Shown here: in pieces, positions 1 to 64,000 of the stretch
Layout of the letters: the number at the start of each line of letters is the position of its first letter
How positions within the stretch are numbered: position 1 is the first letter of the stretch
Assembly (NCBI GenBank): GCA_902779055.1
Contig: CACZAD010000004.1
Location: forward strand, 1-64,000
Length of the DNA: 64,000 nt
Source of the DNA: Fibrobacter succinogenes
GTDB lineage: Bacteria > Fibrobacterota > Fibrobacteria > Fibrobacterales > Fibrobacteraceae
Direction of reading: 5' to 3'
Program-made: the position numbers and the translations under genes
The notes under the pieces: model-generated
Seen by the model: the letters and a program-made list of their open reading frames with translations, nothing else
Database searches by the model: none
What the model was told of the DNA's origin: nothing

Positions 1-312
1 GAACTCGTGAACTACATCGACGGCATTATCGACCCGACGTACAACACGGGCGAAGGCTGGCTCATCCCGGCAGAAATCCTTTACAACTCGAAGCACGGCA
101 TCAACAGCTTCATCATTGTGCAGCCGTTCGCCTGCCTCGCAAACCACATCAGTGGCCGTGGCCTCACGAAGGCCGTGAAGGAACGTTGCCCGCACGTGCA
201 AATCCTGAGCCTCGACTACGATCCGGACACCAGCTTCGCGAACATCGAGAACCGCCTGCAGATGCTCATCATCAACGCTCGCGAACTCGAAAAAGCGAAT
301 AAGGCAAGATAG
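1..312 (+). CDS. Acyl-CoA dehydratase activase-related protein, C-terminal end (partial)
   Basis: The reading frame is open from the first base of the window and stops at 312, so only about the last 103 residues are present and the start lies outside. The visible tail has NTGEGWL, a central IIVQPFACLANH segment and LDYDPDTS, the pattern of the C-terminal part of large proteins related to the BadF/BcrA/HgdC activase and 2-hydroxyacyl-CoA dehydratase family (DUF2229-type region). In that family, the PFACL cysteine lies near iron-sulfur cluster chemistry. Substrate and pathway cannot be judged from this fragment. A hairpin terminator follows the stop codon by about 20 bases. Confidence 0.75.
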   Translation, partial: ELVNYIDGIIDPTYNTGEGWLIPAEILYNSKHGINSFIIVQPFACLANHISGRGLTKAVKERCPHVQILSLDYDPDTSFANIENRLQMLIINARELEKANKAR

Positions 313-331
313 TAGACAAGTTATTTCAAAA

Positions 332-362
332 TTAAGAAGCTCGCCTCCGCGGCGAGCTTTTT
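332..362. terminator. Rho-independent terminator after the activase-related gene
   Basis: AGCTCGCC and GGCGAGCT form an 8-bp stem around a short loop and are followed by a run of six T on the plus strand. A weaker T run on the other side could also end the minus-strand XRE gene. Confidence 0.85.
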
Positions 363-389
363 TGTACATCGAGGTTCCTGCAAACCGGG

Positions 390-737
390 TTACTTTCCGA
401 GAGATTCCTTCGGATCGTTCTTGCAGCAATTTGCCTTGTTAATGTAATTCATGCCTTTAGATTTGTCGGCAGCGATGGAAGCCTGGAGGTTTATCTGTTC
501 CATCATCAATTCTTCGAATTTCGCCATCAGTTCTGTCGCGGTACATCCAAATGCATCCGCAAGGTCACAAAACGATTTGACAGAGAGATTGCGTTTCCCT
601 TTTGCGACAAGTCCAAGGTGCTGACGACTGATACCACTATCAAGGGACAACTGCTTCTTGGTCAAAGAAGTAGCTCCCTGCATTTGTGCTAGTAGTTCTT
701 TTTCAGCCTTTCGGATGACATCAATGTCATATCGCAT
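390..737 (-). CDS. XRE-family helix-turn-helix DNA-binding protein
   Basis: A 115-residue protein with a Cro/CI-type helix-turn-helix at about residues 25-72. The segment LTKKQLSLDSGISRQHLGLV fits helices 2 and 3, followed by a KGKRNLSV turn and FCDLADAFGCTATEL. The 40-residue tail is charged, contains two adjacent cysteines (ANCCKND) and has no recognised domain. It is probably a transcription regulator; the target is unknown. It is a single gene that converges with the upstream plus-strand gene and is separated from Cel51A by a terminator. An antitoxin role is possible, but no toxin-like partner is adjacent. Confidence 0.8.
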   Translation of the reverse strand: MRYDIDVIRKAEKELLAQMQGATSLTKKQLSLDSGISRQHLGLVAKGKRNLSVKSFCDLADAFGCTATELMAKFEELMMEQINLQASIAADKSKGMNYINKANCCKNDPKESLGK

Positions 738-822
738 TCCCCAATTTTATGAATTAGTCCTAAATCATAGTGCAAACTATAGTTTCCATACTTTACGTTT
801 TTTTTTGAAAAACGCAAATATC

Positions 823-857
823 AAAAAGACTCCGCTGTTTCCAGCGGAGCCTTTTTT
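823..857. terminator. Bidirectional terminator downstream of cel51A
   Basis: CTCCGCT and AGCGGAG form a stem with a GTTTCC loop, flanked by A and T runs on both sides. It lies about 30 bases past the minus-strand cel51A stop codon and ends that transcript. Confidence 0.85.
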
Positions 858-887
858 CAAGAATTCTTGAAGGTCTTTTACGACACC

Positions 888-3800
888 TTATTCAATCGTG
901 ATGAGGGTAAGGGTGCGCTTGCCGACCTTGATACCCTTCGTGATATCGACAGTCTTAGCCTTCTTGGACGGGTCGTTTGCCCAGCCTTCCTTAAGCTTTT
1001 CGGAGGTCTTGTCCAAAGTCTGGATCTTGGCCTTGCCCTTGAAGCCCGGAATGTCAAGCTTGATGTCGAATTCGCTGTACGGGCTCTTGTTGACGAGAAG
1101 GAGCTGCTTCTTGTTGCCGTTCACAGTCCAGTAAGCGGTCAGGAGAGCGTCTTCGTCACCCTTGATGGTGGTCTTCATGAGCTTGCCACGGAGAGCGTCG
1201 GAAGCCATCTGGAATGCCCAGTAGCTCGGGCGCGGGCAGTTCATGCATTCTTCACCAGAACGGGTCAAGTAACCGTAGTCACCGCCTTCCGGAGTGATGT
1301 CGTTGTGGATATCCCAGTACTGAGCGTTGTCGACGTTTTCAGTAGCGAGCATACCGAGGTAGTCAGCGACGAACAAGCCGTTTTCGACAGACAAGGTCTG
1401 CGGACCCGGGTTGAAGTCAACAGAGTTCCATTCGGTGAGCCAGAGTTCAATCTTCTTGCTCTTGTTGAACTTTGCAGTCCACTTGTCGACGACCTTGTGC
1501 AAACGTTCGTAGATTGCAGTGAGGGTCTGCGGAGCAGAGAGCATAGCGAAGTCGTTTTCTTCACCGAAGTGCTGCGGGTAGTGGTGGACGATAAGACCGT
1601 CAGCGATGTCACCCGTTTCAGCAAGGACCTTTTCGTTCCAGTCGCCTTCGAGAACGCCGAGCACAGCCACCTTGATGGTCGGGTCAACTTTCTTCATGGC
1701 TTCGATGAACTTACGAGCGCGCTTACCATAGATGGTACCGCCGTCCTTACCATACTTTTCATAGTACGGATGCCAGTTACCGTAGATTTCGTTACCGATT
1801 TCCCAGTAGAGGATGCCGGCCTTCTTGTCGATGTTCGTGTGCTTGACCCAGTCAGCGGCTTCCTTTTCAGTGCCGGAACCGAAGTTCACAGTGAACATTG
1901 CGTTAGAGCCAGTCTTCTTCAACCATTCGAGGAATTCGTCAGTGTCGACCATCCAGTCGTGGTTGTCGAGAATTTCCTTCCAGTGGTCGTCATCAGCACG
2001 GAGACCACCCGGGTAACGGATAATGCCGTGGTTGATGCGCTTTGCAAATTCGCGAGTCTGAACCTTGAAGTTCTTGTTGTCGAGCATGTCGCCGTCCCAG
2101 AGAGCGGCGTTGATACCGAACAAGCCACCAGAGATATTCGGGTTGAGGACATCCTTTTCGCCCTTCACCAAGACCTTGATGACAGCCGGACGTTCCTTAG
2201 CCTTGACTTCGCGCTGGTTGGTCAAACGAATGTTGTCGACCTTGAAGCCACCGGCAGTACCTTCACCACTCGGCTTGAAGTCGAGAGCAGTTACACCCTT
2301 GAGGTCGAAGAGACCGTTTTCAACAGCGTTAGGCGGTTGATAGTACGGGAACTTGCCGAACGTACGGAACGGAACGAGGATTGTGGTCTTGCCCTTCGGA
2401 GCACCGACGTTAGAAACGAAGATTTCGTTGCCAGCATCCTGAACCTGAACGGTGATGGACTGCCAAGCCTTGTCGGAGTACACGTCGAACATAAGGCCCC
2501 AGTGCTTGGTCCAGTCACGGTCAGCAGCCGGACGGCCATTCTTCTGCATGTCGAGCACGACGTCAACCCAGTCAGCAAGGAGGTAGTGTTCGATATTCAA
2601 GCAGTTGCTCTTGAATTCGGCGCAGTTTTCAACCTTGAACTTGAGCTGAGACTTCGGACCGGTGGACGGTTCCCACTTGTCCTTAGCAAACTTGCCTTCG
2701 AAGTCGGAGATCACGTAGTCCGGAGCGTTGGACTTGAAGGAATCCCACTTGAGATCCGGGTCCACCCAGTCGATGTTGGACGTGAAGGTGATCTGGTCCA
2801 CAAAGACCGTCACAGGAGCCGGCTTACCCGGTTCGCCTGCGTTTTCGCCCTTGCCAACAGAGAAGCGGATTTCCTGAATCTTGTCCCACTTGATGTCCTT
2901 GGCAACTTCGGCCTGCTTGTTAGCGTCCCAAGCCTTACCCTTGTCGGTGAAGCGCTTGAGAGGAATCTTGGCAAGCTGCCAATCCTTGGAGACCTTGATC
3001 CAGTCGTTGAGGCCGACCTTGGTCTGGCTCTTGATGTCGTTGCCCTGGTTGTCGAGGATACCGACGTAGAGCTTTTCGCCGCCGAGCTTACCCTTGATCC
3101 AGAAGTAGAGACCGCCCTTGTCGCGAACCTTGGAGAGGTCAATGTACTTGCCTTCACCGAGAGAGTAGGTCACGCCAGACCAGTCGTTGTTATCGATGTA
3201 CATGGCGAGCACGTTCTTGTTGCCCGGAGTCTTGGACTTGGCTTCGCGCTGAGCGGTGAGACCACCGTAGCTATATGCAAAACCCTTGACCTGGTTGTCG
3301 TAGAACGTAGCAAGCGTCTTGGCCTTGCCATCGAGCTTTTCAGGATTCTTCGGACCGTCGATGACGTCTTCGTTTTCATCCCAGTAGACGACCTGCTTCT
3401 TCGGAGCGGCCTTCTTGTTGCCCTTCACGATTTCGATGTTGTCGATCCAGACTTCGAATTCGCTAGCAGCGCTCTTGTCGATGGAGAAACGGATTTCAGC
3501 AATCTTGTCCCAGTCGATACGTGCCGGGAATTCGGACTTGCGGGTGTTGTCCCAGTAGAGACCACGGTCCGGGAAGTCCACGAGAGGAATGGAAACCTTC
3601 TTCCAGTCCGTCGTCACCGCGCCGCCTTCGATGTACTTGTTCATCGGAAGCACAACCTGAGTCTTCTTGCCGTCAGAAACTTCTTCGTCAAGGAGACCGA
3701 CCTTCACGGCTTCGCCACCGTTCTTGCCCTTGATCATGAATTCGACCTTGGAGTCAAGCATGTACTTGTTCAAGTCGAAGAATTCATTGTAAAGGCAGAT

Positions 3801-4049
3801 GGAAGCACCGGAGTATTCCTTCGGGTCCAGCTTGATGTTGAGGGCGGCCTTGGACTTGTAGCCACCAGACTTCGTGATGGTGACGCCCTTGCTCGTTCCG
3901 CCGTAAGAGTAATCGTATCCACCCGGACGGTACTGTTCATCGAAGAACTTGTACACGGCCAGATGCGGCTTTTTCGGCTGAGCCATTGCAGCTGTGACGC
4001 TCAAGCCGAGGACGGCGAGCGAGGCAACTTTCAATGATTGCTTAATCAT
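888..4049 (-). CDS. cel51A: Secreted modular endoglucanase, GH51 with three CBM11-like modules
   Basis: A 1053-residue secreted enzyme expected to hydrolyse beta-1,4-glucan. The start at 4049 is chosen because AAAGGA lies 8 bases upstream and MIKQSLKVASLAVLGLSV begins a clean signal peptide ending at AMA-QP. Three beta-sandwich modules resembling CBM11 follow, at roughly residues 32-209, 245-425 and 440-615. The first two share the W-x-K-I-x-E-I-R-F-S pattern. The C-terminal 400 residues are a GH51 barrel: the acid/base Glu is in WEIGNE (near 754) and the nucleophile Glu in LTEWN (near 873). Length and layout fit endoglucanase F (CelF/Cel51A) described from F. succinogenes S85. It is a single gene between terminators. 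I see no C-terminal sorting tail. Confidence 0.9.
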   Translation of the reverse strand: MIKQSLKVASLAVLGLSVTAAMAQPKKPHLAVYKFFDEQYRPGGYDYSYGGTSKGVTITKSGGYKSKAALNIKLDPKEYSGASICLYNEFFDLNKYMLDSKVEFMIKGKNGGEAVKVGLLDEEVSDGKKTQVVLPMNKYIEGGAVTTDWKKVSIPLVDFPDRGLYWDNTRKSEFPARIDWDKIAEIRFSIDKSAASEFEVWIDNIEIVKGNKKAAPKKQVVYWDENEDVIDGPKNPEKLDGKAKTLATFYDNQVKGFAYSYGGLTAQREAKSKTPGNKNVLAMYIDNNDWSGVTYSLGEGKYIDLSKVRDKGGLYFWIKGKLGGEKLYVGILDNQGNDIKSQTKVGLNDWIKVSKDWQLAKIPLKRFTDKGKAWDANKQAEVAKDIKWDKIQEIRFSVGKGENAGEPGKPAPVTVFVDQITFTSNIDWVDPDLKWDSFKSNAPDYVISDFEGKFAKDKWEPSTGPKSQLKFKVENCAEFKSNCLNIEHYLLADWVDVVLDMQKNGRPAADRDWTKHWGLMFDVYSDKAWQSITVQVQDAGNEIFVSNVGAPKGKTTILVPFRTFGKFPYYQPPNAVENGLFDLKGVTALDFKPSGEGTAGGFKVDNIRLTNQREVKAKERPAVIKVLVKGEKDVLNPNISGGLFGINAALWDGDMLDNKNFKVQTREFAKRINHGIIRYPGGLRADDDHWKEILDNHDWMVDTDEFLEWLKKTGSNAMFTVNFGSGTEKEAADWVKHTNIDKKAGILYWEIGNEIYGNWHPYYEKYGKDGGTIYGKRARKFIEAMKKVDPTIKVAVLGVLEGDWNEKVLAETGDIADGLIVHHYPQHFGEENDFAMLSAPQTLTAIYERLHKVVDKWTAKFNKSKKIELWLTEWNSVDFNPGPQTLSVENGLFVADYLGMLATENVDNAQYWDIHNDITPEGGDYGYLTRSGEECMNCPRPSYWAFQMASDALRGKLMKTTIKGDEDALLTAYWTVNGNKKQLLLVNKSPYSEFDIKLDIPGFKGKAKIQTLDKTSEKLKEGWANDPSKKAKTVDITKGIKVGKRTLTLITIE

Positions 4050-4106
4050 ATTGTGCATCCTTTTGTTGTTTTTGTTCTTTAAATTAAAAACGGAATTAAG
4101 AAAAAG

Positions 4107-4138
4107 CGCACACGCCAACGGATTTAGCGTGTACGCCT
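4107..4138 (-). terminator. Terminator downstream of the DsbA-like gene
   Basis: On the minus strand a ten-base stem with one mismatch (GCGTACACGC against GCGTGTGCGC) is followed by TTTTTCTT. It separates the thioredoxin-fold gene from cel51A. Confidence 0.7.
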
Positions 4139-4148
4139 GAAAACAATT

Positions 4149-4883
4149 TTACTTGGCTTCCTTCAACATCTTTTCGACGAGATCCGGGCTGAAGCGGTCC
4201 TGACGCTTGCCGTTGATGTAGAAGTTCGGAGTACCCTGAACGCCGACCTTGACGCCCAACTGGAAGTCCTTGTCGATGCGGGCCTTCATAGCGGAGTCAA
4301 GCACCATGTCCTTCTTGAACTGTTCGATGTTGAGGCCAACTTCCTTAGCGACAGCGAGGTAGATGGAATCGGAAAGTTCACGAGAGTGCGGTGCGAGAGC
4401 GTAGCGGTATTCCCAGAACTTGCCCTGCTTTTGAGCAGCGATAGAAGAAGCTGCTGCGGCCTGAGCGTTGTTGTGGAAGCTGAGCGGGAAGTGCTTGTAC
4501 ACGAACTTGATCTGGTCCGGATACTTCTTGTTGAGTTCCTGCATCACCGGAGCAATGCGAGAGCAGTACGGGCACTGGAATTCGGTGAATTCGACAATCG
4601 TGAGCTTCGGGCTCGTGGTGTTGCCAAAGACCGGGCTGTCTTCATCCGGGATGTCCCAGACCTTGTTGTCGGCTTCCATTTCGGCACGGGCCTGTTCAAG
4701 AGAAATGCCGCGCTTTTCGAGAGCATACTTGAAGACTTCGAATTCTTCCTTGACCTGCTTGAATTCCTTTTCGAGGTTATCAAAGCGAGCCTGCTGGTTG
4801 AACGAACCGCCAGCGGAAGCTTGGTTGCAAGCGACGAGGCTGGAGACTAAAACTGCCATACCAATAAGAGAGAGACGTTTCAT
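4149..4883 (-). CDS. DsbA-family thiol oxidoreductase lipoprotein
   Basis: A 244-residue protein starting at 4883, with AAAGGA just upstream. The N terminus MKRLSLIGMAVLVSSLVAC is a lipoprotein signal with the acceptor Cys in LVAC. A charged helical segment (about 40-75) leads to a DsbA/thioredoxin fold with the CPYC active site near residue 103 and the cis-proline loop GVQGTPNFYING. It should catalyse disulfide formation or exchange in proteins outside the cytoplasm, anchored to a membrane. The many Cys-paired surface proteins nearby would be plausible clients, which is inference. It resembles the DsbA/Com1-like group more than classic DsbA. Confidence 0.87.
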   Translation of the reverse strand: MKRLSLIGMAVLVSSLVACNQASAGGSFNQQARFDNLEKEFKQVKEEFEVFKYALEKRGISLEQARAEMEADNKVWDIPDEDSPVFGNTTSPKLTIVEFTEFQCPYCSRIAPVMQELNKKYPDQIKFVYKHFPLSFHNNAQAAAASSIAAQKQGKFWEYRYALAPHSRELSDSIYLAVAKEVGLNIEQFKKDMVLDSAMKARIDKDFQLGVKVGVQGTPNFYINGKRQDRFSPDLVEKMLKEAK

Positions 4884-5156
4884 GATTGTCCTTTGAGTTA
4901 AAAAAAACGGACGGGGGCCGATTGGACCCACGAGTTTAGAGAAATATAATAATGAAAACTTGGTTTGATTTGAGAAAAACTTCAAAAAAACATACACAAT
5001 CGTCTCATCTGTATTCGATAATATCAAATGTAAAATGCGTTTTTGAGGCCGTTTTTCTGCACCAGCTTACCGTAATTATATGACTGTCAACAAGTTACAA
5101 AAAAGCCGGGAGCCAAAATGGGCCCGCCGGACAAGAGAAAAAAATTTACAAAGTCA

Positions 5157-5564
5157 CTACCCGCGAACTTCGCGAATAAACTCATCGTATTCGTAAATGT
5201 AGTCCAAAGCGTCATAATGCTCCGAAGCAAGCACCAGGCAAACCGCCCCCGACGAAAAATTCTCGATTTCGCGCCAGTGCATCGTCGGGATGTAGAGCCC
5301 GTGATAGGAACGGTTCAGCGAATACTTGGAGCGTTTCTTTCCGTCGTCCAAAATGACGTCGAAGCTTCCGCTAGCCGCAATGATTAACTGCCGCAAATTA
5401 CGATGGGCGTGCCCCCCGCGAGTCGCTCCACCGGGAACGTCGTACAGGTAGTACAGGCGCTTGATATCGAACGGGATCAGTTCGCCACCCTCGACAACGC
5501 TCAGGTTTCCGCGCTGGTCGTGGGCAATCGGGATGTCAATAATTTGCGGTTCGCTCCAATTCAT
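5157..5564 (-). CDS. WxcM/FdtA-type cupin, probable dTDP-6-deoxy-hexose 3,4-ketoisomerase
   Basis: A 135-residue single-domain cupin. Family marks are DQRGNLSVVEGG near the N terminus, FDIKRLYYLYDVPGG, RGGHAHRN (the conserved His pair of FdtA/QdtA), FDVILDDG, YIPTMHWREIENFS and LASEHYDALDYI near the end. This family converts dTDP-4-keto-6-deoxyglucose to its 3-keto isomer on the way to 3-amino sugars of surface polysaccharide. No other sugar-nucleotide gene of that path is adjacent, so substrate and isomer are not settled. It stands alone, divergent from the metX leader. Confidence 0.82.
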   Translation of the reverse strand: MNWSEPQIIDIPIAHDQRGNLSVVEGGELIPFDIKRLYYLYDVPGGATRGGHAHRNLRQLIIAASGSFDVILDDGKKRSKYSLNRSYHGLYIPTMHWREIENFSSGAVCLVLASEHYDALDYIYEYDEFIREVRG

Positions 5565-5593
5565 GGCGATAATATACTTTTTTTTGAGAATAA

Positions 5594-5680
5594 GGGTCGA
5601 TTATGACTGCAAATAGTTTCTTGCTATACGCCACCCTTTTGAGGCTCCGAACTTGCATCCCGGAGCAGGAGAAGAGCCTC
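5594..5680 (+). promoter_or_regulatory. Structured 5' leader of metX-metW with mutually exclusive hairpins
   Basis: Upstream of the methionine gene, AAGGGT (5594-5599) can pair with ACCCTT (5635-5640). Directly after, GAGGCT (5641-5646) is complementary to AGCCTC (5675-5680), while the overlapping GCTCCG (5644-5649) is complementary to CGGAGC (5661-5666). The last two pairings share bases, so only one can form, as in attenuators and riboswitches. I do not recognise a known SAM riboswitch consensus. The gene lacks a clear Shine-Dalgarno site. A regulatory role is inference. Confidence 0.4.
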
Positions 5681-5706
5681 ATCAGCCAAACATTTTACTA
5701 TTTTTT

Positions 5707-7506
5707 ATGCGTATGAGTGAATATTTGCATAAATCGTTTGGTCCCGTTGTCCCAAAGGATTTTAACAAGGATTACGGTGAAAAAGGCTTTTTGTTGGAAA
5801 GCGGCAAGACGCTCCCCGCCCTCACCCTCCGTTACGAGACCTATGGCACGCTGAACTCCGCCGGTGATAACGCCGTGTGGGTCTGCTCGCCGTTGACCGC
5901 CGACGCCCACGCTGCCGGCTGGTACACCGAAAATGACAAGAAACCCGGCTGGTGGGACGAACTCATCGGACCGGGCAAAGCAATCGATACAGACAGATTC
6001 TTTGTAGTTTGCAGCAACATCCTCGGCGGATGCAAGGGCTCTACCGGCCCGGCAACAATCAACCCGCGCACGGGCAAGCCTTACGGCAGCACCTTCCCTA
6101 CCATCACGATAGGAGACATGGTACACGCCCAGAAGGAACTTGCCGACAGCCTCGGCATCAAGGAATTCTACAGCGTCATCGGCGGTTCCATGGGTGGCTT
6201 CCAGGCCATGAAGTGGGCCATCTACTACCCGGAACAGGTCAAGCGCATCATCGTCATCGCAAGCTCTCCCAGATTCTCGAGCCAGGCGCTCGGCTTTGAA
6301 GTCGTTGCACGTGACGTCATCACGCAGGATCCGAACTTCCACGGTGGCGACTACTACGAAGACGGCATGACACGCCCGGACATCGGACTTGCAAACGCCC
6401 GCAAGCTTGCACACATCACCTACCTCTCCGCCGTCGGCATGGAGAAGAAGTTCAAGCGCGCCCAGGATCAGGAAAACAGGAACCACGCCATCACCTACTC
6501 GACGCCGTACGACCTGAACCTGCCTATCGAAAGCTACCTGCGTTACCAGGGAACAAAGTTCGTCGACCGCTTTGACGCGAACAGCTACTTGCACATCGCA
6601 CACGCAACCGACGCCTTTGACCTCGAAACCGAATATGGCAGCATCGAGAACGCCTTCAAGGACATCAAGGCCGAAGTCTTGAACGTGAACCTTTCGACAG
6701 ACTGGCTCTTCCCGCCGCACGAAAGCCGCCGCATCACGAGTGCCCTTCTGAACGTCGGAAAGACCGTCACGAGCCTCGAACTCGACACGCAGTTCGGCCA
6801 CGACGGGTTCCTGATCGAAGTCGGCGAACTCGGCAAAGCCGTGGGCCGTTTCCTCGATTCCAAGATCATTCCGCAGAACGGAACGCAAGCCGTCCCCGTA
6901 TTCCACAACCAGAGCGACTTCAACCTCCTCGGCAAGCTCGTGAAGGAAGGAAGCCATGTGCTCGATCTCGGCTGCGGCAGCGGCGACCTTCTGGATTACC
7001 TTATCCGCAAGAAGAACGTCACGGGCTTTGGCATCGAAAAGAACATCAAGGGCATTCTCGACTGCCTTGAGAACGACGTACAAGTTATCCAGCGCGACCT
7101 GGACGAAAGCGGCCTCAAGGACATCAAGGACGGAAGCTTTGATTACGCCATCATCAACCGCACCATTCAGGAAATCCGCGATCCGGTGGCACTCCTGAAC
7201 GAACTTTTGCGCGTGGCCAAGCGCGTCATCGTGACGTTCCCGAATTTTGGACACTGGTCAGCTCGCGGAAGCCTGATGCTCCATGGCCGCATGCCCATTT
7301 CGAAGGAACTCCCCTACGAATGGTACAACACGCCGAACATCCGCCTGCTTACGGTAAAGGACTTCTACACCTTGTGCCATAAGGAAGGCTTCAAGATTGA
7401 AAACATACACTTCCAGAGTCACCACAAGATAAGCAAGTTCCTGACGGCCATCGGTCTTTCTAACTTTGGCACAGAACACGTCATTGCGACGATCAGCAAG
7501 GTTTAG
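5707..7506 (+). CDS. metX: Fused homoserine O-acetyltransferase (MetX) and MetW methyltransferase-like protein
   Basis: A 599-residue two-domain protein. Residues 1-385 are an alpha/beta hydrolase of the MetX type: the nucleophile Ser lies in GGSMGGFQAMKW, the Asp in STDWLFPPHES and the His in FGHDGFLIE. This domain acylates homoserine for methionine synthesis. Residues 398-599 match MetW: DLGCGSGDLLDYL SAM-binding motif, RTIQEIRDP and FPNFGHW. MetX and MetW are usually separate adjacent genes; here they are joined with a short linker. ATG 5707 or ATG 5713 may be used, and neither has a good ribosome site. Only one base separates its stop from yicC. Whether the acyl donor is acetyl- or succinyl-CoA cannot be told from the motifs. 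Confidence 0.9.
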   Translation: MRMSEYLHKSFGPVVPKDFNKDYGEKGFLLESGKTLPALTLRYETYGTLNSAGDNAVWVCSPLTADAHAAGWYTENDKKPGWWDELIGPGKAIDTDRFFVVCSNILGGCKGSTGPATINPRTGKPYGSTFPTITIGDMVHAQKELADSLGIKEFYSVIGGSMGGFQAMKWAIYYPEQVKRIIVIASSPRFSSQALGFEVVARDVITQDPNFHGGDYYEDGMTRPDIGLANARKLAHITYLSAVGMEKKFKRAQDQENRNHAITYSTPYDLNLPIESYLRYQGTKFVDRFDANSYLHIAHATDAFDLETEYGSIENAFKDIKAEVLNVNLSTDWLFPPHESRRITSALLNVGKTVTSLELDTQFGHDGFLIEVGELGKAVGRFLDSKIIPQNGTQAVPVFHNQSDFNLLGKLVKEGSHVLDLGCGSGDLLDYLIRKKNVTGFGIEKNIKGILDCLENDVQVIQRDLDESGLKDIKDGSFDYAIINRTIQEIRDPVALLNELLRVAKRVIVTFPNFGHWSARGSLMLHGRMPISKELPYEWYNTPNIRLLTVKDFYTLCHKEGFKIENIHFQSHHKISKFLTAIGLSNFGTEHVIATISKV

Positions 7507-7507
7507 T

Positions 7508-8389
7508 ATGTACATCATTTCCATGACAGGATTCGGAAAGAGCGAATCCACTTTGCAAGGAATCACGTGCGTCATCGAAGTCCGCAGCGTGAACAGCCGC
7601 TTCCTCGAAATTTCGAGCAAGATTCCCAAGAACTTTGCCTACCTCGAGAACGACTTCAAGGCTCAGATTAAGGACAAGCTCGTCCGCGGTTCCGTGAACT
7701 TGTCGATTACGCTTGGAGCAGGCAACGCCGGAAACATACCCGTGTGCTATAACGAAGCCGCTGTCTCCAAGTTCGTCGAAATCACAAAAGCCATGCAGGA
7801 AAAGTACGGCATCGCCGGCGAAATCAAGCTCGAACACGTTCTCGCCATCCCTGACGTATTGCAATTCACGGACGGCAACGACGACAACGAAGTCTGGGAA
7901 AAGCACTTGAAGGCAGAACTCGACAAGGCTCTAGACGGCGTCATCGCCATGCGCGAAAAGGAAGGTGCAAACCTGGCCGCCGACCTCACCCGCCGCGTGC
8001 TACACCTGAACGAAGTCATCGACAAAATCGAAGTCCTCGACCCGCAGCGCATCGAAACGTGGAAAGTCAAGTTCCGCGAACGCATCAACACGCTCATGAA
8101 GGACTCCGAAATCGACGATGTGCGCCTGTTGCAAGAAGCCTGCATCATGGCCGACAAGCTCGACATCCACGAAGAGATCACGAGATTTAGGAGCCACAAC
8201 AAGCTGTTCCTCGACGCTCTCGCCAAGGGTGGCGCCCAGGGCAAGAACCTCGGGTTCATCTTGCAGGAGATGGGCCGCGAAGCAAATACGCTCGGCACCA
8301 AGTGCCAGAACGCCGACATCGCCGCCCTCGCCATCGAACTCAAGAACGAAATCGAGTGTATCCGCGAACAGTCTATGAATGTTGCCTAA
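7508..8389 (+). CDS. yicC: YicC/YloC-family RNA endonuclease or adaptor
   Basis: A 293-residue cytoplasmic protein starting MYIISMTGFGKSE, the typical YicC N terminus. It shows VRSVNSRFLEI, the central long helices and the C-terminal segment EITRFRSHNKLFLDAL, GKNLGFILQEMGREANTLGTKC, all family hallmarks. YicC proteins act in RNA turnover, and E. coli YicC and B. subtilis YloC are reported endoribonucleases. The start lies one base after the metXW stop, so translation is probably coupled. In many genomes yicC precedes gmk and rpoZ; here it is followed by a long repeat-filled gap instead. The length is normal. Confidence 0.92.
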   Translation: MYIISMTGFGKSESTLQGITCVIEVRSVNSRFLEISSKIPKNFAYLENDFKAQIKDKLVRGSVNLSITLGAGNAGNIPVCYNEAAVSKFVEITKAMQEKYGIAGEIKLEHVLAIPDVLQFTDGNDDNEVWEKHLKAELDKALDGVIAMREKEGANLAADLTRRVLHLNEVIDKIEVLDPQRIETWKVKFRERINTLMKDSEIDDVRLLQEACIMADKLDIHEEITRFRSHNKLFLDALAKGGAQGKNLGFILQEMGREANTLGTKCQNADIAALAIELKNEIECIREQSMNVA

Positions 8390-8680
8390 GGCGAGAGTTG
8401 CGGCGAATGAGCTTGCTCAATTCGCCATAACCGAGCCGAAGCGACGTAGAATTTGCGAAGCAAATTCTCACGTTGCCTAAGCCGAGCGATGCAGCAACAT
8501 GGTTGACGCTTACAGCGTCAGTTCTGCGGCTAACAAATAGAAAACACAAGTGTTTTCTGCTTGATTAGCCTTGTAAACTTTTGCATGTTGCTATATCCGA
8601 GGCGCAGCAACGTGCGCTACGAAGTAGCGCCACGTGGCGTAATCTCAACACCATTTCTCAACATGGATTTTTTATCCATA
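8390..8680. repeat. Gene-free hairpin string downstream of yicC
   Basis: No credible gene. It holds at least four strong hairpins: GGCGAAT(GAGC)/ATTCGCC at 8402-8426; GAATTTGC-gaa-GCAAATTC at 8449-8467; the multi-stem repeat at 8482-8600; and GCGCTAC-gaa-GTAGCGC at 8614-8630. The second and fourth share a GAA loop and flanking ACGT on both sides but have different stem sequences, so structure rather than sequence is kept. Confidence 0.7.
8482..8600. repeat. Multi-stem structured repeat, copy 1
   Basis: Nested pairings: GCAACAT (8494-8500) with ATGTTGC (8585-8591); TGACGCT (8504-8510) with AGCGTCA (8514-8520); GGCTAA (8528-8533) with TTAGCC (8565-8570); AGAAAACAC (8539-8547) with GTGTTTTCT (8550-8558). 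The same architecture recurs at 21189-21308 with different bases in the stems and conserved loop bases such as CAAATAG, CTGCTTG and CCTTG. Confidence 0.7.
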
Positions 8681-8712
8681 AAAAGCCCTACGAAAGTAGG
8701 GCTTTTCTTTTT
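8680..8712. terminator. Terminator hairpin
   Basis: AAAAGCCCTAC-gaaa-GTAGGGCTTTT followed by CTTTTT. It is far (about 290 bases) from the yicC stop and probably ends the metXW-yicC transcript. Confidence 0.75.
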
Positions 8713-8805
8713 AAAACTATCTAACTTGTTAGTGTAAGAGCGAGAGCCAAACGAAAACGGCCTAAAGCTCTAAAGAACTTAATACATCCACACTCCAACA
8801 ACAAG

Positions 8806-8835
8806 CGTCCCGAGCAAACTGCTCGGGACGCTTTT
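8806..8835. terminator. Second terminator hairpin
   Basis: AGCGTCCCGAGCA and TGCTCGGGACGCT flank a short AAC loop and are followed by TTTTGAT. No protein gene lies between this and the previous terminator (8713-8805), so it may end a small RNA or serve as a backup terminator. Confidence 0.7.
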
Positions 8836-8870
8836 GATAATGATTTTAAGCCAAGAAGGTGATCCCGGCA

Positions 8871-8909
8871 CCCCGGAACAAGTCCGGGGCAGGCTCCGGC
8901 CGGGATGAC
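8871..8909. repeat. GAT...ATGAC palindromic repeat
   Basis: Begins GATCCCGGC, contains an internal CCCCGG/CCGGGG hairpin and ends CCGGGATGAC. It is a member of the palindrome family also seen near 14.0, 16.2, 21.1, 45.1, 50.8, 56.5 and 57.8 kb. Confidence 0.7.
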
Positions 8910-8948
8910 TGTCTAAAGTGACGGCTGGAAAGACAAGCAGACATCCAC

Positions 8949-8978
8949 TGTCTACTTCCTACCGCCTACTTCCTACTA
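8949..8978 (-). repeat. Heptanucleotide tandem repeat (TAGGAAG family)
   Basis: On the minus strand the units TAGTAGG, AAGTAGG, CGGTAGG and AAGTAGA follow each other, ending in CAG. The repeat starts at the TAG stop codon of the membrane protein gene that ends at 8976. Confidence 0.75.
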
Positions 8979-9848
8979 TTTCCTCTTCTTGGAAGAAGTC
9001 TTTTTCTTGTCGTTCATCTTGACGCGGCGGGAACCGGCACGGAGGCGTTCCCACGGAGCAAACGACATCGTCCCGAAGGTAAATCCAAAGAACCACAAAT
9101 TGAACGAAATCCAAAGAATGGCGGCACTGCCAATCTTCTTTCCGTCCACGGCTCCACCCATGTCGACCACCAAAGCCGAAAGAGCCAAAAGCGAGGCAAT
9201 CAAAACCGGAGCAAGCATCTTTTTGCCGGCTTTCACCAACGCGCCTGCCTGCGGAGCCCCTTCGCCAAGTTCCTTCCCTGCCACAAGCGCACAGGCAACA
9301 ACGCTCGAAAAACCGACAGCGCTAAGCACCGCCCACATAAGCCAGGCCTTCCCGATCATCAGCGGGAACCAGCCCAAAAAGCCGGTCATCAAAAGCCATG
9401 CCAGGGCAAACGGGAACAAGGCGCAAGCCACGCTCCACTTGACAAAAAGCAAGAACAAGAGGGCAAGCCCGGCAAACGAGGCAAAGAAAATGATGAGCAT
9501 GTCTTCGTCGCCACCCAAGGCAAACAGCGAGCCCACAAAGGCAAGCAAGGCGAGCAAGCCACCGAAACCGCCACGCACCCCGCCAAAGACGAAGAAAAGC
9601 ACGATCATCGAAAGAGCCGCCACAAACAGATACTGCGCCGCATTCCACGCCGAAACAACCGTCGTAAAGCCGGCCACCCACATGCCAAGCGCTTCAGAAG
9701 CACCAAGCGGCAAGGAGCCCATCTGCTGCCAGCCGGTAGCCAAGAAGGCAACGGCAAAAGCCACCATCAAAAACACAAAAATCAAGCGAAAGCGGAGGGA
9801 AAGTTCCAAGAGCTTCTGTACCTTCCCCGGTTTTTCACGTAATTCCAT
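8976..9848 (-). CDS. Polytopic membrane protein, last gene of the porU operon
   Basis: A 290-residue protein with about eight hydrophobic segments, including LIFVFLMVAFAVAFLATGW, a glycine-rich FGGVRGGFGGLLALLAFVG and AWLLMTGFLGWFPLMIG. The C-terminal tail is strongly basic (KMNDKKKTSSKKRK). No family was recognised. The start ATG sits two bases past the porU stop, with GAGG spanning that stop as ribosome site, so it is very probably cotranslated with PorU. Position suggests a role in the envelope or in secretion, which is inference only. A transporter or lipid-related enzyme cannot be excluded. Confidence 0.75.
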   Translation of the reverse strand: MELREKPGKVQKLLELSLRFRLIFVFLMVAFAVAFLATGWQQMGSLPLGASEALGMWVAGFTTVVSAWNAAQYLFVAALSMIVLFFVFGGVRGGFGGLLALLAFVGSLFALGGDEDMLIIFFASFAGLALLFLLFVKWSVACALFPFALAWLLMTGFLGWFPLMIGKAWLMWAVLSAVGFSSVVACALVAGKELGEGAPQAGALVKAGKKMLAPVLIASLLALSALVVDMGGAVDGKKIGSAAILWISFNLWFFGFTFGTMSFAPWERLRAGSRRVKMNDKKKTSSKKRK

Positions 9849-9851
9849 TAT

Positions 9852-12800
9852 TTACCTCGAAATCAACAGTTTTTGTTTTTTAGTCCAAGTTTTTGTTTTA
9901 GATTTTTTCGTTTCGGCATTCGTCGTCGTCACTTCGCTGCGGACAACGTAGTGGTACAGACCATTGGCCAGCAGACGCCCGTAATTGTCCTTGCCATCCC
10001 AACGGGTGACACCCGATTTGGCGTCCTTCAAGACCTTCACAATCCTTCCGTTCTGGTTGTAAATGAATATGGTCACCTTGGAATCCTGGGAGTCCGCGAG
10101 GTTCTTGAAGTAGAACGTCGTTCCCTTCTTGCCCATCGGGTTCGGAGCGTTGAACACGTCCGAGAGTCCAGACTGCACAGCTTCCGTAATCTGGAGGTTG
10201 ATCTGCTTTGTCGATACGTTTCCAAGCACATCCTGGGCACGCACCTTAAAGACGTAATCGCCCGGCGGATACGACTCGATAGCCATCGACTTGCGGGCCA
10301 CAGCACGCTTGGAAGACTGTTCCAGGAACGGCGCCGGATGGTAGGGTTCCTCGATTCCGACCATTTCAAACGTGATGCCTTCGTCCGGCTGTTCACGGTA
10401 ATCCAAAGCCGTCTCGTCTTCGACGACGATCTGCAGGCAAGCCGGTGACGGCAGCTTGACATACTGGTTATCGGCAAAGGAGGAGGCAGCCCCCGCATAG
10501 CACGACTGGATCTTGATGGTCGGCGGAGTCTTGTCGTTCAAGGAATCCGCATAGCTGGACACGCCCGAGATCCTGATGTTCTTTTCGAGGAAGCGGCCAA
10601 CCGGCACTTCGTCCGACGAATACGCCCAGGCGCGCAGTTCCGCAAGAGAATCCCCAAAGTTCAACTTCTTCGGTGTCACGAATTCCGTTTCAAAACGTCC
10701 ACCGTTCACCGGGACGACTTCGGAATAGATCAAGGCTCCATCGTAAGGAACGTTGATGGAATCGTTTGCAGATGTCTGTAACGCAAGGCGCTTCGTAAAG
10801 CGACCTTCCCTGAGAACGAGAGCCACATTCCCTGTCGAAAGTCCCGAGACCGTTCCGGACAGTTTCATCTTGTCCAGAGCCTGGATGGAATCCACAGGAG
10901 CATCCATCGAAATCTTGTAATCGGCAAAAGGCATCTGGATAACAGGTTCACCCATATACACGTACATTTCAGAGTTCTGGACTGCACGCTTTCTGTCCTT
11001 GGGTTCGACCTTGAAGACATTGTCCTTCGCCATCATGTACGCCACGCCAAGATAATTGCCGTTCACGAGCAGCGCACGGTTCACATAGTTCTTTGCAAAG
11101 GTTTCGTTATGGTTGCCAAACGTCTCACGCGTTGCAGCGACGGCGACAATGGCGCCTCCATCAGGAGTCAGCACAAATTCTTCCGAGATGGACTTCGTAT
11201 TGCCTTCGTCAAATCGGCCGACAGAGCAGGCAAACGAGTTCAGCACCGTGTACTTGTACTTATTGGAAAGCTTTGACGTATACGAGACCTTCAGAAGGCC
11301 TTCAGAAGCCCACGCCACCTTGGAACCATGGCCAAAGTACGTCGTCATCAAGGCGCCCTGGTTCAGGATGTTCATAAAGTCATCGGCGGCTTCATGCTTT
11401 TGGCCTGCGGCATCGTACTCGTAATTCAACAGGTACACCTTCTTCATATTCCATCTGTAGCCAAGTGATTCGGCTATGGAATCGACCGCATTGGCCAAGT
11501 TCTCCTGGGAGACGGTATGCAAGATGGCATCCTGTTCAGTACCATTGCGGGCATCATCGGCGACAAAGAGCAAAGTCGACTTCCAGTCCCCGTGATTGAA
11601 GCGTCCCACCTGATCGTAATCCTTCGCCTTTTCGACGTAATCGTAGAATTCCGAAACGGACGAAACCGGAATACGTCCAAGAGCGACATCGACATCGTAA
11701 CCAGACACATCTCGAACAACTTCTCCGGAGTCGAGGACGGCAAAGAAGTCTTCGGTCGCAGCCACTTCCTTTTCGAACGGCGGGATATAAATCTTTCCAA
11801 ATTTTCCGTTGATGTCACGGTAGTCAAAATGACCGGCACCCGCCAGCAGCACAAAGCGCAAGTCCGGGCAAACGCTACGGGCATACGCGATATAGTTTCT
11901 GATGGCCACAGGCGACATCGCACCACCCGTGTAGTGTCTATAAATGTTCTCGGCAGCAACGACGGCAGTCACCAGCGGGCTTGCAGCCTTGTCGCTAGAA
12001 CGGAACGTCGCGAGGGATTCCGCAGGCGCCAAAAATTCTTCGGGAGTGATGATCAGGTATTCCGTCTTCGAAGAGATCTGCGAAAGCTTCTGGACCGCAT
12101 TCTGGGAGGGTTCAGGAATGCCCTGGACGCTAAACGCGTTTCGTCTATCCGTATCGCGGTAGATCATGTAACGGACATCTTCGTTCGAGCCGATGCTATC
12201 GACGGCGAACCCGTTCGTAATCTTCAAAAGGCCAACAGGCTTAAAGTCCTTGAACTTCATCAAGCGGAGATCCGAGTCCTTGCCCACAGGAATGCGCACG
12301 ACGCCCGTAGCAAAGCCAGGCAACATCCATTCAGCCGAATCAATCGTCACCTTGGACGGATCCCACTGGTACGCCACGGTATATCCGTCAAAGCGGTCGT
12401 ACTGCAGCTGGTTCGGAAGCATAGTCAGTTCGTATTCGTTACCCGATTCCTTCAACGAAGTAAACGGGAGACCAAAATTACCGGCAGGCAACAGAAGTCC
12501 GCTGCTCCAGTCCTGCGTTTCTCCGTTCACCTTCATCGAATAGCGGATAGGCGTCATTCTCGCGGCATACGTATAATCGCTTGTCGAGAACAAGGCGTTT
12601 ACGGACTGGTCCACATTCCCCGTAGAGTTGGTCGAACGGTACTGGAAATAAGAAAGTTCAATAAAGCCGTTCTCATTCGAGACCAAGCCCGGCAAATCCG
12701 TCGTCGTAGAGAACTTCAGTTCCGACGGAAGAAGGACGGTCGTCTCGGACCTAGAGTGCCACTTCCAGAACCATTCCTTGCCAGTCGACTGTTCCCAGTC

Positions 12801-13976
12801 TTGAGTCTTGCCGAAGTAGGTATCGATGAGCATCAAGTCCTTTTCGGCACGGACATACCTAAACCATTCAATATCCTTGGGCGTGGACTTGGGCGAATCC
12901 AGCGTTTCAAGACGGAGGCCCTTCCCCACTTCCTTATAGCCCAGAATGAAATTCTGGAAGAAGGAATACGGCGAATATGAATGGTAGTAGTTCATATTCT
13001 TTTTCCTGGCGGATACCGACAGGGAATCGTAATCGGAGCGTTTCCAGAAGGCGCTGCCGTAACCGACGAAGTAGATGGAGTCACCCTTGTCAAAAATCTT
13101 GTTGGAGTTCTTGTCGTAAACCCTGATCGGCAGTTCAAAGACCTGGTTCGGATTGCGGAGCTTTGCTCCTGGAGCCATATCAGAAAGCGTATCCGGGGCG
13201 GCACCATACACGCAAATTTTTTCTATGGGGATCCCATGCAGCACGGACGTGTCGCGCTTGGCTTCGACAAGGGAATTAATGATCTTCACGTAGTCCACCG
13301 CATACTGGCCATCTTCACTGAAAGTCGCCATATTGGACTTGTCCATTTTCTGTTCGCCCAGGACGAATTCAGCAATTTTCACGACGCCATCAATTTCAGA
13401 AGTCGCCTCACGGCGCAAAACGGAATTCGAATTTTGGGCAATGCCAAACTGAGAAGCGGCCTTCGTGTTCGACACAAACATCAGCGCACGAGCGCCGGGA
13501 TGACGACCACCCGCAGCGGTAGATGCAAAGTCCACCTTCAAGCGGAAGCTTTTGCGCAGCGATACCGAACTTCCGGACTTGACGTACAGAGGGACGCCCA
13601 CGTCCGCCATCCACAAGTTATCCTTCAAGAAAGGTTCTGACACCGAAACCGGGAGGAACTTCGCCGGAACAGATTTGCAAAGAGATGCACCCAGGGGAAC
13701 AAGCTTGCTGTCCGATACCGCAACAGAGGGCTTGGCCTTGGACGGAAGCGCCACACGATAAAAGCGAACAGGGACGGCATTGGAATCGGCATAATAAGCG
13801 TTTTCTGGAGAAAAGCGCATTCCCGAGCCGTCTTCGCAGGCTTCCTTGGACGAATTCAGCACTTCGTCATCAAGGATGAAATGTTTCTTGGAATCTTCTA
13901 TGACAGAAGACGCCAAACTTGAAACTGCTGCACAGGCAACAAAAAGAATCTGAAATTTTTTGATGATAGACTTCAC
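9852..13976 (-). CDS. porU: PorU-like type IX secretion sortase, C25 (gingipain-fold) peptidase
   Basis: About 1374 residues. The N-terminal half is beta-rich. A C25 caspase-like domain at about 650-970 contains YLIITPEEFL, RFVLLAGAGHFDYRD and DVALGRIPVSS; the catalytic pair sits in YFGHGS (His near 881) and SFACSVGRFD (Cys near 915). The C terminus ends in a FlgD-like fold (NPMGKKGTTFYF, WDGKDNYGRLLANGLYHY). PorU removes the C-terminal sorting tail of type IX cargo at the outer membrane and attaches cargo to a surface anchor. The frame extends to 14030, but that start lies inside a palindromic repeat; GTG 13976 gives KSIIKKFQILFVACAAVSSLAS as signal peptide, although no Shine-Dalgarno is visible. 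It ends three bases before the next gene. Confidence 0.85.
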   Translation of the reverse strand: MKSIIKKFQILFVACAAVSSLASSVIEDSKKHFILDDEVLNSSKEACEDGSGMRFSPENAYYADSNAVPVRFYRVALPSKAKPSVAVSDSKLVPLGASLCKSVPAKFLPVSVSEPFLKDNLWMADVGVPLYVKSGSSVSLRKSFRLKVDFASTAAGGRHPGARALMFVSNTKAASQFGIAQNSNSVLRREATSEIDGVVKIAEFVLGEQKMDKSNMATFSEDGQYAVDYVKIINSLVEAKRDTSVLHGIPIEKICVYGAAPDTLSDMAPGAKLRNPNQVFELPIRVYDKNSNKIFDKGDSIYFVGYGSAFWKRSDYDSLSVSARKKNMNYYHSYSPYSFFQNFILGYKEVGKGLRLETLDSPKSTPKDIEWFRYVRAEKDLMLIDTYFGKTQDWEQSTGKEWFWKWHSRSETTVLLPSELKFSTTTDLPGLVSNENGFIELSYFQYRSTNSTGNVDQSVNALFSTSDYTYAARMTPIRYSMKVNGETQDWSSGLLLPAGNFGLPFTSLKESGNEYELTMLPNQLQYDRFDGYTVAYQWDPSKVTIDSAEWMLPGFATGVVRIPVGKDSDLRLMKFKDFKPVGLLKITNGFAVDSIGSNEDVRYMIYRDTDRRNAFSVQGIPEPSQNAVQKLSQISSKTEYLIITPEEFLAPAESLATFRSSDKAASPLVTAVVAAENIYRHYTGGAMSPVAIRNYIAYARSVCPDLRFVLLAGAGHFDYRDINGKFGKIYIPPFEKEVAATEDFFAVLDSGEVVRDVSGYDVDVALGRIPVSSVSEFYDYVEKAKDYDQVGRFNHGDWKSTLLFVADDARNGTEQDAILHTVSQENLANAVDSIAESLGYRWNMKKVYLLNYEYDAAGQKHEAADDFMNILNQGALMTTYFGHGSKVAWASEGLLKVSYTSKLSNKYKYTVLNSFACSVGRFDEGNTKSISEEFVLTPDGGAIVAVAATRETFGNHNETFAKNYVNRALLVNGNYLGVAYMMAKDNVFKVEPKDRKRAVQNSEMYVYMGEPVIQMPFADYKISMDAPVDSIQALDKMKLSGTVSGLSTGNVALVLREGRFTKRLALQTSANDSINVPYDGALIYSEVVPVNGGRFETEFVTPKKLNFGDSLAELRAWAYSSDEVPVGRFLEKNIRISGVSSYADSLNDKTPPTIKIQSCYAGAASSFADNQYVKLPSPACLQIVVEDETALDYREQPDEGITFEMVGIEEPYHPAPFLEQSSKRAVARKSMAIESYPPGDYVFKVRAQDVLGNVSTKQINLQITEAVQSGLSDVFNAPNPMGKKGTTFYFKNLADSQDSKVTIFIYNQNGRIVKVLKDAKSGVTRWDGKDNYGRLLANGLYHYVVRSEVTTTNAETKKSKTKTWTKKQKLLISR

Positions 13977-14007
13977 GAATTCTAAAATAGTAAAAAACCA
14001 AAATGGA

Positions 14008-14034
14008 GATGCCCGCTCGATGGCGGGCATGACA
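14008..14034. repeat. GAT...ATGACA palindromic repeat
   Basis: GATGCCCGC, a TCGAT centre, then GCGGGCATGACA, between porU and the upstream exported-protein gene. It lies within the operon, so the hairpin is transcribed. Confidence 0.85.
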
Positions 14035-14041
14035 AATAGAA

Positions 14042-14935
14042 TTAAGGTCTAGTAATGACCATTTCAAGGAACCCGTTGCCGGAGGTACGCATTTCGATAA
14101 CCTCGCCACCCGAAGCCTTGGCCTTGAAAATGGTAATGTAATCTGGCGGATAACCTTTCGAAAGGATCATTTCGATCTCCTTCGGGGTAATCATGTACTT
14201 GGAATTCCACTTGTCCATATACCAATGCCAAGGTTGCCAGTTAAAAATGCCTCGAGTCGACTGCACAAAGGCGCGCAGCATCATGGAGTATTCGTACTTC
14301 AAAAAACCGAGATAGTCGTTCACTTCGGCATGCTTTTCGACAATGGTCTTGGTCGCAAAATCGGCATCGTAACGTAACGGGGTCTTGTCGGGATTGTCGT
14401 AAGTATAGCGAATTCGTTTGTCCAAAACGGAAATTTTCAAGTTCGGACGGTCCAGATGGACAAATTCCGTCGGAGAAACTTGTTTGTAATCCCTGAACAC
14501 GACATCGGGAGTCAAGACCTTGTTGAGCTTGAGCGGGACAGGCTTTGCATCGAGCTTCCCAAGTTCGTAAAAGACGATGACTTCGCCTTGGCCCTTGGGC
14601 AAAAGCACCGAGAGCAAGGGCGTTTCACGTTCGGTAATCAGCCAGACCATCTTCGGCTTGTTCGTCGAATTCAAAAGCGGGTCAAGGACTTTCATCACGG
14701 ACGGATCACGAACGCCGTTCACGTCCCATTCCATCCACGTTCCCGTGCCACCGACAGAATCGAGGACGTCAAAAAGACGACCGCCAAGAAAACCGTTCTT
14801 TTCTTCGACGGCGCCAAGAATCTTGGTCGACGACTTAGCCGACGCAGCAGGAACAGCCTTGGGGGCAGCCCAGGACGAAGCCGTCAAGAGCGTCGTAACC
14901 GCACAAACCGTCAAAAAGTCACGTAAAAACTTCAT
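14042..14935 (-). CDS. Exported protein of unknown function in the porU operon
   Basis: A 297-residue protein with a signal peptide (MKFLRDFLTVCAVTTLLTASSWA, cleaved before APK). No domain was recognised. Visible features are a GGTGTWMEWDVNGVRDPSV region, alternating beta-type segments such as MVWLITERETPLLSVLLP and VIVFYELGKL, and an aromatic cluster NWQPWHWYMDKW near residue 238. The C terminus (GNGFLEMVITRP) could be an outer-membrane-type strand. The preceding gene stops 15 bases upstream, so it belongs to the operon with PorU. A periplasmic or outer-membrane accessory to secretion is possible but unproven. Confidence 0.75.
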   Translation of the reverse strand: MKFLRDFLTVCAVTTLLTASSWAAPKAVPAASAKSSTKILGAVEEKNGFLGGRLFDVLDSVGGTGTWMEWDVNGVRDPSVMKVLDPLLNSTNKPKMVWLITERETPLLSVLLPKGQGEVIVFYELGKLDAKPVPLKLNKVLTPDVVFRDYKQVSPTEFVHLDRPNLKISVLDKRIRYTYDNPDKTPLRYDADFATKTIVEKHAEVNDYLGFLKYEYSMMLRAFVQSTRGIFNWQPWHWYMDKWNSKYMITPKEIEMILSKGYPPDYITIFKAKASGGEVIEMRTSGNGFLEMVITRP

Positions 14936-14950
14936 ACCGTTTTAAACCCG

Positions 14951-15670
14951 TTAAAAACCGATCGGTTCAAAGAGAGACTCGTCCAAGCGCGAATACTGCA
15001 TGTGGTACCTCTTGTCGAGCCAGTAGAGCGCAAGCTTTGCACCCGTCCAGTTCTTCTTGGAGGCAGTCGCTTCGGTGCCCTTGGTAATGAGCGGCAACGT
15101 TTCGACAAGGTCCAGTTTCCACTTGGTATCGTCCCAGTCAAACAGCATGATGGGGACCTTCGGGCTAGAGGCAAGGCCCACACTTCCGCGGTCGTTCTTG
15201 ACTTCGAACGGACCCATCTTCACGTGATCCACGAGATTCAGGAATTCGCTACCGTAAAGGAGCAAGTAGAGCATACGGTAATCGGAGACTTCCCAGAGGT
15301 GTTCACGTTCATAGAGCCTGTAAAGCACAATGGCGTAAGCTTCGTAGAACTGGCAGGTATCCATCGCCTCGGCATCATACGTCTTGGCATGGCGTTCCAG
15401 CTCGTCGAGCCAGTATTCCGACGAATCCGTCATGAAGCCCAGCAGAATATCGGACGGGGCGTGATTCCGGACGGATTCCTTGAAAAGTCCATACATTTCT
15501 TCGAGCATCGTAAGCTTGTCCGCTTCTTGAGCCTTCACCTTCGCATCACGGACGGCAGCCGTTCCGGTGGATCCCTGGGACGAGCTACCCGAAGAACCGG
15601 CACAACCCGCCATAAACGCAAACACGCTCAACAAAAGCGCTAGAACAATTTTATTTTTCAGAACATGCAT
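14951..15670 (-). CDS. Lipoprotein of unknown function, first gene of the porU operon
   Basis: A 239-residue protein with a type II signal peptide (MHVLKNKIVLALLLSVFAFMAGC), followed by a Ser/Gly spacer GSSGSSSQGS. The rest is mostly helical in composition (LTMLEEMYGLFKESV, YEAYAIVLYRLYERE, MLYLLLYGSEFLN), ending with a VPIMLFDWDDTKWKLD segment. No family was recognised. The start codon shares an ATGCAT palindrome with the divergent release-factor-like gene: both begin inside the same six bases. AGGTAGG upstream serves as ribosome site. Confidence 0.78.
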   Translation of the reverse strand: MHVLKNKIVLALLLSVFAFMAGCAGSSGSSSQGSTGTAAVRDAKVKAQEADKLTMLEEMYGLFKESVRNHAPSDILLGFMTDSSEYWLDELERHAKTYDAEAMDTCQFYEAYAIVLYRLYEREHLWEVSDYRMLYLLLYGSEFLNLVDHVKMGPFEVKNDRGSVGLASSPKVPIMLFDWDDTKWKLDLVETLPLITKGTEATASKKNWTGAKLALYWLDKRYHMQYSRLDESLFEPIGF

Positions 15671-16156
15671 CGCGATACCTACCTGAAAATGAATCTGGAT
15701 GAACTTTTACGCGCCTGTTCCCTGAAAGGTTACCAGGGCAGCGGTCCCGGCGGCCAGCACAGGAACAAGACCAATACCGGAGTCCATCTCTCGTTACAAC
15801 AATATAATTTAGAAATAAAGTCTTCCGAGAGCCGGAGCGCAAAAGAGAACAAGATTCACGCCCTGCACCGCATGCAAATGGCACTCGCCTTGAACGTCCG
15901 CGAAGAACCTCCCGAAGTCGAGATGAAATTCCCGGGCAGCAACGGGCATATCCAGCCGAGCAATCCGCAGTTTCCGCTGTTCGTGGCCCACGTCTTTGAC
16001 ATCATGGCCACCAAGAACGGCGACACCAAAGCTGCCGCAGCCGCATTCGGGCTTAGCCCAAGCGCCCTCGTGAAGATTTTACGGCAAGACAAGTCCTGCG
16101 CCGCAAAGCTCCAGGGCAACCGCGTCGAGAACGGAAAAAGTAAATTGCATCTGTAA
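15665..16156 (+). CDS. Small GGQ-domain release-factor-like protein
   Basis: A 163-residue protein with the class I peptide release factor motif: GYQGSGPGGQHRNKTNTGV places GGQ near residue 27, followed by the usual basic strand. It lacks the codon-recognition and N-terminal domains of RF1/RF2, so it resembles stand-alone GGQ proteins such as ArfB/YaeJ or PrfH-like factors that release peptides from stalled ribosomes. The C-terminal part has a helix-turn-helix-like run (DTKAAAAAFGLSPSALVKIL) and a short basic tail (ENGKSKLHL). ATG 15665 overlaps the divergent lipoprotein start by six bases; ATG 15689 is an alternative. Neither has a clear ribosome site. Confidence 0.8.
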   Translation: MHRDTYLKMNLDELLRACSLKGYQGSGPGGQHRNKTNTGVHLSLQQYNLEIKSSESRSAKENKIHALHRMQMALALNVREEPPEVEMKFPGSNGHIQPSNPQFPLFVAHVFDIMATKNGDTKAAAAAFGLSPSALVKILRQDKSCAAKLQGNRVENGKSKLHL

Positions 16157-16172
16157 TATGCGGCGAGAGGGA

Positions 16173-16199
16173 GATGCCCGCTCGAAGGCGGGCATGACA
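16173..16199. repeat. GAT...ATGACA palindromic repeat, first of a pair
   Basis: GATGCCCGC, a TCGAA centre, then GCGGGCATGACA. A second copy follows 61 bases later in the same orientation. Confidence 0.85.
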
Positions 16200-16233
16200 T
16201 CGCGACTGAATAATCTAAACGTCGTCAATCAGA

Positions 16234-16260
16234 GATGCCCGCTCGGAGGCGGGCATGACA
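16234..16260. repeat. GAT...ATGACA palindromic repeat, second of a pair
   Basis: GATGCCCGC, a TCGGA centre, then GCGGGCATGACA. It differs from the previous copy only in the loop. Confidence 0.85.
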
Positions 16261-16359
16261 AAAAAACGTTTATAAAAATTTTACAGAGAAATTCCAGAAA
16301 AAACATCCCTCAAAAGCGTGTTAAGTAAGTAGGACCCACCCAAAAAAACAGGAGGTTAT

Positions 16360-17601
16360 ATGAGTCCTACAACAACAAAACACGTCTGCCGCTGTGCGGC
16401 TACAGCACTCACTGCACTCGCCCTTTGGAACTGCTCCAGCGATACCAAAGCCGATGCAACCACATCGACCGTCCAACTCGGAGAAACCGCGTCCGTAGCG
16501 CTTAGCGTGGAATACGCCGAGACCCCGTTGCTTGACAGCCTTGTGCTGGACTGCTTCGGAGCAGACACGTTCCACTACGTGCAATCCATCGACCAAAAGT
16601 CGTTCAATCTGGACCTGTTCCCCGGCGAGGACTGGGTCTTTAACGCCAAGCTCTACGCCAACGGAGCATTGATGCAGGAAGGCGAAGTCACGACCACACT
16701 CGAAGCGGGTTCCGCCGTGAATCTGAAGATTCCGATGCATGCGCTTATCGGGTTCGTGTACGTGAAGATCCCCATCGGGTTCGGCAATCCGGCAGGCATC
16801 AAAAAGGGCGAAATGAAGCTCACCAGCAATGGCGAGACGTTCACCTACCCCATGGTGTTCGATTCCGACAACGTCACCTTCACCAGCGACGATCTCAAGC
16901 TCGACCGCGAATACCATATCGCGATTTCGATGCAGGACGAAAGCGGCAAGACCATATTCAATATGGAAGACAACTTTACGCTTGACGAAAATACGCCCAT
17001 TCCGAGCTTTCAGATTGAGTCGCTCCGCAGCAAGATTGCGGTCGCCATCGAAGTTGCCAAAGACGTGAACCTGCAAGTCTCGCTACAGCTCCCCGCCATG
17101 AAGCGAGCGCCGGCGGCAAACGACATCGTGGTCAGCGAATTCTTTGTGCAGCCCAAGGATTCTACGCAGTACACGTTCGTGGAATTCTACAACGGCAGCA
17201 CGGACACGCTCGTACTGGACAAATGCACGCTCGGTAAAACATCGAACGTGAGCGGTGCGGCAGAAATCGCCACCGTAACGCTCCCGCCAAACGAAGTGCT
17301 TGTCGTAGGCAGTAGCGAAACAGCTGAACCCGCCGGAATCTACAAGTTCGCCGAAGGCATGCCCGCATTCGGCAAGACTTCGGGCTCGATCGTGTTGCAG
17401 TGCAACGGGAACGTTCTCGATTCGCTCTATTACGGCAAGGCAGACTCGCTCCACGTGACACCGCTCCCCATCGGATCGTCGGCTGCAGCCGTCCGCAAAA
17501 GTACACAGCTCAACATCGGACTGTGGAACAAGCGCGGCGAACCGGATTCCTGGTGTACAGGCACGCCTACGCCGGGCGTGATTTCAGCCTGCGGGAATTA
17601 A
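16360..17601 (+). CDS. Surface lipoprotein with C-terminal lamin-tail-like domain
   Basis: A 413-residue protein. GGAGG lies six bases before the ATG, an unusually strong site here. The signal (MSPTTTKHVCRCAATALTALALWNC) has a lipobox-like ALWNC. Residues 40-240 are repeated beta-strand segments reminiscent of carboxypeptidase-regulatory folds (VNLKIPMHALIGFVYVKIPIG). Residues 255-413 fit a lamin tail domain: IVVSEFFVQPKDSTQYTFVE, FYNGSTDTLVLDKC, LPPNEVLVVGSS, GSIVLQCNGNVLDSLYYG, and an end with GEPDSWCTGTPTPGV, the typical closing strand. Such domains occur on secreted bacterial proteins and nucleases; the role here is unknown. It is transcribed alone and ends at a shared terminator. Confidence 0.75.
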   Translation: MSPTTTKHVCRCAATALTALALWNCSSDTKADATTSTVQLGETASVALSVEYAETPLLDSLVLDCFGADTFHYVQSIDQKSFNLDLFPGEDWVFNAKLYANGALMQEGEVTTTLEAGSAVNLKIPMHALIGFVYVKIPIGFGNPAGIKKGEMKLTSNGETFTYPMVFDSDNVTFTSDDLKLDREYHIAISMQDESGKTIFNMEDNFTLDENTPIPSFQIESLRSKIAVAIEVAKDVNLQVSLQLPAMKRAPAANDIVVSEFFVQPKDSTQYTFVEFYNGSTDTLVLDKCTLGKTSNVSGAAEIATVTLPPNEVLVVGSSETAEPAGIYKFAEGMPAFGKTSGSIVLQCNGNVLDSLYYGKADSLHVTPLPIGSSAAAVRKSTQLNIGLWNKRGEPDSWCTGTPTPGVISACGN

Positions 17602-17608
17602 ACGCAAA

Positions 17609-17640
17609 GACAAGGCTCTCAACAGCCTTGTCCATTTTTC
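17609..17640. terminator. Terminator between convergent genes
   Basis: GACAAGGCT and AGCCTTGTC with a CTCAAC loop, followed by CATTTTTC on the plus strand. It lies between the lamin-tail gene and the convergent fibro-slime gene. Confidence 0.75.
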
Positions 17641-18988
17641 ATCTTACCATAATGCGATGCAAGCGCGAACCGACAGACAACAAGAATGCACCCTTATGCG
17701 GCAAGCGAATCGTCAATTCATTCCCATTCGTTTTTCCATAAGCAAGCACGCGTCCTTGCATATCAAACAACCTATATAAAGACGCTTTTGGCACAAGAAG
17801 ATGCAAATCCAGACCATCCACAACAATCCTATAATTACGCACTGGAGTCAGCGAGCTTAATGCCGAAGAACCAATCACAAATGAATCCGTATAAACATCA
17901 TCTTTACCGATTCTTATATGCAGTCGATATTTTCCAGGCTCCAAACCTTGTATCACATCAGGATTATACTTAGGACGATTCAGATCAGTTAAATCAATCC
18001 CACCATAGTTCACTTCACCATTTTTCAACTTGACCACAAAAGAGCTATCCGTCGTTTCTAAATAATATTCTATCGAAAGAGGATCCGGGAAATCAATTTG
18101 CAGTTCGCACAACTCAACAAACATCCATCCATTCACTATAGATTCGCAACTCGCCGGGATATGGTAACAACTTTTCGTTCCCTTTTGATAATGCATTCCG
18201 GGAACCCAAGAATTTGCAAACATACGCTTTACAAAAAAGATGTTTTCCGTTCCTCGATAACAGCTGAAAAAACTGACCGTATACAGCTCATTTTCCACCA
18301 AGAAATCATTTCCAAATTTTTCATTAAGACTCTTCAGAGACAAATTTACAGTTGTATCAAGATTCTTGCCACCTAAATCAATTACCAGTTTTCCATTAAC
18401 AAAGACCCAAGTATCGCCACTCGAACGGAGGCTTAGCGAATCAGAAACATCAAATTTATAATCGCCATGCGATTCCATACAGAACTGGGAATTATGCATT
18501 TTCCCAAAAAATTCATAAGCATTTCGGGCATCCGCCAACGGCCCCATAATCCTCGTAGAATCAACAATCTCCAAGCCTCCCTTGGATCGATAAAAATCAA
18601 CCACCATGACTGAAGAATCAGTTGTGGAATCTACCGGATAAAAATCAGTCAAGCCATCTTCTATGCGGGCATAAATACACTGAGCCTCATTCACTCCCGA
18701 GGTGTAATTGAACAATGTGTTAAATTTGTCCTTTGACTTAAAACAATCTAAAGCATTTTTAGAACCAGAAAAAACAAGTCTGTATTTTGAAGTGAGCGTA
18801 TCCTCGACAATTCCCGTATGAAGGTCTTCGCAAGAAGCATCCTGCATATCAAACAAATCATTTAGGCTCTGATCCGTATCGTAGACAACACCAGAAAAAA
18901 TGTCGTAATACAACTCGTCTTGAGATAAATCATCAGCCAAAGACGACACAGTACAAAAACAAATTAACAAAAGAACAAGTTTATTCAT
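17639..18988 (-). CDS. Secreted fibro-slime domain protein with Por-type C-terminal tail
   Basis: A 449-residue protein starting at 18988, chosen for AAGGTG upstream and the signal MNKLVLLLICFCTVSSLA. The central part has the fibro-slime/PA14-like pattern: AYEFFGKMHNSQFCMESHGD, then SGDTWVFVNGKLVIDLGG and LYTVSFFSCYRGTENIFF. This domain, defined first in F. succinogenes, is found on surface and slime-associated proteins and may bind carbohydrate. The last 70 residues (VRNYRIVVDGLDLHLLVP, YRLFDMQGRVLAYG, GAFLLSVGSRLHRIMVR) look like a type IX C-terminal sorting domain, consistent with PorU nearby. An unusually large number of Cys residues suggests disulfides. Confidence 0.82.
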   Translation of the reverse strand: MNKLVLLLICFCTVSSLADDLSQDELYYDIFSGVVYDTDQSLNDLFDMQDASCEDLHTGIVEDTLTSKYRLVFSGSKNALDCFKSKDKFNTLFNYTSGVNEAQCIYARIEDGLTDFYPVDSTTDSSVMVVDFYRSKGGLEIVDSTRIMGPLADARNAYEFFGKMHNSQFCMESHGDYKFDVSDSLSLRSSGDTWVFVNGKLVIDLGGKNLDTTVNLSLKSLNEKFGNDFLVENELYTVSFFSCYRGTENIFFVKRMFANSWVPGMHYQKGTKSCYHIPASCESIVNGWMFVELCELQIDFPDPLSIEYYLETTDSSFVVKLKNGEVNYGGIDLTDLNRPKYNPDVIQGLEPGKYRLHIRIGKDDVYTDSFVIGSSALSSLTPVRNYRIVVDGLDLHLLVPKASLYRLFDMQGRVLAYGKTNGNELTIRLPHKGAFLLSVGSRLHRIMVR

Positions 18989-19017
18989 ACACCTTAATAA
19001 TAGCAAACATTTTCAAC

Positions 19018-19052
19018 AAAAAAATTCGGCCGTCCCGTTTGGGGCGGCCTTG
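19018..19052 (-). terminator. Terminator after the collagen-like FISUMP gene
   Basis: On the minus strand GGCCGCCCC, an AAAC loop and GGGACGGCC are followed by a run of seven T. It lies just past the stop at 19063. Confidence 0.85.
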
Positions 19053-19062
19053 TTTTCAAGAG

Positions 19063-20952
19063 TTATTTATTTGTCTTTTTCTTAATGCAACGAACTGATT
19101 TCGGAAGTTTCTTATCTTGCTTCAAAACAGCTAAGTTTTTTTTGCCATCATGAACATCAAAGGAGAATGCAATGGAGCTATTATAATAATTACGAGTCCA
19201 GAAACTAGTCGAATCATTATTAAAGACATACGCGTTATTTTTGATTTCCACATAACCGGCCTCCAAAATATTAAGGCCAGATTCATTAGTGCCATCCCAA
19301 TCTTTGGACTTTAAGGGGATTCCGGCTCGTTCCGCACCACCAAAAACCTGCGCCAATTTTACATACTGTTCGTAAGTAGGCAATTGCCAACCATCCGGGC
19401 AAATATCAACATAATTACCAATATCATCGTCTACCCACATAGCAGCATCCCAAACATAGAAACGACCGTATTCTGTACATGCGTCATTATCATCCGGATG
19501 GCAAACGCTTCCCGTTTTGGTCTTGTATCTCAGGTTATCCGTCATCCAGGTTTCCGAATAACCCATCCCCGAGTGCGTTACCGTAACCATACCATAAATA
19601 ACATTTTCGCCATCACGATCATCGCAGAACTTGATGTTCGGATCATAAGGTTTCGTGCCGCAATATTCAACATACTTGTCTGTAACCGAACCAGTCTCAT
19701 CATCGCATTCCTGAAGATCCGGATTATACGGTTCATTTACACAAAGCGGTAAAATCATCCCCGATACACAAGCGTATACAGCGGGATCAAAGGTCTTCGT
19801 TCCGCATAAGCTGAGAACAACCCCATCTTTGCAGGCTTCCCTGTTCGGATTGTATTCCAGCAAATCCTTTCCGCAAAGCGGATAAGCCTCGCCATCGTAG
19901 CAGAACTCCACATTTTCTATATATGTTCCCTTGCCGCATTTTCCAAAAACGCTTCCATCGACGCAACGCTGGGTTTCGGGGTCATACGGATCGCTACCGC
20001 ACAAGGCCTTGTAGAGCTTGGTCGTCTTGGCGTTTTCGCCTTCGCCACACTGCAGCGTCACGACACCGCCCTTATCTTCAGCGATAGAGCAAGATTCACC
20101 GTTCACGCCCGGAGTGCCGTTTGTTACAGTCACAACCTTGCCATCACATTCCAGGTCATAGCCATTCTTCTCGGCATTTTCCTTGACCGTGCAGCTTTTG
20201 CCGGGTTCACCATTTGAACCATCTGTACCAGCGGTTCCGTTCTTAAGTACGCCGACTTCGGTTTCGCCACAAGTAATCTTGATGTCGCCATTTTCAAGAG
20301 CTTCGCCCTTGCAGCTTTCACCCTGCGGTCCGGTAATCGATGCGCCGTCCTCTCCCGGCTTGCCGTCTTGACCGTCCTTGCCGTTCGTGATCGTGACCTT
20401 TTTGTTACCACAAACTAAATCAAAGCCGTTCTTGTCCTTGTTTTCCTTGACGGTACAGCTTGTGCCATTATCACCATCTTTGCCATCCTTGCCGTCGACT
20501 CCATTTTTGCCGTCCTTGCCATTCAACAGGACGCCAACGGAATCGCCGCCACACAATACCTTGTACCCATTCTTGATTTCTTTTACCGTGCAGGACTTGC
20601 CATCGGTTCCATCCTTGCCGTCTTTACCATCTACGCCATTCGTTCCATTCTTGCCATCTTTACCGTCGGAACCATCCTTACCATTGGCGCCATCTTTGCC
20701 GTCCGAAACAGAAACATTCACGGTTTTCCAGGTGCTATCGGCGCACAGATAGATCGAGGATTTTTCCTTGACATAGACAAGTTCACCTTCATTGGACTTG
20801 TCGCAGTCCCCAAGATCCTTAACGGTGGCTACGGAAGTTTGACCCTTTGCTTCTGTAAGCGAATCTTCACAAGCCGTAAGGCAAGTCATTGTAGAAAAAG
20901 CACCAACGGTTGCTGCGAGTGCAACGAGGCTATTTTTCACTCTGGTTTTCAT
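19063..20952 (-). CDS. Lipoprotein with collagen-like repeats, Cys-rich repeats and a FISUMP domain
   Basis: A 629-residue protein with a lipoprotein signal (lipobox LTAC), and AAGGA upstream of ATG 20952. From about residue 85 to 290 it alternates collagen-like G-x-y runs (GKDGKDGTDGKSC, GPQGESC) with a roughly 25-residue unit containing CTVKE...GY.L.C. From about 315 to 460 there are five or six Cys repeats of the form LCG..PYDP....C.DG. The C-terminal 160 residues are a FISUMP domain (TIGR02145): ETWMTDNLRYKT, RFYVWDAAMW, CPDGWQLPTYEQYVKLA, FWTRN and SVRCIKK. It is probably a surface-exposed fibrous stalk carrying a C-terminal module; the ligand is unknown. Confidence 0.88.
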   Translation of the reverse strand: MKTRVKNSLVALAATVGAFSTMTCLTACEDSLTEAKGQTSVATVKDLGDCDKSNEGELVYVKEKSSIYLCADSTWKTVNVSVSDGKDGANGKDGSDGKDGKNGTNGVDGKDGKDGTDGKSCTVKEIKNGYKVLCGGDSVGVLLNGKDGKNGVDGKDGKDGDNGTSCTVKENKDKNGFDLVCGNKKVTITNGKDGQDGKPGEDGASITGPQGESCKGEALENGDIKITCGETEVGVLKNGTAGTDGSNGEPGKSCTVKENAEKNGYDLECDGKVVTVTNGTPGVNGESCSIAEDKGGVVTLQCGEGENAKTTKLYKALCGSDPYDPETQRCVDGSVFGKCGKGTYIENVEFCYDGEAYPLCGKDLLEYNPNREACKDGVVLSLCGTKTFDPAVYACVSGMILPLCVNEPYNPDLQECDDETGSVTDKYVEYCGTKPYDPNIKFCDDRDGENVIYGMVTVTHSGMGYSETWMTDNLRYKTKTGSVCHPDDNDACTEYGRFYVWDAAMWVDDDIGNYVDICPDGWQLPTYEQYVKLAQVFGGAERAGIPLKSKDWDGTNESGLNILEAGYVEIKNNAYVFNNDSTSFWTRNYYNSSIAFSFDVHDGKKNLAVLKQDKKLPKSVRCIKKKTNK

Positions 20953-21050
20953 GAACCTATTCCTTTTTTCAAAAAACTAGCAGTAAATGCAATTTCAAAT
21001 TTGTAAGTAAAATATAAGAACAAATAAATTTATCGTCAAATGACAATAAA

Positions 21051-21123
21051 GCCCGCTCAGAGGCGGGCTTGCAACGAAAAAAGATTTAAATGGATCCCGT
21101 CGCCTAACGGCTCCAGGATGACA
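21051..21123. repeat. Two adjacent palindromic repeats
   Basis: GCCCGCTCAGAGGCGGGC (21051-21068) is a short hairpin. GGATCCCGTCGCC...GGCTCCAGGATGACA (21092-21123) is a diverged copy of the GAT...ATGACA palindrome family. Confidence 0.65.
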
Positions 21124-21129
21124 GTGTGT

Positions 21130-21370
21130 AAGGCGATGCCGTCCCCATTCGCGGATTATGACCACATAAGAGCTAGTAGCATTCAAGGCGAGCGTCGCGA
21201 CAGGCTGGTTGACGCTTTCAGCGTCTGTTGTATCGGTTCACAAATAGGAAACATAAATGCTTCCTGCTTGTGAACCTTGGAAACTATTGCGGACTGTCAT
21301 GATTGAGCCGAAGATGCGGACGCAAAGCGTCAAAGCTCTAAGTGGTCAAAGACAACAAATGCGGCATGAC
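21130..21370. repeat. Composite repeat: outer GACCAC...GTGGTC hairpin with a large inserted element
   Basis: GACCACATAAGAGCT (21160-21174) pairs with AGCTCTAAGTGGTC (21334-21347), enclosing about 160 bases. The flanks (GGCGATGCCGTCCCCAT.CGCGGAT on one side, GGTCAAAGA.AAC...CGGCATGACA on the other) match the reverse complement of 45124-45209. In that copy the same outer stem closes with only a two-base loop. The extra material here contains the multi-stem repeat (21189-21308) and a GACGC-aaa-GCGTC hairpin. No gene is visible in 20953-21422. Confidence 0.7.
21189..21308. repeat. Multi-stem structured repeat, copy 2
   Basis: Pairings: GACAG (21199-21203) with CTGTC (21294-21298); GACGCT (21211-21216) with AGCGTC (21220-21225); GGTTCACAA (21235-21243) with TTGTGAACC (21268-21276); AGGAAACAT (21246-21254) with ATGCTTCCT (21257-21265, one mismatch). 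Relative to copy 1 at 8482-8600, stem bases change on both sides together while loop bases stay the same. Confidence 0.7.
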
Positions 21371-21390
21371 AAGGGTGTAGACGGCGGGTT

Positions 21391-21422
21391 CTTCCGACTT
21401 CCTACCGTCTACTGTCTACTAT
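21391..21422 (-). repeat. Heptanucleotide tandem repeat (TAGGAAG family)
   Basis: Minus-strand units TAGTAGA, CAGTAGA, CGGTAGG, AAGTCGG, AAG begin directly after the stop codon of the receiver-like gene. Confidence 0.75.
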
Positions 21423-21881
21423 TTAAGCGTGGATCTGCGTGCTGGCGCGTTCGATGTCGAACAGGCGACGCAAGTTTTCGGCCTTGGCCGGTTCGCGTTC
21501 TTCGGGGAGCGTCAACGGACCCATGTTGATGGCCACGAGGATGGAACCCGGATAGTTGTTCACGCGCTTGATGAAGTCGCTGACAGAGACACCTTCGGTG
21601 TAGAAGTCCACGACGAACGTATCCCAGTCGTCTTCTTCGAGCTGCTGGAGAGCTTCTTCTTCGGTCTTCACGGCCTTGAAGTATGCGCCCACGAGCAAAT
21701 CAGAAAGCACTTCGAGGCAGGCTTCACGGCGGGCATCGTCTTCTTCCCAGATCAGGATGCGACGGTCGCTGTAGTCACGGACTTGCGGGACAAAGTTTTC
21801 TTCGGCGTTCAATGCATCGAGCATCGCACCGTTGGCTTCGTCCATTTCTTCATCATCAAAATTATCGATTTCTTTAGCCAT
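21423..21881 (-). CDS. Small acidic receiver-like (CheY-fold) protein
   Basis: A 152-residue cytoplasmic protein. The first 30 residues are very acidic (DNFDDEEMDEANGAM). From about 40 it looks like a response-regulator receiver domain: RRILIWEEDDARREACLEVLSDL matches the beta1/acidic-pair region, WDTFVVDFYTEGVSVSDFIK matches the phospho-acceptor strand with Asp, and SILVAINMG matches beta4. The conserved beta5 Lys is not evident, so signalling may be non-canonical. No output domain is present. It lies 65 bases downstream of ruvX on the same strand with a heptamer repeat between them, so cotranscription is possible. Confidence 0.65.
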   Translation of the reverse strand: MAKEIDNFDDEEMDEANGAMLDALNAEENFVPQVRDYSDRRILIWEEDDARREACLEVLSDLLVGAYFKAVKTEEEALQQLEEDDWDTFVVDFYTEGVSVSDFIKRVNNYPGSILVAINMGPLTLPEEREPAKAENLRRLFDIERASTQIHA

Positions 21882-21922
21882 ACTGCAAATATAGTAAAAA
21901 AGTGGATAGAGGTTAGTCGGAT

Positions 21923-21943
21923 GTAGGAAGTAGGAAGTAGACT
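21923..21943 (+). repeat. Heptanucleotide tandem repeat (TAGGAAG family)
   Basis: TAGGAAG, TAGGAAG, TAGACTG follow each other between the stop codon of ruvX and the receiver-like gene. Confidence 0.75.
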
Positions 21944-21946
21944 GTA

Positions 21947-22360
21947 TTAGGAGTTCTCATCAAACCAACGTTGCAATATTATAGCGGCGGCGGTGCGGTC
22001 GATTATCGCCTTGTTCTTCTGCTTTTTCTTTTTACTCATGTACGAGGTGAACTCCTGCGCCTGCACGCTGGAGTACGATTCGTCCTGCGTATGGATCTTC
22101 ATCCCCGGGAAGCGCAGAGCCAAGTCCTTGATAAAAGCCTCCACCACCACGTTCTTTCCGTCCTTGCGGCCGTCCGGGTGGTACGGCATCCCGACCACGA
22201 ATTCGTCGATCTTGTTGATGCGTACGAGCTGGTCCAGCCGTTCGAACAGGTTCGTCGTCTTCTGGTCTATCGTCTCGCGCGAAAACGCCATCTTGAGTTC
22301 GGAATCGCCAAAAGCGACCCCTACACGATGCTCTCCGTAATCCAAAGCCAAATAATTCAC
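21947..22360 (-). CDS. ruvX: Putative pre-16S rRNA nuclease / Holliday junction resolvase YqgF (RuvX)
   Basis: A 137-residue RNase H-fold protein of normal length. Motifs: LALDYGEHRVGVA (first catalytic Asp), FVVGMPYHPDGRKDG, TQDESYSSVQAQE (catalytic Glu) and IDRTAAAIILQRW (second catalytic Asp). The family processes the 5' end of 16S rRNA precursor and has also been annotated as a resolvase. A lysine cluster (SKKKKQKNK) before the last motif is typical of the flexible loop. It is transcribed divergently from typA across a 92-base gap. Confidence 0.93.
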   Translation of the reverse strand: MNYLALDYGEHRVGVAFGDSELKMAFSRETIDQKTTNLFERLDQLVRINKIDEFVVGMPYHPDGRKDGKNVVVEAFIKDLALRFPGMKIHTQDESYSSVQAQEFTSYMSKKKKQKNKAIIDRTAAAIILQRWFDENS

Positions 22361-22392
22361 GCCCCTAAATATAGAATACGAAACGTCAAATA

Positions 22393-22421
22393 TTGCAAAA
22401 ATTCACTTACTTTTCTATCTT
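22393..22421 (+). promoter_or_regulatory. Candidate sigma-70-type promoter of typA
   Basis: TTGCAA (22393-22398) and TATCTT (22416-22421) are separated by 17 bases and end 31 bases before the typA start codon. This is a sequence match only. Confidence 0.4.
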
Positions 22422-22452
22422 TGCGCCGAAAATTAAAGCCAAACGGTAAAAT

Positions 22453-24288
22453 ATGGATCAATCAAAAATCAGAAACGTTGCCATCATCGCCCACGTTGAC
22501 CACGGTAAAACTACCCTGGTGAACCAGCTCCTCAAACAGTGCGGAACCTTCCATGAAGGTGAAGAAATCGTGGACCGCGTGATGGACTCCGACAACCTTG
22601 AACGCGAACGCGGCATTACCATCCTCTCCAAGAACACGAGCGTGATGTACAAGGGATACCGCGTGAACATCGTCGATACCCCGGGGCACGCCGACTTCGG
22701 TGGCCAGGTGGAACGCGTTTTGGGTACAGTCGATGGCGTTCTTCTGGTCGTTGACGCATTCGAAGGCCCCATGGCCCAGACCCGCTTCGTGACGAAGAAG
22801 GCTTTGGAACTCGGCCTTACCCCGATCATCGTCGTGAACAAGATCGACCGTGACGGTTGTAACCCGCTCCTCGCCTTGGACAAGGTCTTTGACTTGTTCT
22901 GCGAACTCGATGCTACCGAAGAACAGCTCGATTTCGACAGAGTTTTTGGCAGTGGCCGTAAGGGCATTTGCCGCGCCGAACTTGAAGACCCGGATGGCGA
23001 CTTCAGCATCTTGATGGACAAGATCATCGAACGCATCCCGGCTCCGAAGGGCGATCCGAATGCAGAACCGCTCCTCCAGATCGCATCCCTCGAATACTCC
23101 AGCTTCTTGGGTCGTTTGGCTGTGGGTCGCGTGCAGCAGGGCGTGTTCAAGCCGAACCAGACCTACGCTCAGGCATTCCCCGACGGAACCGTCAAGAACG
23201 TCCGTCCGCAAAAGCTCCTCCGCTACGAAGGCCTCACCCCGAAGCCGATCGAAGAAGCTGGTCCGGGCGAAATCATCCTCATCGCAGGTCTTGACTACTT
23301 CGATATCGGTGATACGCTTTCTTCTACGAACAATCCAGTTCACTTGCCGCGTATTCACATTGACCCGCCGACAATCTCCATGCTCTTCACCGTGAACACT
23401 TCGCCGCTCGCCGGCAAGTACGGTGGAAAGTTCATGACGGGTAACCAGCTCCAGGAACGCTTGGAACGCGCCCACATGGCAGACCCTGCCCTCCTCGTCG
23501 AAAAGGCCGAAGGTGCATCTACATTCAAGGTTTCTGGCCGTGGCATTTTGCACCTCACGATTCTCGTCGAAAACATGCGCCGTGAACTTTATGAATTCAC
23601 CATCGGTTCTCCGCAGGTCATTTTCCAGAAAGACGAAAGCGGCAAGCTTTTGGAACCGGTCGAAGACTTCAAGGTCGAAGTTCCGAACGAATTCAGCGGC
23701 GCCTGCATCCAGGAAATCCAGCAGCGCAAGGGCGAAATGGTCAATATGACCACCGACGAAAACGACCGCGTTTCTCTCGAATTTATCGTTCCCTCCCGTG
23801 GCCTTATCGGTATCCGTCCGAAGCTCCTCTCCCTTTCCAAGGGTTACGCTGTGACGCAGTCCTTCTTCAAGGAATACCAGCCGTACAAGGGAGAAATTCC
23901 GTCTCGTATCAACGGTGTACTCATCGCCAAGGAACCGGGCGAAGCTGCAAGCTATGCTCTCTCTAACTTGGAAGATCGTGGCTACCTCATCATCGGTCCG
24001 GGTGCCGAAGTTTATCCGGGCATGATCGTGGGTGAACACAACCGCGACGTCGATATCACCGTGAACGTCACGAAGGGCAAGCACCTCACCAACATGCGTT
24101 CGAAGTCCGCTGACGACATGATCCAGCTCACGCCGTACCGCCGCATGACTTTGGAAGAATGCGTCACCTTCATCAACGAAGACGAATGCATCGAAGTCAC
24201 TCCGGAAGTGCTCCGCATCCGCAAGACCGAACTCGATCCGATCAAGCGTAAGCAGATGTCCAAGCGTCCGGCTGAAGACGACGATTAA
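22453..24288 (+). CDS. typA: Ribosome-associated translational GTPase TypA/BipA
   Basis: A 611-residue GTPase of full family length. The G domain shows [15 protein letters not shown] (P loop), [11 protein letters not shown] (switch I), [15 protein letters not shown] (switch II) and VNKIDR. EF-G-like domains II, III and V follow, then the BipA-specific C-terminal domain ([55 protein letters not shown]). It acts on ribosomes under stress and in 50S assembly. It is single and ends at a clear terminator. The lysine-rich [13 protein letters not shown] region is intact. Confidence 0.97.
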
Positions 24289-24314
24289 TTCAGAGTTCTG
24301 AATCAAGACTAAAG

Positions 24315-24341
24315 AAGCTCCGCTAAAAGCGGAGCTTTTTT
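24315..24341 (+). terminator. Terminator after typA
   Basis: AAGCTCCGC, a TAAAA loop and GCGGAGCTT, followed by six T. Confidence 0.9.
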
Positions 24342-24365
24342 GTGCAGCAACGAATAAAGATAAAG

Positions 24366-24396
24366 AAAAAAGGTTCCCCCGCTAGAGGGAACCCTT
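24366..24396 (-). terminator. Terminator after the five-module Ser-rich protein gene
   Basis: On the minus strand GGTTCCC and GGGAACC pair around a TCTAGCGG loop and are followed by a T run. It faces the typA terminator. Confidence 0.8.
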
Positions 24397-24427
24397 CATT
24401 CACAAACTGAACTTTTGTGTCAGCGAA

Positions 24428-26782
24428 TTAGCGAACTGCGATGCGCTTGGTAGCGAGGACCTTGCGGCCTTCGACGAGGCGAACGATCACAGCACCCTTG
24501 CCTGCAAACTTGGACATATCCAGGCTCTTGGAAGCACCGGAGAATGTTTCAGAGAGGAGGACGTCGCCGCGAACACTGAAGACCTTGACGGACTTCACGC
24601 CGTTGGAGGTCGTAGCGATGTTCAAGACGTTGTTCGAGACAACCATGCTAGACTTAGCTTCGACAGCGGTAACGACACCAGTGGTGCCTTCGTCGCCATC
24701 GATACTGAAGGACTTCTTCGGATTCGGCTTAGTCGAATCAATACGCGACCTCTTGACATAACCAAGCATAGACGGAACAAACGTACCGGACTTAAGAATC
24801 GGCGTGTCGTCTGCGCAAGCAACTTCGGACCACCAGTAGGTATCAACAGCACGGTTGTTGATCCAAATGTCATTAACCTGGCCACGTTCCGGGTTCAGAG
24901 CATAGCACTTGCCTTCAGCCATTTCATTGAGACCGGCGTTGAAGCACTTGCCATTGTAATCGCCAGAGCCGTTCACGAATTCAACGCACTTGGAAACGAC
25001 GATTTCGCTAGAGCTGGATTCCGGTTCAGAAGAGCTGGAAGATTCTTCGCTAGAGCTAGAGATTTCTTCAGAGCTAGAAGATTCTTCGCTGGAGCTGGAG
25101 ACTTCTTCGGAGCTGGAGGATTCCGGTTCAACAATTTCGCTAGAGCTGGATTCTGCGACAGAGCTGGAGGATTCTTCGCTAGAGCTGGAAACGACGACTT
25201 CGCCGCATTCCGTTTCTTCCCACCACCAGCTATCGTTGGCGCGGTCGTTAATCCACTGCTGACCCTTAACGTCGTTAGCGCGGTCGTCCTTCAACTTGTA
25301 GCACTTGCCTTCTTCCATGTCGGCAAGGCCAGCGTTGTAGCACTTGTCCGTCGTGTAGTTGCCTGCACCGCGAACGAATTCTTCGCACTTGGAAACGACA
25401 ACGATTTCGCTGGAGCTAGAGGATTCTTCGCTAGAGCTGGAGATTTCTTCGCTGGAGCTGGATTCTTCAACAGAGCTAGAAGATTCTTCGCTGGAGCTAG
25501 AAACTTCTTCAGAGCTGGAGGATTCTTCAACGGAGCTAGAAGATTCTTCGACGCTGGAGCTGGAAGATTCCGGTTCAGAAGAACTAGATTCCGGTTCAAT
25601 GGAGCTGGAGGATTCTTCTACGCTAGAGCTGGAGACCGGGACTTCTTCGTAGCACGGAGTTTCGATCCACCAGTAGTTCTTGGTATTATTCTTTTTCTTA
25701 TTAACGTCAGTGCTATAACCCTGATATCCTCTACCATGAGTAGAGAGAGTAGCCGGATTAATGGTATAGCACGTTTCCTTCTTCATATGCTGCAAGCCAG
25801 ACTTGTAGCAGTTATCGGCAACAGTCTTATAAGTGATCTTATTGCTGTAGTCGATGCAGAGTTCAACGAGTTCCACCTGAACACTGGAGCTAGAAACTTC
25901 TTCAGAGCTAGAAGATTCCGGTTCGGAAGAACTGGATTCCGGTTCAACAGAGCTAGAAGATTCTTCGCTGGAGCTAGAAACTTCTTCGGAGCTGGAAGAT
26001 TCTTCGCTGGAGCTAGAAACTTCTTCAGAGCTGGAAGATTCTTCGCTAGAGCTAGAGACTTCTTCAGAGCTAGAAGATTCTTCAACAGAGCTGGAGGATT
26101 CTTCGACGCTGGAGCTGGATTCAACAACTTCACCGCAGGAAGTTTCTTCCCACCACCAGCTATCGTTGGCGCGGTCGTTGATCCACTGCTGACCCTTAAC
26201 GTCGTTAGCGCGTTCGTCCTTCAACTTATAGCACTTGCCTTCTTCCATGTCGGCAAGGCCAGCGTTGTAGCACTTGTCCGTCGTGTAGTTGCCGGAGCCA
26301 CGAACGAATTCTTCGCACTTGGAAGCAACGATAATCTGGCTGGAGCTAGAGGCCGGTTCTTCACTGGAGCTGGAGACTTCTTCAGAGCTAGAAGATTCCG
26401 GTTCTTCGCTAGAGCTGGAAGCCGGTTCTTCACTAGAGCTAGAAGCAGGTTTTTCGCTGGAGCTGGAGGTCGGTTCTTCGCTAGAGCTAGAAGAAACAGG
26501 TTCTTCACTGGAGCTAGAAGCCGGAGCTTCAACGCAGTCCACCACCTTCCACCACCAATCCTGAGTCGCTTCTTCGTTAATCCACACAGGATTTTCGTTT
26601 GCACGATCCGGATTCATTGTATAGCACTTGCCTTCAGCCATGCCTCTGAGCCCAGAATTATAGCAATGTTCGCCATAATTACCCTGACCGTTGACAAACG
26701 GAATGCAAGCGGCACCATCCTGGGCAAACGCCATTGCTGACGCAACGCCCAAGAATAATGTTGTACTCTTAACTTTTTTCAT
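24428..26782 (-). CDS. Secreted protein with five Cys4/Trp modules joined by Ser/Glu linkers
   Basis: A 784-residue protein with signal MKKVKSTTLFLGVASAMAFA. It carries five copies of a roughly 60-residue module: C..FV.G.GNY...CYN.GL..M.EGKCY......N...WIN..A...WWW...C, with four Cys and a WW/WWW cluster. The third copy is the most diverged. The modules are separated by long linkers built from SSSSEE and SSSSVEE units. The end (VKSVKVFSVRGDVLLSETFS, VIVRLVEGRKVLATKRIAVR) resembles a type IX sorting tail. Ser/Glu linkers are typical of Fibrobacter cellulose-related proteins. The paired aromatic residues suggest carbohydrate binding, but no catalytic domain is present and the module is not one I can name. 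AAAGG precedes the start. Confidence 0.8.
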   Translation of the reverse strand: MKKVKSTTLFLGVASAMAFAQDGAACIPFVNGQGNYGEHCYNSGLRGMAEGKCYTMNPDRANENPVWINEEATQDWWWKVVDCVEAPASSSSEEPVSSSSSEEPTSSSSEKPASSSSEEPASSSSEEPESSSSEEVSSSSEEPASSSSQIIVASKCEEFVRGSGNYTTDKCYNAGLADMEEGKCYKLKDERANDVKGQQWINDRANDSWWWEETSCGEVVESSSSVEESSSSVEESSSSEEVSSSSEESSSSEEVSSSSEESSSSEEVSSSSEESSSSVEPESSSSEPESSSSEEVSSSSVQVELVELCIDYSNKITYKTVADNCYKSGLQHMKKETCYTINPATLSTHGRGYQGYSTDVNKKKNNTKNYWWIETPCYEEVPVSSSSVEESSSSIEPESSSSEPESSSSSVEESSSSVEESSSSEEVSSSSEESSSSVEESSSSEEISSSSEESSSSSEIVVVSKCEEFVRGAGNYTTDKCYNAGLADMEEGKCYKLKDDRANDVKGQQWINDRANDSWWWEETECGEVVVSSSSEESSSSVAESSSSEIVEPESSSSEEVSSSSEESSSSEEISSSSEESSSSSEPESSSSEIVVSKCVEFVNGSGDYNGKCFNAGLNEMAEGKCYALNPERGQVNDIWINNRAVDTYWWSEVACADDTPILKSGTFVPSMLGYVKRSRIDSTKPNPKKSFSIDGDEGTTGVVTAVEAKSSMVVSNNVLNIATTSNGVKSVKVFSVRGDVLLSETFSGASKSLDMSKFAGKGAVIVRLVEGRKVLATKRIAVR

Positions 26783-27103
26783 TTATTTACCTTTTATTTA
26801 GTTTATTTTAAGGTCAAACAAATGTAGTAAATCATTTATATATAATGATGAAAATCATACAATTATTATATAATACTAGTTCAAATCGCTTAAATTTCCA
26901 AAATTTCGGCACTTTTTACTTATTCGTAATTTTATTTTTACAACTTGACAGAACAAATTTTCGTTTGGATGATACAGTATGTTTGTAAAAAAGCAAACAA
27001 AGATTTACAAACAAAGATTATTTAAAATAGTTCATCTTTAATAACAAAAAAAGACCGAGAACCTGCAGTTCCCGGACTTTTCCAATATGCAATTTAAAAT
27101 CGT
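26783..27103. other. AT-rich intergenic region with candidate promoter and terminator
   Basis: About 320 bases, no gene seen. On the minus strand TTGTAT (26862-26857) and TATAAA (26840-26835), 16 bases apart, could drive the gene that starts at 26782. At 27044-27081 a minus-strand hairpin (GACCGAGAAC against GTTCCCGG) with a following T run ends the GH8 gene. The middle is A+T-rich with no other clear signal. Confidence 0.4.
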
Positions 27104-28543
27104 TTAGTCGAGCTTGATTTTCTTGAGGCTCGTAATGCCTGAGTTCTTGACACGCACAACATAGAGGCCGCTCGGTACGCCTTGCAGCGAAACAGAGACA
27201 GAGCCTGTTGCGTGCTTGTCGAAAGACTTCAACACGCTACCCGTCATGGAGATCAAGTCCACGCGGACGTTGCCGTTCACATCGAGCTGGAGCGTTCTAC
27301 CGGCAAGAGTCATCTTCGGAGCGTGAGCCTGCACAGCTGTCAAAGATGTCGGATTCTGGCTGGAGCTGGACTCCGGAACCACGGAACTCGAGGATCCCGG
27401 CTGCGAAGGCGTTGCAGCGGCAAGGTTCGGCATATTGCCCGAAACGAGGAGACCGTTCAAAAGCTTGAGCGACTGGTTGAAGTAGTTTTCGTCACCAAGA
27501 GCGACTGCTTCGGCCCAGTATTCGTCGAGCTTGGACTGATACTTGGCATCAGAGATGAGCGACGTCATGAGGGACGTCACGAACGTGCTGTTGTGATCGT
27601 TGCCGAGGCTGCCAGACGATCTGAGGACAGGGCCCTTCATATTTGCGGCACTGACCGTAGAAACGAATTCAGCCATCTTCTTATCGAGAGCGAGAGCGCG
27701 TTTATCGCCGTGCCAGCAGACAGCCTTTGCATTACGCCACGGAGCGCGGGAAGCATCATAGCTGTAGTAGTCGTCTTCGCTCTTGCCGTTCTTATCGGTC
27801 CAGTCATCAATGAGGCCCGTCGTCACTTCGGCAGAGCTGGCTTCGTAAAGCTTCATGTTGGCATCGTATGCGGATTCGCTCCAGAAGGTCGCGTTTTCCG
27901 TATCGACCAAGGCAAAAAGTGGCATATAGGCCGGGTCAAAATAGCCCGGGTTCTTGCGGTTAAAACCGGCATCGCCCCACTTGTCGCCCGGCAAATGCAA
28001 GCCAGAAGATTCAAACTCATAGTTTTTCATGGACTGAATGAGTTTCTTAGCGTCTTCCTTGTACTTTTCGTCACCAAACTGGTAGTAAGCCATCACGAGA
28101 GCGGCAGCGGCATCGATATCACCATCAAGAGCGGCACCCTTGTCGTAAGCCTGGTTGAGGTTACCGACCTTCCAGACCATCAAGCCGTTTTCGTTCATCA
28201 TCTTCTTGTAAAAATTCCAAATCTTGTCGAATTGCGGCTGATAGCTTGTGGTATTGTCGCTAAAGTAGACCATCAGAAGCATGCCGTAGCCGACACCTTC
28301 GGAGAAGTATTCGTTGGAACCGGGGTCAGAACGCACACCGGCAACATCGCCGTCTTCGTTGTACATGGTCTTGAGCCAGTAGGCAAACTGGGATTTCAAT
28401 TCTTCGGAAGCCTTGGCCTTGTCGCTCAAAAGCGTCGCATTTCCACCGTAATCGGACATCTGCGGGAACGGGAAGTTCACCTTAGCCTGAGCAATTCCAA
28501 AAGCAAAGAGGCCAGCCAAGCCCAATTTTGCCAAACGATTCAT
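27104..28543 (-). CDS. Secreted glycoside hydrolase family 8 endoglucanase/xylanase
   Basis: A 479-residue enzyme with signal MNRLAKLGLAGLFAFGIAQA and AGGAG ten bases before the ATG. The GH8 (alpha/alpha)6 barrel spans about residues 22-370: SNEYFSEGVGYGMLL holds the general acid Glu (near 80), AALDGDIDAAAALVMAYYQF the key Asp pair (near 138), and YSYDASRAPWRNA the aromatic/Arg motif. A short SSSSVVPESSSS linker leads to an 80-residue Por-type sorting tail (NVRVDLISMTGSVLKSF, GLYVVRVKNSGITSLKKIKLD). GH8 enzymes cut beta-1,4-glucan, xylan or chitosan; the substrate is not decided by these motifs. It is transcribed alone. Confidence 0.92.
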   Translation of the reverse strand: MNRLAKLGLAGLFAFGIAQAKVNFPFPQMSDYGGNATLLSDKAKASEELKSQFAYWLKTMYNEDGDVAGVRSDPGSNEYFSEGVGYGMLLMVYFSDNTTSYQPQFDKIWNFYKKMMNENGLMVWKVGNLNQAYDKGAALDGDIDAAAALVMAYYQFGDEKYKEDAKKLIQSMKNYEFESSGLHLPGDKWGDAGFNRKNPGYFDPAYMPLFALVDTENATFWSESAYDANMKLYEASSAEVTTGLIDDWTDKNGKSEDDYYSYDASRAPWRNAKAVCWHGDKRALALDKKMAEFVSTVSAANMKGPVLRSSGSLGNDHNSTFVTSLMTSLISDAKYQSKLDEYWAEAVALGDENYFNQSLKLLNGLLVSGNMPNLAAATPSQPGSSSSVVPESSSSQNPTSLTAVQAHAPKMTLAGRTLQLDVNGNVRVDLISMTGSVLKSFDKHATGSVSVSLQGVPSGLYVVRVKNSGITSLKKIKLD

Positions 28544-28633
28544 ACACTACTCCTATGCCCAGCGGGCCGTTAAATTTATCCATTTAAAAATAAATTTTTA
28601 ACGACCAAAAGTAAATTATTTATGTCATACGTT

Positions 28634-30193
28634 TTAGAACCTTGTGCGGTCCATCACGACAAAAAGAGAGTCTCGGTACGCAACGTGCCAATTTTCGAGA
28701 GAATCAAGAGTCGTAAGCAGTTTACCCCAGCGGGCATAATAGCGGAGCGGCAGCACCACGCGGTCGATATTCTGCGTTTCCGCATCATCGAGGAACGTTT
28801 GCGGAGACTCGGCGTACTGCAAATATTTTTCGAAAAATTCCGCCGTTTTAAGGATAAAGCGCCCATCGATGTAGGTGGAATCGGAAGGATTCACAAAAGC
28901 CAAATAGCCCCCCGCACGGTCGTCATTAAAGAGATGCCCCGGATGCGGATGCGACTTCATCCATTCGGCTGCAGCGACAGGCACGCGCTGGTACGCGACC
29001 ATCGAATCGTAATTGGACTCGCTACGCAGCCAAAGGCCGAAAATGAAAGCAACGAGGAGAGTAGACAGCAGGAAGTAGGAAGTAGGAAGTAAACGGTTGG
29101 GCAAACGCAAAGGTTGAGTGTCGCGGCCATACATGCACTGGTATGAACGAAGCCATTTAACGCCTACTGCAAAAAATACCGGCAAGAACAGCACAAAATT
29201 GCGTTCGGCAACAAGCGCAAGAATCGCGGTCATAAATAGCCAAACCGATTCAGGACGGCGCAAGCGTAGAGCGCCAACGACAAGCCCCGCCACAGAAAGC
29301 ACGACCATCAACGTCGACTGCAAAACGTTCTCCCCCGCCATCAAAAGCGTAACCGGCGAACGGTTCTCCGCAATTTCGCTAGCAAAAACGGCAGCCGACG
29401 GAGAAAGCCCCAGCAACCGATCAAGCAAGCCAAACGGATACAGGAACAAGTTCAGGCCTTCATGATGGAAGAACGGCATCGCCAACAGAAGCGCCACAAA
29501 AGCGAAACGCAACAAAAGCAAATTGCGGGCCATTTGATGCCCAGAACCGCGCGAATTCCACCACTGCAAAGCAACCACAATCAGCGCAAAAATCGGACCG
29601 AGAATGTACAGCCCCTGAAACTTGCACCACAGCCATTGCACGGCAAGAACCGCGACCACCGCCACCACGGTTTTCGCAATGTTCCGCTTTCCATTCCAAG
29701 CACCACCATCAAAAAGCCACGGCAAAACCTTCCAGTACATACCGAGGAACAACAGCGAGAACAGCACCGGACGGATTTCAAACTGATAACGGAAAATGAA
29801 AAGGAGAAGGACGCAGGCCGCGACTTGCGCAATGACATTTATGCGGGAGTTCACAATGACGTCTTTTGAGGAGTTCGCGATGTTCTTTTTTTGCGCATCC
29901 GCAATGTTGCTCGAAGGCCACAGGAACAGCGCAAAAACGACTCCCCACAAAACCGCCTTGAACGCCACCAGCAAAGGCGCCCCACCAACATCATAGGCAA
30001 GCGCTACCGTCTGCTGAAAATACTCATGCACATTCACCACAGGTCCGCGCAGCGGGGTCCAGGTCGTCACCCACTCGCGCGCACAAGCCAAATGCCACCA
30101 GATATCGGTATCCGTCAACGGAAACACGGCAAAAAGCGCGACAACCGCACCAATCGCCAAAGCAAACGTTTTCGGGACCGAGATCAGACGCAT
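28634..30193 (-). CDS. Polytopic membrane protein, GT-C glycosyltransferase-like, end of the seven-gene operon
   Basis: A 519-residue protein with about ten membrane segments. Near the N terminus the outward loop TDTDIWWHLACAREWV matches the acidic D-x-D-x-W-W-H loop often seen in uncharacterised GT-C-type sugar transferases. The C-terminal soluble part contains HPHPGHLFNDDRAGGYLAF, DSTYIDGRF and VVLPLRYYARWGKLL, a common tail in the same group. It would transfer a lipid-linked sugar on the outer face of the cytoplasmic membrane, by inference. Its ATG overlaps the preceding stop (TGATG), so it is coupled to the last lipoprotein paralogue. A heptamer repeat encodes LLPTSYFLLST before one membrane segment. 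Confidence 0.65.
   Translation of the reverse strand: MRLISVPKTFALAIGAVVALFAVFPLTDTDIWWHLACAREWVTTWTPLRGPVVNVHEYFQQTVALAYDVGGAPLLVAFKAVLWGVVFALFLWPSSNIADAQKKNIANSSKDVIVNSRINVIAQVAACVLLLFIFRYQFEIRPVLFSLLFLGMYWKVLPWLFDGGAWNGKRNIAKTVVAVVAVLAVQWLWCKFQGLYILGPIFALIVVALQWWNSRGSGHQMARNLLLLRFAFVALLLAMPFFHHEGLNLFLYPFGLLDRLLGLSPSAAVFASEIAENRSPVTLLMAGENVLQSTLMVVLSVAGLVVGALRLRRPESVWLFMTAILALVAERNFVLFLPVFFAVGVKWLRSYQCMYGRDTQPLRLPNRLLPTSYFLLSTLLVAFIFGLWLRSESNYDSMVAYQRVPVAAAEWMKSHPHPGHLFNDDRAGGYLAFVNPSDSTYIDGRFILKTAEFFEKYLQYAESPQTFLDDAETQNIDRVVLPLRYYARWGKLLTTLDSLENWHVAYRDSLFVVMDRTRF
29062..29092. repeat. Heptanucleotide tandem repeat inside a coding sequence
   Basis: TAGACAG, CAGGAAG, TAGGAAG, TAGGAAG, TAA on the plus strand. 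It lies within the minus-strand membrane protein gene, where it is read as residues LLPTSYFLLST without breaking the frame. Other copies of this family in the window are intergenic. Confidence 0.75.
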
Positions 30194-32949
30194 CACTTCA
30201 AAGTCTTCAACAGAGAATCCAGGCGATGCGCCATGATTATAGCACCAGAAAGCCCGAGATGATCTTCATTTGCAAAATCTTCATAGGCAAAGTCATGGTG
30301 GCCATAATGGTTTTCATCAAGCACTGCAAAATGCGGATACCTTTCGGTAAGTTCCATCACCGCCTTTTCCATGATTTTCACCGCTTTGTGCGTCGGTCCA
30401 TAACGGCCCCAACTGAACGATGTCGCAAAGTAAGGCGACTGCGGATAAACCACACCGACCACCTTAACATCATAATTGAGAGCGAGTTCCAAGATGTCAA
30501 TCAGCTTTTGCAAGTTAAAATCAAACCCGGTTTTGTCCACGTCAAACCAAAGCGGGTCATTGGCCACCTCAGGAGGATCTTCGCCCCAGCCCACAGTAGG
30601 AGACTTGTACAGGCCGCGGTGGTATCCATACAATGCATATTCGCCTTCGGTCGGATTCAAGGCTTCCTGTGCAGCCTTGTTCATATCGCCAATCACACCA
30701 TCTTGCCAATAGCCGTGATTCTTGTCGTACTCATATCCCGGAATATCGGCAAACCAGGCCTTAAAATTTTCATCCTTGACATACCAACGGTCATAATCCA
30801 AAGTCAAGACAATCACCTTCAACTTAGGCATCAAGGGCAGATAGTAATTCTTGATAAAGAAGTATGTACTTGCCATATCCTGTGCGGCGTAAGACATATT
30901 GACGCCAAAACCGCTTTCGATATACTCGACATCCATACCCGAGAACGATCTCGAAGATCCGATGACAACAATCTCTGTCGAGTCCTTGTACTGCCAGAAG
31001 TAATCCATCTTGACCTTCATCAGGCGCGTAGCGATATCGGATGTTTCGGTCATATAGACGCAGGCGCTATCGGGATCCAAAGCCATGTTTCCATTTGACG
31101 GTTCAACAGTCTTTACCCACAAGCTGGGGTGCCACAGTTCTTCGCCCTCGGCAAGCTCCACGACTGAACTATCGGACAAATTCACAAGGACAATTTTCGT
31201 ATGCGACTTATTGATGTTCGTGAGCGTGGCCACCACAAGGTTTTCGCCACCCGTAGTCCATTCGCTATGGTCAAAAGTATAACCGTTCGGAGCCGCAAAA
31301 GAGTTCATGAGCTTTCCGTCAGCATCAACCATAAGCAAGCGTTCGTGCGTGTCGTACTCCTTGCCCACAAATTCCTGCCCCGTTTTTCCACCAAAGTCGA
31401 GGAACAAGGTTCGTTTTGAACCATCCTTTGCCAAGGAAGCGTTGCAAGCCTGTTCACCATTGTACCAGACGGTATCGCGAGCTTTTGAAGTAACGGTAGA
31501 GCCCGACTTGGCCACACGGGCGCGCAAAAGACGGGCACCGGTCACAGCAAGCGTGTTATCTTCACTGATGCCACCGTGGTAAGCCCCATCAAAAAGCTTT
31601 TCGGGCTTGCCAAACTTGCCATTCGCAAACTTGACCTGCCATGTAGAAGCCGATTCAAACGAGGCTTCTTTTTTATTGTCGCCCGCATCCGTCACATAGA
31701 CGATGACCGTATCGCCATTGTCAAGGACTCGCCAACGCGGGATCGCGGCACTTTCAACATCGAGTTCGACAAGGCCAGAACCCGTCGCATTGAAGTCACG
31801 GACATACACCTTCGACTCTCTCGAAACCCCTTCCCAACTTGTGCAGAACGCCACACGCTTCCCGTCGGGAGAAATTTCAGGATGGAAGACCTGCATAGAA
31901 TCAGTAATTTCAGTAACAGAGAGAATACCGCTAGAATAGTCGATAAAAGCGAGATTCCCTGTCATATCATTGCGGAACGCGAGCTTTACCTTATATGTTC
32001 CCGTCAGCGAACGCATCATTGCGGAATTGGCCAACGGAACGATTCGGCTCGTTGCCGCCTTGCCATCAGCCCCCATCCAGGTCGCATTCGGAATGGCACC
32101 AAAAGCGAGACGGAAGCCAACATATTCAGCACGGGTCGAAGATGTCACTGTGTAGACATCACCACGTCCATACAGGGTAATGGATTCAGGAGAATTGCGG
32201 TAGCTTCCGCCCTTGACGACACGTTCACCCAAGGAACCCCCATCAGGAGCGCCCACAAAGTTCGTCAAAGTCGTATCACGGAAATTGGCGGGCCAGTCGT
32301 TCACCCATTCCATCGCATTTCCGAACAGATCGCAGAACTTGCTTCCGGAATTATTCTTGCTACAGACTTTGTGCAGCTTGTAATCCGAATTTTCGGCAGT
32401 CCAGCTCTCGGACATTTTCGCATAATTCTTTGCAACAAGCACCCATTCCGCCTCGGTCGGCAAGCGGTACGCATCGACATCCGGATGGAACGCAAAACCG
32501 TCCAAGTTCGTGCAGTGATTGTCCTTATCGAAAGACGCCTTGCTGTAGGTGTACGCCGTATCGAGCTTTTCGGACTTGCTGCGTTCATTCGCAAAAAGTA
32601 CCGCATCGTAATAAGTGATATCGGTTGCAGGCACATCCTTGTCGCAATCAAGCTTAAGACCAGTAGAAGATTTCATCAAGTCGTTGAACTCGCTACAAGT
32701 CACCTCGTGTTCGCCAATCGAAAAATCGTAATTCAAGGAGACCTTCATCTGCGGGCGTTCACTGGCCCTTGCAGAAACGTCATTCGAGCCCAACGCGACA
32801 ACGTTGTTACTCGCAGAAACGCGGACAAGGCCCGAAAGCGAATCTGGCGAGACATCCGGCTTAGACCGATTCGACGAAACGCCATCAGAGCAAGACGTCA
32901 TCTGCGACAGGACAAAAAACAAGACAAAACTATAACGCAAACAATTCAT
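30193..32949 (-). CDS. Three-domain lipoprotein (FGE-like, PD40 propeller, SGNH-like), paralogue 1 of 4
   Basis: 918 residues. The lipobox is SQMTSC. Residues 45-285 form a formylglycine-generating-enzyme/SUMF1-type fold: FSIGEHEVTCSEFNDLM, RLPTEAEWVLVAK, NAMEWVNDW, VVKGGSYRNS, YVGFRLAFG. The two catalytic cysteines of true FGE are absent. Residues 320-640 are a PD40-type propeller (FHPEISPDGKRVAFCT). Residues 655-918 look SGNH-like: GSSRS (near 664), VIVLTLDYDRWY, and DENHYGHHDF with NEDHLGLSGA (near 894). I take it for a member of the Fibrobacter family TIGR02171, function unknown. GAGG overlaps the stop of the previous paralogue three bases upstream. Confidence 0.85.
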   Translation of the reverse strand: MNCLRYSFVLFFVLSQMTSCSDGVSSNRSKPDVSPDSLSGLVRVSASNNVVALGSNDVSARASERPQMKVSLNYDFSIGEHEVTCSEFNDLMKSSTGLKLDCDKDVPATDITYYDAVLFANERSKSEKLDTAYTYSKASFDKDNHCTNLDGFAFHPDVDAYRLPTEAEWVLVAKNYAKMSESWTAENSDYKLHKVCSKNNSGSKFCDLFGNAMEWVNDWPANFRDTTLTNFVGAPDGGSLGERVVKGGSYRNSPESITLYGRGDVYTVTSSTRAEYVGFRLAFGAIPNATWMGADGKAATSRIVPLANSAMMRSLTGTYKVKLAFRNDMTGNLAFIDYSSGILSVTEITDSMQVFHPEISPDGKRVAFCTSWEGVSRESKVYVRDFNATGSGLVELDVESAAIPRWRVLDNGDTVIVYVTDAGDNKKEASFESASTWQVKFANGKFGKPEKLFDGAYHGGISEDNTLAVTGARLLRARVAKSGSTVTSKARDTVWYNGEQACNASLAKDGSKRTLFLDFGGKTGQEFVGKEYDTHERLLMVDADGKLMNSFAAPNGYTFDHSEWTTGGENLVVATLTNINKSHTKIVLVNLSDSSVVELAEGEELWHPSLWVKTVEPSNGNMALDPDSACVYMTETSDIATRLMKVKMDYFWQYKDSTEIVVIGSSRSFSGMDVEYIESGFGVNMSYAAQDMASTYFFIKNYYLPLMPKLKVIVLTLDYDRWYVKDENFKAWFADIPGYEYDKNHGYWQDGVIGDMNKAAQEALNPTEGEYALYGYHRGLYKSPTVGWGEDPPEVANDPLWFDVDKTGFDFNLQKLIDILELALNYDVKVVGVVYPQSPYFATSFSWGRYGPTHKAVKIMEKAVMELTERYPHFAVLDENHYGHHDFAYEDFANEDHLGLSGAIIMAHRLDSLLKTLK

Positions 32950-32952
32950 ATT

Positions 32953-35769
32953 TTACCTCATATTTTTCAACAACGAATCCAGACGAGACGTAAACTTTGC
33001 GGCACCCAGAGTACTTAAATGATCCCTGTTCGTCGCCATTTCATCCGTATAATCGTGATCCCCCATCTTGTTCTCGTCCCAGAAAACAAAATGAGGATAT
33101 TCCTGCTGGAGTTTTTCCAGTTCCGCAAGCAAAGCAGGCGCTTCGCTCCTACGGATACCGTATCTTCCGAACGAGCCCGTCTTTTTAAAGTTAGGACTTT
33201 GCGGGAAGACGACACCAACAACATAAATGCCCTGATTTTCAGCTTCCTGCAAGATATTCTTCAGATGCCCGAAGCTAGCATAATAATTCGACGACCTGGA
33301 CGACATCCAAGTGCTGTCATAATCCACAGCCGGCTTCGTTTCCCAAGAATTCGGATCTTCACCGTTATAGCCCATCGCATCCGTAAGATGCTGACGGAAA
33401 TAGTCGTTGCCCAGGGATTCTTCGGTCAAACGAGCCAGTTCTTCAGGGAAACCGTCCTTCCAAAAATTGTGGTTTCGGTCATAAACGTAACCCGGATAAT
33501 TTTCATATTCGCTAAGGAAGAAGTTGTAGGAGGATTCACTTTCTGGATGATACCACAAATCAATATCCAACGAAATGACAATGTACTTCAGGTTTTTCGT
33601 ATGCGGGATGACGTAATTCGTCAAAAGGTATTCGGAGCCCACCATCATATTCGGGACATTCGCAAGATTGATGGCAAAGAGCGGCTTTTCGATTGCCCTG
33701 GGGTCAATTCCGTTCAGGCATCTAGACGATCCGACAATAACGACATTGGCCGAATCCTTGTACTTCCACAACAATTCCAATTTATAGCGGAGGAAAATCG
33801 CAGCTTCGCCACCTTCGGGCGTAAAATACACACCGGCACTGTCCAGGTCAAGAGAGCCGCCATTGTATGCGGCAGCACCATCATTCACCCAGAGGCACGG
33901 ATGCCACAAAAGGTCTTCGCCCTCGACAAGTTCCGTGATCTTGCCATCCGAAAGATTGACAAGCACAATTTTCAACAATGCGCCATTCGCATTAGCAAGC
34001 GACGCCACAATGAAGCCCCCCTTTTCTTCGGAGCTTTTATAATTCAGCACCCATTCGGTATGGTCGAACGTGAATCCGTCGGGAGCGGCCACAGACTGGA
34101 TGAGCTTACCGGTAGAATCGGCAATGAACAAGTGTTCATGAGCCCTATACTTGGAGCCGACAAAAGCCTTGCCCGTCTCGCTTCCAAAATCCAGAAACAC
34201 CGTGCGCTTGCTGCTATCGCCCGCAAGCGAAACGTTACAAGCCTGTTCGGAATTATACCAAAACTCGTCGCTAGCCTTTCCTGTAACGGTCGAGCCCGAC
34301 TTCGCAATGCGTGCGCGTAAACGTCGAGCCCCCGAAACCGCAAGCGTCCTGTCTTCGCTGATGCCGCCGTGATAAGCGCCATCAAAAAGCTTTTCCGGCT
34401 TGCCGAACTTTCCTTTTGCAAACTTCACCTGCCATGTAGATGCGGCCTTGAACTTGTCATCCTTCTCGTTATTTCCCGCATCCGTCACATAGACGATAAC
34501 CGTATCGCCGTTTTCCAGAACGCGCCAACGCGGGATGACTGCATTTTCGACATCCAGCTTTACGAGGTTCGATCCTTCGGCATTCAAGTCACGCACATAC
34601 AGTTCCGATTTACCAGAAAGGCCCTCGTACCTCGTGCAAAAAGCGACCTTCTTTCCGTCCGGCGAAATGTCGGGATGATAGGCGTCAAGCGAATCGTTTA
34701 TTTCGGTTACGGAGAGAATTCCGTTTGAATAATCGACATAAGCCAAATTATTGGTATAGCCATTACGGAAAACCAGCTTTGCCCTATGAGATCCCAACAA
34801 CGAACGCATTGTCGCAGAACTGGCAAGCAACACCATACGGTTCGTCGAAGCCTTGCCATCAGAACCCATCCACGTGGCATCCGAAATGGCTCCGTACGCC
34901 AGGCGGAAACCCACATAATTGGCACGGGTCGAAGAAGTCACCGAATAAATGTCACCACGATTGTAGATATGGATAGACTCGGTCGAATTGCGGAAGCTCC
35001 CCCCCTTTACAATTCGCTGGTCCATGGCACCGCCATCTGGCGCACCCACATAATTCGTCAGGGACGTATCACGGAAATTTCCAAGCCAGTCATTCACCCA
35101 TTCCATCGCATTTCCGACCATATCGCAAACGCCGTCTTTAGACTTGGCCTTGCTACACACCTTGTGCGACTTGTAATCCGAATTGTCGGCAGTCCAGGCT
35201 TCGGATGGTTTCCAATACTTTTGGGCGACAAGCGTCCATTCCGCTTCTGTCGGCAGGCGGTACGCATCGACATCGGTATGGAACGTAAAGCCATCCAAGT
35301 TCGTGCAATGCTTATCCGCATCAAACGAGGCCTTGTTATAGGTATAGGTCGTATCGAACTTTTCGGCCTTGCTACGGGCATTCGCAAAAAGTACCGCATC
35401 GTAATAGGTCAAATCCGTTGCAGGCAAGCTGTCATTGGAGCAATCCAGCACAAGCCCGGTCACTTTTTTCATCAGCGAATTGAATTCGCCACAAGTGACC
35501 TCATGCTTGCCCATCGAAAAGTCATAATCGATAAAGACCTTCATCTGCGGGCGTTCATTGGACTTTGCAGAAGACTCATCGGTACCGAGCGTGACCAAGG
35601 CTTGCTTAGCATTCACCCGCATCATTCCCGAAAGCGAGTCCGTCGAGAACTCCACCTTCGAGCCGTCCGACGAAGCGCTACTCGGTCCGTCCGAACACGA
35701 CGTCACAAGAAGCAAAGCCGATACAGACACGCTCCAAAGAAAACACTTTTCCAAACCCTTAAACATCAT
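32953..35769 (-). CDS. Three-domain lipoprotein (FGE-like, PD40 propeller, SGNH-like), paralogue 2 of 4
   Basis: 938 residues from ATG 35769, favoured because GGAGG sits seven bases upstream; ATG 35775 overlaps the previous stop as ATGA but has only one base of spacing. The lipobox is LLVTSC. Domain order equals paralogue 1: FSMGKHEVTCGEFNSLM through YVGFRLAYG, propeller with YHPDISPDGKKVAFCT, then SGNH-like GSSRCLNG (near 678), IVISLDIDLWYH and DENKMGDHDYTDE with NRDHLSTLGA (near 914). The middle domain is very close to the other copies, while the SGNH-like part is more divergent. Translation is probably coupled to its neighbours on both sides. Confidence 0.85.
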   Translation of the reverse strand: MMFKGLEKCFLWSVSVSALLLVTSCSDGPSSASSDGSKVEFSTDSLSGMMRVNAKQALVTLGTDESSAKSNERPQMKVFIDYDFSMGKHEVTCGEFNSLMKKVTGLVLDCSNDSLPATDLTYYDAVLFANARSKAEKFDTTYTYNKASFDADKHCTNLDGFTFHTDVDAYRLPTEAEWTLVAQKYWKPSEAWTADNSDYKSHKVCSKAKSKDGVCDMVGNAMEWVNDWLGNFRDTSLTNYVGAPDGGAMDQRIVKGGSFRNSTESIHIYNRGDIYSVTSSTRANYVGFRLAYGAISDATWMGSDGKASTNRMVLLASSATMRSLLGSHRAKLVFRNGYTNNLAYVDYSNGILSVTEINDSLDAYHPDISPDGKKVAFCTRYEGLSGKSELYVRDLNAEGSNLVKLDVENAVIPRWRVLENGDTVIVYVTDAGNNEKDDKFKAASTWQVKFAKGKFGKPEKLFDGAYHGGISEDRTLAVSGARRLRARIAKSGSTVTGKASDEFWYNSEQACNVSLAGDSSKRTVFLDFGSETGKAFVGSKYRAHEHLFIADSTGKLIQSVAAPDGFTFDHTEWVLNYKSSEEKGGFIVASLANANGALLKIVLVNLSDGKITELVEGEDLLWHPCLWVNDGAAAYNGGSLDLDSAGVYFTPEGGEAAIFLRYKLELLWKYKDSANVVIVGSSRCLNGIDPRAIEKPLFAINLANVPNMMVGSEYLLTNYVIPHTKNLKYIVISLDIDLWYHPESESSYNFFLSEYENYPGYVYDRNHNFWKDGFPEELARLTEESLGNDYFRQHLTDAMGYNGEDPNSWETKPAVDYDSTWMSSRSSNYYASFGHLKNILQEAENQGIYVVGVVFPQSPNFKKTGSFGRYGIRRSEAPALLAELEKLQQEYPHFVFWDENKMGDHDYTDEMATNRDHLSTLGAAKFTSRLDSLLKNMR

Positions 35770-35771
35770 CG

Positions 35772-38480
35772 TCATTCCTCCAACGTTGACAACAATGAAT
35801 CCAACCGATGCGTAAGCTTTTTGGCCCCCTTGATGCTTAAATGATCCGAGTTCCGAGCTTCATCATCGGTGTAGTCATGATTACCGTTTCTATTTTCATC
35901 CATCAAAATAAAGTTGTCGTACCTTTTTTGAAGTTCTACTACAGAATCAAGAACTTCGGCCGCGACAGAGCGTCGTGGACCATAACGGCCCCAGGTTCCG
36001 GTCTCGCGATAACGCGGATTCTGCGGGAATACAACCCCGATAATCTTGATGTCCGAAGATTCCATTTCGTTAAGGAAATTCTCCAAGATGTTTAAATTCC
36101 AGGAGAGATTTTCAAGGCGATCTTCGGGCCAGAGCGAATCTTTTTCGATGATGGGTGTACCCCATTCAACCGTGGGATTACCGAGATGGCCGCGGGATTC
36201 TTCGTAAGCTTCTCTTGCATACTCAGAATAATTCGTTGCATTTTCAACAGCATACAAAAATCCATTCGGCAAGCCATCCTTCCAGAACAAATGTTTTGTA
36301 TCGTAGACATATCCCGGCAATAGCGGGAATATGATGTCCGAGAAATCGGTGCTGCTAATCCATAGATCGATATCGATGGCGACAACGATGTACTTCAGCT
36401 TTTTCAAGTGTCTCACACCGTAATTCTGAGCCACAAACAAGCTTGCATTCAAGTCGTTTCCCATATGTCCCAAATTCATGGTGTAACCCGTCTTCATTTC
36501 CAATGGGATAATCGAGCATTCAACTCTTGAACTGCCAACGCCTAGAATTTCAATTTCATCCATATGCTTCCACATCTGCGTGATCTTGAACCCTAGCGAT
36601 TCATACATCCAATCCTGGCCTTCGATATAGTACACCCCAACGCTATCAAGATTAAGGAGGGAATTGTCCAGCGAAGTTACTTTATCCTTCACCCACAGGC
36701 ACGGATGCCAAAGTTCATCACCTTCAACAAGGTCTACAATCGAACTATCCGTCAGCTGGACCAGCACAATTCTTTGATGCGCCCCGTTGGCATTCGCAAG
36801 TGTCGCCACCGCCATGTTCGCACCCCCTAAAGCCCATTCGCTATGGTCAAACGAATAGCCCTCAGGAGATGAAACCGACTGGATCAATTTTCCTTTTTTA
36901 TCCATCACGAGCAAACGTTCATGAGTTCCGTAGCCGGAGCCGCCAAAATCAAGGAACAAAGTCCGCTTACTGCTATCCTTGGCAAGCGAGGCATTGCAAG
37001 CTTGGTTGCCGTCATACCACACCGTATCCACCGCTTTTTCAAGAACAGTCGATCCCGATTTGGCCATACGGGCACGTAAAAGACGGGCGCCCGAAACAGC
37101 GAGAGTGTTGTCTTCGCTAATCCCGCCATGGTAAGCTCCGTCAAAAAGCTTTTCGGGCTTGCCGAATTTTCCATTCGAGAACTTCACCATCCACGTCGAA
37201 GATGATTTGAAAGTCGCCTCGTTTTTATTGTTTCCGGCATCCGTAACATAGACTATAACGGTATCGCCATTTTCGAGGACACGCCAACGCGGAATGGCAG
37301 CACTTTTGACATCCAGCCGGACAAGGTTCGAGCCCGATTCGTTCAAATCGCGTACATACAGTTCGGACTTGCCCGAGACGCCTTCCAACCCCGTACAGAA
37401 CGCCACCTTGCTACCATCAGGCGAAATATCCGGATGATAGACATCCAGCGTATCGACAATTTCACTGACCACAGGAGAACGGTTGGAATAATCGATAAAG
37501 TCCAGATTCTTTGTGACATCATTGCGGAACGCGAGTTTGACTTTATAAGTTCCCGTCATAGAACGCATTCTCGAAGACGACGCCAACGAAAGGACTCGAG
37601 AGCCTACGACATTTCCGTCGCTCCTCATCCACGTGGCATCAGGGATTTTCCCAAATGCAAGACGGAACCCCACATAATACGAAAGCGTAGATGACGTCAC
37701 CGTATACACATCACCGCGACTGTAAGGCTTGATGGTGGATGCCAAATTGCGGAAACTGCCGCCCTTCACGATGCGCAGGCCCAACGAGCCACCATCGGGT
37801 GCCCCCACATAGTTCGTCACGGTCGTATCGTTGAAATCGCCAAGCCAGTCATTCACCCATTCCATCGCATTTCCGTACAAGTCGCACACCCTGAATAAAG
37901 ATATGCTGCACGGTGTATGCAATTCGTAATTCGAGTTATCAGCCGTCCACGAACGCTCCAGATTTCCGTAAGCCTTCGCCACCAGCATCCATTCGGCTTC
38001 GGTCGGCAAGCGATAGGCTATAACTTCGGGATGAAACGCAAAGCCCTCCAGGCTGATGCAATGATTCGCGTTATCAAACTGCGCACTCACGTAGGTGTAA
38101 GCTGTATCAAAACCCTCAGCCTTGCTCCGCTCATTTGCAAAAAGCACTGCATCGTAATAAGTCAAGTTCGTCGCCGGAAGATCCTTGCTCACGCATTCCA
38201 GGGAAAGTCCAGTCGCCGATTCCATCAACGCATTAAATTCTCCGCACTGCACTTCTGCCTTGCCGATCATGAAATCATACGTTATGGAAACACGCATTTG
38301 TGGGCGTTCATTGACGTTCGCATTGGAATCATTCGTGCCAAGCGTCACCACCGCCCCGGACGACCTGATCGATTCCATTCCGACCAAGTCATAAAAGGCA
38401 GAACCACTTTCAGATGACGACAAGCCATCGAAACAAGCGCACAAAGTAACCACAAATGCTAGAAGAACAAAACGAAACAT
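35772..38480 (-). CDS. Three-domain lipoprotein (FGE-like, PD40 propeller, SGNH-like), paralogue 3 of 4
   Basis: 902 residues from ATG 38480, chosen for GGGAG upstream and signal MFRFVLLAFVVTLCAC. It has FMIGKAEVQCGEFNALM, then GNAMEWVNDW, GGSFRN and YVGFRLAFG without FGE cysteines. The propeller contains YHPDISPDGSKVAFCT. The linker after it is about eight residues shorter than in the other copies (LDFGGSGYGTHERL). The SGNH-like end has GSSRVECS (near 647), IVVAIDIDLWIS and DENRNGNHDYTDDE with NSDHLSIKGA (near 880). It begins 11 bases after the stop of paralogue 4 and ends in a four-base ATGA overlap with paralogue 2. Confidence 0.85.
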   Translation of the reverse strand: MFRFVLLAFVVTLCACFDGLSSSESGSAFYDLVGMESIRSSGAVVTLGTNDSNANVNERPQMRVSITYDFMIGKAEVQCGEFNALMESATGLSLECVSKDLPATNLTYYDAVLFANERSKAEGFDTAYTYVSAQFDNANHCISLEGFAFHPEVIAYRLPTEAEWMLVAKAYGNLERSWTADNSNYELHTPCSISLFRVCDLYGNAMEWVNDWLGDFNDTTVTNYVGAPDGGSLGLRIVKGGSFRNLASTIKPYSRGDVYTVTSSTLSYYVGFRLAFGKIPDATWMRSDGNVVGSRVLSLASSSRMRSMTGTYKVKLAFRNDVTKNLDFIDYSNRSPVVSEIVDTLDVYHPDISPDGSKVAFCTGLEGVSGKSELYVRDLNESGSNLVRLDVKSAAIPRWRVLENGDTVIVYVTDAGNNKNEATFKSSSTWMVKFSNGKFGKPEKLFDGAYHGGISEDNTLAVSGARLLRARMAKSGSTVLEKAVDTVWYDGNQACNASLAKDSSKRTLFLDFGGSGYGTHERLLVMDKKGKLIQSVSSPEGYSFDHSEWALGGANMAVATLANANGAHQRIVLVQLTDSSIVDLVEGDELWHPCLWVKDKVTSLDNSLLNLDSVGVYYIEGQDWMYESLGFKITQMWKHMDEIEILGVGSSRVECSIIPLEMKTGYTMNLGHMGNDLNASLFVAQNYGVRHLKKLKYIVVAIDIDLWISSTDFSDIIFPLLPGYVYDTKHLFWKDGLPNGFLYAVENATNYSEYAREAYEESRGHLGNPTVEWGTPIIEKDSLWPEDRLENLSWNLNILENFLNEMESSDIKIIGVVFPQNPRYRETGTWGRYGPRRSVAAEVLDSVVELQKRYDNFILMDENRNGNHDYTDDEARNSDHLSIKGAKKLTHRLDSLLSTLEE

Positions 38481-38491
38481 CAACAAACTCC

Positions 38492-41338
38492 CTATTTCTT
38501 CTGTTCCAAGGACAGCAAAAGTGTATTCAGGTGATTTGTCAGCACGCCAGCACCGGTAGAGCAAAGATGATCCTCATCTATAGCCATCTTGTCCGAATAG
38601 TTGTGGTCTCCCATTTTATTTTCGTCCAACAGAACAAAATTGGGATACTTCTTACTCAATGCGTCAATTTCACTTATCAGCTTTTTGGCAGTCGAGCGGC
38701 GCAACCCATAACGGCCAAAAGCTCCAGTTTCGGCATACGCAGGGCTCTGGGGAAAGATCACACCCACGACACGGATATCCCTTTCGGCCGCTTCCTTGAT
38801 GATGGACAAAAGAGCATCCATGCTGTCGTCGATCAAGTTGTGGTGAACATCCAGATAATTGCTATCCAGCTCGATTTCGGGATTTTCGCGCCACGATGCG
38901 CAAGTCGGCTTGGTATAGCGGCCACGGTCCTTCATATAAAAGCTTTCGTCTGACGACCCGACAGAATTTTCGGTATATTCCAGAAGTCCATCAGGGATTC
39001 CGTCCTTCCAGTAATCATGATTCTTATCGTACTCATATCCCGGATAATTAAGGAAATTCGTATAGAACATATTATCGCCATCCGGTCCGTCAACCTTATG
39101 CCAGAAATCAATATCCAGCGAAATGACCAAGTACTTCAACTTTTTAAAATGGTTGAAGACGTAATTATCCAAGAAGTCCCGGGTCATATAAATTGAATTC
39201 GGAGTCTGTGCCAAATTCACCGCGAAAAAGCGATTGTCGAAAAGGGACGGGCTAACGCCCAGCATCGGCCTTGACGACCCCAGGATTGCCACATTGGCCG
39301 TATCGTGATACTTCCAAAGAAGTTCCATCTTGAAGCGCATGATGACCGAAGCCCACTCATCCGATGGACGCAAGTAAATACCGGCACTATCGGGATCCAG
39401 CTTCGATGATTCCGGAATATAAACTTTCTTGCGCCAAATGCTTGGGTGCCAAACTTCATCCGCTTCGACCAAGTCAATAATATCGTCCGTCTTCACATTG
39501 ACGAGAACCACCTTGGAATGGGCTCCACTCTGATTCGTAAGCGTAGCCACAATAAAGCCTCCTTCCGGATCAGAATCCTTATAGTTCAACGCCCACTCGG
39601 TGTGGTCAAAGCTGTAGCCCTCCGGAGCGGGAATAGCCTTTACAAGACGTCCCGTGCTATCGGCAATCAGCAACCGTTCATGGGTTCCGTAACTTTCGCC
39701 CACAAATTCGGCCCCCGTCTTTCCACCGAAATCGAGGAACGCCACACGCTTAGAGCCGTCATTTGCAAGGGACACATTGCAAGCCTGCTCGCCGTCATAC
39801 CACACGGTATCGCGTCCATCCGCAAGCGTCTTCCCGGCCTTGGCGATACGCGCACGCAACAACCTCGCGCCCGTCACGGCAAGCGTATTGTCATCAGAAA
39901 TGCCTCCATGGTACGCGCCGTCAAAAAGCTTTTGCGGAGTGCCAAAACGCCCTTTGCTGTACGTCACCTGCCATGTACTCTTCGACTTGAACGAAGCATT
40001 ATCCTTGTTGTTCCCGGCATCCGATACATAGACAATCGCCGTATCTCCGTTTTCGAGCAAGCGCCAACGCGGAATAGCCGCATTCCCCTTCGCCTTGACC
40101 TTCAGCGGTTTTGGATTGTACGCCGACAACGCGCGGACATAGACATCCGATTTTCCGGACACGCCCTCCATACCGGTACTGAAAACAGCAAGCCTTCCAT
40201 CGGGAGAAATATCAGGATGGTAGACCTCCAGGGTATCCGTAATTTCGACAACCGAAAGGTTTCCGTTGAGATACTCGATGTACGCCAAGTTGCCGCTCAC
40301 ATCATTACGGAATGCAAGCTTAACCTGATACGTACCCAGATCATTCTTGACGGCAGTGGCACTAGCCACAGGGACAATTCGGCTAGCACGCGCACGTCCA
40401 TCGTGCCCCATCCAAATGGCATCTGGAATTTTTCCGAACGCAATGCGGAATCCCAGGTACTCCGACTTTGCCGCCGAAGTCACCACATAGACATCGCCTC
40501 GATTATGGAGCTTGATTGTGGACGGTTCGTTGCGGTAGCTGCCACCCTTGATAATGCGTTCGCCAAGCACACCCCCATCAGGAGCGCCCACAAAATTCGT
40601 GATCGTCGTATCCCTGAAATAGCCAAACCAGTCCGAGACCCATTCCTTCACGTTTCCGCCCATATCGCAAAAATCACCGTGCAAGCGGGCGTACGAACAA
40701 ACATTTTTCGGTTCAAAGCCAGAATTCAGGGCATTCCATTCCGCAGACGGATTCCAGTCGCGCTCGGCAGCCAGAATCCATTCAGCTTCGGTTGGCAGGC
40801 GATATGCATCGACTTCGGGATGATAGAGGACACCTTCCATCGAAATGCAGTTTCCCTGGGCATCAAACACCGTCGAAGTATAAGAATAAGCGGTATCGTA
40901 ACCTTCGCGTTTGCTCCTTTCATTGACAAAAAGAACTGCATCGTAATACGTCACCTTAGTCACGGGAAGCAAATCGGAATCTTCGCCACGGCAACGCTCG
41001 TCAAAGGTCGTCCCCATCATCTCCCTGAATTCGGCACAGGTGACTTCGTGCATTCCTATAGAAAAGTCATAATTCAGAACGGCTCGCAGTTGTGGGCGCT
41101 CGCTAGACTTTGCACTCGTCATATACGTTCCCAAATGCGCAATGGCACCGCCACTTGAATTTCGAATCTTCGAAGCCTTGACGACGATTAGCCCATCATG
41201 GGCTGCATCCAATTCTACCGGAGCGTGCAACCAGACATGGTCGCCAAAAAAGGTATCACATCCCGAAAAAACAAAAATGATGGCAACAAAAAAAGGAACC
41301 CACCAGACAAAATGAGAATGTATAGAACGCGTCGACAT
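38492..41338 (-). CDS. Three-domain lipoprotein (FGE-like, PD40 propeller, SGNH-like), paralogue 4 of 4
   Basis: 948 residues from ATG 41338. The lipobox is FVFSGC. It is the first of the four in transcription order and the most divergent: FSIGMHEVTCAEFREMMGTT, GNVKEWVSDWFG, GGSYRNEPS, YLGFRIAFG. The propeller carries YHPDISPDGRLAVFST. The SGNH-like end has GSSRPMLG (near 687), LVISLDIDFWHK and DENKMGDHNYSDK with DEDHLCSTGA (near 922). About 96 bases separate it from the transglutaminase-like gene upstream, the largest gap in the operon, so an internal promoter is possible; none is obvious. Confidence 0.85.
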   Translation of the reverse strand: MSTRSIHSHFVWWVPFFVAIIFVFSGCDTFFGDHVWLHAPVELDAAHDGLIVVKASKIRNSSGGAIAHLGTYMTSAKSSERPQLRAVLNYDFSIGMHEVTCAEFREMMGTTFDERCRGEDSDLLPVTKVTYYDAVLFVNERSKREGYDTAYSYTSTVFDAQGNCISMEGVLYHPEVDAYRLPTEAEWILAAERDWNPSAEWNALNSGFEPKNVCSYARLHGDFCDMGGNVKEWVSDWFGYFRDTTITNFVGAPDGGVLGERIIKGGSYRNEPSTIKLHNRGDVYVVTSAAKSEYLGFRIAFGKIPDAIWMGHDGRARASRIVPVASATAVKNDLGTYQVKLAFRNDVSGNLAYIEYLNGNLSVVEITDTLEVYHPDISPDGRLAVFSTGMEGVSGKSDVYVRALSAYNPKPLKVKAKGNAAIPRWRLLENGDTAIVYVSDAGNNKDNASFKSKSTWQVTYSKGRFGTPQKLFDGAYHGGISDDNTLAVTGARLLRARIAKAGKTLADGRDTVWYDGEQACNVSLANDGSKRVAFLDFGGKTGAEFVGESYGTHERLLIADSTGRLVKAIPAPEGYSFDHTEWALNYKDSDPEGGFIVATLTNQSGAHSKVVLVNVKTDDIIDLVEADEVWHPSIWRKKVYIPESSKLDPDSAGIYLRPSDEWASVIMRFKMELLWKYHDTANVAILGSSRPMLGVSPSLFDNRFFAVNLAQTPNSIYMTRDFLDNYVFNHFKKLKYLVISLDIDFWHKVDGPDGDNMFYTNFLNYPGYEYDKNHDYWKDGIPDGLLEYTENSVGSSDESFYMKDRGRYTKPTCASWRENPEIELDSNYLDVHHNLIDDSMDALLSIIKEAAERDIRVVGVIFPQSPAYAETGAFGRYGLRRSTAKKLISEIDALSKKYPNFVLLDENKMGDHNYSDKMAIDEDHLCSTGAGVLTNHLNTLLLSLEQKK

Positions 41339-41434
41339 ATCTTCACAAAAATAGATTTTTAGGGGCTTCAAAACCAACGAAAAAAGCCGGTAAAAAGCGT
41401 AATAAACCCATTTTTGGAAGATGTAAGAAAAAAA

Positions 41435-42157
41435 CTATAAAGAATCCGGCAAACGGCTTTTGGCCACAGCCTGATTAGCCGAAATTCCTGGATAATTTGG
41501 GAAAAATTCTTCGGCCATCCGGTACCACATAAGTGCTTGCGGAGGTTCCGATTCTAGGTACAAATTTCCGATATCGAAAGCCGCAAGGCCGATAAATTCA
41601 CGAGGTTTCAGGGGTTTAAATTCAAGCCCCGTCCAACGTCCATTCTTATACTTTTCGCGATATTCCTCGTCCGTGTACGTATACCCACGACGGTTAGGTT
41701 CCAAGTTTACAGGAGCATCCGAAGATCCGTAACGCAAAAAAACGTGCCCAGGCAAAAGGACAACATCCAGCGGCAAATGGTAAACCTCAGCCACCATGAG
41801 CACAAGCCACGAAAGCCCCATGCACCCGGACTTTTTCTGTTCGAGAACGCGGAGCGGAAGCACGGCCTCTTTGGCGACAGCCGCATCACCCGCGCCAGCA
41901 AATTCGATATTCCAAAAACTCCACAACAAGCTTTTGAGGGAATTCAGCGTATCGTGAGTCGCAGCGACACTGCTATCAAAGTAAGCAAGTCCCGCCTTCC
42001 AATCGTCGATGGAATCCAGGCACGAAGGCGCACGTTCTTCGAACGTGCAAGCCATTTCGCGATAGCTCACGGACTCGCCCTTGCCATTCCAAAGCAGAAA
42101 CGGGAGCGCAATCACGAGCGTCGCTAAGAATATCGGCCAAAAGAAACGCGCAAGCAT
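41435..42157 (-). CDS. Membrane-anchored transglutaminase-like (SirB1-type) protein
   Basis: 240 residues. An N-terminal membrane anchor (FFWPIFLATLVIALPFLLW) precedes an extracytoplasmic domain. A papain/transglutaminase-type triad can be proposed: Cys in KKSGCMGLSWLVLMVAEV, His in LPGHVFLRYG and the following Asn/Glu in PVNLEPNRRGYTYTDEEY. The same arrangement occurs in SirB1-type transglutaminase-like proteins, which may be peptidases, cross-linkers or inactive folds. The end looks like a TPR-type helix pair (PPQALMWYRMAEEFFPNYPG). It lies 16 bases after the AlgX-like gene in the same operon. Confidence 0.7.
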   Translation of the reverse strand: MLARFFWPIFLATLVIALPFLLWNGKGESVSYREMACTFEERAPSCLDSIDDWKAGLAYFDSSVAATHDTLNSLKSLLWSFWNIEFAGAGDAAVAKEAVLPLRVLEQKKSGCMGLSWLVLMVAEVYHLPLDVVLLPGHVFLRYGSSDAPVNLEPNRRGYTYTDEEYREKYKNGRWTGLEFKPLKPREFIGLAAFDIGNLYLESEPPQALMWYRMAEEFFPNYPGISANQAVAKSRLPDSL

Positions 42158-42173
42158 AAATGCGCCGGAAAGG

Positions 42174-44147
42174 CTAGATTCCGTCCCATTCCATCGGGCT
42201 CTGCCAGAAGTCGCGTGCCGTCATCATATAAATTACGAGACGTTTGCTCTGCATATCCTTCTTCATCTTTTTCAGGCGGGCGCGGACACCGGGGCCACCG
42301 CCCCAGCTAGTAAGCACCTGGACGTCAAGCCCTGTCGCAAAAGCGAGGAGAGAGCCCGGGCCACCGCTCTTCTGGTCCACTGATTCGAACACGCCCGTAA
42401 ACGAGTCGCCCATCAAGAGGATCGGAGCATTTTTGCCACCCTTGTAAGCCTTGTCGCCCTTGTAAATTTTCATACCGGCAAGCGTATCGGCCGGATACTT
42501 GGACTTTTCCTTGTCCGACAAATGAGCCACAAGATCGCCTTCGCGAAGAACAACAGTATCCTTCATCGTAAGGGTTCCCGGCTGCGGCTTGGCATCAGCA
42601 TACCAGCTGTACTGCGTCACACGGGACGCGAGCTGTTCCATAGCGGCAAGCATACCCGGCAAGGCCCAGTGCGTATCGTAGCGCTGGTAGCTGAAATGCG
42701 GAGCTTCGTCACCTGCACGAGCAGCCATCAAGGACGGATAGAGATCCAAAACATCAATCCCTGCCGCAAGCAGTTCACGGATAAATTCACGGCCGTTCAC
42801 ATTCACGCACAAGTCCGCAGGAGTACCCTTCACAAGCTTGTCCGCATAGATTTCTTCTTTTACCGGAACAGGGACCACCAACAGCTGGATGTTCAGAGAA
42901 TCCAGATACTGCTTGAGTTCAACCATTCTCGGAAGCGGGTTGTGCAGGCTATCCTGAGCGCTGATCTTATCGGCAACAAGGTAGTTGGCGTTGCGGCGGA
43001 ACCAGAGCATTCCGTTATCTGACCAGGCGTTCTGTTCCTTCGGGAGTTTTGCCAGCTTTTTCTTCAAGGCTTCGCGGAACTTCTTGGTCGCAGGCGTTGC
43101 AGGGCAGCTGTTCTCGAGCGAAGCAAGCGTTTCGAGACGGGCATACGAACTCGTATCAAGCGTACGGTCGACAGGAACGACTTCGCCAGCGGCCGCAAGG
43201 GAATCCGCTACGGCATTGGCACGCAACTGTTCGTCGGTCAAGCTGAATGCAGGCACTTCAAAGGCCACCCACATCGGGTGCCCCATCGGGTTACCACGCA
43301 TCACGGCAAACGGACGGTTCACACGGGAATTCTCCCAGATGGCACCCGGAGTATGTTGTTCCAAATCGGTATTCAAGGTCGGATACCAGTAAGACGAAAG
43401 CGTGCGGGCCCAGTTCATAGCCTCTTCGCCGTTCATCTCGGCAGTCATGTAGTTGTTCAGGACTTCAGCCGATTCACCGCCGGAGACAACCTTAAGCTTT
43501 CCATAGAACGGAGCGCGTCCCGTCCACATCGCCGGCATGACTTCGACCCACCATTCAACCTTGCCCTTGTTTTCGCCCGTTCCCGGCACACCCCACAAAC
43601 GGGTGACCGTCTGGAACGCACGGAAGACTTCAGGTTCATCCCATTTAACGGCTTCCACTTCATTCAGGGTCTTTGCAAACGTATCGTCCCCCGTCTGCGC
43701 ATAGAGAATCTTGGAGAACGGTTCCCACGCAATCGGAGCGATCCCGGCAACGGCTTCGGGCTCATAATCGACAATGGAATCGAGCATCGGGAACGGATAT
43801 TCTTCAATCTTTGCGTTCACCATCTTGCCCATGTAGTTTTCGGGCTTTTCGTCCATACCCGCCATACGGATGGGGTTAGCAAAGTAGGCCGCAAAGTCAA
43901 GTGCCGCAAAAGTCGGCTTGCTCACGACACGAACCTGCTTGTCGTAATCAAGGATTCGCATTTCAAACACTGCGACAGGAGATGCAGACGGGAACGTCGG
44001 GAGATTCGGACGTCTCGGAGGCATCTTAGAATCCATTTTTTCGACATCGGCTTTGACGTTTGTAGATGGAGCCGCACAGGATGCAGCAAGGAACAGACTT
44101 GCAGAAAGACCTGCAAGGCAAAGAATAGAAGTAGATAATTTTTTCAT
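42174..44147 (-). CDS. AlgX/AlgJ-like SGNH lipoprotein, probable polysaccharide O-acetyltransferase, first gene of the operon
   Basis: 657 residues from ATG 44147. The signal has lipobox FLAASC. The N-terminal half (about 40-330) is a domain I cannot name. The C-terminal half resembles the SGNH-type domain of AlgX/AlgJ: WFRRNANYLVADKI, LNIQLLVVPVPVKEEIY, RYDTHWALPGM (Asp-x-His near 489) and ILLMGDSFTGVFE (Ser near 578), which together give a Ser-His-Asp set. AlgX-type enzymes add acetyl groups to exported polysaccharide. The usual acyl-donor partner AlgI/MBOAT is not in the window. The gene is divergent from the TM2 gene across a 92-base gap that must hold both promoters. Confidence 0.75.
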   Translation of the reverse strand: MKKLSTSILCLAGLSASLFLAASCAAPSTNVKADVEKMDSKMPPRRPNLPTFPSASPVAVFEMRILDYDKQVRVVSKPTFAALDFAAYFANPIRMAGMDEKPENYMGKMVNAKIEEYPFPMLDSIVDYEPEAVAGIAPIAWEPFSKILYAQTGDDTFAKTLNEVEAVKWDEPEVFRAFQTVTRLWGVPGTGENKGKVEWWVEVMPAMWTGRAPFYGKLKVVSGGESAEVLNNYMTAEMNGEEAMNWARTLSSYWYPTLNTDLEQHTPGAIWENSRVNRPFAVMRGNPMGHPMWVAFEVPAFSLTDEQLRANAVADSLAAAGEVVPVDRTLDTSSYARLETLASLENSCPATPATKKFREALKKKLAKLPKEQNAWSDNGMLWFRRNANYLVADKISAQDSLHNPLPRMVELKQYLDSLNIQLLVVPVPVKEEIYADKLVKGTPADLCVNVNGREFIRELLAAGIDVLDLYPSLMAARAGDEAPHFSYQRYDTHWALPGMLAAMEQLASRVTQYSWYADAKPQPGTLTMKDTVVLREGDLVAHLSDKEKSKYPADTLAGMKIYKGDKAYKGGKNAPILLMGDSFTGVFESVDQKSGGPGSLLAFATGLDVQVLTSWGGGPGVRARLKKMKKDMQSKRLVIYMMTARDFWQSPMEWDGI

Positions 44148-44239
44148 TTTCACAAATTGAATAATAATAAAATTAACACAGCGTCTGTACCAGCTCATTT
44201 TTCTAAATTGTATATCGTAACTTAATTTGAGGAGTCTTT

Positions 44240-44431
44240 ATGCCTTCTACTGGTGAACACAATAAATGGATAGCCCTCGCCCTCTGTATTCTTTTGGGAT
44301 ACTTGGGATTGCATCGTTTTTACGAAGGTAAAGTCTGGACCGGGATTTTGTGGCTTTGCACGGGCGGTCTGTGCGGAATCGGCGTTATTGTCGACGCCAT
44401 TTTGATTGTCATGAAGCCGGAACACTATTAA
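44240..44431 (+). CDS. Small TM2-domain membrane protein
   Basis: 63 residues. KWIALALCILLGYLGLHRFY is the first membrane helix with the TM2 hallmark G-x-H-R-F-Y. GKVWTGILWLCTGGLCGIGV starts the second and DAILIVMKPEHY closes the protein. GAGGAG lies seven bases before the start. TM2 proteins are short inner-membrane proteins of unknown function. A heptamer repeat separates it from rdgB. Confidence 0.9.
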   Translation: MPSTGEHNKWIALALCILLGYLGLHRFYEGKVWTGILWLCTGGLCGIGVIVDAILIVMKPEHY

Positions 44432-44432
44432 T

Positions 44433-44463
44433 TAGTAGGCAGTAGGAAGTCGGAAGTAGACAG
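44433..44463 (+). repeat. Heptanucleotide tandem repeat (TAGGAAG family)
   Basis: TAGTAGG, CAGTAGG, AAGTCGG, AAGTAGA, CAG. It starts two bases after the TM2 stop and ends seven bases before the rdgB start, so it occupies the place of a ribosome binding site. Confidence 0.8.
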
Positions 44464-44469
44464 AAAAGT

Positions 44470-45096
44470 ATGAAACGTTTATTTGTAATCGCAACCGGAA
44501 GTGCCGGAAAAATTAGAGACTTCGCCCATATCTTGGGTACAGACCATTACGAATTCAAGACCTTGAAAGACATCGGTTTTGATGAAGACATCATCGAAGA
44601 CGGCAACTCCTTTGCCGAGAACGCCATCATCAAGTCGAATACGACTGCACAGTGGCTCGCCAAGCGAAACATCGAAGCGACCGTCCTCGCCGACGACTCC
44701 GGGCTCGAAGTTTTCGCATTGAACGGCGAACCGGGCATTTATAGCGCCCGCTACTGCGGAAAGCACGGCGACGACGAAGCCAACAACGTCAAACTGATGC
44801 AAAAGCTCGAAGGCATCGAAGACCGCAAGGCACGTTACTTCTGCGCGCTCTCGTACCAGACGGTCACCAAGAACGAACAGGGCGAATTCACCATCAGCAA
44901 GCCCATCATTTTCGAAGGCGAATGCCGTGGCGAAATCAATCACGCTCCTGTCGGCGATATGGGCTTTGGCTACGACCCGCTTTTTGTCCCGGATGGCGAA
45001 ACCAGAACATTCGCGCAAATGGAACTTGAAGAAAAGAAGGTCATCAGCCATCGCGGAAACGCCATCATAGCCTTGAAAAAAGCACTCGGAAAATAA
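44470..45096 (+). CDS. rdgB: Non-canonical purine NTP pyrophosphatase (RdgB/HAM1)
   Basis: 208 residues, standard length. Motifs: ATGSAGKIRDF (variant of the S/T-x-N-x-x-K phosphate loop, with Ala for Asn), EDGNSFAENAIIKS, LADDSGLEVFALNGEPGIYSA, GDMGFGYDPLFVPDG and KKVISHRGNAI. The enzyme hydrolyses ITP, XTP and dITP to the monophosphates to keep them out of nucleic acids. A purine-rich heptamer repeat lies directly upstream instead of a standard Shine-Dalgarno. Confidence 0.95.
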   Translation: MKRLFVIATGSAGKIRDFAHILGTDHYEFKTLKDIGFDEDIIEDGNSFAENAIIKSNTTAQWLAKRNIEATVLADDSGLEVFALNGEPGIYSARYCGKHGDDEANNVKLMQKLEGIEDRKARYFCALSYQTVTKNEQGEFTISKPIIFEGECRGEINHAPVGDMGFGYDPLFVPDGETRTFAQMELEEKKVISHRGNAIIALKKALGK

Positions 45097-45123
45097 AAAA
45101 GCGTAATCCACATTTTTTCAATT

Positions 45124-45215
45124 GTCATGCCGGACTCCGTTCTCTTTGACCACTTAGAACTTTAGTTCTTACGTGGTCATGATCCGCGTATGGGGACGGC
45201 ATCGCCTTTCCTAGT
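45124..45215 (-). repeat. Composite repeat, short-loop copy (opposite strand)
   Basis: The reverse complement reads AAGGCGATGCCGTCCCCAT, CGCGGATCATGACCACG, then a hairpin of GACCAC.TAAGAACT and AGTTCTAAGTGGTC with a two-base centre, then an AACGGAGTCCGGCATGACA palindrome end. It matches 21130-21175 joined to 21330-21370. The 45097-45277 gap holds nothing else. Confidence 0.7.
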
Positions 45216-45277
45216 AGAAAAAGGATTAATACATTTACTATTGCAATTGCAAAAATAAAGTCCGCAAGAATCGCGCC

Positions 45278-46312
45278 ATGCTAAAAGTCTTATTCGCACC
45301 GCTACAAGGTTACACGACGGGCATTTATCGAAAAGCCCACGCTGAAATCTTTAGCGGTGTCGATGCGTATTACGCCCCGTTCTTGCGGATGGAAAACGGA
45401 AAGCCACGCGAAAAGGACCTGCGGGATTTAGAAAGTACAAATGCTAAATGTGCTGGATTTGCAGACGAGAACTGCGCGGGCTACAAGGTCGTTCCACAGA
45501 TTATCGCAAACAGCGTCGATGAATTCAAAATCCTCGCAGACGCGCTAATCGCCAAAGGCTACAAGGAAATCGACTTCAACATGGGTTGCCCCTTTCCGAT
45601 GCAAGTCAACCGCCATCGTGGAGCAGGAATCTTAAGCGACAAGCAAGCCGTCCAACAAATTATGGACGAAATCGAAAAGCAGTCCAGCACAGAAAACGGA
45701 AATGCGTCGGCAAATGTAAAAGGGACAGCGCCGGTAAAATTTTCCGTCAAGATGCGCCTTGGGCAGGACTCCCCCGACGAAGCGTTCGCCCTCCTCCCTA
45801 TTTTAAACGAAGCTCCGCTCTCTCAAATCACGCTCCACCCAAGACTCGGCAAGCAGCAATACAAAGGTGCAATCGACTTCAATTCATTCGAACAATTCTA
45901 CAACGAATGCAAGCACCCGCTCGTTTACAACGGCGACATCACAAGCATTACGCAAATCTGTGAAATGGAGCGCAAGTATCCGAAACTCGCTGGAGTGATG
46001 ATTGGCCGCGGACTTCTCGCCCGCCCAAGTCTAGCCGCAGAATACAAGGGGTTGAGCGACACAAACCGCGCCGTCACCCTAAACAGCGCCGTTCCGCAGG
46101 ATTTTTTCGGCAAACTGTTCCAGATGCACCAAGTCATTTTCGACTACGCGTGTAAAACATACCAAGGCGACAGCCAAATTCTCTCGCACGTACAAAGTTT
46201 CTGGGAATATCTCGAACCGAGCATCCCCAAAAAGATTTTCAAGAAAATCAAGAAGGCCGGCAAGCTCAGCGAATACCAAGAAGCAATTATGGAGATGAGG
46301 GGACTCTCGTGA
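45278..46312 (+). CDS. dus: tRNA-dihydrouridine synthase
   Basis: 344 residues. TIM-barrel Dus family: FAPLQGYTTGIYRKAHAEIF at the N terminus, VVPQIIANS, IDFNMGCPFPMQVNRHRGAGIL with the catalytic Cys, FSVKMRLGQDSP, ITLHPRLGKQQYKG, VYNGDIT and MIGRGLLARPSL for FMN-phosphate binding. It reduces uridine in the tRNA D loop using FMN and NADPH. An insertion of about 15 polar residues (SSTENGNASANV) lies before the FSVKMR strand. Which D position it modifies is not decided. Its TGA overlaps the GTG start of the radical SAM gene. Confidence 0.92.
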   Translation: MLKVLFAPLQGYTTGIYRKAHAEIFSGVDAYYAPFLRMENGKPREKDLRDLESTNAKCAGFADENCAGYKVVPQIIANSVDEFKILADALIAKGYKEIDFNMGCPFPMQVNRHRGAGILSDKQAVQQIMDEIEKQSSTENGNASANVKGTAPVKFSVKMRLGQDSPDEAFALLPILNEAPLSQITLHPRLGKQQYKGAIDFNSFEQFYNECKHPLVYNGDITSITQICEMERKYPKLAGVMIGRGLLARPSLAAEYKGLSDTNRAVTLNSAVPQDFFGKLFQMHQVIFDYACKTYQGDSQILSHVQSFWEYLEPSIPKKIFKKIKKAGKLSEYQEAIMEMRGLS

Positions 46313-47178
46313 ACAGCGTCTACATCGAAATCACGAACGTTTGCAACTTGCATTGCAGCTTTTGCCCCTGCGGCAAGACGCCCGAGAATCGCACGTTCAT
46401 GGATTCCAAGCTGTTCGAGCAAAGCCTCGCAGGCGCACAAGAAATCGGAGCCTCAAACGTCTACTTTCACGTCCTTGGGGAACCCACGCTTCATCCCGGC
46501 TTCGCGCATTATCTCAAAAAGCTTGAACTGACATCATTAAAGCTCACGCTCACGACTAACGGCACAACGATTGAACGTACTGGCCGCCAAATCCTTGCCT
46601 CGCCCGCCGTCCGCCAAGTCAACTTTTCGACGCACGCCTACGCCGAACTCTCCTGCGAAAACGCCGAACGCCATCTGCAAAACGTCCTGGATTTTTGCAG
46701 TCTCGCGATTGTCGAGCGCCCCGACCTCTACATCAATTTGCGCTTATGGAACGTCGGTGCCGAAGAAGCTTCCCCGTGGAACAGCTATATGCTCAAGCGC
46801 ATCCACGAAACTTTTGGCGTTGATGTCACACCTGGGCATTTTTGCAGCCGCCACAAAAGTTTTAACATCACAGGGCGACTTTATTTGCACGAGGACACAC
46901 GTTTCGAATGGCCAAAGTCAGACGAGAGGACGGGCAAGGAAATCATCGCAGGCACTTGCCGTGCGCTTGACACCCACGTAGCGATCCTACACGACGGTCG
47001 CGTTGTCGCCTGTTGCCTTGACCACAGCGGACAAATAACGCTCGGTCAAATCGGCGAACAAAGTCTTGCTGAAATTTTAGAAAGCCCGCTCGCCCGCAAC
47101 ATCCGCGAAGGGTTCGCAAAGCACGAACTGCGCCACCCGTTCTGCCAAACTTGCAGTTTTTGCAAACGATTTAAATAA
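46309..47178 (+). CDS. Radical SAM protein with SPASM-like C-terminal cysteine cluster
   Basis: 289 residues starting at GTG 46309, in a four-base GTGA overlap with the dus stop. EITNVCNLHCSFCPCGKTP carries the CX3CX2C cluster ligands. FHVLGEPTLHPGF and LTLTTNGTTI are the next barrel strands. The C-terminal part has GTCRALDTHVAILHDGRVVA then CCLDH and a final FCQTCSFCKRF, a SPASM-type set of auxiliary-cluster cysteines. Such proteins often modify peptides or tRNA. No precursor peptide is seen nearby, and coupling with dus makes a role in RNA modification or an unrelated maturase equally open. Confidence 0.82.
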   Translation: MNSVYIEITNVCNLHCSFCPCGKTPENRTFMDSKLFEQSLAGAQEIGASNVYFHVLGEPTLHPGFAHYLKKLELTSLKLTLTTNGTTIERTGRQILASPAVRQVNFSTHAYAELSCENAERHLQNVLDFCSLAIVERPDLYINLRLWNVGAEEASPWNSYMLKRIHETFGVDVTPGHFCSRHKSFNITGRLYLHEDTRFEWPKSDERTGKEIIAGTCRALDTHVAILHDGRVVACCLDHSGQITLGQIGEQSLAEILESPLARNIREGFAKHELRHPFCQTCSFCKRFK

Positions 47179-47190
47179 GCGGCATCAAAA

Positions 47191-47685
47191 TCAATAGCGG
47201 GTTTTGTCCGTCTTTGTCGCCCACTTTTTGAATGCGACGAGCGCATCGTTCCGCATAAAATGATCGCACTTGATGGCACGTTTTTCGTACGGCAAGTCAA
47301 GCTGGTCATAAATAAAGGAATCATCGAATTCAATTGCGGCGGCATCGGCTTTTGTATTAGCGTAGCAAATGCGCTTGACACGAGCCCAGTACAGAGCGCT
47401 CAGGCACATCGGGCAAGGTTCGCAGCTCGTGTAAACGGTACAGCCGTCCAGCATGAACGTCCCGAGTTTTGCGCAAGCATTGCGAATTGCAGTCACCTCG
47501 GCATGAGCCGTCGGATCGTTATTCGGCACAACGCGATTTGCGCCCGTCGCCACGACCTCGCCATCCTTGACAATCACAGCGCCAAAAGGACCACCGCCAT
47601 TATCGACATTGTCGACGGACAACTGAATCGCCATCTGCATAAAACGCTTGTCTTCGTCCGTAATGTTCTTCAATTCTTCTTGCAT
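47191..47685 (-). CDS. Guanine deaminase-like nucleoside/base deaminase
   Basis: 164 residues of the cytidine/deoxycytidylate deaminase fold. Zinc ligands: His-Ala-Glu in TAHAEVTAIRNAC and the two Cys in TSCEPCPMCLSALYWARV. GGGPFGAVIVKDGEVVATG precedes them. FDDSFIYDQLDLPYEKRAI near the C terminus matches guanine deaminases of the small zinc type (GuaD) better than tRNA adenosine deaminase TadA. It would turn guanine to xanthine and ammonia for purine salvage. The gene is single, convergent with the radical SAM gene and divergent from the ureohydrolase-like gene. Confidence 0.8.
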   Translation of the reverse strand: MQEELKNITDEDKRFMQMAIQLSVDNVDNGGGPFGAVIVKDGEVVATGANRVVPNNDPTAHAEVTAIRNACAKLGTFMLDGCTVYTSCEPCPMCLSALYWARVKRICYANTKADAAAIEFDDSFIYDQLDLPYEKRAIKCDHFMRNDALVAFKKWATKTDKTRY

Positions 47686-47805
47686 AAAAACTCCTTGACC
47701 TCACTAAGATAATCAAAAACTCCGAGAAAATCAACAACACGAAAACTTCAAAACACGCAATTTTCCCCACCACCAAGGCAGCGGATTTTTAACTATTATT
47801 AGACT

Positions 47806-48672
47806 ATGATGATCACGGTTCAAGATTTCACGGGCGTTTATGCCGAGCAGCCATTTATGCAAGAACTGCGCGCCGCCGCAGAAACAAGCAAGGACGTCCG
47901 CTGGCTAGACTGCACCAAAATCGTAGGAACCGACTGCTACTGTGACGATGACGCCATCAAGGAAATCAACGATTTAATAGATAGCGCCGAAAGCAACAGC
48001 AAGAGTAAATGCGACAGCAATATCGAAAATTGCGGTTGCACCACAAACGTGCCGGCAATGCACTTCTTTGACAACGGCAATTACCATTATATGAGCAAGC
48101 TTTGGACCGACAGAGTTCAGAAACCATTCACGCTCATCGTCTTTGACCACCATCCCGATATGCAACCACCCCGTTTCGGCGGAATTTTAAGCTGTGGTGG
48201 CTGGGTCAAAGAAGTCCTCGACAATAACAAGTTTATTCAAAACGCAATTATCATCGGAGTCAAAGACGAACTCGTCGAAACCGTTCGTGAAGAACTTTCG
48301 CAATCCGTTGAAGCGGACATTTTAGAGAAAGTTACGTTCATCAAAGAAAGTGAACTAAGCACCCTCTCGTCTTTAATCTGTAGCGAGTTTTCGAGCATCC
48401 TCTCGTCTAATCTTTACATTTCCATCGACAAGGATGCACTCTCGCCCTCCTACGCCGCAACCAACTGGGACCAAGGTTCACTAACGCTCGACGCACTCAA
48501 AGAAAGCATCACTTTCCTTGCCGCAGACCCAGACCGCAAAATTCTCGGCATCGACATCTGTGGCGAACGAGCCCACGACTTCGAAGGCAACGAACACCAC
48601 ACCGTCCAAGAAGCCGATACGCTTAACAACTCGCTCAACCGCGAACTTGTCGAGTTCTTGCAGAAAATTTAA
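47806..48672 (+). CDS. Ureohydrolase (arginase/agmatinase) fold protein
   Basis: 288 residues. Manganese-ligand motifs of the arginase family are present in variant form: GNYHYMS (His), LIVFDHHPDMQPP (for D-A-H-x-D) and LYISIDKDALSPSYA (D-x-D). Between the N-terminal strands there is a Cys-rich stretch (GTDCYCDDD, SNIENCGCTTN) not usual in arginases. It belongs to the broad arginase, agmatinase, formimidoylglutamase and histone-deacetylase-like superfamily; the substrate is unclear. No polyamine or arginine genes adjoin it. Confidence 0.75.
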   Translation: MMITVQDFTGVYAEQPFMQELRAAAETSKDVRWLDCTKIVGTDCYCDDDAIKEINDLIDSAESNSKSKCDSNIENCGCTTNVPAMHFFDNGNYHYMSKLWTDRVQKPFTLIVFDHHPDMQPPRFGGILSCGGWVKEVLDNNKFIQNAIIIGVKDELVETVREELSQSVEADILEKVTFIKESELSTLSSLICSEFSSILSSNLYISIDKDALSPSYAATNWDQGSLTLDALKESITFLAADPDRKILGIDICGERAHDFEGNEHHTVQEADTLNNSLNRELVEFLQKI

Positions 48673-48698
48673 CTGTTGAAAATCCGCCTTTTAGGCAT

Positions 48699-49433
48699 TC
48701 ATCTTTTCTTGGCAGAAAGTCTCTTGAACTCGGCACGAGCCTTGCGCATATCGGCATTGAAAGATTCATCGGCATGCATACGAGCATAGCATCCTGAAAT
48801 AATCAGTTTCGATGCATCCACATCGCTTTGCCAATGGAAGCCAGCAATCACACGGCTTTGCCCCCACTCGTATCCGTATTTCAGCAACGCATCTTGAGCA
48901 GCGGGGTTGATTTCGGCAAGCAATAGCGCCATCGCCCACCCGCGAACTGTATGGCTCGACGGAAACGATCCCGTATGGCGATGTTCTTCGTCCGCGCTCG
49001 GAATAAGCGTAGATTCGTTAAAGTATTCGTAAGGGCGCGGCCTCTTGTAAAATTTCTTGGGTCCGCGAGCCGCAAGACGCATCGTCAGCACACCGCGCTT
49101 GAGAACATTCAAAATTGCAGGAGTTTTCTTTGCCGAAATCTCCATGCCGAAAGCTTCGCTAAAAAGCACCGCCATTTCAGAAACATCAACCGTAGCCTGA
49201 GCAAGCGCAAGTGCAACACGCGCAGAATCTGCACGCATGGATTTTCCCCACACATATTGCGAAGAATCATACGCAAACGCGGCCGACCCAACCTTTGGCG
49301 GAGGCGGCAAAAAGTTGAGCGCATTCGGGAGCGCCTCCGCATCCATATACAACTTGACATCGTCTGCGGCACCGCAAAGAGCGGTCCCACAAACAGCTAC
49401 TGTAAAAAGAAATCTTGAAAAAATTTTCTGCAT
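48699..49433 (-). CDS. Exported PAP2-type acid phosphatase
   Basis: 244 residues from ATG 49433, supported by AGGGGAG upstream and the signal MQKIFSRFLFTVAVCGTALCG. The three class A acid phosphatase signatures are complete: KKFYKRPRPYEYF (K-x6-RP), FPSSHTVRGWAMALLLAE (PSxH) and SRVIAGFHWQSDVDASKLI (SR-x5-H-x3-D). It is similar in layout to PhoN/PhoC non-specific periplasmic phosphatases, with no membrane helices after the signal. It should hydrolyse phosphomonoesters in the periplasm. Confidence 0.92.
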   Translation of the reverse strand: MQKIFSRFLFTVAVCGTALCGAADDVKLYMDAEALPNALNFLPPPPKVGSAAFAYDSSQYVWGKSMRADSARVALALAQATVDVSEMAVLFSEAFGMEISAKKTPAILNVLKRGVLTMRLAARGPKKFYKRPRPYEYFNESTLIPSADEEHRHTGSFPSSHTVRGWAMALLLAEINPAAQDALLKYGYEWGQSRVIAGFHWQSDVDASKLIISGCYARMHADESFNADMRKARAEFKRLSAKKR

Positions 49434-49480
49434 CGAGCTCCCCTGTATTTTTTCATTTTCGTTGGCAAACAACGCAAAAT

Positions 49481-50725
49481 CTATTCTTTAACACACCGGA
49501 TACTGATATAACTTTTAGAATCACAACCATATCCGATCCAATCCGTTGCAGCACATTCATATTCTTCCTTTACTGGATCTACAGTACCCGTCCAGAATGC
49601 AGTATGAGATCCAGCATCGGAGCATAAAATACCTTCATCTATCAAGCTATAATCACGGCATGTACCTGCAGGAATTGCAGTAAAATCAAAGTCATCGTCA
49701 CTATAAGTCGACATTACTCCAAACCAGCCATCGGAGGACTTCAAAGAAAGTCTATCTGTAGAAGCCTTTGACGAATCCCTATAGCTAAGAAGTGTTTTCC
49801 ACTCATCAGAAGATGGCAAACGCCAACCCGGCGGGCAAGCATTCATTGCAGCCGAATGATTGTAAAGTCGTCCAGAATTTTCTATTGCATTTCTACCCGT
49901 GTATTCGATACTGGAATCTGCTACATAATTTAGGTTTTCCTGCATCCAAATCTGATTGGCCAATCGAATCGTCTTGTACGTTTGACCATCACGAGAATCT
50001 TTCATCGTTCCCTTGTTTTCATGAATGCAACGAACAGAGAGTCGATCACTTTTTTTCGAGAGTACGTATCCATTATCTGCTGAATCCAAGAACAAATAAT
50101 TGCGCTCCGAAAAGAACGTAATCGAAGCCCCATATTCATCATTAATTTCTTCGGCATCCCAAAAATAAGCACTTTCATTTGCACTATTCCACTTGAGCTT
50201 ATCATTCCTTTCCGAATAGAGTCCTGCTCTCATAAGGTTGAAACCTTTGGAATCGTACAAATCTCCATAATAGATATTGCCTTCCGTCGAACTAAATTTT
50301 ATCAACGATAGCCAATCCTTGGAAGTCGGCAGCCGCCATCCTTCAGGACAAGCCTGTTGTGCGGATTCCCAGGTATAAGCGCGGCCCACCTGTTCACAGT
50401 TTTTTTCATTATCGTTATAGCACCAGCTCGAATCCATAGCATAATTCATATTACGGCCAAGCCAGCGCTGCGTCTTGATTGCGAAGATCGGATAAACTTG
50501 TCCATCACGCGGATCCGTAAATTCGGTATCCGATTCGATTTTTGCAGAAGAAGAACTCTTATTTTCAGCAACAGAACTTGATGATTGCTCCTGATCATTA
50601 CCATTCTGCTGACTGCTAGAAGATATTGTCTCGGGGAGGTCGCTAACACTTGCCGATGTACTAGAAGAATCATCACCACAACCTATAAAAATCGCTGCAG
50701 CCAAAAGAATCTTTTTAAAACTCAT
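49481..50725 (-). CDS. Lipoprotein with two FISUMP domains
   Basis: 414 residues with lipobox AIFIGC and a Ser-rich spacer (QEQSSSSVAENKSSSSAK). Two tandem FISUMP (TIGR02145) domains follow. Domain 1 has DPRDGQVYPIFAIKTQRWLG, CPEGWRLPTSKDWLSLI and LSVRCIHE. Domain 2 has DSRDGQTYKTIRLANQIWMQ, CPPGWRLPSSDEWKTLL and ISIRCVKE. Many FISUMP paralogues are found in Fibrobacter; they are surface proteins of unknown ligand. AAGGA precedes the start at 50725. It shares the module with the collagen-like protein at 19-21 kb but not its stalk. Confidence 0.88.
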   Translation of the reverse strand: MSFKKILLAAAIFIGCGDDSSSTSASVSDLPETISSSSQQNGNDQEQSSSSVAENKSSSSAKIESDTEFTDPRDGQVYPIFAIKTQRWLGRNMNYAMDSSWCYNDNEKNCEQVGRAYTWESAQQACPEGWRLPTSKDWLSLIKFSSTEGNIYYGDLYDSKGFNLMRAGLYSERNDKLKWNSANESAYFWDAEEINDEYGASITFFSERNYLFLDSADNGYVLSKKSDRLSVRCIHENKGTMKDSRDGQTYKTIRLANQIWMQENLNYVADSSIEYTGRNAIENSGRLYNHSAAMNACPPGWRLPSSDEWKTLLSYRDSSKASTDRLSLKSSDGWFGVMSTYSDDDFDFTAIPAGTCRDYSLIDEGILCSDAGSHTAFWTGTVDPVKEEYECAATDWIGYGCDSKSYISIRCVKE

Positions 50726-50786
50726 ATAAACGTTTTCCTTAAAAATTTATTCTTAATATAATATAAAAAAAACATATAGAAAAGGA

Positions 50787-50812
50787 GATGCCGCAACAAG
50801 TGCGGCATGACA
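50787..50812. repeat. GAT...ATGACA palindromic repeat
   Basis: GATGCCGCA, an ACAAG centre, then TGCGGCATGACA, upstream of the FISUMP lipoprotein. Confidence 0.85.
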
Positions 50813-50835
50813 ATTATACGGGATTATCTAAAAAA

Positions 50836-50870
50836 GGTGGTGCCGTTCCAAAACGGAGTGCGGCATGACA
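50836..50870. repeat. Palindromic repeat, diverged second copy
   Basis: GGTGGTGCCGTTCC...AACGGAGTGCGGCATGACA; the inner palindrome is CCGTT/AACGG and the ATGACA end is kept. Confidence 0.7.
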
Positions 50871-50896
50871 ACACACACAAAAAAAACGGGGAAAAT

Positions 50897-52585
50897 CTAC
50901 TTCACGGCGATAAACTTGCGGTGTTCCGTATTTGCGCTTTTCAGCTGCATCACGTATAGGCCTGCCGGCAGGCCGCGGGTCATCCAGGCGACATCGCCGG
51001 CTTTTGCTGATTCAACGTTCATACGGCGCACCAAAGCTCCCTTCGTATCGAAAATACTGACGCGGTAAACGCTCGGCGCAACCATTGCAATCGCCCTCGA
51101 GCGAATCGATATAGGCTTTTCTTCCGTCGTATCTTTTTCAGCAGCCTTCACGAGCGTCACGTCGAACTGGTCGAGATTCGGGCCGTCAGCACCGCCAACA
51201 GTTGCAAACTTCACTGCATTTTCGCCTGCGGCAAGACTTACCAGAACTTCAGCCGTTTCCCAGACGGTCCAGCCACCAGTCGTCTTGAAAGAGGTCGTTA
51301 CCGTATCCAGACCGGCAGAAATCACAAGAGAGCGAGCTTCACTGGAGCCATTCGCAAAATCAAGATCAAAGCGGTATTGCCCCGCCGTATCGACTTTCAC
51401 ATTCACGACGACATCGCCGCCCTTATCGAAATTCACGTAACCATCGCCGTGATAGCCGCCGTTGCTGCTTTCAGAAACGCCACCCGTAATCACGCCATTT
51501 TCGACCTGATACTGTTTATCAGGTGTCGGCGGTTCCGGTTCAACATAATTCGCATCGCATTCCGTCGGGCTACTGAGCGTTGCGCCCGCATTCGCCTTCA
51601 CGACGGCTTCGACTTCGCTAGCCTTGAGCATAAAGCTCGTGTATTCATACGGAGGCGTAAAGGATGTTCCTGTTCCCTTTGTATTGCCAGAGCAGTTCGT
51701 GAAAATGTTGTCGATGACTTCGTTCACGCCTGTGCCGTTTGCGTTACCGGTATAAATCGGATTCGATTCATTGATAAACACATTTCTTTCAGTACGCACT
51801 TTGCACATGTGACCCGCAGAAACGCCGAGCACGTCAGTGCCATTTGTAATGCTAGCATCACCTGTCAAAAGGTTGTTTACAACATGCACATTTCCGTAAC
51901 GGCAGCGAGGTTTGCGCTGGTTTGCGGCCTTCCACCAGTTGAACATGTAAGTCACATTCAACTTGCCTTCGCTCACAGGCTCGTTATCAGAACTGCCAAT
52001 GAGGTTTGATAAGTTGTGCGTACTCTTTTTCTTGTAGCCGAAAATGCACCACGTAAACGTGACGTTGTCCGAACCCTTCACCACATCGGCGTTTCCATCC
52101 TGACCATCCCAGAATTCGCAGTGGTCAATCCAGATGTTCTTCGATTCGCCTTCAATCGTGAGGTTGTCCCACGCCTGGTCGGCGTTACTGCCCGGCCCCT
52201 GAATCACGATGTTACGAACGATGATATTCGATGCCTTGCTCGTGATGTGGATGGGTGCTTTTAAAAGTGTTCCCGGCTTGAGACCGATAATCGTCTTGTT
52301 CGATGCGGTGATGTTCAGGCGGCTGCCCGTTGTTCCGCTCCAGCCATCGCCAAGTGTTCCGTCAATGTAAATCACGCGCGGAGAAGAATCCTTTGCATAC
52401 TTTTGCAAATCGGCAAAGGTCGTCACCGTAATGGGAGTCGCATTCCCGCCACCGGTCACATTAAATTCAGTCGAAGTTCGGCCCGAACGAGTCGCCCAGC
52501 CAATCGGTTTGCACTGATCTACCGCCGCAGACGCACAAACGGCAAGTCCGCACAACGCCACCAGAACCTTCCTAGAACACTTCAT
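50897..52585 (-). CDS. Secreted pectate lyase (PL1) with CBM35-like module and Por-type tail
   Basis: 562 residues with signal MKCSRKVLVALCGLAVCASA and AGGAG upstream. The PL1 parallel beta-helix spans about 22-350: IIGLKPGTLL, IIVRNIVIQG, IWIDHCEFWDG, and the hallmark QRKPRCRYGNVHVVNNLL containing the catalytic Arg. Asp residues of DHCEFWDGQDGNADVVKG fit the calcium sites. Residues 365-490 look like CBM35 (YQVENGVI, GYHGDGYVNFDKGGD, WTVWETAEVLVSLAAG, NLDQFDV). The last 70 residues (VYRVSIFDTKGALVRRMNV, GLYVMQLK, HRKFIAVK) resemble a type IX sorting tail. It depolymerises polygalacturonate outside the cell. It is adjacent to the acetyl xylan esterase in the same direction, 33 bases away. Confidence 0.9.
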   Translation of the reverse strand: MKCSRKVLVALCGLAVCASAAVDQCKPIGWATRSGRTSTEFNVTGGGNATPITVTTFADLQKYAKDSSPRVIYIDGTLGDGWSGTTGSRLNITASNKTIIGLKPGTLLKAPIHITSKASNIIVRNIVIQGPGSNADQAWDNLTIEGESKNIWIDHCEFWDGQDGNADVVKGSDNVTFTWCIFGYKKKSTHNLSNLIGSSDNEPVSEGKLNVTYMFNWWKAANQRKPRCRYGNVHVVNNLLTGDASITNGTDVLGVSAGHMCKVRTERNVFINESNPIYTGNANGTGVNEVIDNIFTNCSGNTKGTGTSFTPPYEYTSFMLKASEVEAVVKANAGATLSSPTECDANYVEPEPPTPDKQYQVENGVITGGVSESSNGGYHGDGYVNFDKGGDVVVNVKVDTAGQYRFDLDFANGSSEARSLVISAGLDTVTTSFKTTGGWTVWETAEVLVSLAAGENAVKFATVGGADGPNLDQFDVTLVKAAEKDTTEEKPISIRSRAIAMVAPSVYRVSIFDTKGALVRRMNVESAKAGDVAWMTRGLPAGLYVMQLKSANTEHRKFIAVK

Positions 52586-52618
52586 CGTCTCACACTCCTA
52601 TTCCATCGACCTAAATTC

Positions 52619-54166
52619 TTATCGGCCTAAAACTTTTACGTATAAATTTTTTACACCTTTAACATTCTTTTGCGCCAGACGAACGGCCTCGTTCGCATTC
52701 ATTGCGCGAACCGTCCCAACGCAAACGCCCATCGGGTCAAACACCATATAGTTGCGGGGTTCATTCTTTGCAAGCAAACCATCGCCAGCAATGAACGATG
52801 TGCCCGATTTATCCGCAAACTCAATCCAGTCTATATTTACATAATTTCCGGTAATCAAAATTTTGAGAACGTGCGGACCTTCGGTCAATTTAACGTCACC
52901 AAGATCAACATCCTCGTAGGTTTTCCAGTCTTCGCCCGTCTTGGGTGCCGCAAACGCAGAACCCAGTTCCTTGTCGTCAAGCAACAGCTGGAATCCCGAC
53001 GTTTCAGAGCCCGAAGCGATTCGCGCCTTGACGGTGTAATCACCTGAAGTCTTGACATTCACGGAATACTCCAGCCATTCGCCTTCCATCGTGTAACCAA
53101 TAGCATAACCGTCCGTGATTTCTTCGATATCCACGCCATCGTTGCGGTAAGCCTTGCCCTTATTTTCGGAATCATCATCCTTGTACGAACTGTTTCCGCT
53201 TCCGACGCCATTGATGTCGTAATTTTCCGCTTCGATTTTTCCAGGAATAACGAAAGCATCGCCAGCAACGGCCTCTCCGTCGACAATCTTTCCGAACGGT
53301 TGCTGCGGCACGGGTTCCACAGGCGCACGAGCCACCACCTTCAACATCTGTTCCGCATAGCGCTTACCAAACGTCACGTAAGCATTGTGGCTAAAGTGAT
53401 AACGATCCACCCCGTTTCCGTCAAGATTTTCAGACGTGGCATAGTAAGTGTTGTCCATCGTATTCGGGAGCTTTGAAACGCGATCGGAATAGCAGCAGCC
53501 CGAGCGCAAAAGTTCCCCGGCCACAAAGGGCACCGAGTCCGAACTCATATCCAGCGCCGAAAGAATATCGTCGCGAGTCTTCTTTACAATCTTAGGCCAG
53601 TCCGAATATCCTCCGTCCGTTTCGCCCTGGTGGAAAATGAACCCTTTGATAACACCCACCTGTTGCGCTTTTTTAGCGATGTCCACAATCGTCTTGTAAA
53701 CGTTACCGTCGCTAGCATATTCCTTAGCGTAATTCTGGAGCCACCCTTCCGCCGTCGAAAGGTAACTAGCGTACTGGTCTTTATCAAACAACTTAATGCT
53801 AGCACCACCCACAGCAACGGGAATAATGCCAACAGTCACATCGGGCATACTGTCGGCCATCGTACGGCCAAACCAGTCCGCAATCGAAATGGTCTCGCCG
53901 CAGTTGAACAGCGAAGGAACCGCCGGATAGACCTCGCCTAGCGTATTACGCCCTTTACTCGAACACTTTTGCGTGGCAAAAATCTTGAAGCGCGGATGCT
54001 CCACCTTATCCGCAGATTCCGCATTCGCCGTCCCGCCCATATTGGACTGTCCGTAAGCGATGTAAATATGAAAATTCGGGTCCGGAGCCGCATAAAGCGT
54101 ACCAGACATAGAAAGGCCAAGAGCAAAAACAGCCCCGGCTAAAACCTTAGAATATCCCACAAACAT
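52619..54166 (-). CDS. axe6: Secreted acetyl xylan esterase, CE6 with CBM6 and basic C-terminal module
   Basis: 515 residues. The signal ends TLYA-AP; AAGGA precedes ATG 54166. The CE6 SGNH domain covers about 28-275: IYIAYGQSNMGG (nucleophile Ser), FIFHQGETDGG and DRYHFSHNAY (Asp-x-x-His). A CBM6 module follows at about 310-450 (PGKIEAENYDINGVGSG, GYTMEGEWLEYSVNVKTSGD, YVNIDWIEF). The last 60 residues (NYMVFDPMGVCVGTV, NANEAVRLAQKNVKGVKNLY) are a basic region like the paralogous C-terminal module known from Fibrobacter xylan enzymes such as Axe6B. It removes acetyl groups from xylan. It probably shares a transcript with the pectate lyase. Confidence 0.9.
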   Translation of the reverse strand: MFVGYSKVLAGAVFALGLSMSGTLYAAPDPNFHIYIAYGQSNMGGTANAESADKVEHPRFKIFATQKCSSKGRNTLGEVYPAVPSLFNCGETISIADWFGRTMADSMPDVTVGIIPVAVGGASIKLFDKDQYASYLSTAEGWLQNYAKEYASDGNVYKTIVDIAKKAQQVGVIKGFIFHQGETDGGYSDWPKIVKKTRDDILSALDMSSDSVPFVAGELLRSGCCYSDRVSKLPNTMDNTYYATSENLDGNGVDRYHFSHNAYVTFGKRYAEQMLKVVARAPVEPVPQQPFGKIVDGEAVAGDAFVIPGKIEAENYDINGVGSGNSSYKDDDSENKGKAYRNDGVDIEEITDGYAIGYTMEGEWLEYSVNVKTSGDYTVKARIASGSETSGFQLLLDDKELGSAFAAPKTGEDWKTYEDVDLGDVKLTEGPHVLKILITGNYVNIDWIEFADKSGTSFIAGDGLLAKNEPRNYMVFDPMGVCVGTVRAMNANEAVRLAQKNVKGVKNLYVKVLGR

Positions 54167-54538
54167 GTTAATTCCTTTTTAGAATTGCACCTAGTGTAAT
54201 CTATAATCTTGAGCCGAGATTGCAACCACTGCGCCATGCATTTTTCTAGACAATTTGTCAAGAACAACACAGGAAAACAGGCTCACCCCATTTCTGAGGC
54301 AAGCCTGTTTGTGTTTAGGAGGAAACTTTTTTTGAGACCCTACTTTTCTTATAAAAACTAGCACTCTCAAAACCGTAAAAAAGTAATACAAAGCAGTTAT
54401 TGAAAAAAAACACGCCACATATACGGAACAAAAAGTTTCATATGGAACAAAAAGTTCCAACATACTTTTTTCTGCTTTTTGAAAATGGCACCTTGATGAA
54501 ATGGGCAAAAGAAATATCTTTCAAACGAGGAAACGGCT
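54167..54538. other. Divergent intergenic region with a long hairpin
   Basis: No gene is seen. AACAC(agga)AAACAGGCT at 54267-54283 pairs with AGCCTGTTTGTGTT at 54302-54315, a 14-bp stem with one bulge. A TATAAT at 54202-54207 lies on the plus strand about 65 bases upstream of the stem. Since both flanking genes point away from here, the hairpin is not a terminator of either one. It could end a small RNA of about 100 bases or belong to a decayed repeat. Confidence 0.4.
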
Positions 54539-54808
54539 ATGAAAAAAATCTTTATTTCCCTGCGGGAACGAATCGTAAAAAGACTGCAAAGTTTATCATT
54601 CAGAACAGGCGTCATCATTCTTTCTCTTTGCATTCCCTTTTACATCTTGTCGTTTGCGCAAATGGCTCTCCCCATTTCGGCCGAAGCCAAAGGAATCCTT
54701 TGGGTGGTGCTGTTTGGGCTTGCAAAAACGTTTCAGTACGGTGGGCTTTCTATCATCGGCGTTGAAGGCGTCAAAAGACTAAAAGGCTTTTTCAAGAAAG
54801 CGTCCTAG
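54539..54808 (+). CDS. Small two-helix membrane protein, transporter-suffix-domain-like
   Basis: 89 residues. A basic start (MKKIFISLRERIVKRLQ) precedes two membrane segments: TGVIILSLCIPFYILSFAQ and a second run from GILWVVLFGLAKTFQYGG to IGVEGVKRLKGFF. The layout and the end resemble the short transporter suffix domain proteins. The function is unknown. CGAGG lies nine bases before the start. It precedes hisC by about 95 bases but is probably not in an operon with it, since a TATAAT-like box (54844-54849) intervenes. Confidence 0.6.
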   Translation: MKKIFISLRERIVKRLQSLSFRTGVIILSLCIPFYILSFAQMALPISAEAKGILWVVLFGLAKTFQYGGLSIIGVEGVKRLKGFFKKAS

Positions 54809-54865
54809 AATACAGCTGTAGTAATCCCAATATAAAAAATTGCTATAATTCCTTTTGGATTACAA

Positions 54866-54900
54866 ATAACCAATAACTATTGACTAATAACCAACAACTA
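54866..54900 (+). repeat. Heptanucleotide tandem repeat, ATAACCA family, in the hisC leader
   Basis: Five consecutive heptamers: ATAACCA, ATAACTA, TTGACTA, ATAACCA, ACAACTA. They end three bases before the hisC start codon and replace the ribosome-binding region. The period of seven is exact. Confidence 0.8.
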
Positions 54901-54903
54901 AAA

Positions 54904-56013
54904 ATGGATATCAATCAGCTCGCACAACAGCACATTTTGAAGCAGCCGCTCTATGTGACCGGCAAACCCATCGCCTACACCGCTCGTGAATTCGGCCTCG
55001 ACCCGAAAGACATCGACAAGCTCGCCAGCAACGAAAACCCGTTTGGCCCGAGCCCGAAGGGCATGGCCGAAGCTCGCAAGGCTTTGGAAGAAGTGAACCT
55101 CTATCCGGATGGCGGTTCTTACGATCTCATCGGAAAGATTGCTGAATTCCGCGGCGTGAACCGCGACCAGATTGCTGTGGGTAACGGCAGTAACGAACTC
55201 TTGGACATGATTGCCCAGGTGTTCCTCGGCCCCGGCACGGAAGCCGTCATGGGCAACCACAGTTTCGCTGTTTACAAGCTTGCTACGATGGCCATGAACG
55301 CCAAGATTGTTGAAGTTGACATGCCCGCTCCGGGATACAACTACAACCTCAAGGCTATGCGCGACGCCGTGAACGAAAAGACCCGCATCGTGTTCCTCGC
55401 CAACCCGAACAACCCGACCGGTTCTGACCTCACCGCCAAGGAAATCCTCGACTTCGCCGACAGCCTCCCGGAAACTTGCGTTCTCGTGATGGACGAAGCC
55501 TACACCGAATTTATCGAAGACACGCCGGAACTCGTTCCGGATTTCAACAGCCGCATCGCTGCTGGCAAGAACATCATCTGCTGCCGTACGTTCAGCAAGA
55601 TTTACGGTCTTGCAGGGCTGCGCGTGGGCTACTGCATCACCCGTCCGGAAATCGTCGCCCTCATCAACCGCGTGCGTGAACCGTTCAACGTGAACAGCAT
55701 CGCTCAGGCAGCTGCCATCGGCGCTATCGACGACCAGGATTACGTGAACAAGGTTCGCGAACTCAACAAGAAGGGTCTCGAACAACTCAAGGCTGGTTTC
55801 AAGGAAATGGGCCTCCCCTACGTCGACAGCCACGCAAACTTCATCGCTGTCAGTGGATTCAAGGATCCGATGGACGCCTTCAAGTTCTTGCAGGCCAAGG
55901 GCACCATCATCCGTCCGCAGCCGGCTATGGGTGACGTGCTCCGCATTACCGTCGGTACCGAAGCTCAGAACAAGAAATGCCTCGAAAACATCAAGGCATA
56001 TCTCGGCAAGTAA
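54904..56013 (+). CDS. hisC: Histidinol-phosphate aminotransferase
   Basis: 369 residues from ATG 54904; an upstream in-frame TTG at 54880 would start within the heptamer repeat and is less likely. PLP fold-type I aminotransferase: KLASNENPFGPSPKG, VGNGSNELLDMIA, LANPNNPTGSDL, VMDEAYTEF (PLP-binding Asp and Tyr) and RTFSKIYGLAGLRVGY with the Schiff-base Lys. It converts imidazole acetol phosphate and glutamate to histidinol phosphate; some homologues also act on aromatic amino acids, relevant with the TyrA cluster 4 kb away. TATAAT at 54844-54849 may be its -10 box. No other his genes adjoin it. Confidence 0.92.
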   Translation: MDINQLAQQHILKQPLYVTGKPIAYTAREFGLDPKDIDKLASNENPFGPSPKGMAEARKALEEVNLYPDGGSYDLIGKIAEFRGVNRDQIAVGNGSNELLDMIAQVFLGPGTEAVMGNHSFAVYKLATMAMNAKIVEVDMPAPGYNYNLKAMRDAVNEKTRIVFLANPNNPTGSDLTAKEILDFADSLPETCVLVMDEAYTEFIEDTPELVPDFNSRIAAGKNIICCRTFSKIYGLAGLRVGYCITRPEIVALINRVREPFNVNSIAQAAAIGAIDDQDYVNKVRELNKKGLEQLKAGFKEMGLPYVDSHANFIAVSGFKDPMDAFKFLQAKGTIIRPQPAMGDVLRITVGTEAQNKKCLENIKAYLGK

Positions 56014-56843
56014 ACCGAGACTGGAACTGCGCAAAGCCCGCGCCTGGCGCCACTAACGCCAAACCTCACGGCGTAGCCCGTGTGATTTCTAAGCGCGGTT
56101 TTTGCAGCAGAAGCCAAGCAGAAAACCTGGTCCGCGAGGGCCGGGTTTCTTTGCGTGGTAAAATCGTCCGCGATCCAGACACTCCCGCCCGCGAAAATGA
56201 CGAGATTTGCGTTGACGGGAAGCATGTAAAAGCAAGCGAGTTCGTTTACTTTATGATGAACAAGCCGCGCGGCTACGTCACTACGGCAAGCGACGAAAAA
56301 GGGCGCGCAACAGTCATGGACCTTTTCCGTGAGCAATACGCCAAGATGTTCCCCGGCAAGGCTGTGCCGCATATATCGCCCGTTGGCAGGCTCGATGCCG
56401 CTAGCGAAGGGCTTTTGCTATTTACAAACGATACTCAATGGGCAGACGCCATGCTGAATCCGCAAAAGAAAAAAGGCAATTCCGGCACGGAGGCCGGAAT
56501 GACATTGGGGATTCCTCATACAAAAATCTATCGGGTACAGGTCAACGGCCACCCCACCGCCGAAGAACTTTCGCAAATGGAAGCGGGTTTCAATGTACCG
56601 CCTCGAGTCTTTGGCGAACCCGAAGAGTTCATGCACGCCGTCAGCGCCAAGCTCTACAGCGCAGGCGAAAAAAAATGCTGGTTAGAAATCACTTTGGACG
56701 AAGGCAAGAATCGTGAAATTCGCCGCATGCTTGCGAAGCTCGGCTACGAAGTTTTACGCCTTGTGCGCATCAAGTTCTGCAATTACGAATTGGGCGATTT
56801 AAAGCAGAGCGAAATTAAGCAGCTCAACTCACCGCGCCCATAG
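55977..56843 (+). CDS. RsuA/RluB/RluE-family rRNA pseudouridine synthase with in-frame palindrome insertion
   Basis: Up to 288 residues. An S4 RNA-binding domain (ARVISKRGFCSRSQAENLVREG region) is followed by the synthase domain: YFMMNKPRGYVTT, SPVGRLDAASEGLLLFTND with the catalytic Asp, TKIYRVQVNGH, WLEITLDEGKNREIRRMLAKL and LVRIKF. The start at 55977 overlaps hisC by 37 bases; GTG 56082 is possible but would cut the S4 domain. Between AMLNPQ and TKIYRV about 14 extra residues (KKGNSGTEAGMTLG) are encoded by a palindromic repeat that is elsewhere intergenic. It isomerises uridine in 16S or 23S rRNA; the exact site is unknown. Confidence 0.88.
   Translation: MPRKHQGISRQVNRDWNCAKPAPGATNAKPHGVARVISKRGFCSRSQAENLVREGRVSLRGKIVRDPDTPARENDEICVDGKHVKASEFVYFMMNKPRGYVTTASDEKGRATVMDLFREQYAKMFPGKAVPHISPVGRLDAASEGLLLFTNDTQWADAMLNPQKKKGNSGTEAGMTLGIPHTKIYRVQVNGHPTAEELSQMEAGFNVPPRVFGEPEEFMHAVSAKLYSAGEKKCWLEITLDEGKNREIRRMLAKLGYEVLRLVRIKFCNYELGDLKQSEIKQLNSPRP
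56478..56505. repeat. GAT...ATGACA-type palindromic repeat inside a coding sequence
   Basis: ATTCCGGC, an ACGGA centre, then GGCCGGAATGACA. It is translated as part of the pseudouridine synthase without frameshift or stop. Confidence 0.8.
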
Positions 56844-56854
56844 CCCCCGCAGCG

Positions 56855-57739
56855 TTAAGCCGATCGAGGTTTCCCCGTCCAGCCAAGCTTTTCGCGAAGA
56901 GCGCCCACAAATCCCGTGTGACGCATACGAATAAACGTCGTCACAAGCTTACTTTCAGACAACATCACATATTCGTCAGGCTTCATTTCAAGCGTGATGC
57001 GCCCGTCAAAAACAAGGTCGAGCGAGCAATTCACTGCCGAAGCCATTCGCAACTTTTTGTCCGTAAGCGAAAGCACAAGCGGACGCACCGAGAGACTGCT
57101 CGGCGCCACAGGCGTGAGCACCACCGCCGGAGTCGAAGGGTGAATAATCGGGCCACCAGCAGCAAGGTTGTATGCAGTCGAGCCCGTCGGCGTCGAAACG
57201 AGAATCGAGTCCGCCCAGTATTCCGTCAGGCAAGTATCGTTATAAGCCACGTTCACGTTCACCATGCGTTCCGGAGCGTGCGCGCGCACGTGGACTTCGT
57301 TCAACACGGTCTGTTTTGCAATGCACTTTTTGCCGTGGTAAACCGCAGCTTCGATCATCATACGTTCGCGAGTCGAGAAGTCGCCAGCAAGCAAGCTATC
57401 GAGCGTCTTGGTCAAGCCTTCCACACGCGATTCCGCCAAGAATCCCACGCGCCCGGCATTCACGCCGAGAATCGGGATGTTGTGGCCAAGCGCCATGTGC
57501 GCTGCCGTCAGCACAGTGCCGTCACCGCCAATCGCAATCAGCAAATCCGTCTTTTGCAACGCCGCTTCTTTCACGACACGAATCGGCTTTTTCACCAGTT
57601 CCTTGAGGGAATCCAGAGCGCAAAACTTCACTTGCGGATGTTCAAGCGCCCAAGCGGTAATCTGCTTCAAGGCACATGCCAAATCAGCACTTTTATCCTT
57701 GAACCCGACAATTCCAATGCTGCTGAAAGACTTGTTCAT
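56855..57739 (-). CDS. nadK: NAD kinase
   Basis: 294 residues, normal length. Motifs: LLIAIGGDGTVLTAA (GGDGT), ILGVNAGRVGFLAE, VLNEVHVRAHAP (NE-x motif), YWADSILVSTPTGSTAYNLA and GGPIIHPSTPAVVLTPVAP. It phosphorylates NAD to NADP in the cytoplasm. It converges with the pseudouridine synthase gene (11-base gap) and is preceded upstream by a palindromic repeat and the AroA-like gene on the same strand. Confidence 0.95.
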   Translation of the reverse strand: MNKSFSSIGIVGFKDKSADLACALKQITAWALEHPQVKFCALDSLKELVKKPIRVVKEAALQKTDLLIAIGGDGTVLTAAHMALGHNIPILGVNAGRVGFLAESRVEGLTKTLDSLLAGDFSTRERMMIEAAVYHGKKCIAKQTVLNEVHVRAHAPERMVNVNVAYNDTCLTEYWADSILVSTPTGSTAYNLAAGGPIIHPSTPAVVLTPVAPSSLSVRPLVLSLTDKKLRMASAVNCSLDLVFDGRITLEMKPDEYVMLSESKLVTTFIRMRHTGFVGALREKLGWTGKPRSA

Positions 57740-57784
57740 TTATAGATCCTATCACTGCAGTTTTTCTTTGCTAACCAAGAAGGC

Positions 57785-57811
57785 GATCCCGGAACGGAGT
57801 CCGGGATGACA
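57785..57811. repeat. GAT...ATGACA palindromic repeat
   Basis: GATCCCGGA, an ACGGA centre, then GTCCGGGATGACA, between nadK and the AroA-like gene. Confidence 0.85.
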
Positions 57812-57849
57812 GGCAGGACAATAGCATTCTATCATTCTGGCTAAACATT

Positions 57850-59217
57850 TTATTCCTTCTTCTCGGTGTGTTCAGCGACAAGAACCTTCTTGAGCTTTTC
57901 AACAACACCCGGGAATACAGCTTCGACCTTGTCGATATTCTCGACCGGTTCATCGTTCTGGAGCGCAAGCGACAAAACGCTCAAGGCAAGCCCCATCTGC
58001 GCCGAATCACCACCGTCAAAATCGCTACCGTTCACGATCGTTTCAAGGCCGCGAATCACAAGACCGTCATCGTACACGCCGACTTCGGCACCCGTCTTGC
58101 GCAAGTTCACCGCCAAGAATTCATTCACGGGGCGCATCGCCACACGCACTTCCTTTGGCACACGCAAAATCGTTTCACCTTCGGCGTAGCAAGCCGCCAC
58201 TGCCAAAAGCGGATATTCTTCGAGCCCCGTCGCAATAACGTCTTCGCTAAAGCGGCGGCCCTGCAAACGCTTGCCCGATGCAAGCGGCTTGATTTCGACA
58301 TCGCCAAAAACGTCACCGTACTTTTCACGACGGCTCACCGTTTCGATGTTAGCACCCATACGTTTGAGGCACGTCAACGCCCCTGCACGGCTACTGTTCA
58401 AATCAACGTTCTGGAGCCTGACGACATTGTCCTTGGGCATATTTCCGACCGTCGCCAAGACCGCAAAAGCAGTCGCTTCCGTCGTATCGCCCGGCACATA
58501 GTACTCACGCGCCGTAATCACCTTCGTCTCCGAAAGTTCCGTGAACTGCGTACGTTCAATCTTCTTGCCCTGTGCAATCATCAAGCGACGTTCGAATTCA
58601 CTCAACTGCTCCATACCGCGGCCTTCGTACTTTACCGAAGCGCCAAAGTACATCAGCATCTTGGTCCACTGGTCATGCACAGTCGACTTTTCTTCAAAGT
58701 TCAAGTATTCATTGCGGATCAATGCACGGAGCAAAAGCCTGTTGCGCATCACAGAAGAAACATTCCCAAGAGAATCCTTCTTGACGTTCAATTCGTCACG
58801 CAAAAAGCTAAAAACAAACTTGGCCGGATCGTCCTTCTGGATTTTGACCTTGAAATACTTCTGCAAAGTTTCCTTGGCATTATTCACACGGGCAATGCCC
58901 AAGTCATCCACTTCATCGGCAAACGTATAAAGCTGTTCATCGTCCTTGCTTGCTAGCGTCCAAAGCATCACGTTATCCGCTTCGCCAAACTTGAACGGCA
59001 ACATCGTCGGTAACGGATACTGGAATCCCTTGCCATTGAGGACCAACTGGTGCCCCTGCAATTCGTAAGACAGGCCAAATTCTTTTAGAGCCTCGGCGTA
59101 CTTTTCACTGCCGCTCGCCCAAGCGAAATCTTCTAGCACCGTGCGGCCATTCACGAGGAGCGCCATCACCAATGTCAAATTCATCCGTTCACGGTCGGGG
59201 TTCATCAAGAATTCCAT
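57850..59217 (-). CDS. Degenerate EPSP synthase (AroA)-like protein
   Basis: 455 residues with the AroA/MurA two-domain fold pattern: EKSTVHDQWTKMLMYFGASV, YVPGDTTEATAFAVLATVG, LEEYPLLAVAACYAEGETIL and LRKTGAEVGVYDDGLVIRG. Several residues expected for catalysis are not seen: no GDKS-type Lys at the N terminus (NPDRERMN instead), no GN-A/S-GT motif, SRDHTE replaced by STVHDQ, and KESDR altered to PKEVRVAM. It is first encoded after tyrA in a gene order of chorismate mutase, tyrA, aroA-like, which suggests a shikimate or aromatic context. It may be a highly diverged enzyme or a non-catalytic paralogue. I do not give the symbol aroA. Confidence 0.7.
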   Translation of the reverse strand: MEFLMNPDRERMNLTLVMALLVNGRTVLEDFAWASGSEKYAEALKEFGLSYELQGHQLVLNGKGFQYPLPTMLPFKFGEADNVMLWTLASKDDEQLYTFADEVDDLGIARVNNAKETLQKYFKVKIQKDDPAKFVFSFLRDELNVKKDSLGNVSSVMRNRLLLRALIRNEYLNFEEKSTVHDQWTKMLMYFGASVKYEGRGMEQLSEFERRLMIAQGKKIERTQFTELSETKVITAREYYVPGDTTEATAFAVLATVGNMPKDNVVRLQNVDLNSSRAGALTCLKRMGANIETVSRREKYGDVFGDVEIKPLASGKRLQGRRFSEDVIATGLEEYPLLAVAACYAEGETILRVPKEVRVAMRPVNEFLAVNLRKTGAEVGVYDDGLVIRGLETIVNGSDFDGGDSAQMGLALSVLSLALQNDEPVENIDKVEAVFPGVVEKLKKVLVAEHTEKKE

Positions 59218-59241
59218 CGTCGATCAATCCTAAATAACAAA

Positions 59242-60450
59242 TTAACGTCTTTCTTTAACTTCGTATTCCAAATACTGGAGCGTCTTTACCGCTCTTGCCG
59301 CTTCTTCTTGGGTCTTGAACGCAAGCAAAAGCGTTCCGGCCACATTTTCGCGCACCTTCATGAGTTCAATATCGCGAATGTTGATGCCTTCTTCGGCAAG
59401 CGGCTGCATCACGCTCAACAACGCGCCCGGCTTATCCTTGAGCTGGACAGTGATTTCGTAGAACGAGTTGGTATTATTACGACCCGGAGCAAACAAGCTC
59501 GCACGGCCATCGTTACCCGCCTTGAAAATATCGGCAAGCGCCTGCGAATTATCGGCAATCACGCCATGCTCGTCGTTTTCGAAATTGCCCGAAGCAGGCT
59601 TACCATCCTTCACGACGTTCAGTCCGTTCATCGCGGCAATCGTCTTGTCAAGGCCATCGCGGACTTCGCAAAGCGCACGCGTCGTTTCGTCACGATTCGT
59701 CACGGCAATGTCGTGCCACATTCCCCAGCCCGAGGCGGCAATGCGCGTCATATCGCGGAAAGCACGTCCAGCAAAGTGCTGGTAGTTGTGAGCAAGCAAA
59801 CGCTCCGGCAAATTTCCCGCCAGCGTAGAACTCAGCATCTGGGGCATGTGACTCACCCACGCCATCGTACGGTCATGATGCTCCGGCGGGAACACCACAG
59901 GATTAGCACCCAAAAAGCGGATCATCTCCAAAAGCGGGGCATACACCGACTCGTCGGTTCCTTCGGGCGGGCAGACAAACCAATACGCATTTTCAAAAAT
60001 TGCAGGATCGTTGTATTCGCAAGTGCGTTTTTCGGAACCCGCCATCGGGTGGCTGCCGACAAAACGGAACGGAGCCGGCAAGCGCATTCCCGCCTTGCAA
60101 ATTTCGACCTTCGTCGAACCGATGTCGCTCACCACAATCTTGCGGTCAGACGATCCAGCCCACGAAACACGACCAAGCGCATCAATCATCTTTAAAATGT
60201 GGATGATCGGAGCGCAGAGCAAAATCAAGTCGCTGTCCTTCGCCCACTTTTCAGTTTCGTCATATTCAAAAAATTCATCGGCAAGTTCAAGTTCACGAGC
60301 ACGCTTGAGCGTCGAGGGCGAACTCACCGCACGGATTACCGTCGGGAGCTTAGCCTGCTTGATGGCCGCCGCAATGGAACTTGCGAGCAAGCCAAAACCC
60401 ACCATCGTAATGCGGCCAAAAGAGAGACGTCCGCTAAAACCATCTGCCAT
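59242..60450 (-). CDS. tyrA: Prephenate dehydrogenase with C-terminal ACT domain
   Basis: 402 residues. The N-terminal Rossmann fold has ITMVGFGLLASSIAAAIKQA (variant of GLGLIGGS), then VVSDIGSTKVEI, FVGSHPMAGSEKRTCEY, the helical dimer domain (HHDRTMAWVSHMPQMLSSTL, GRAFRDMTRIA) and a C-terminal ACT domain (YEITVQLKDKPGALLSVMQP, INIRDIELMKVRENVAGTLL), likely for feedback by tyrosine. It oxidises prephenate to 4-hydroxyphenylpyruvate with NAD. The TAATG overlap with the chorismate mutase stop shows translational coupling. The 24-base gap to the AroA-like gene suggests one operon. Confidence 0.92.
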   Translation of the reverse strand: MADGFSGRLSFGRITMVGFGLLASSIAAAIKQAKLPTVIRAVSSPSTLKRARELELADEFFEYDETEKWAKDSDLILLCAPIIHILKMIDALGRVSWAGSSDRKIVVSDIGSTKVEICKAGMRLPAPFRFVGSHPMAGSEKRTCEYNDPAIFENAYWFVCPPEGTDESVYAPLLEMIRFLGANPVVFPPEHHDRTMAWVSHMPQMLSSTLAGNLPERLLAHNYQHFAGRAFRDMTRIAASGWGMWHDIAVTNRDETTRALCEVRDGLDKTIAAMNGLNVVKDGKPASGNFENDEHGVIADNSQALADIFKAGNDGRASLFAPGRNNTNSFYEITVQLKDKPGALLSVMQPLAEEGINIRDIELMKVRENVAGTLLLAFKTQEEAARAVKTLQYLEYEVKERR

Positions 60451-60713
60451 TATTCTTCCACCTTGCGAGTTTCTTCCATGATGACCTGGAAAATATTTCT
60501 GAACGATTCCGGAGAAAGCGGGCCACCGGCCTTTGCAGCTTTTTCGGCGACCAGATTCAAAACAGACTGTTCACGCCCATTATCAAAAACAGGCAAGCCC
60601 TTCTGCTTCTTGATTTTTCCAATCTCGGCAGCGTATGTAGCCCTCTTGTTGAGGAGCGACATCAGTTCATCATTAAGTTCGTCAATGCGAATACGCCATT
60701 CATTAATATCCAT
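60450..60713 (-). CDS. Chorismate mutase, AroQ class
   Basis: 87 residues, a monofunctional AroQ-type all-helical chorismate mutase: RIDELNDELMSLLNKRATYA (helix 1 with the active-site Arg), EIGKIKKQKGLPVFDNGREQ (Lys and the Arg-Glu-Gln end) and PESFRNIFQVIMEETRKVE. It turns chorismate into prephenate, the substrate of the next gene, tyrA, with which it overlaps by one base. Confidence 0.88.
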   Translation of the reverse strand: MDINEWRIRIDELNDELMSLLNKRATYAAEIGKIKKQKGLPVFDNGREQSVLNLVAEKAAKAGGPLSPESFRNIFQVIMEETRKVEE

Positions 60714-60734
60714 ATTGACGAATGTAGAAAAAAT

Positions 60735-61898
60735 TTATGGCACGCGGTTTGCGTACTCGTACAGCGAAAGCCCGAATTCAGGGAGAGCCGCAATCAGAAA
60801 GTCGAAAATATCCGACTGGACATTTTCATATTCTTCCCATTTTACCGTATTCGCAAAAGCATAGATTTCAAGCGGGAGTCCCGTCGGCGTTGGAGCCAGT
60901 TGGCGAGTCATCAACGTCATGTTTTGCGCAATCGTTTTGCAGCTGCGGAGATAAGCCGTACAAAAAGCCCTGAACGTTCCGATATTCGTCAAATGACGTC
61001 CGTTCAAGCGCGTCACCGTGTCATTTTCCGACACATCCGAAGCTTTACCGATTTCGTTCATCTTTTGTTCCAAGTACGGACGCAAGATGTCAATTTTCAT
61101 AAGCGATTCGATTTCTTTTTCAGTCAAAAAGCGGATGCTCTGCTGGTCTATGTAAAGAGAACGCTTGATGCGGCGGCCGCCAGACTCCTGCATCCAGCGC
61201 CAGTTCCTGAACGAATTCGTGATCAAGTCGTACGCCGGAATCACCGACACCGTATTGTCCCAGTTACGTATCTTCACGGACGTGAGCGTAATGTCGATGA
61301 CCGAACCATCGGCGTGATGCCTTTCAATTTCAATCCAATCACCCTTGCGCAAAAGGTCCGAGATGTTGATCTGTATTCCCGAAACAAGTCCGAGAATGGA
61401 ATCGCGGAACACCAAGATCAAGACCGTAGCCATCGCACCAAGTGCAGACAAGATAATCACTGGACTTTTATTGATCACTTGCGAAGCCACAAGAATCGTC
61501 GCCACGCAGAACATCACCAACTTGACCGCCTGGAAAATCCCTCGCAACGGACGAACCTTCATTCTCGCATTGCGTTCATTCAGGCTTTCGATCACATCCA
61601 GAACAGCGCTAGCCAAAAGGAAGGCCACCACCGTGAACAAGATATTCCCGACATGTTCGCAGACTTCATAAATGAAACTCCCTTTAGCCAACAGCTGCGG
61701 GAACGCATTCACAAAAATCATCACCGGCACAAACATCAAACCGCGTGTAATAACACCTTTGTTCACAAGCAGGTCGTCAAATTTATTCGGGGTCTTTGCA
61801 GCTATCACTTTAGCAAGCGGATGAACCACAAAATACAGCAACGTGTACGCAAACACGACCGATACTACAAGAATTATAAACTGAAGGTAATCGTCCAT
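60735..61898 (-). CDS. Mechanosensitive channel of the MscS family (YbdG-like)
   Basis: 387 residues from ATG 61898. Four or five membrane segments precede the MscS pore region (ILSALGAMATVLILVFRDSILGLVSGIQI), then the beta domain (LLRKGDWIEIERHHADGSVIDITLTSVKIRNWDNTVSVIP split over two strands, NSFRNWRWMQESGGRRIKRS). The long C-terminal domain with RNWRWMQESGGRRIKRS resembles E. coli YbdG/MscM more than MscS itself. It should release solutes on hypo-osmotic shock. It is 21 bases upstream of the chorismate mutase gene in the same direction and could be cotranscribed. Confidence 0.88.
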   Translation of the reverse strand: MDDYLQFIILVVSVVFAYTLLYFVVHPLAKVIAAKTPNKFDDLLVNKGVITRGLMFVPVMIFVNAFPQLLAKGSFIYEVCEHVGNILFTVVAFLLASAVLDVIESLNERNARMKVRPLRGIFQAVKLVMFCVATILVASQVINKSPVIILSALGAMATVLILVFRDSILGLVSGIQINISDLLRKGDWIEIERHHADGSVIDITLTSVKIRNWDNTVSVIPAYDLITNSFRNWRWMQESGGRRIKRSLYIDQQSIRFLTEKEIESLMKIDILRPYLEQKMNEIGKASDVSENDTVTRLNGRHLTNIGTFRAFCTAYLRSCKTIAQNMTLMTRQLAPTPTGLPLEIYAFANTVKWEEYENVQSDIFDFLIAALPEFGLSLYEYANRVP

Positions 61899-61957
61899 GA
61901 CTCTCAATCTAAAAAAATTCGTATATTATGTCTCGAACTTTTATCATTGGAGCAATT

Positions 61958-62974
61958 ATGAAAATAGCTGTTATGGGTGGCGCAGGTTACATTGGAAGCC
62001 ATACCATCATTGAGCTTTACAAAGCCGGTCATTCCGTTGTTGTTGTCGATAATTTGGTGAATTCTAGCAACGAATCGCTCCGTCGTGTGGCAGAACTCGT
62101 TGGCGAACCCATTCCGTTCGTAAACGCAGACGTCCGTGACGAAGCCGCATTGAACAAGGTCTTTGACGAAAACAAGTTTGACGCCTGCATCCACTTTGCA
62201 GGTCTCAAGGCCGTCGGCGAATCGGTCGAAAAGCCCCTTGAATACTACGAGAACAATATGAACGCCACGTTCGTACTGCTCAAGGTCATGCGCAGCCACG
62301 GCTGCAAGAACCTGATTTTTAGTTCTTCCGCCACCGTGTACGGCAACCCGGCCATGATTCCGATTACCGAAGACTGTCCAAAGGGCCAATGCACGAACCC
62401 CTACGGACAGACAAAGTCCATGCTCGAAGAAGTCCTCCGCGACGTGCAGAAGGCCGATCCCGAATGGAACGTGGTGCTGCTCCGCTACTTCAACCCGATT
62501 GGCGCACACCCGAGCGGACGCATCGGCGAAGACCCTAACGGCATCCCGAACAATCTTATGCCCTACATCACGCAGACAGCAGTCGGCCTCCGCAAGGAAC
62601 TCGGCGTGTTCGGCAACGACTACGACACTCCGGACGGCACCGGCGTTCGCGACTACATCCACGTTTGCGACCTTGCCGCAGGGCACGTAGCCGCACTCCA
62701 GGCCATTGAACGCAAGTGCGGGCTTGCCATCTACAACCTCGGTACAGGCCACGGCTACTCCGTACTCGACGTGGTGAAAGCCTTCGAAAAGGCAAACGGC
62801 ATCAAGATTCCGTACAGCATCAAGCCGCGCCGCGCAGGCGACATCGCCACCTGCTACTGCAACCCGCAAAAGGCATTCGACGAACTCGGCTGGAAGGCAA
62901 AATACGGCATCGAAGAAATGTGCCGCGATTCCTGGAACTGGCAGAAGAACAACCCGAAGGGCTACAAGGGATAA
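61958..62974 (+). CDS. galE: UDP-glucose 4-epimerase
   Basis: 338 residues from ATG 61958 (TGGAG upstream); an in-frame ATG 30 bases earlier would add residues before the Rossmann fold. Motifs: [20 protein letters not shown] (NAD binding), [11 protein letters not shown] (catalytic Ser), [14 protein letters not shown] (Tyr-x3-Lys) and [13 protein letters not shown]. The enzyme interconverts UDP-glucose and UDP-galactose, providing galactose for surface glycans. It is single and ends at a strong bidirectional terminator. Confidence 0.95.
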
Positions 62975-63014
62975 CCACCCTACGGCATCTGTTCTCCGGG
63001 AGCTTTTGCTTATG

Positions 63015-63050
63015 ATAAAAGCCTCGCGAATGCGAGGCTTTATTTTTTAT
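63015..63050. terminator. Bidirectional terminator between galE and hemL
   Basis: AAAGCCTCGC, a GAAT loop and GCGAGGCTTT, with T-rich sequence downstream and A-rich sequence upstream, between convergent genes. Confidence 0.9.
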
Positions 63051-63101
63051 ACGGACTCTCGTGACACGCGGAGCATCAAGCGCCAAATCTAAACGCGATA
63101 A

Positions 63102-64000
63102 TTACAGCGTTTTGAACACCTTGCGGGCCGCTTCAATCGTACGGTCAATGTCCGCTTCGCTGTGGGCTGCGCTCACGAAAATGGCCTCGAACTGGCTTGG
63201 AGCAAGGTAAATGCCTTCGTTGAGCATTCCGAGGAAGTAGCGACGGAACAATTCCAAGTCGGATTTTTGCACGTCGGCAAAGCACGTGACCGGACCTTCG
63301 GTAAAGAAGATGCAGCCCATGGAGCCGACCTGGTTCGTCGAAAGCGGAATACCAGCCGCAGCGGCTGCATCCTTGAGTCCATCAACCAGGCGCTTCGTCA
63401 TAGCCTCTGCATGCACGTAGTATTCCGGATGAGCGTTAAGTTCTCGCATCGTCGCAAGACCGGCCGCCATAGCCACAGGATTTCCAGAAAGCGTTCCTGC
63501 CTGGTAAATACCGCCAAGCGGTGCAATCTGCCGCATGACGTCCAAACGACCGCCATAAGCGCCCACCGGCATACCCCCGCCGATAATCTTGCCAAACGTC
63601 GTCAAGTCCGGTTTAATGCCGTACAAGCCCTGGGCACAGTGGATGCCCACGCGGAATCCCGTCATGACTTCGTCCACGATGAGCAAGGCGCCGTGCTTTT
63701 TCGTTTCTTCCGAAAGCGTCTGCAAGAACTCGGGCTTTGCAGGCACAACGCCCATATTACCCGCAACAGGTTCCACAATCACGCCCGCGATTTCATCACC
63801 AATCTTGTCAAAGAGTTCCTTGACGCCAGCCACATCGTTGTACTGGAGCGTGAGCGTATACTTTGCAAGATCCGCCGGAACGCCCTTGCTGCTCGGCTTA
63901 CCCGTCGTGAGCATACCCGAGCCAGCCTTGATGAGCAAGCTATCGCTATGTCCGTGGTAGCAGCCTTCGAACTTCACAATCTTGTCGCGACCGGTAAAAC
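63102..64000 (-). CDS. hemL: Glutamate-1-semialdehyde 2,1-aminomutase, C-terminal part (partial)
   Basis: The frame is open to the last base of the window, so the N terminus lies outside; about 298 residues are present of the usual 430. Seen are [47 protein letters not shown], the PLP-lysine motif [35 protein letters not shown] and the C-terminal ALSH-like [20 protein letters not shown]. The enzyme makes 5-aminolevulinate, the first committed tetrapyrrole precursor, in the C5 pathway. Confidence 0.95.

Follow-up and report, generated by a model that had tools for sequence, protein, structure and literature searches.

A candidate MBOAT–SGNH surface-glycan acylation system in Fibrobacter and its TIGR02171 lipoproteins

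Introduction

In the alginate system of Pseudomonas (AlgI-AlgJ-AlgF-AlgX), a single MBOAT protein with a tail motif is combined with two AlgX-like SGNH proteins that bear an Asp-x-His...Ser site. D-alanylation of teichoic acids by DltB-DltX-DltD relies on an MBOAT protein, DltD and a Tyr shuttle motif, and O-acetylation of peptidoglycan by PatA-PatB on an MBOAT with an FXYXXF tail and its SGNH partner. In PatA, the Tyr of this tail motif carries the acyl group (PMC12148441).

Here we describe a gene block in a window of 64,000 nucleotides from Fibrobacter succinogenes, together with related genes elsewhere in the genome. As in the alginate system, one MBOAT with a tail motif accompanies two AlgX-like proteins (A and AlgX1); at some loci a further small exported protein, c83, comes first, in a position that is possibly AlgF-like. 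Unlike that system, the block contains no alginate genes; protein A carries its SGNH domain at the C-terminal end and has no C-terminal carbohydrate module of the AlgX type; a set of TIGR02171 lipoproteins (C) is present in addition, along with B, D and PD40; and the MBOAT gene is unlinked in most of Fibrobacter. By profile, the MBOAT resembles DltB and the heads of the C lipoproteins resemble DltD, but the Tyr shuttle motif is here fused to the MBOAT, no DltX microprotein was noticed, and the heads are mounted on lectin-propeller lipoproteins. In contrast to PatA-PatB, the FXYXXF-tailed MBOAT has two AlgX-like partners, many paralogous heads and a GT-C enzyme encoded in the operon. TIGR02171 itself is an NCBIfam model that names no function; we assign its head, as predicted for a member, to the SGNH fold and name its genetic partners. 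Searches of an open-access library returned no paper with TIGR02171 and no description of a surface-glycan acylation operon in Fibrobacterota, and literature searches on Fibrobacter with MBOAT and on glycosylated cellulose-binding proteins returned nothing relevant.

Results

Seven minus-strand genes, A, B, C1, C2, C3, C4 and D, lie at positions 28634-44147 of the window (Table 1). From A to D they are separated by +16, +96 and +11 bases, a 4-base overlap, +3 bases and a second 4-base overlap, confirming the genes, coordinates and packed spacing essentially as given by an earlier sequence-only reading of this DNA. The order A-B-C(1 to 6)-D, with a variable number of C genes, recurs within the genus Fibrobacter, so the arrangement is not due to chance; shared conservation of the block had been named beforehand as support for the acylation idea. 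Promoter and terminator scans gave no signal above chance level, and no genes for the biosynthesis of an acceptor polymer were found in the block. Profile searches identified a GH8 protein with a Por_Secre_tail domain adjoining the operon.

Table 1. Genes of the block, with window positions and the main support for each assignment.
Gene	Positions	Strand	Product	Support
A	42174..44147	(-)	AlgX/AlgJ-like SGNH lipoprotein, 657 aa	Pfam ALGX 1.6e-19
B	41435..42157	(-)	Membrane-anchored transglutaminase-like protein, 240 aa	Pfam Transglut_core2 1.4e-10
C1	38492..41338	(-)	TIGR02171 lipoprotein (FGE-like, propeller, SGNH head)	1160 bits to TIGR02171
C2	35772..38480	(-)	TIGR02171 lipoprotein	1246 bits
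C3	32953..35775	(-)	TIGR02171 lipoprotein	1276 bits
C4	30193..32949	(-)	TIGR02171 lipoprotein, modelled	1248 bits; AlphaFold2 mean pLDDT 92.8
D	28634..30196	(-)	GT-C-fold membrane protein, 520 aa	AlphaFold2 pLDDT 82.8; Foldseek vs PDB

The proposed AlgX/AlgJ-like SGNH identity of protein A is borne out by its match to Pfam ALGX (PF16822; 71 bits against a gathering cut-off of 26.5) and by Asp491 and His493 (DTHW) and Ser582 (GDSF), which are invariant in 23/23 sequences. As judged from sequence, A holds a complete AlgX-type Asp-His/Ser site. Cys24 is kept in 22/23 sequences, a region of ~380 residues at the N-terminus is private to the protein, and a PDB match is AlgJ (4o8v, 3e-4). Protein B is transglutaminase-like, as had been supposed, with Cys112, His138 and Glu153 invariant in 18/18 sequences. 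It has no obvious role, which counts against the model proposed below.

Protein D matches no Pfam or NCBIfam family, and a PDB sequence search with it returned no match. Its predicted structure has a GT-C fold, as first suspected, with oligosaccharyltransferases nearest: the top Foldseek matches in the PDB are OST (1.8e-5), AglB (2.3e-5) and PglB (4.9e-4). D shares with STT3, AglB and PglB this fold and an acidic motif after the first helix, but it lacks a sequence-family match to OST, and the TM-score is only ~0.5. The motifs DxDIWW (after the first helix), IxEN and DxRxGG are invariant in 21/21 sequences; a WWDYG motif was not seen.

C1-C4 are clearly of the TIGR02171 type (1160-1276 bits against a curated cut-off of 544), as the sequence-only reading had stated, and all four match Pfam FGE-sulfatase (1e-20 to 1e-25). 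The three domains attributed to every copy stand for the FGE-like and SGNH-like parts, whereas the PD40 profile is weak in three proteins and undetected in C4, whose propeller is seen in the structural model. That model comprises an FGE-like region (~45-290), a propeller (~300-612) and an SGNH-like head (~636-918). Among known structures, the spirochaete lectin-fold protein TvpA (2y3c, 2e-13) matches the FGE-like domain best. Identity as an FGE enzyme was rejected: no Cys occurs at positions 251-267 (the catalytic pair after KGGS) in 90 sequences.

Within the head, Ser666 and His897 (C4 numbering) are invariant in 90/90 C sequences. On the C4 model, Ser666 follows the first strand, Asn684 the second, and Asp896 (with Asp894 also placed) and His897 precede the last helix of an alpha/beta fold. 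The heads thus show the SGNH superfamily pattern by residue order on a predicted fold, consistent with the complete Ser-(Asn)-Asp-His site envisaged earlier; the order of structural elements also argues against the GSSR and DHL motifs lying far apart. With the whole C4 model, the 50 Foldseek matches listed are to FGE and propeller folds and include no SGNH fold, and a PDB sequence search with the head retrieved only DltD, sub-threshold at 0.46. DltD is the nearest Pfam SGNH family. Its model (PF04914) matches neither C1-C4 nor any protein of the window genome, but relatives in six genomes pass its gathering cut-off over about 76-99 C-terminal positions. Across 168 genomes there were 11 DltD matches, all weak and short. 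Ten of the 11 fall in reading frames that span 919-1008 aa, and the three whose coordinates allowed placement (G114, G139 and G105) each coincide with the C-terminal end of a TIGR02171 gene. An AlgX origin of the heads was rejected, as profile comparison with A gave no support for it (probability 0.2%). Judged by these profiles, the C-terminal domain resembles DltD and not AlgX.

The absence of an MBOAT (AlgI) gene had been held against an acylation role. It holds for the window but not for the genome, which encodes an AlgI/DltB-like MBOAT on another contig (G000:C34:59114-60529), resolving that doubt. This protein matches Pfam MBOAT (4.2e-26) and, with a score under the cut-off, the model for DltB (1.5e-43). 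It ends in YNPFLYFQF, in which FLYFQF corresponds to FXYXXF, the motif that serves as acyl shuttle in MBOATs with an SGNH partner. The ending PFLYFQF is kept by orthologues throughout the family and at nine loci from four further families, and the WHG His is present in the four orthologues inspected. AlgX1 orthologues keep DTHW and GDSF or GDSY.

Sister genera and other families carry a c83-MBOAT-AlgX1-A unit, usually with B, D or a PD40 propeller. Examples are c83-MBOAT-AlgX1-A-B-D (genome G146), MBOAT-AlgX1-A-B-D-PD40 (G044) and c83-MBOAT-AlgX1-A-B-D-PD40 (a Chitinispirillum contig); in other Fibrobacterota families c83, MBOAT, AlgX1 and A stand together with or without D and PD40 (nine loci). 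Within the genus Fibrobacter, MBOAT and AlgX1 are unlinked to the operon in most genomes, and the pairing there therefore rests on co-occurrence. Among 111 Fibrobacteraceae genomes, A is accompanied by MBOAT in 73/73, a raw count that ignores kinship and may reflect few losses; B and D follow the same pattern, and the five genomes with MBOAT but without A are 70-77% complete. Some species of the group, such as G074 and G088, lack the operon.

Full-length relatives of TIGR02171 occur across the phylum Fibrobacterota, contrary to the earlier statement that the family is restricted to Fibrobacter. Between paralogues, ~60% is shared in the scaffold, as against no more than 36% in the SGNH head; scaffold and head trees conflict, and the heads diverge between paralogues yet stay conserved among orthologues. 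In sequence terms, the family is a constant lectin-fold and propeller scaffold with exchanged heads, a pattern that fits the early suggestion of variants with different specificity.

Discussion

We consider it probable that the block supplies the half that acts in the periplasm and at the outer membrane in an undescribed MBOAT-SGNH system, found throughout Fibrobacterota, for the O-acylation of an exported surface glycan. A shuttle-tailed MBOAT accompanies A across genomes and shares an operon with it in sister genera and other families, the site of A appears complete, Ser and His of the C heads are invariant, and D has a predicted GT-C fold, all in agreement with the acylation system initially proposed. 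In our model, the MBOAT, encoded elsewhere in the genome, would use acyl-CoA to load the Tyr of its FLYFQF tail with an acyl group, which is probably acetyl. AlgX1, also encoded elsewhere, and A would take the acyl group on their catalytic Ser and ester-link it to the glycan, comparable to AlgJ and AlgX in the case of alginate. D, as a GT-C enzyme, may hand a sugar or lipid-linked glycan to the acceptor, the C lipoproteins, which differ in their DltD-like SGNH heads but share a constant scaffold, would modify different acceptors or positions, and B could be a processing or anchoring factor. Which way the reaction runs, which acyl group and acceptor take part, where it happens and what B does are parts of the model that we infer. 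Weighing against the model are the unlinked MBOAT and AlgX1 genes of most Fibrobacter genomes, C genes that in deep lineages adjoin neither A nor MBOAT, three genomes with C-like genes but no A, and a block in which no genes for acceptor-polymer biosynthesis were found.

Could the C lipoproteins instead be surface esterases, binding glycan through the lectin-fold and propeller domains while the head removes acyl groups from the cell's own glycan or from plant polysaccharide? Many SGNH folds are esterases, Fibrobacter inhabits acetylated plant cell walls and has other acetyl-xylan esterases, and many C copies lie outside the operon. The heads have no detectable kinship to AlgX/AlgJ and could be esterases, an observation that counts against the acylation model. 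We nevertheless regard an esterase function as rather unlikely, given that DltD, the nearest family, is a transferase, that C genes sit within the A-B-D operon throughout the genus, and that full-length C is accompanied by A in 15/15 distant genomes tested.

It is less likely still that the TIGR02171 genes are passengers, an unrelated surface-receptor family that inserted between B and D of an old AlgX-MBOAT operon and then expanded. Deep lineages carry MBOAT-AlgX1-A(-D)-PD40 without C, their C genes being adjacent to neither A nor MBOAT; C-like genes occur without A in three genomes (G066, G132 and G150); and 5/9 copies in the window genome stand apart from A. The concern that the paralogues occur mostly without the AlgX-like gene is thus justified for adjacency but not for co-occurrence, as C and A go together at the genome level. 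Moreover, the insertion has been maintained across the genus and three further genera of the family, and C has an SGNH head of its own with invariant Ser and His. A role as type IX secretion accessories akin to PorK/GldK, with the operon handling secreted cellulases such as the neighboring GH8 protein, is very improbable: the FGE-like domain matches PorK (3e-19), but many FGE-fold proteins match as well, TvpA best, the GldK score (27.9 bits) is far below the curated cut-off of 350, and PorK leaves the propeller and SGNH head unexplained.

Within the acylation model, we tentatively entertain, as a possibility and on balance a doubtful one, a shuffling repertoire in which the body is homogenized in each genome and old SGNH heads are swapped between bodies. 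Strain-specific acylation specificities, fed by one MBOAT donor, would then make up a combinatorial code of the coat. In Treponema denticola, a diversity-generating retroelement introduces variation into TvpA, an FGE-like lectin-fold lipoprotein; the C proteins, by contrast, keep the FGE domain constant and vary in the SGNH head. Leaving aside toxins and phage receptors, the scaffold/head pattern is an unusual instance of enzymes diversifying by modules.

With a candidate donor, partners and predicted active site named, TIGR02171 gains a testable function, and the putative acylation operon would be shared by a large part of the phylum Fibrobacterota. Fibrobacter rank among the major degraders of cellulose, and the carbohydrate on their surface changes when they are on this substrate (PMC4619616); a system decorating the surface would therefore bear on adhesion to fiber.

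Organization and conservation of the operon

The seven genes proposed in the sequence-only reading were re-found in the window, at the same positions and with the same gaps. In family scans, the SGNH lipoprotein A matched Pfam ALGX (1.6e-19) and the transglutaminase-like, membrane-anchored protein B matched Transglut_core2 (1.4e-10); each of the lipoproteins C1–C4 contains an FGE-like domain and scores 1160–1276 bits against TIGR02171 (cut-off 544), and no family was matched by the membrane protein D. Of the nine full-length TIGR02171 genes in the genome, four lie in the operon and five are scattered. A GH8 enzyme that carries a type IX sorting tail adjoins D and stays near in many Fibrobacter genomes, and a secreted repetitive protein with long Ser-rich linkers and small repeated domains has relatives beside the operon in other genomes.

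Clustering the proteins of 20-kb neighbourhoods retrieved from relatives revealed the order A-B-C(n)-D in the genus Fibrobacter, where n ranges from 1 to at least 5, and a single case of an additional C ahead of A (L089). A named-genome search returned 40-odd Fibrobacter records with the same block, whole or interrupted by contig ends; Fibrobacter intestinalis ATCC 43854 has A-B-D-C-C-PD40. Beyond the genus, groups g6 and g7 carry A-B-D-C-C and A-B-C-D, respectively. The proposed restriction of TIGR02171 to Fibrobacter was too narrow, since the family is spread over the phylum. Open frames of 1841–1988 amino acids surround TIGR02171 matches in four related genomes; in G098 and G072, two complete copies follow each other head to tail, and their frames, of identical reported length, are probably a single uninterrupted one.

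Coordinates of the features discussed (G, genomes, G000 being that of the window; L, fetched neighbourhoods)
Feature	Location	Remark
Seven-gene operon	window 28634-44147	minus strand
GH8 enzyme	window 27104-28543	
Repetitive secreted protein	window 24428-26782	
MBOAT, putative acyl donor	G000:C34:59114-60529	C-terminal end YNPFLYFQF
Second MBOAT	L163:7403-9253 (G000:C13:about 33400-35250)	616 aa; tail FIYFQF
AlgX1	G000:C1:5664-7352	DDTHW and GDSF
c83	L160:12534-12935	~133 aa
c59, PD40 propeller	L157:7729-8940	
Long TIGR02171 frames	G098:C2:110042-115534; G072:C9:201307-207069; G120:C59; G096:C14	

A probable donor outside the window

That no MBOAT donor is present is true of the window but not of the genome, which encodes a candidate. 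In PatA, the tyrosine of a C-terminal FXYXXF motif is auto-acetylated and supplies the SGNH partner, and the motif is common to other MBOATs with SGNH partners (PMC12148441); the Fibrobacter MBOAT has a tail of this type (FLYFQF). The genome also encodes an orthologue (4e-116) of AlgX1, a second AlgX-like protein.

Of 111 Fibrobacteraceae genomes, 73 have both A and MBOAT and 33 have neither; MBOAT occurs without A in five, all 70–77% complete, and A without MBOAT in none. MBOAT orthologues were counted from 55% identity upwards, a limit that excludes further-diverged matches in g4, g9 and g11. B and D are distributed in the same way. The associated Fisher values ignore kinship and are not to be taken as probabilities. 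Because the two loci are widely separated (0.3 Mb in G105, for example), their joint absence is not one deletion. Among 22 distant or odd genomes, full-length C was accompanied by A in 15 of 15 cases; C-like genes without A occur in G066, G132 and G150.

Elsewhere in the phylum the components are linked. The operon reads c83-MBOAT-AlgX1-A-B-D in G146, c83-MBOAT-AlgX1-A-B-D-PD40 on a Chitinispirillum contig, and MBOAT-AlgX1-A-B-D-PD40 in G044, with a TIGR02171 gene 1.8 kb further. MBOAT, AlgX1 and A are adjacent in eight other genomes (G038, G020, G031, G016, G022, G032, G002 and G015), often with PD40 and sometimes with D alongside, and one contig of G040 carries MBOAT, A, B, D and PD40; the MBOATs of all nine end in PFLYFQF. 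Given this linkage, the Fibrobacter operon looks like what rearrangement has left of a phylum-wide acylation operon, TIGR02171 genes being placed between B and D.

The small exported protein c83 has no Pfam match and is possibly an AlgF-like partner; its gene lies directly upstream of MBOAT, both here and in other families. The secreted propeller c59 lies near an orphan TIGR02171 gene in this genome and, in other families, closes the MBOAT-AlgX1-A operon. A second MBOAT also has an FXYXXF tail; relatives of the 618-aa type are present in genomes lacking the operon, and so it serves something else.

Active sites and predicted folds

Asp491, His493 and Ser582 of A are invariant (23/23 sequences), matching in residue type and order the catalytic residues of AlgX (D174/H176/S269) and AlgJ (D190/H192/S288) (PMC4148444). 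Cys112, His138 and Glu153 of B are likewise invariant in 18/18. The predicted model of D (pLDDT 82.8) has a GT-C fold, its top PDB matches being STT3, AglB, DPY19, PglB and ArnT (1.8e-5 to 3.5e-3, TM ~0.5). DTDIWW past the first helix and IxEN, both invariant or almost so among 21 sequences, presumably resemble OST loop motifs.

In the C-terminal heads of the C lipoproteins (C4 numbering), Ser666 and His897 are invariant (90/90), and Asn684 is found in 89; position 896 is Asp in 78, and position 894 is Asp or Asn in 89. In the predicted C4 model (mean pLDDT 92.8), these residues lie in an alpha/beta domain: Ser666 immediately follows strand 1, strand 2 ends at Asn684, and the Asp/His immediately precede the last helix; by order of structural elements, this modeled layout is the SGNH arrangement. 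A Pfam scan of 48 heads gave as top families DltD, with three members, and DUF1574, with two; the best value is 5e-4 for each, and both are named as SGNH families (PMC9487903). Searching 168 phylum genomes with DltD yielded 11 matches, all weak and short, from ten genomes. Ten of the 11 belong to open frames of 919–1008 aa, and three (in G114, G139 and G105) map by coordinates to the C-terminal end of a TIGR02171 gene; matches exceed the Pfam cut-off in six genomes, over ~76–99 positions, and the window genome gave none. Profile comparison of the heads with A, considered as possible kin, produced no alignment.

The N-terminal domain of C is similar to FGE and to the lectin-fold protein TvpA but lacks the FGE catalytic cysteines, which makes a binding role more likely. 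In E. coli, the residue after the lipobox cysteine governs lipoprotein sorting; it is Ser or Thr in 65 of 90 C sequences, a pattern compatible with the outer membrane under that rule.

Diversification of scaffold and head

Paralogues within a genome share on average 60% identity over the scaffold (FGE-like domain and propeller) and 36% over the head; best matches in another genome share 71% and 66%. At 50% identity the heads form 17 types, most represented at most once per genome. Scaffold and head trees conflict: the four scaffolds of G075 form one supported group and its heads are scattered. AU tests rejected a common origin of these heads (6e-9) and a grouping of scaffolds by head types 1 and 8 (0.008 and 0.001), p-values that are optimistic because the groups were chosen after the trees were seen. 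In one G075 pair, identity drops from ~97% to 50% around residue 580–600. Scaffold gene conversion and head exchange both explain the discordance.

Proposed mechanism

The most economical reading is that acyl groups would pass from acyl-CoA to the MBOAT tyrosine, then to the serine of AlgX1 or A, and on to a glycan; D would transfer the glycan and the C heads would supply additional specificities. The weakest part of this scheme is the C step, in which the heads may either transfer or remove acyl groups. The operon is real and conserved, and is best filed among MBOAT–SGNH acylation systems as a new variant, and TIGR02171 gains a new structural assignment.
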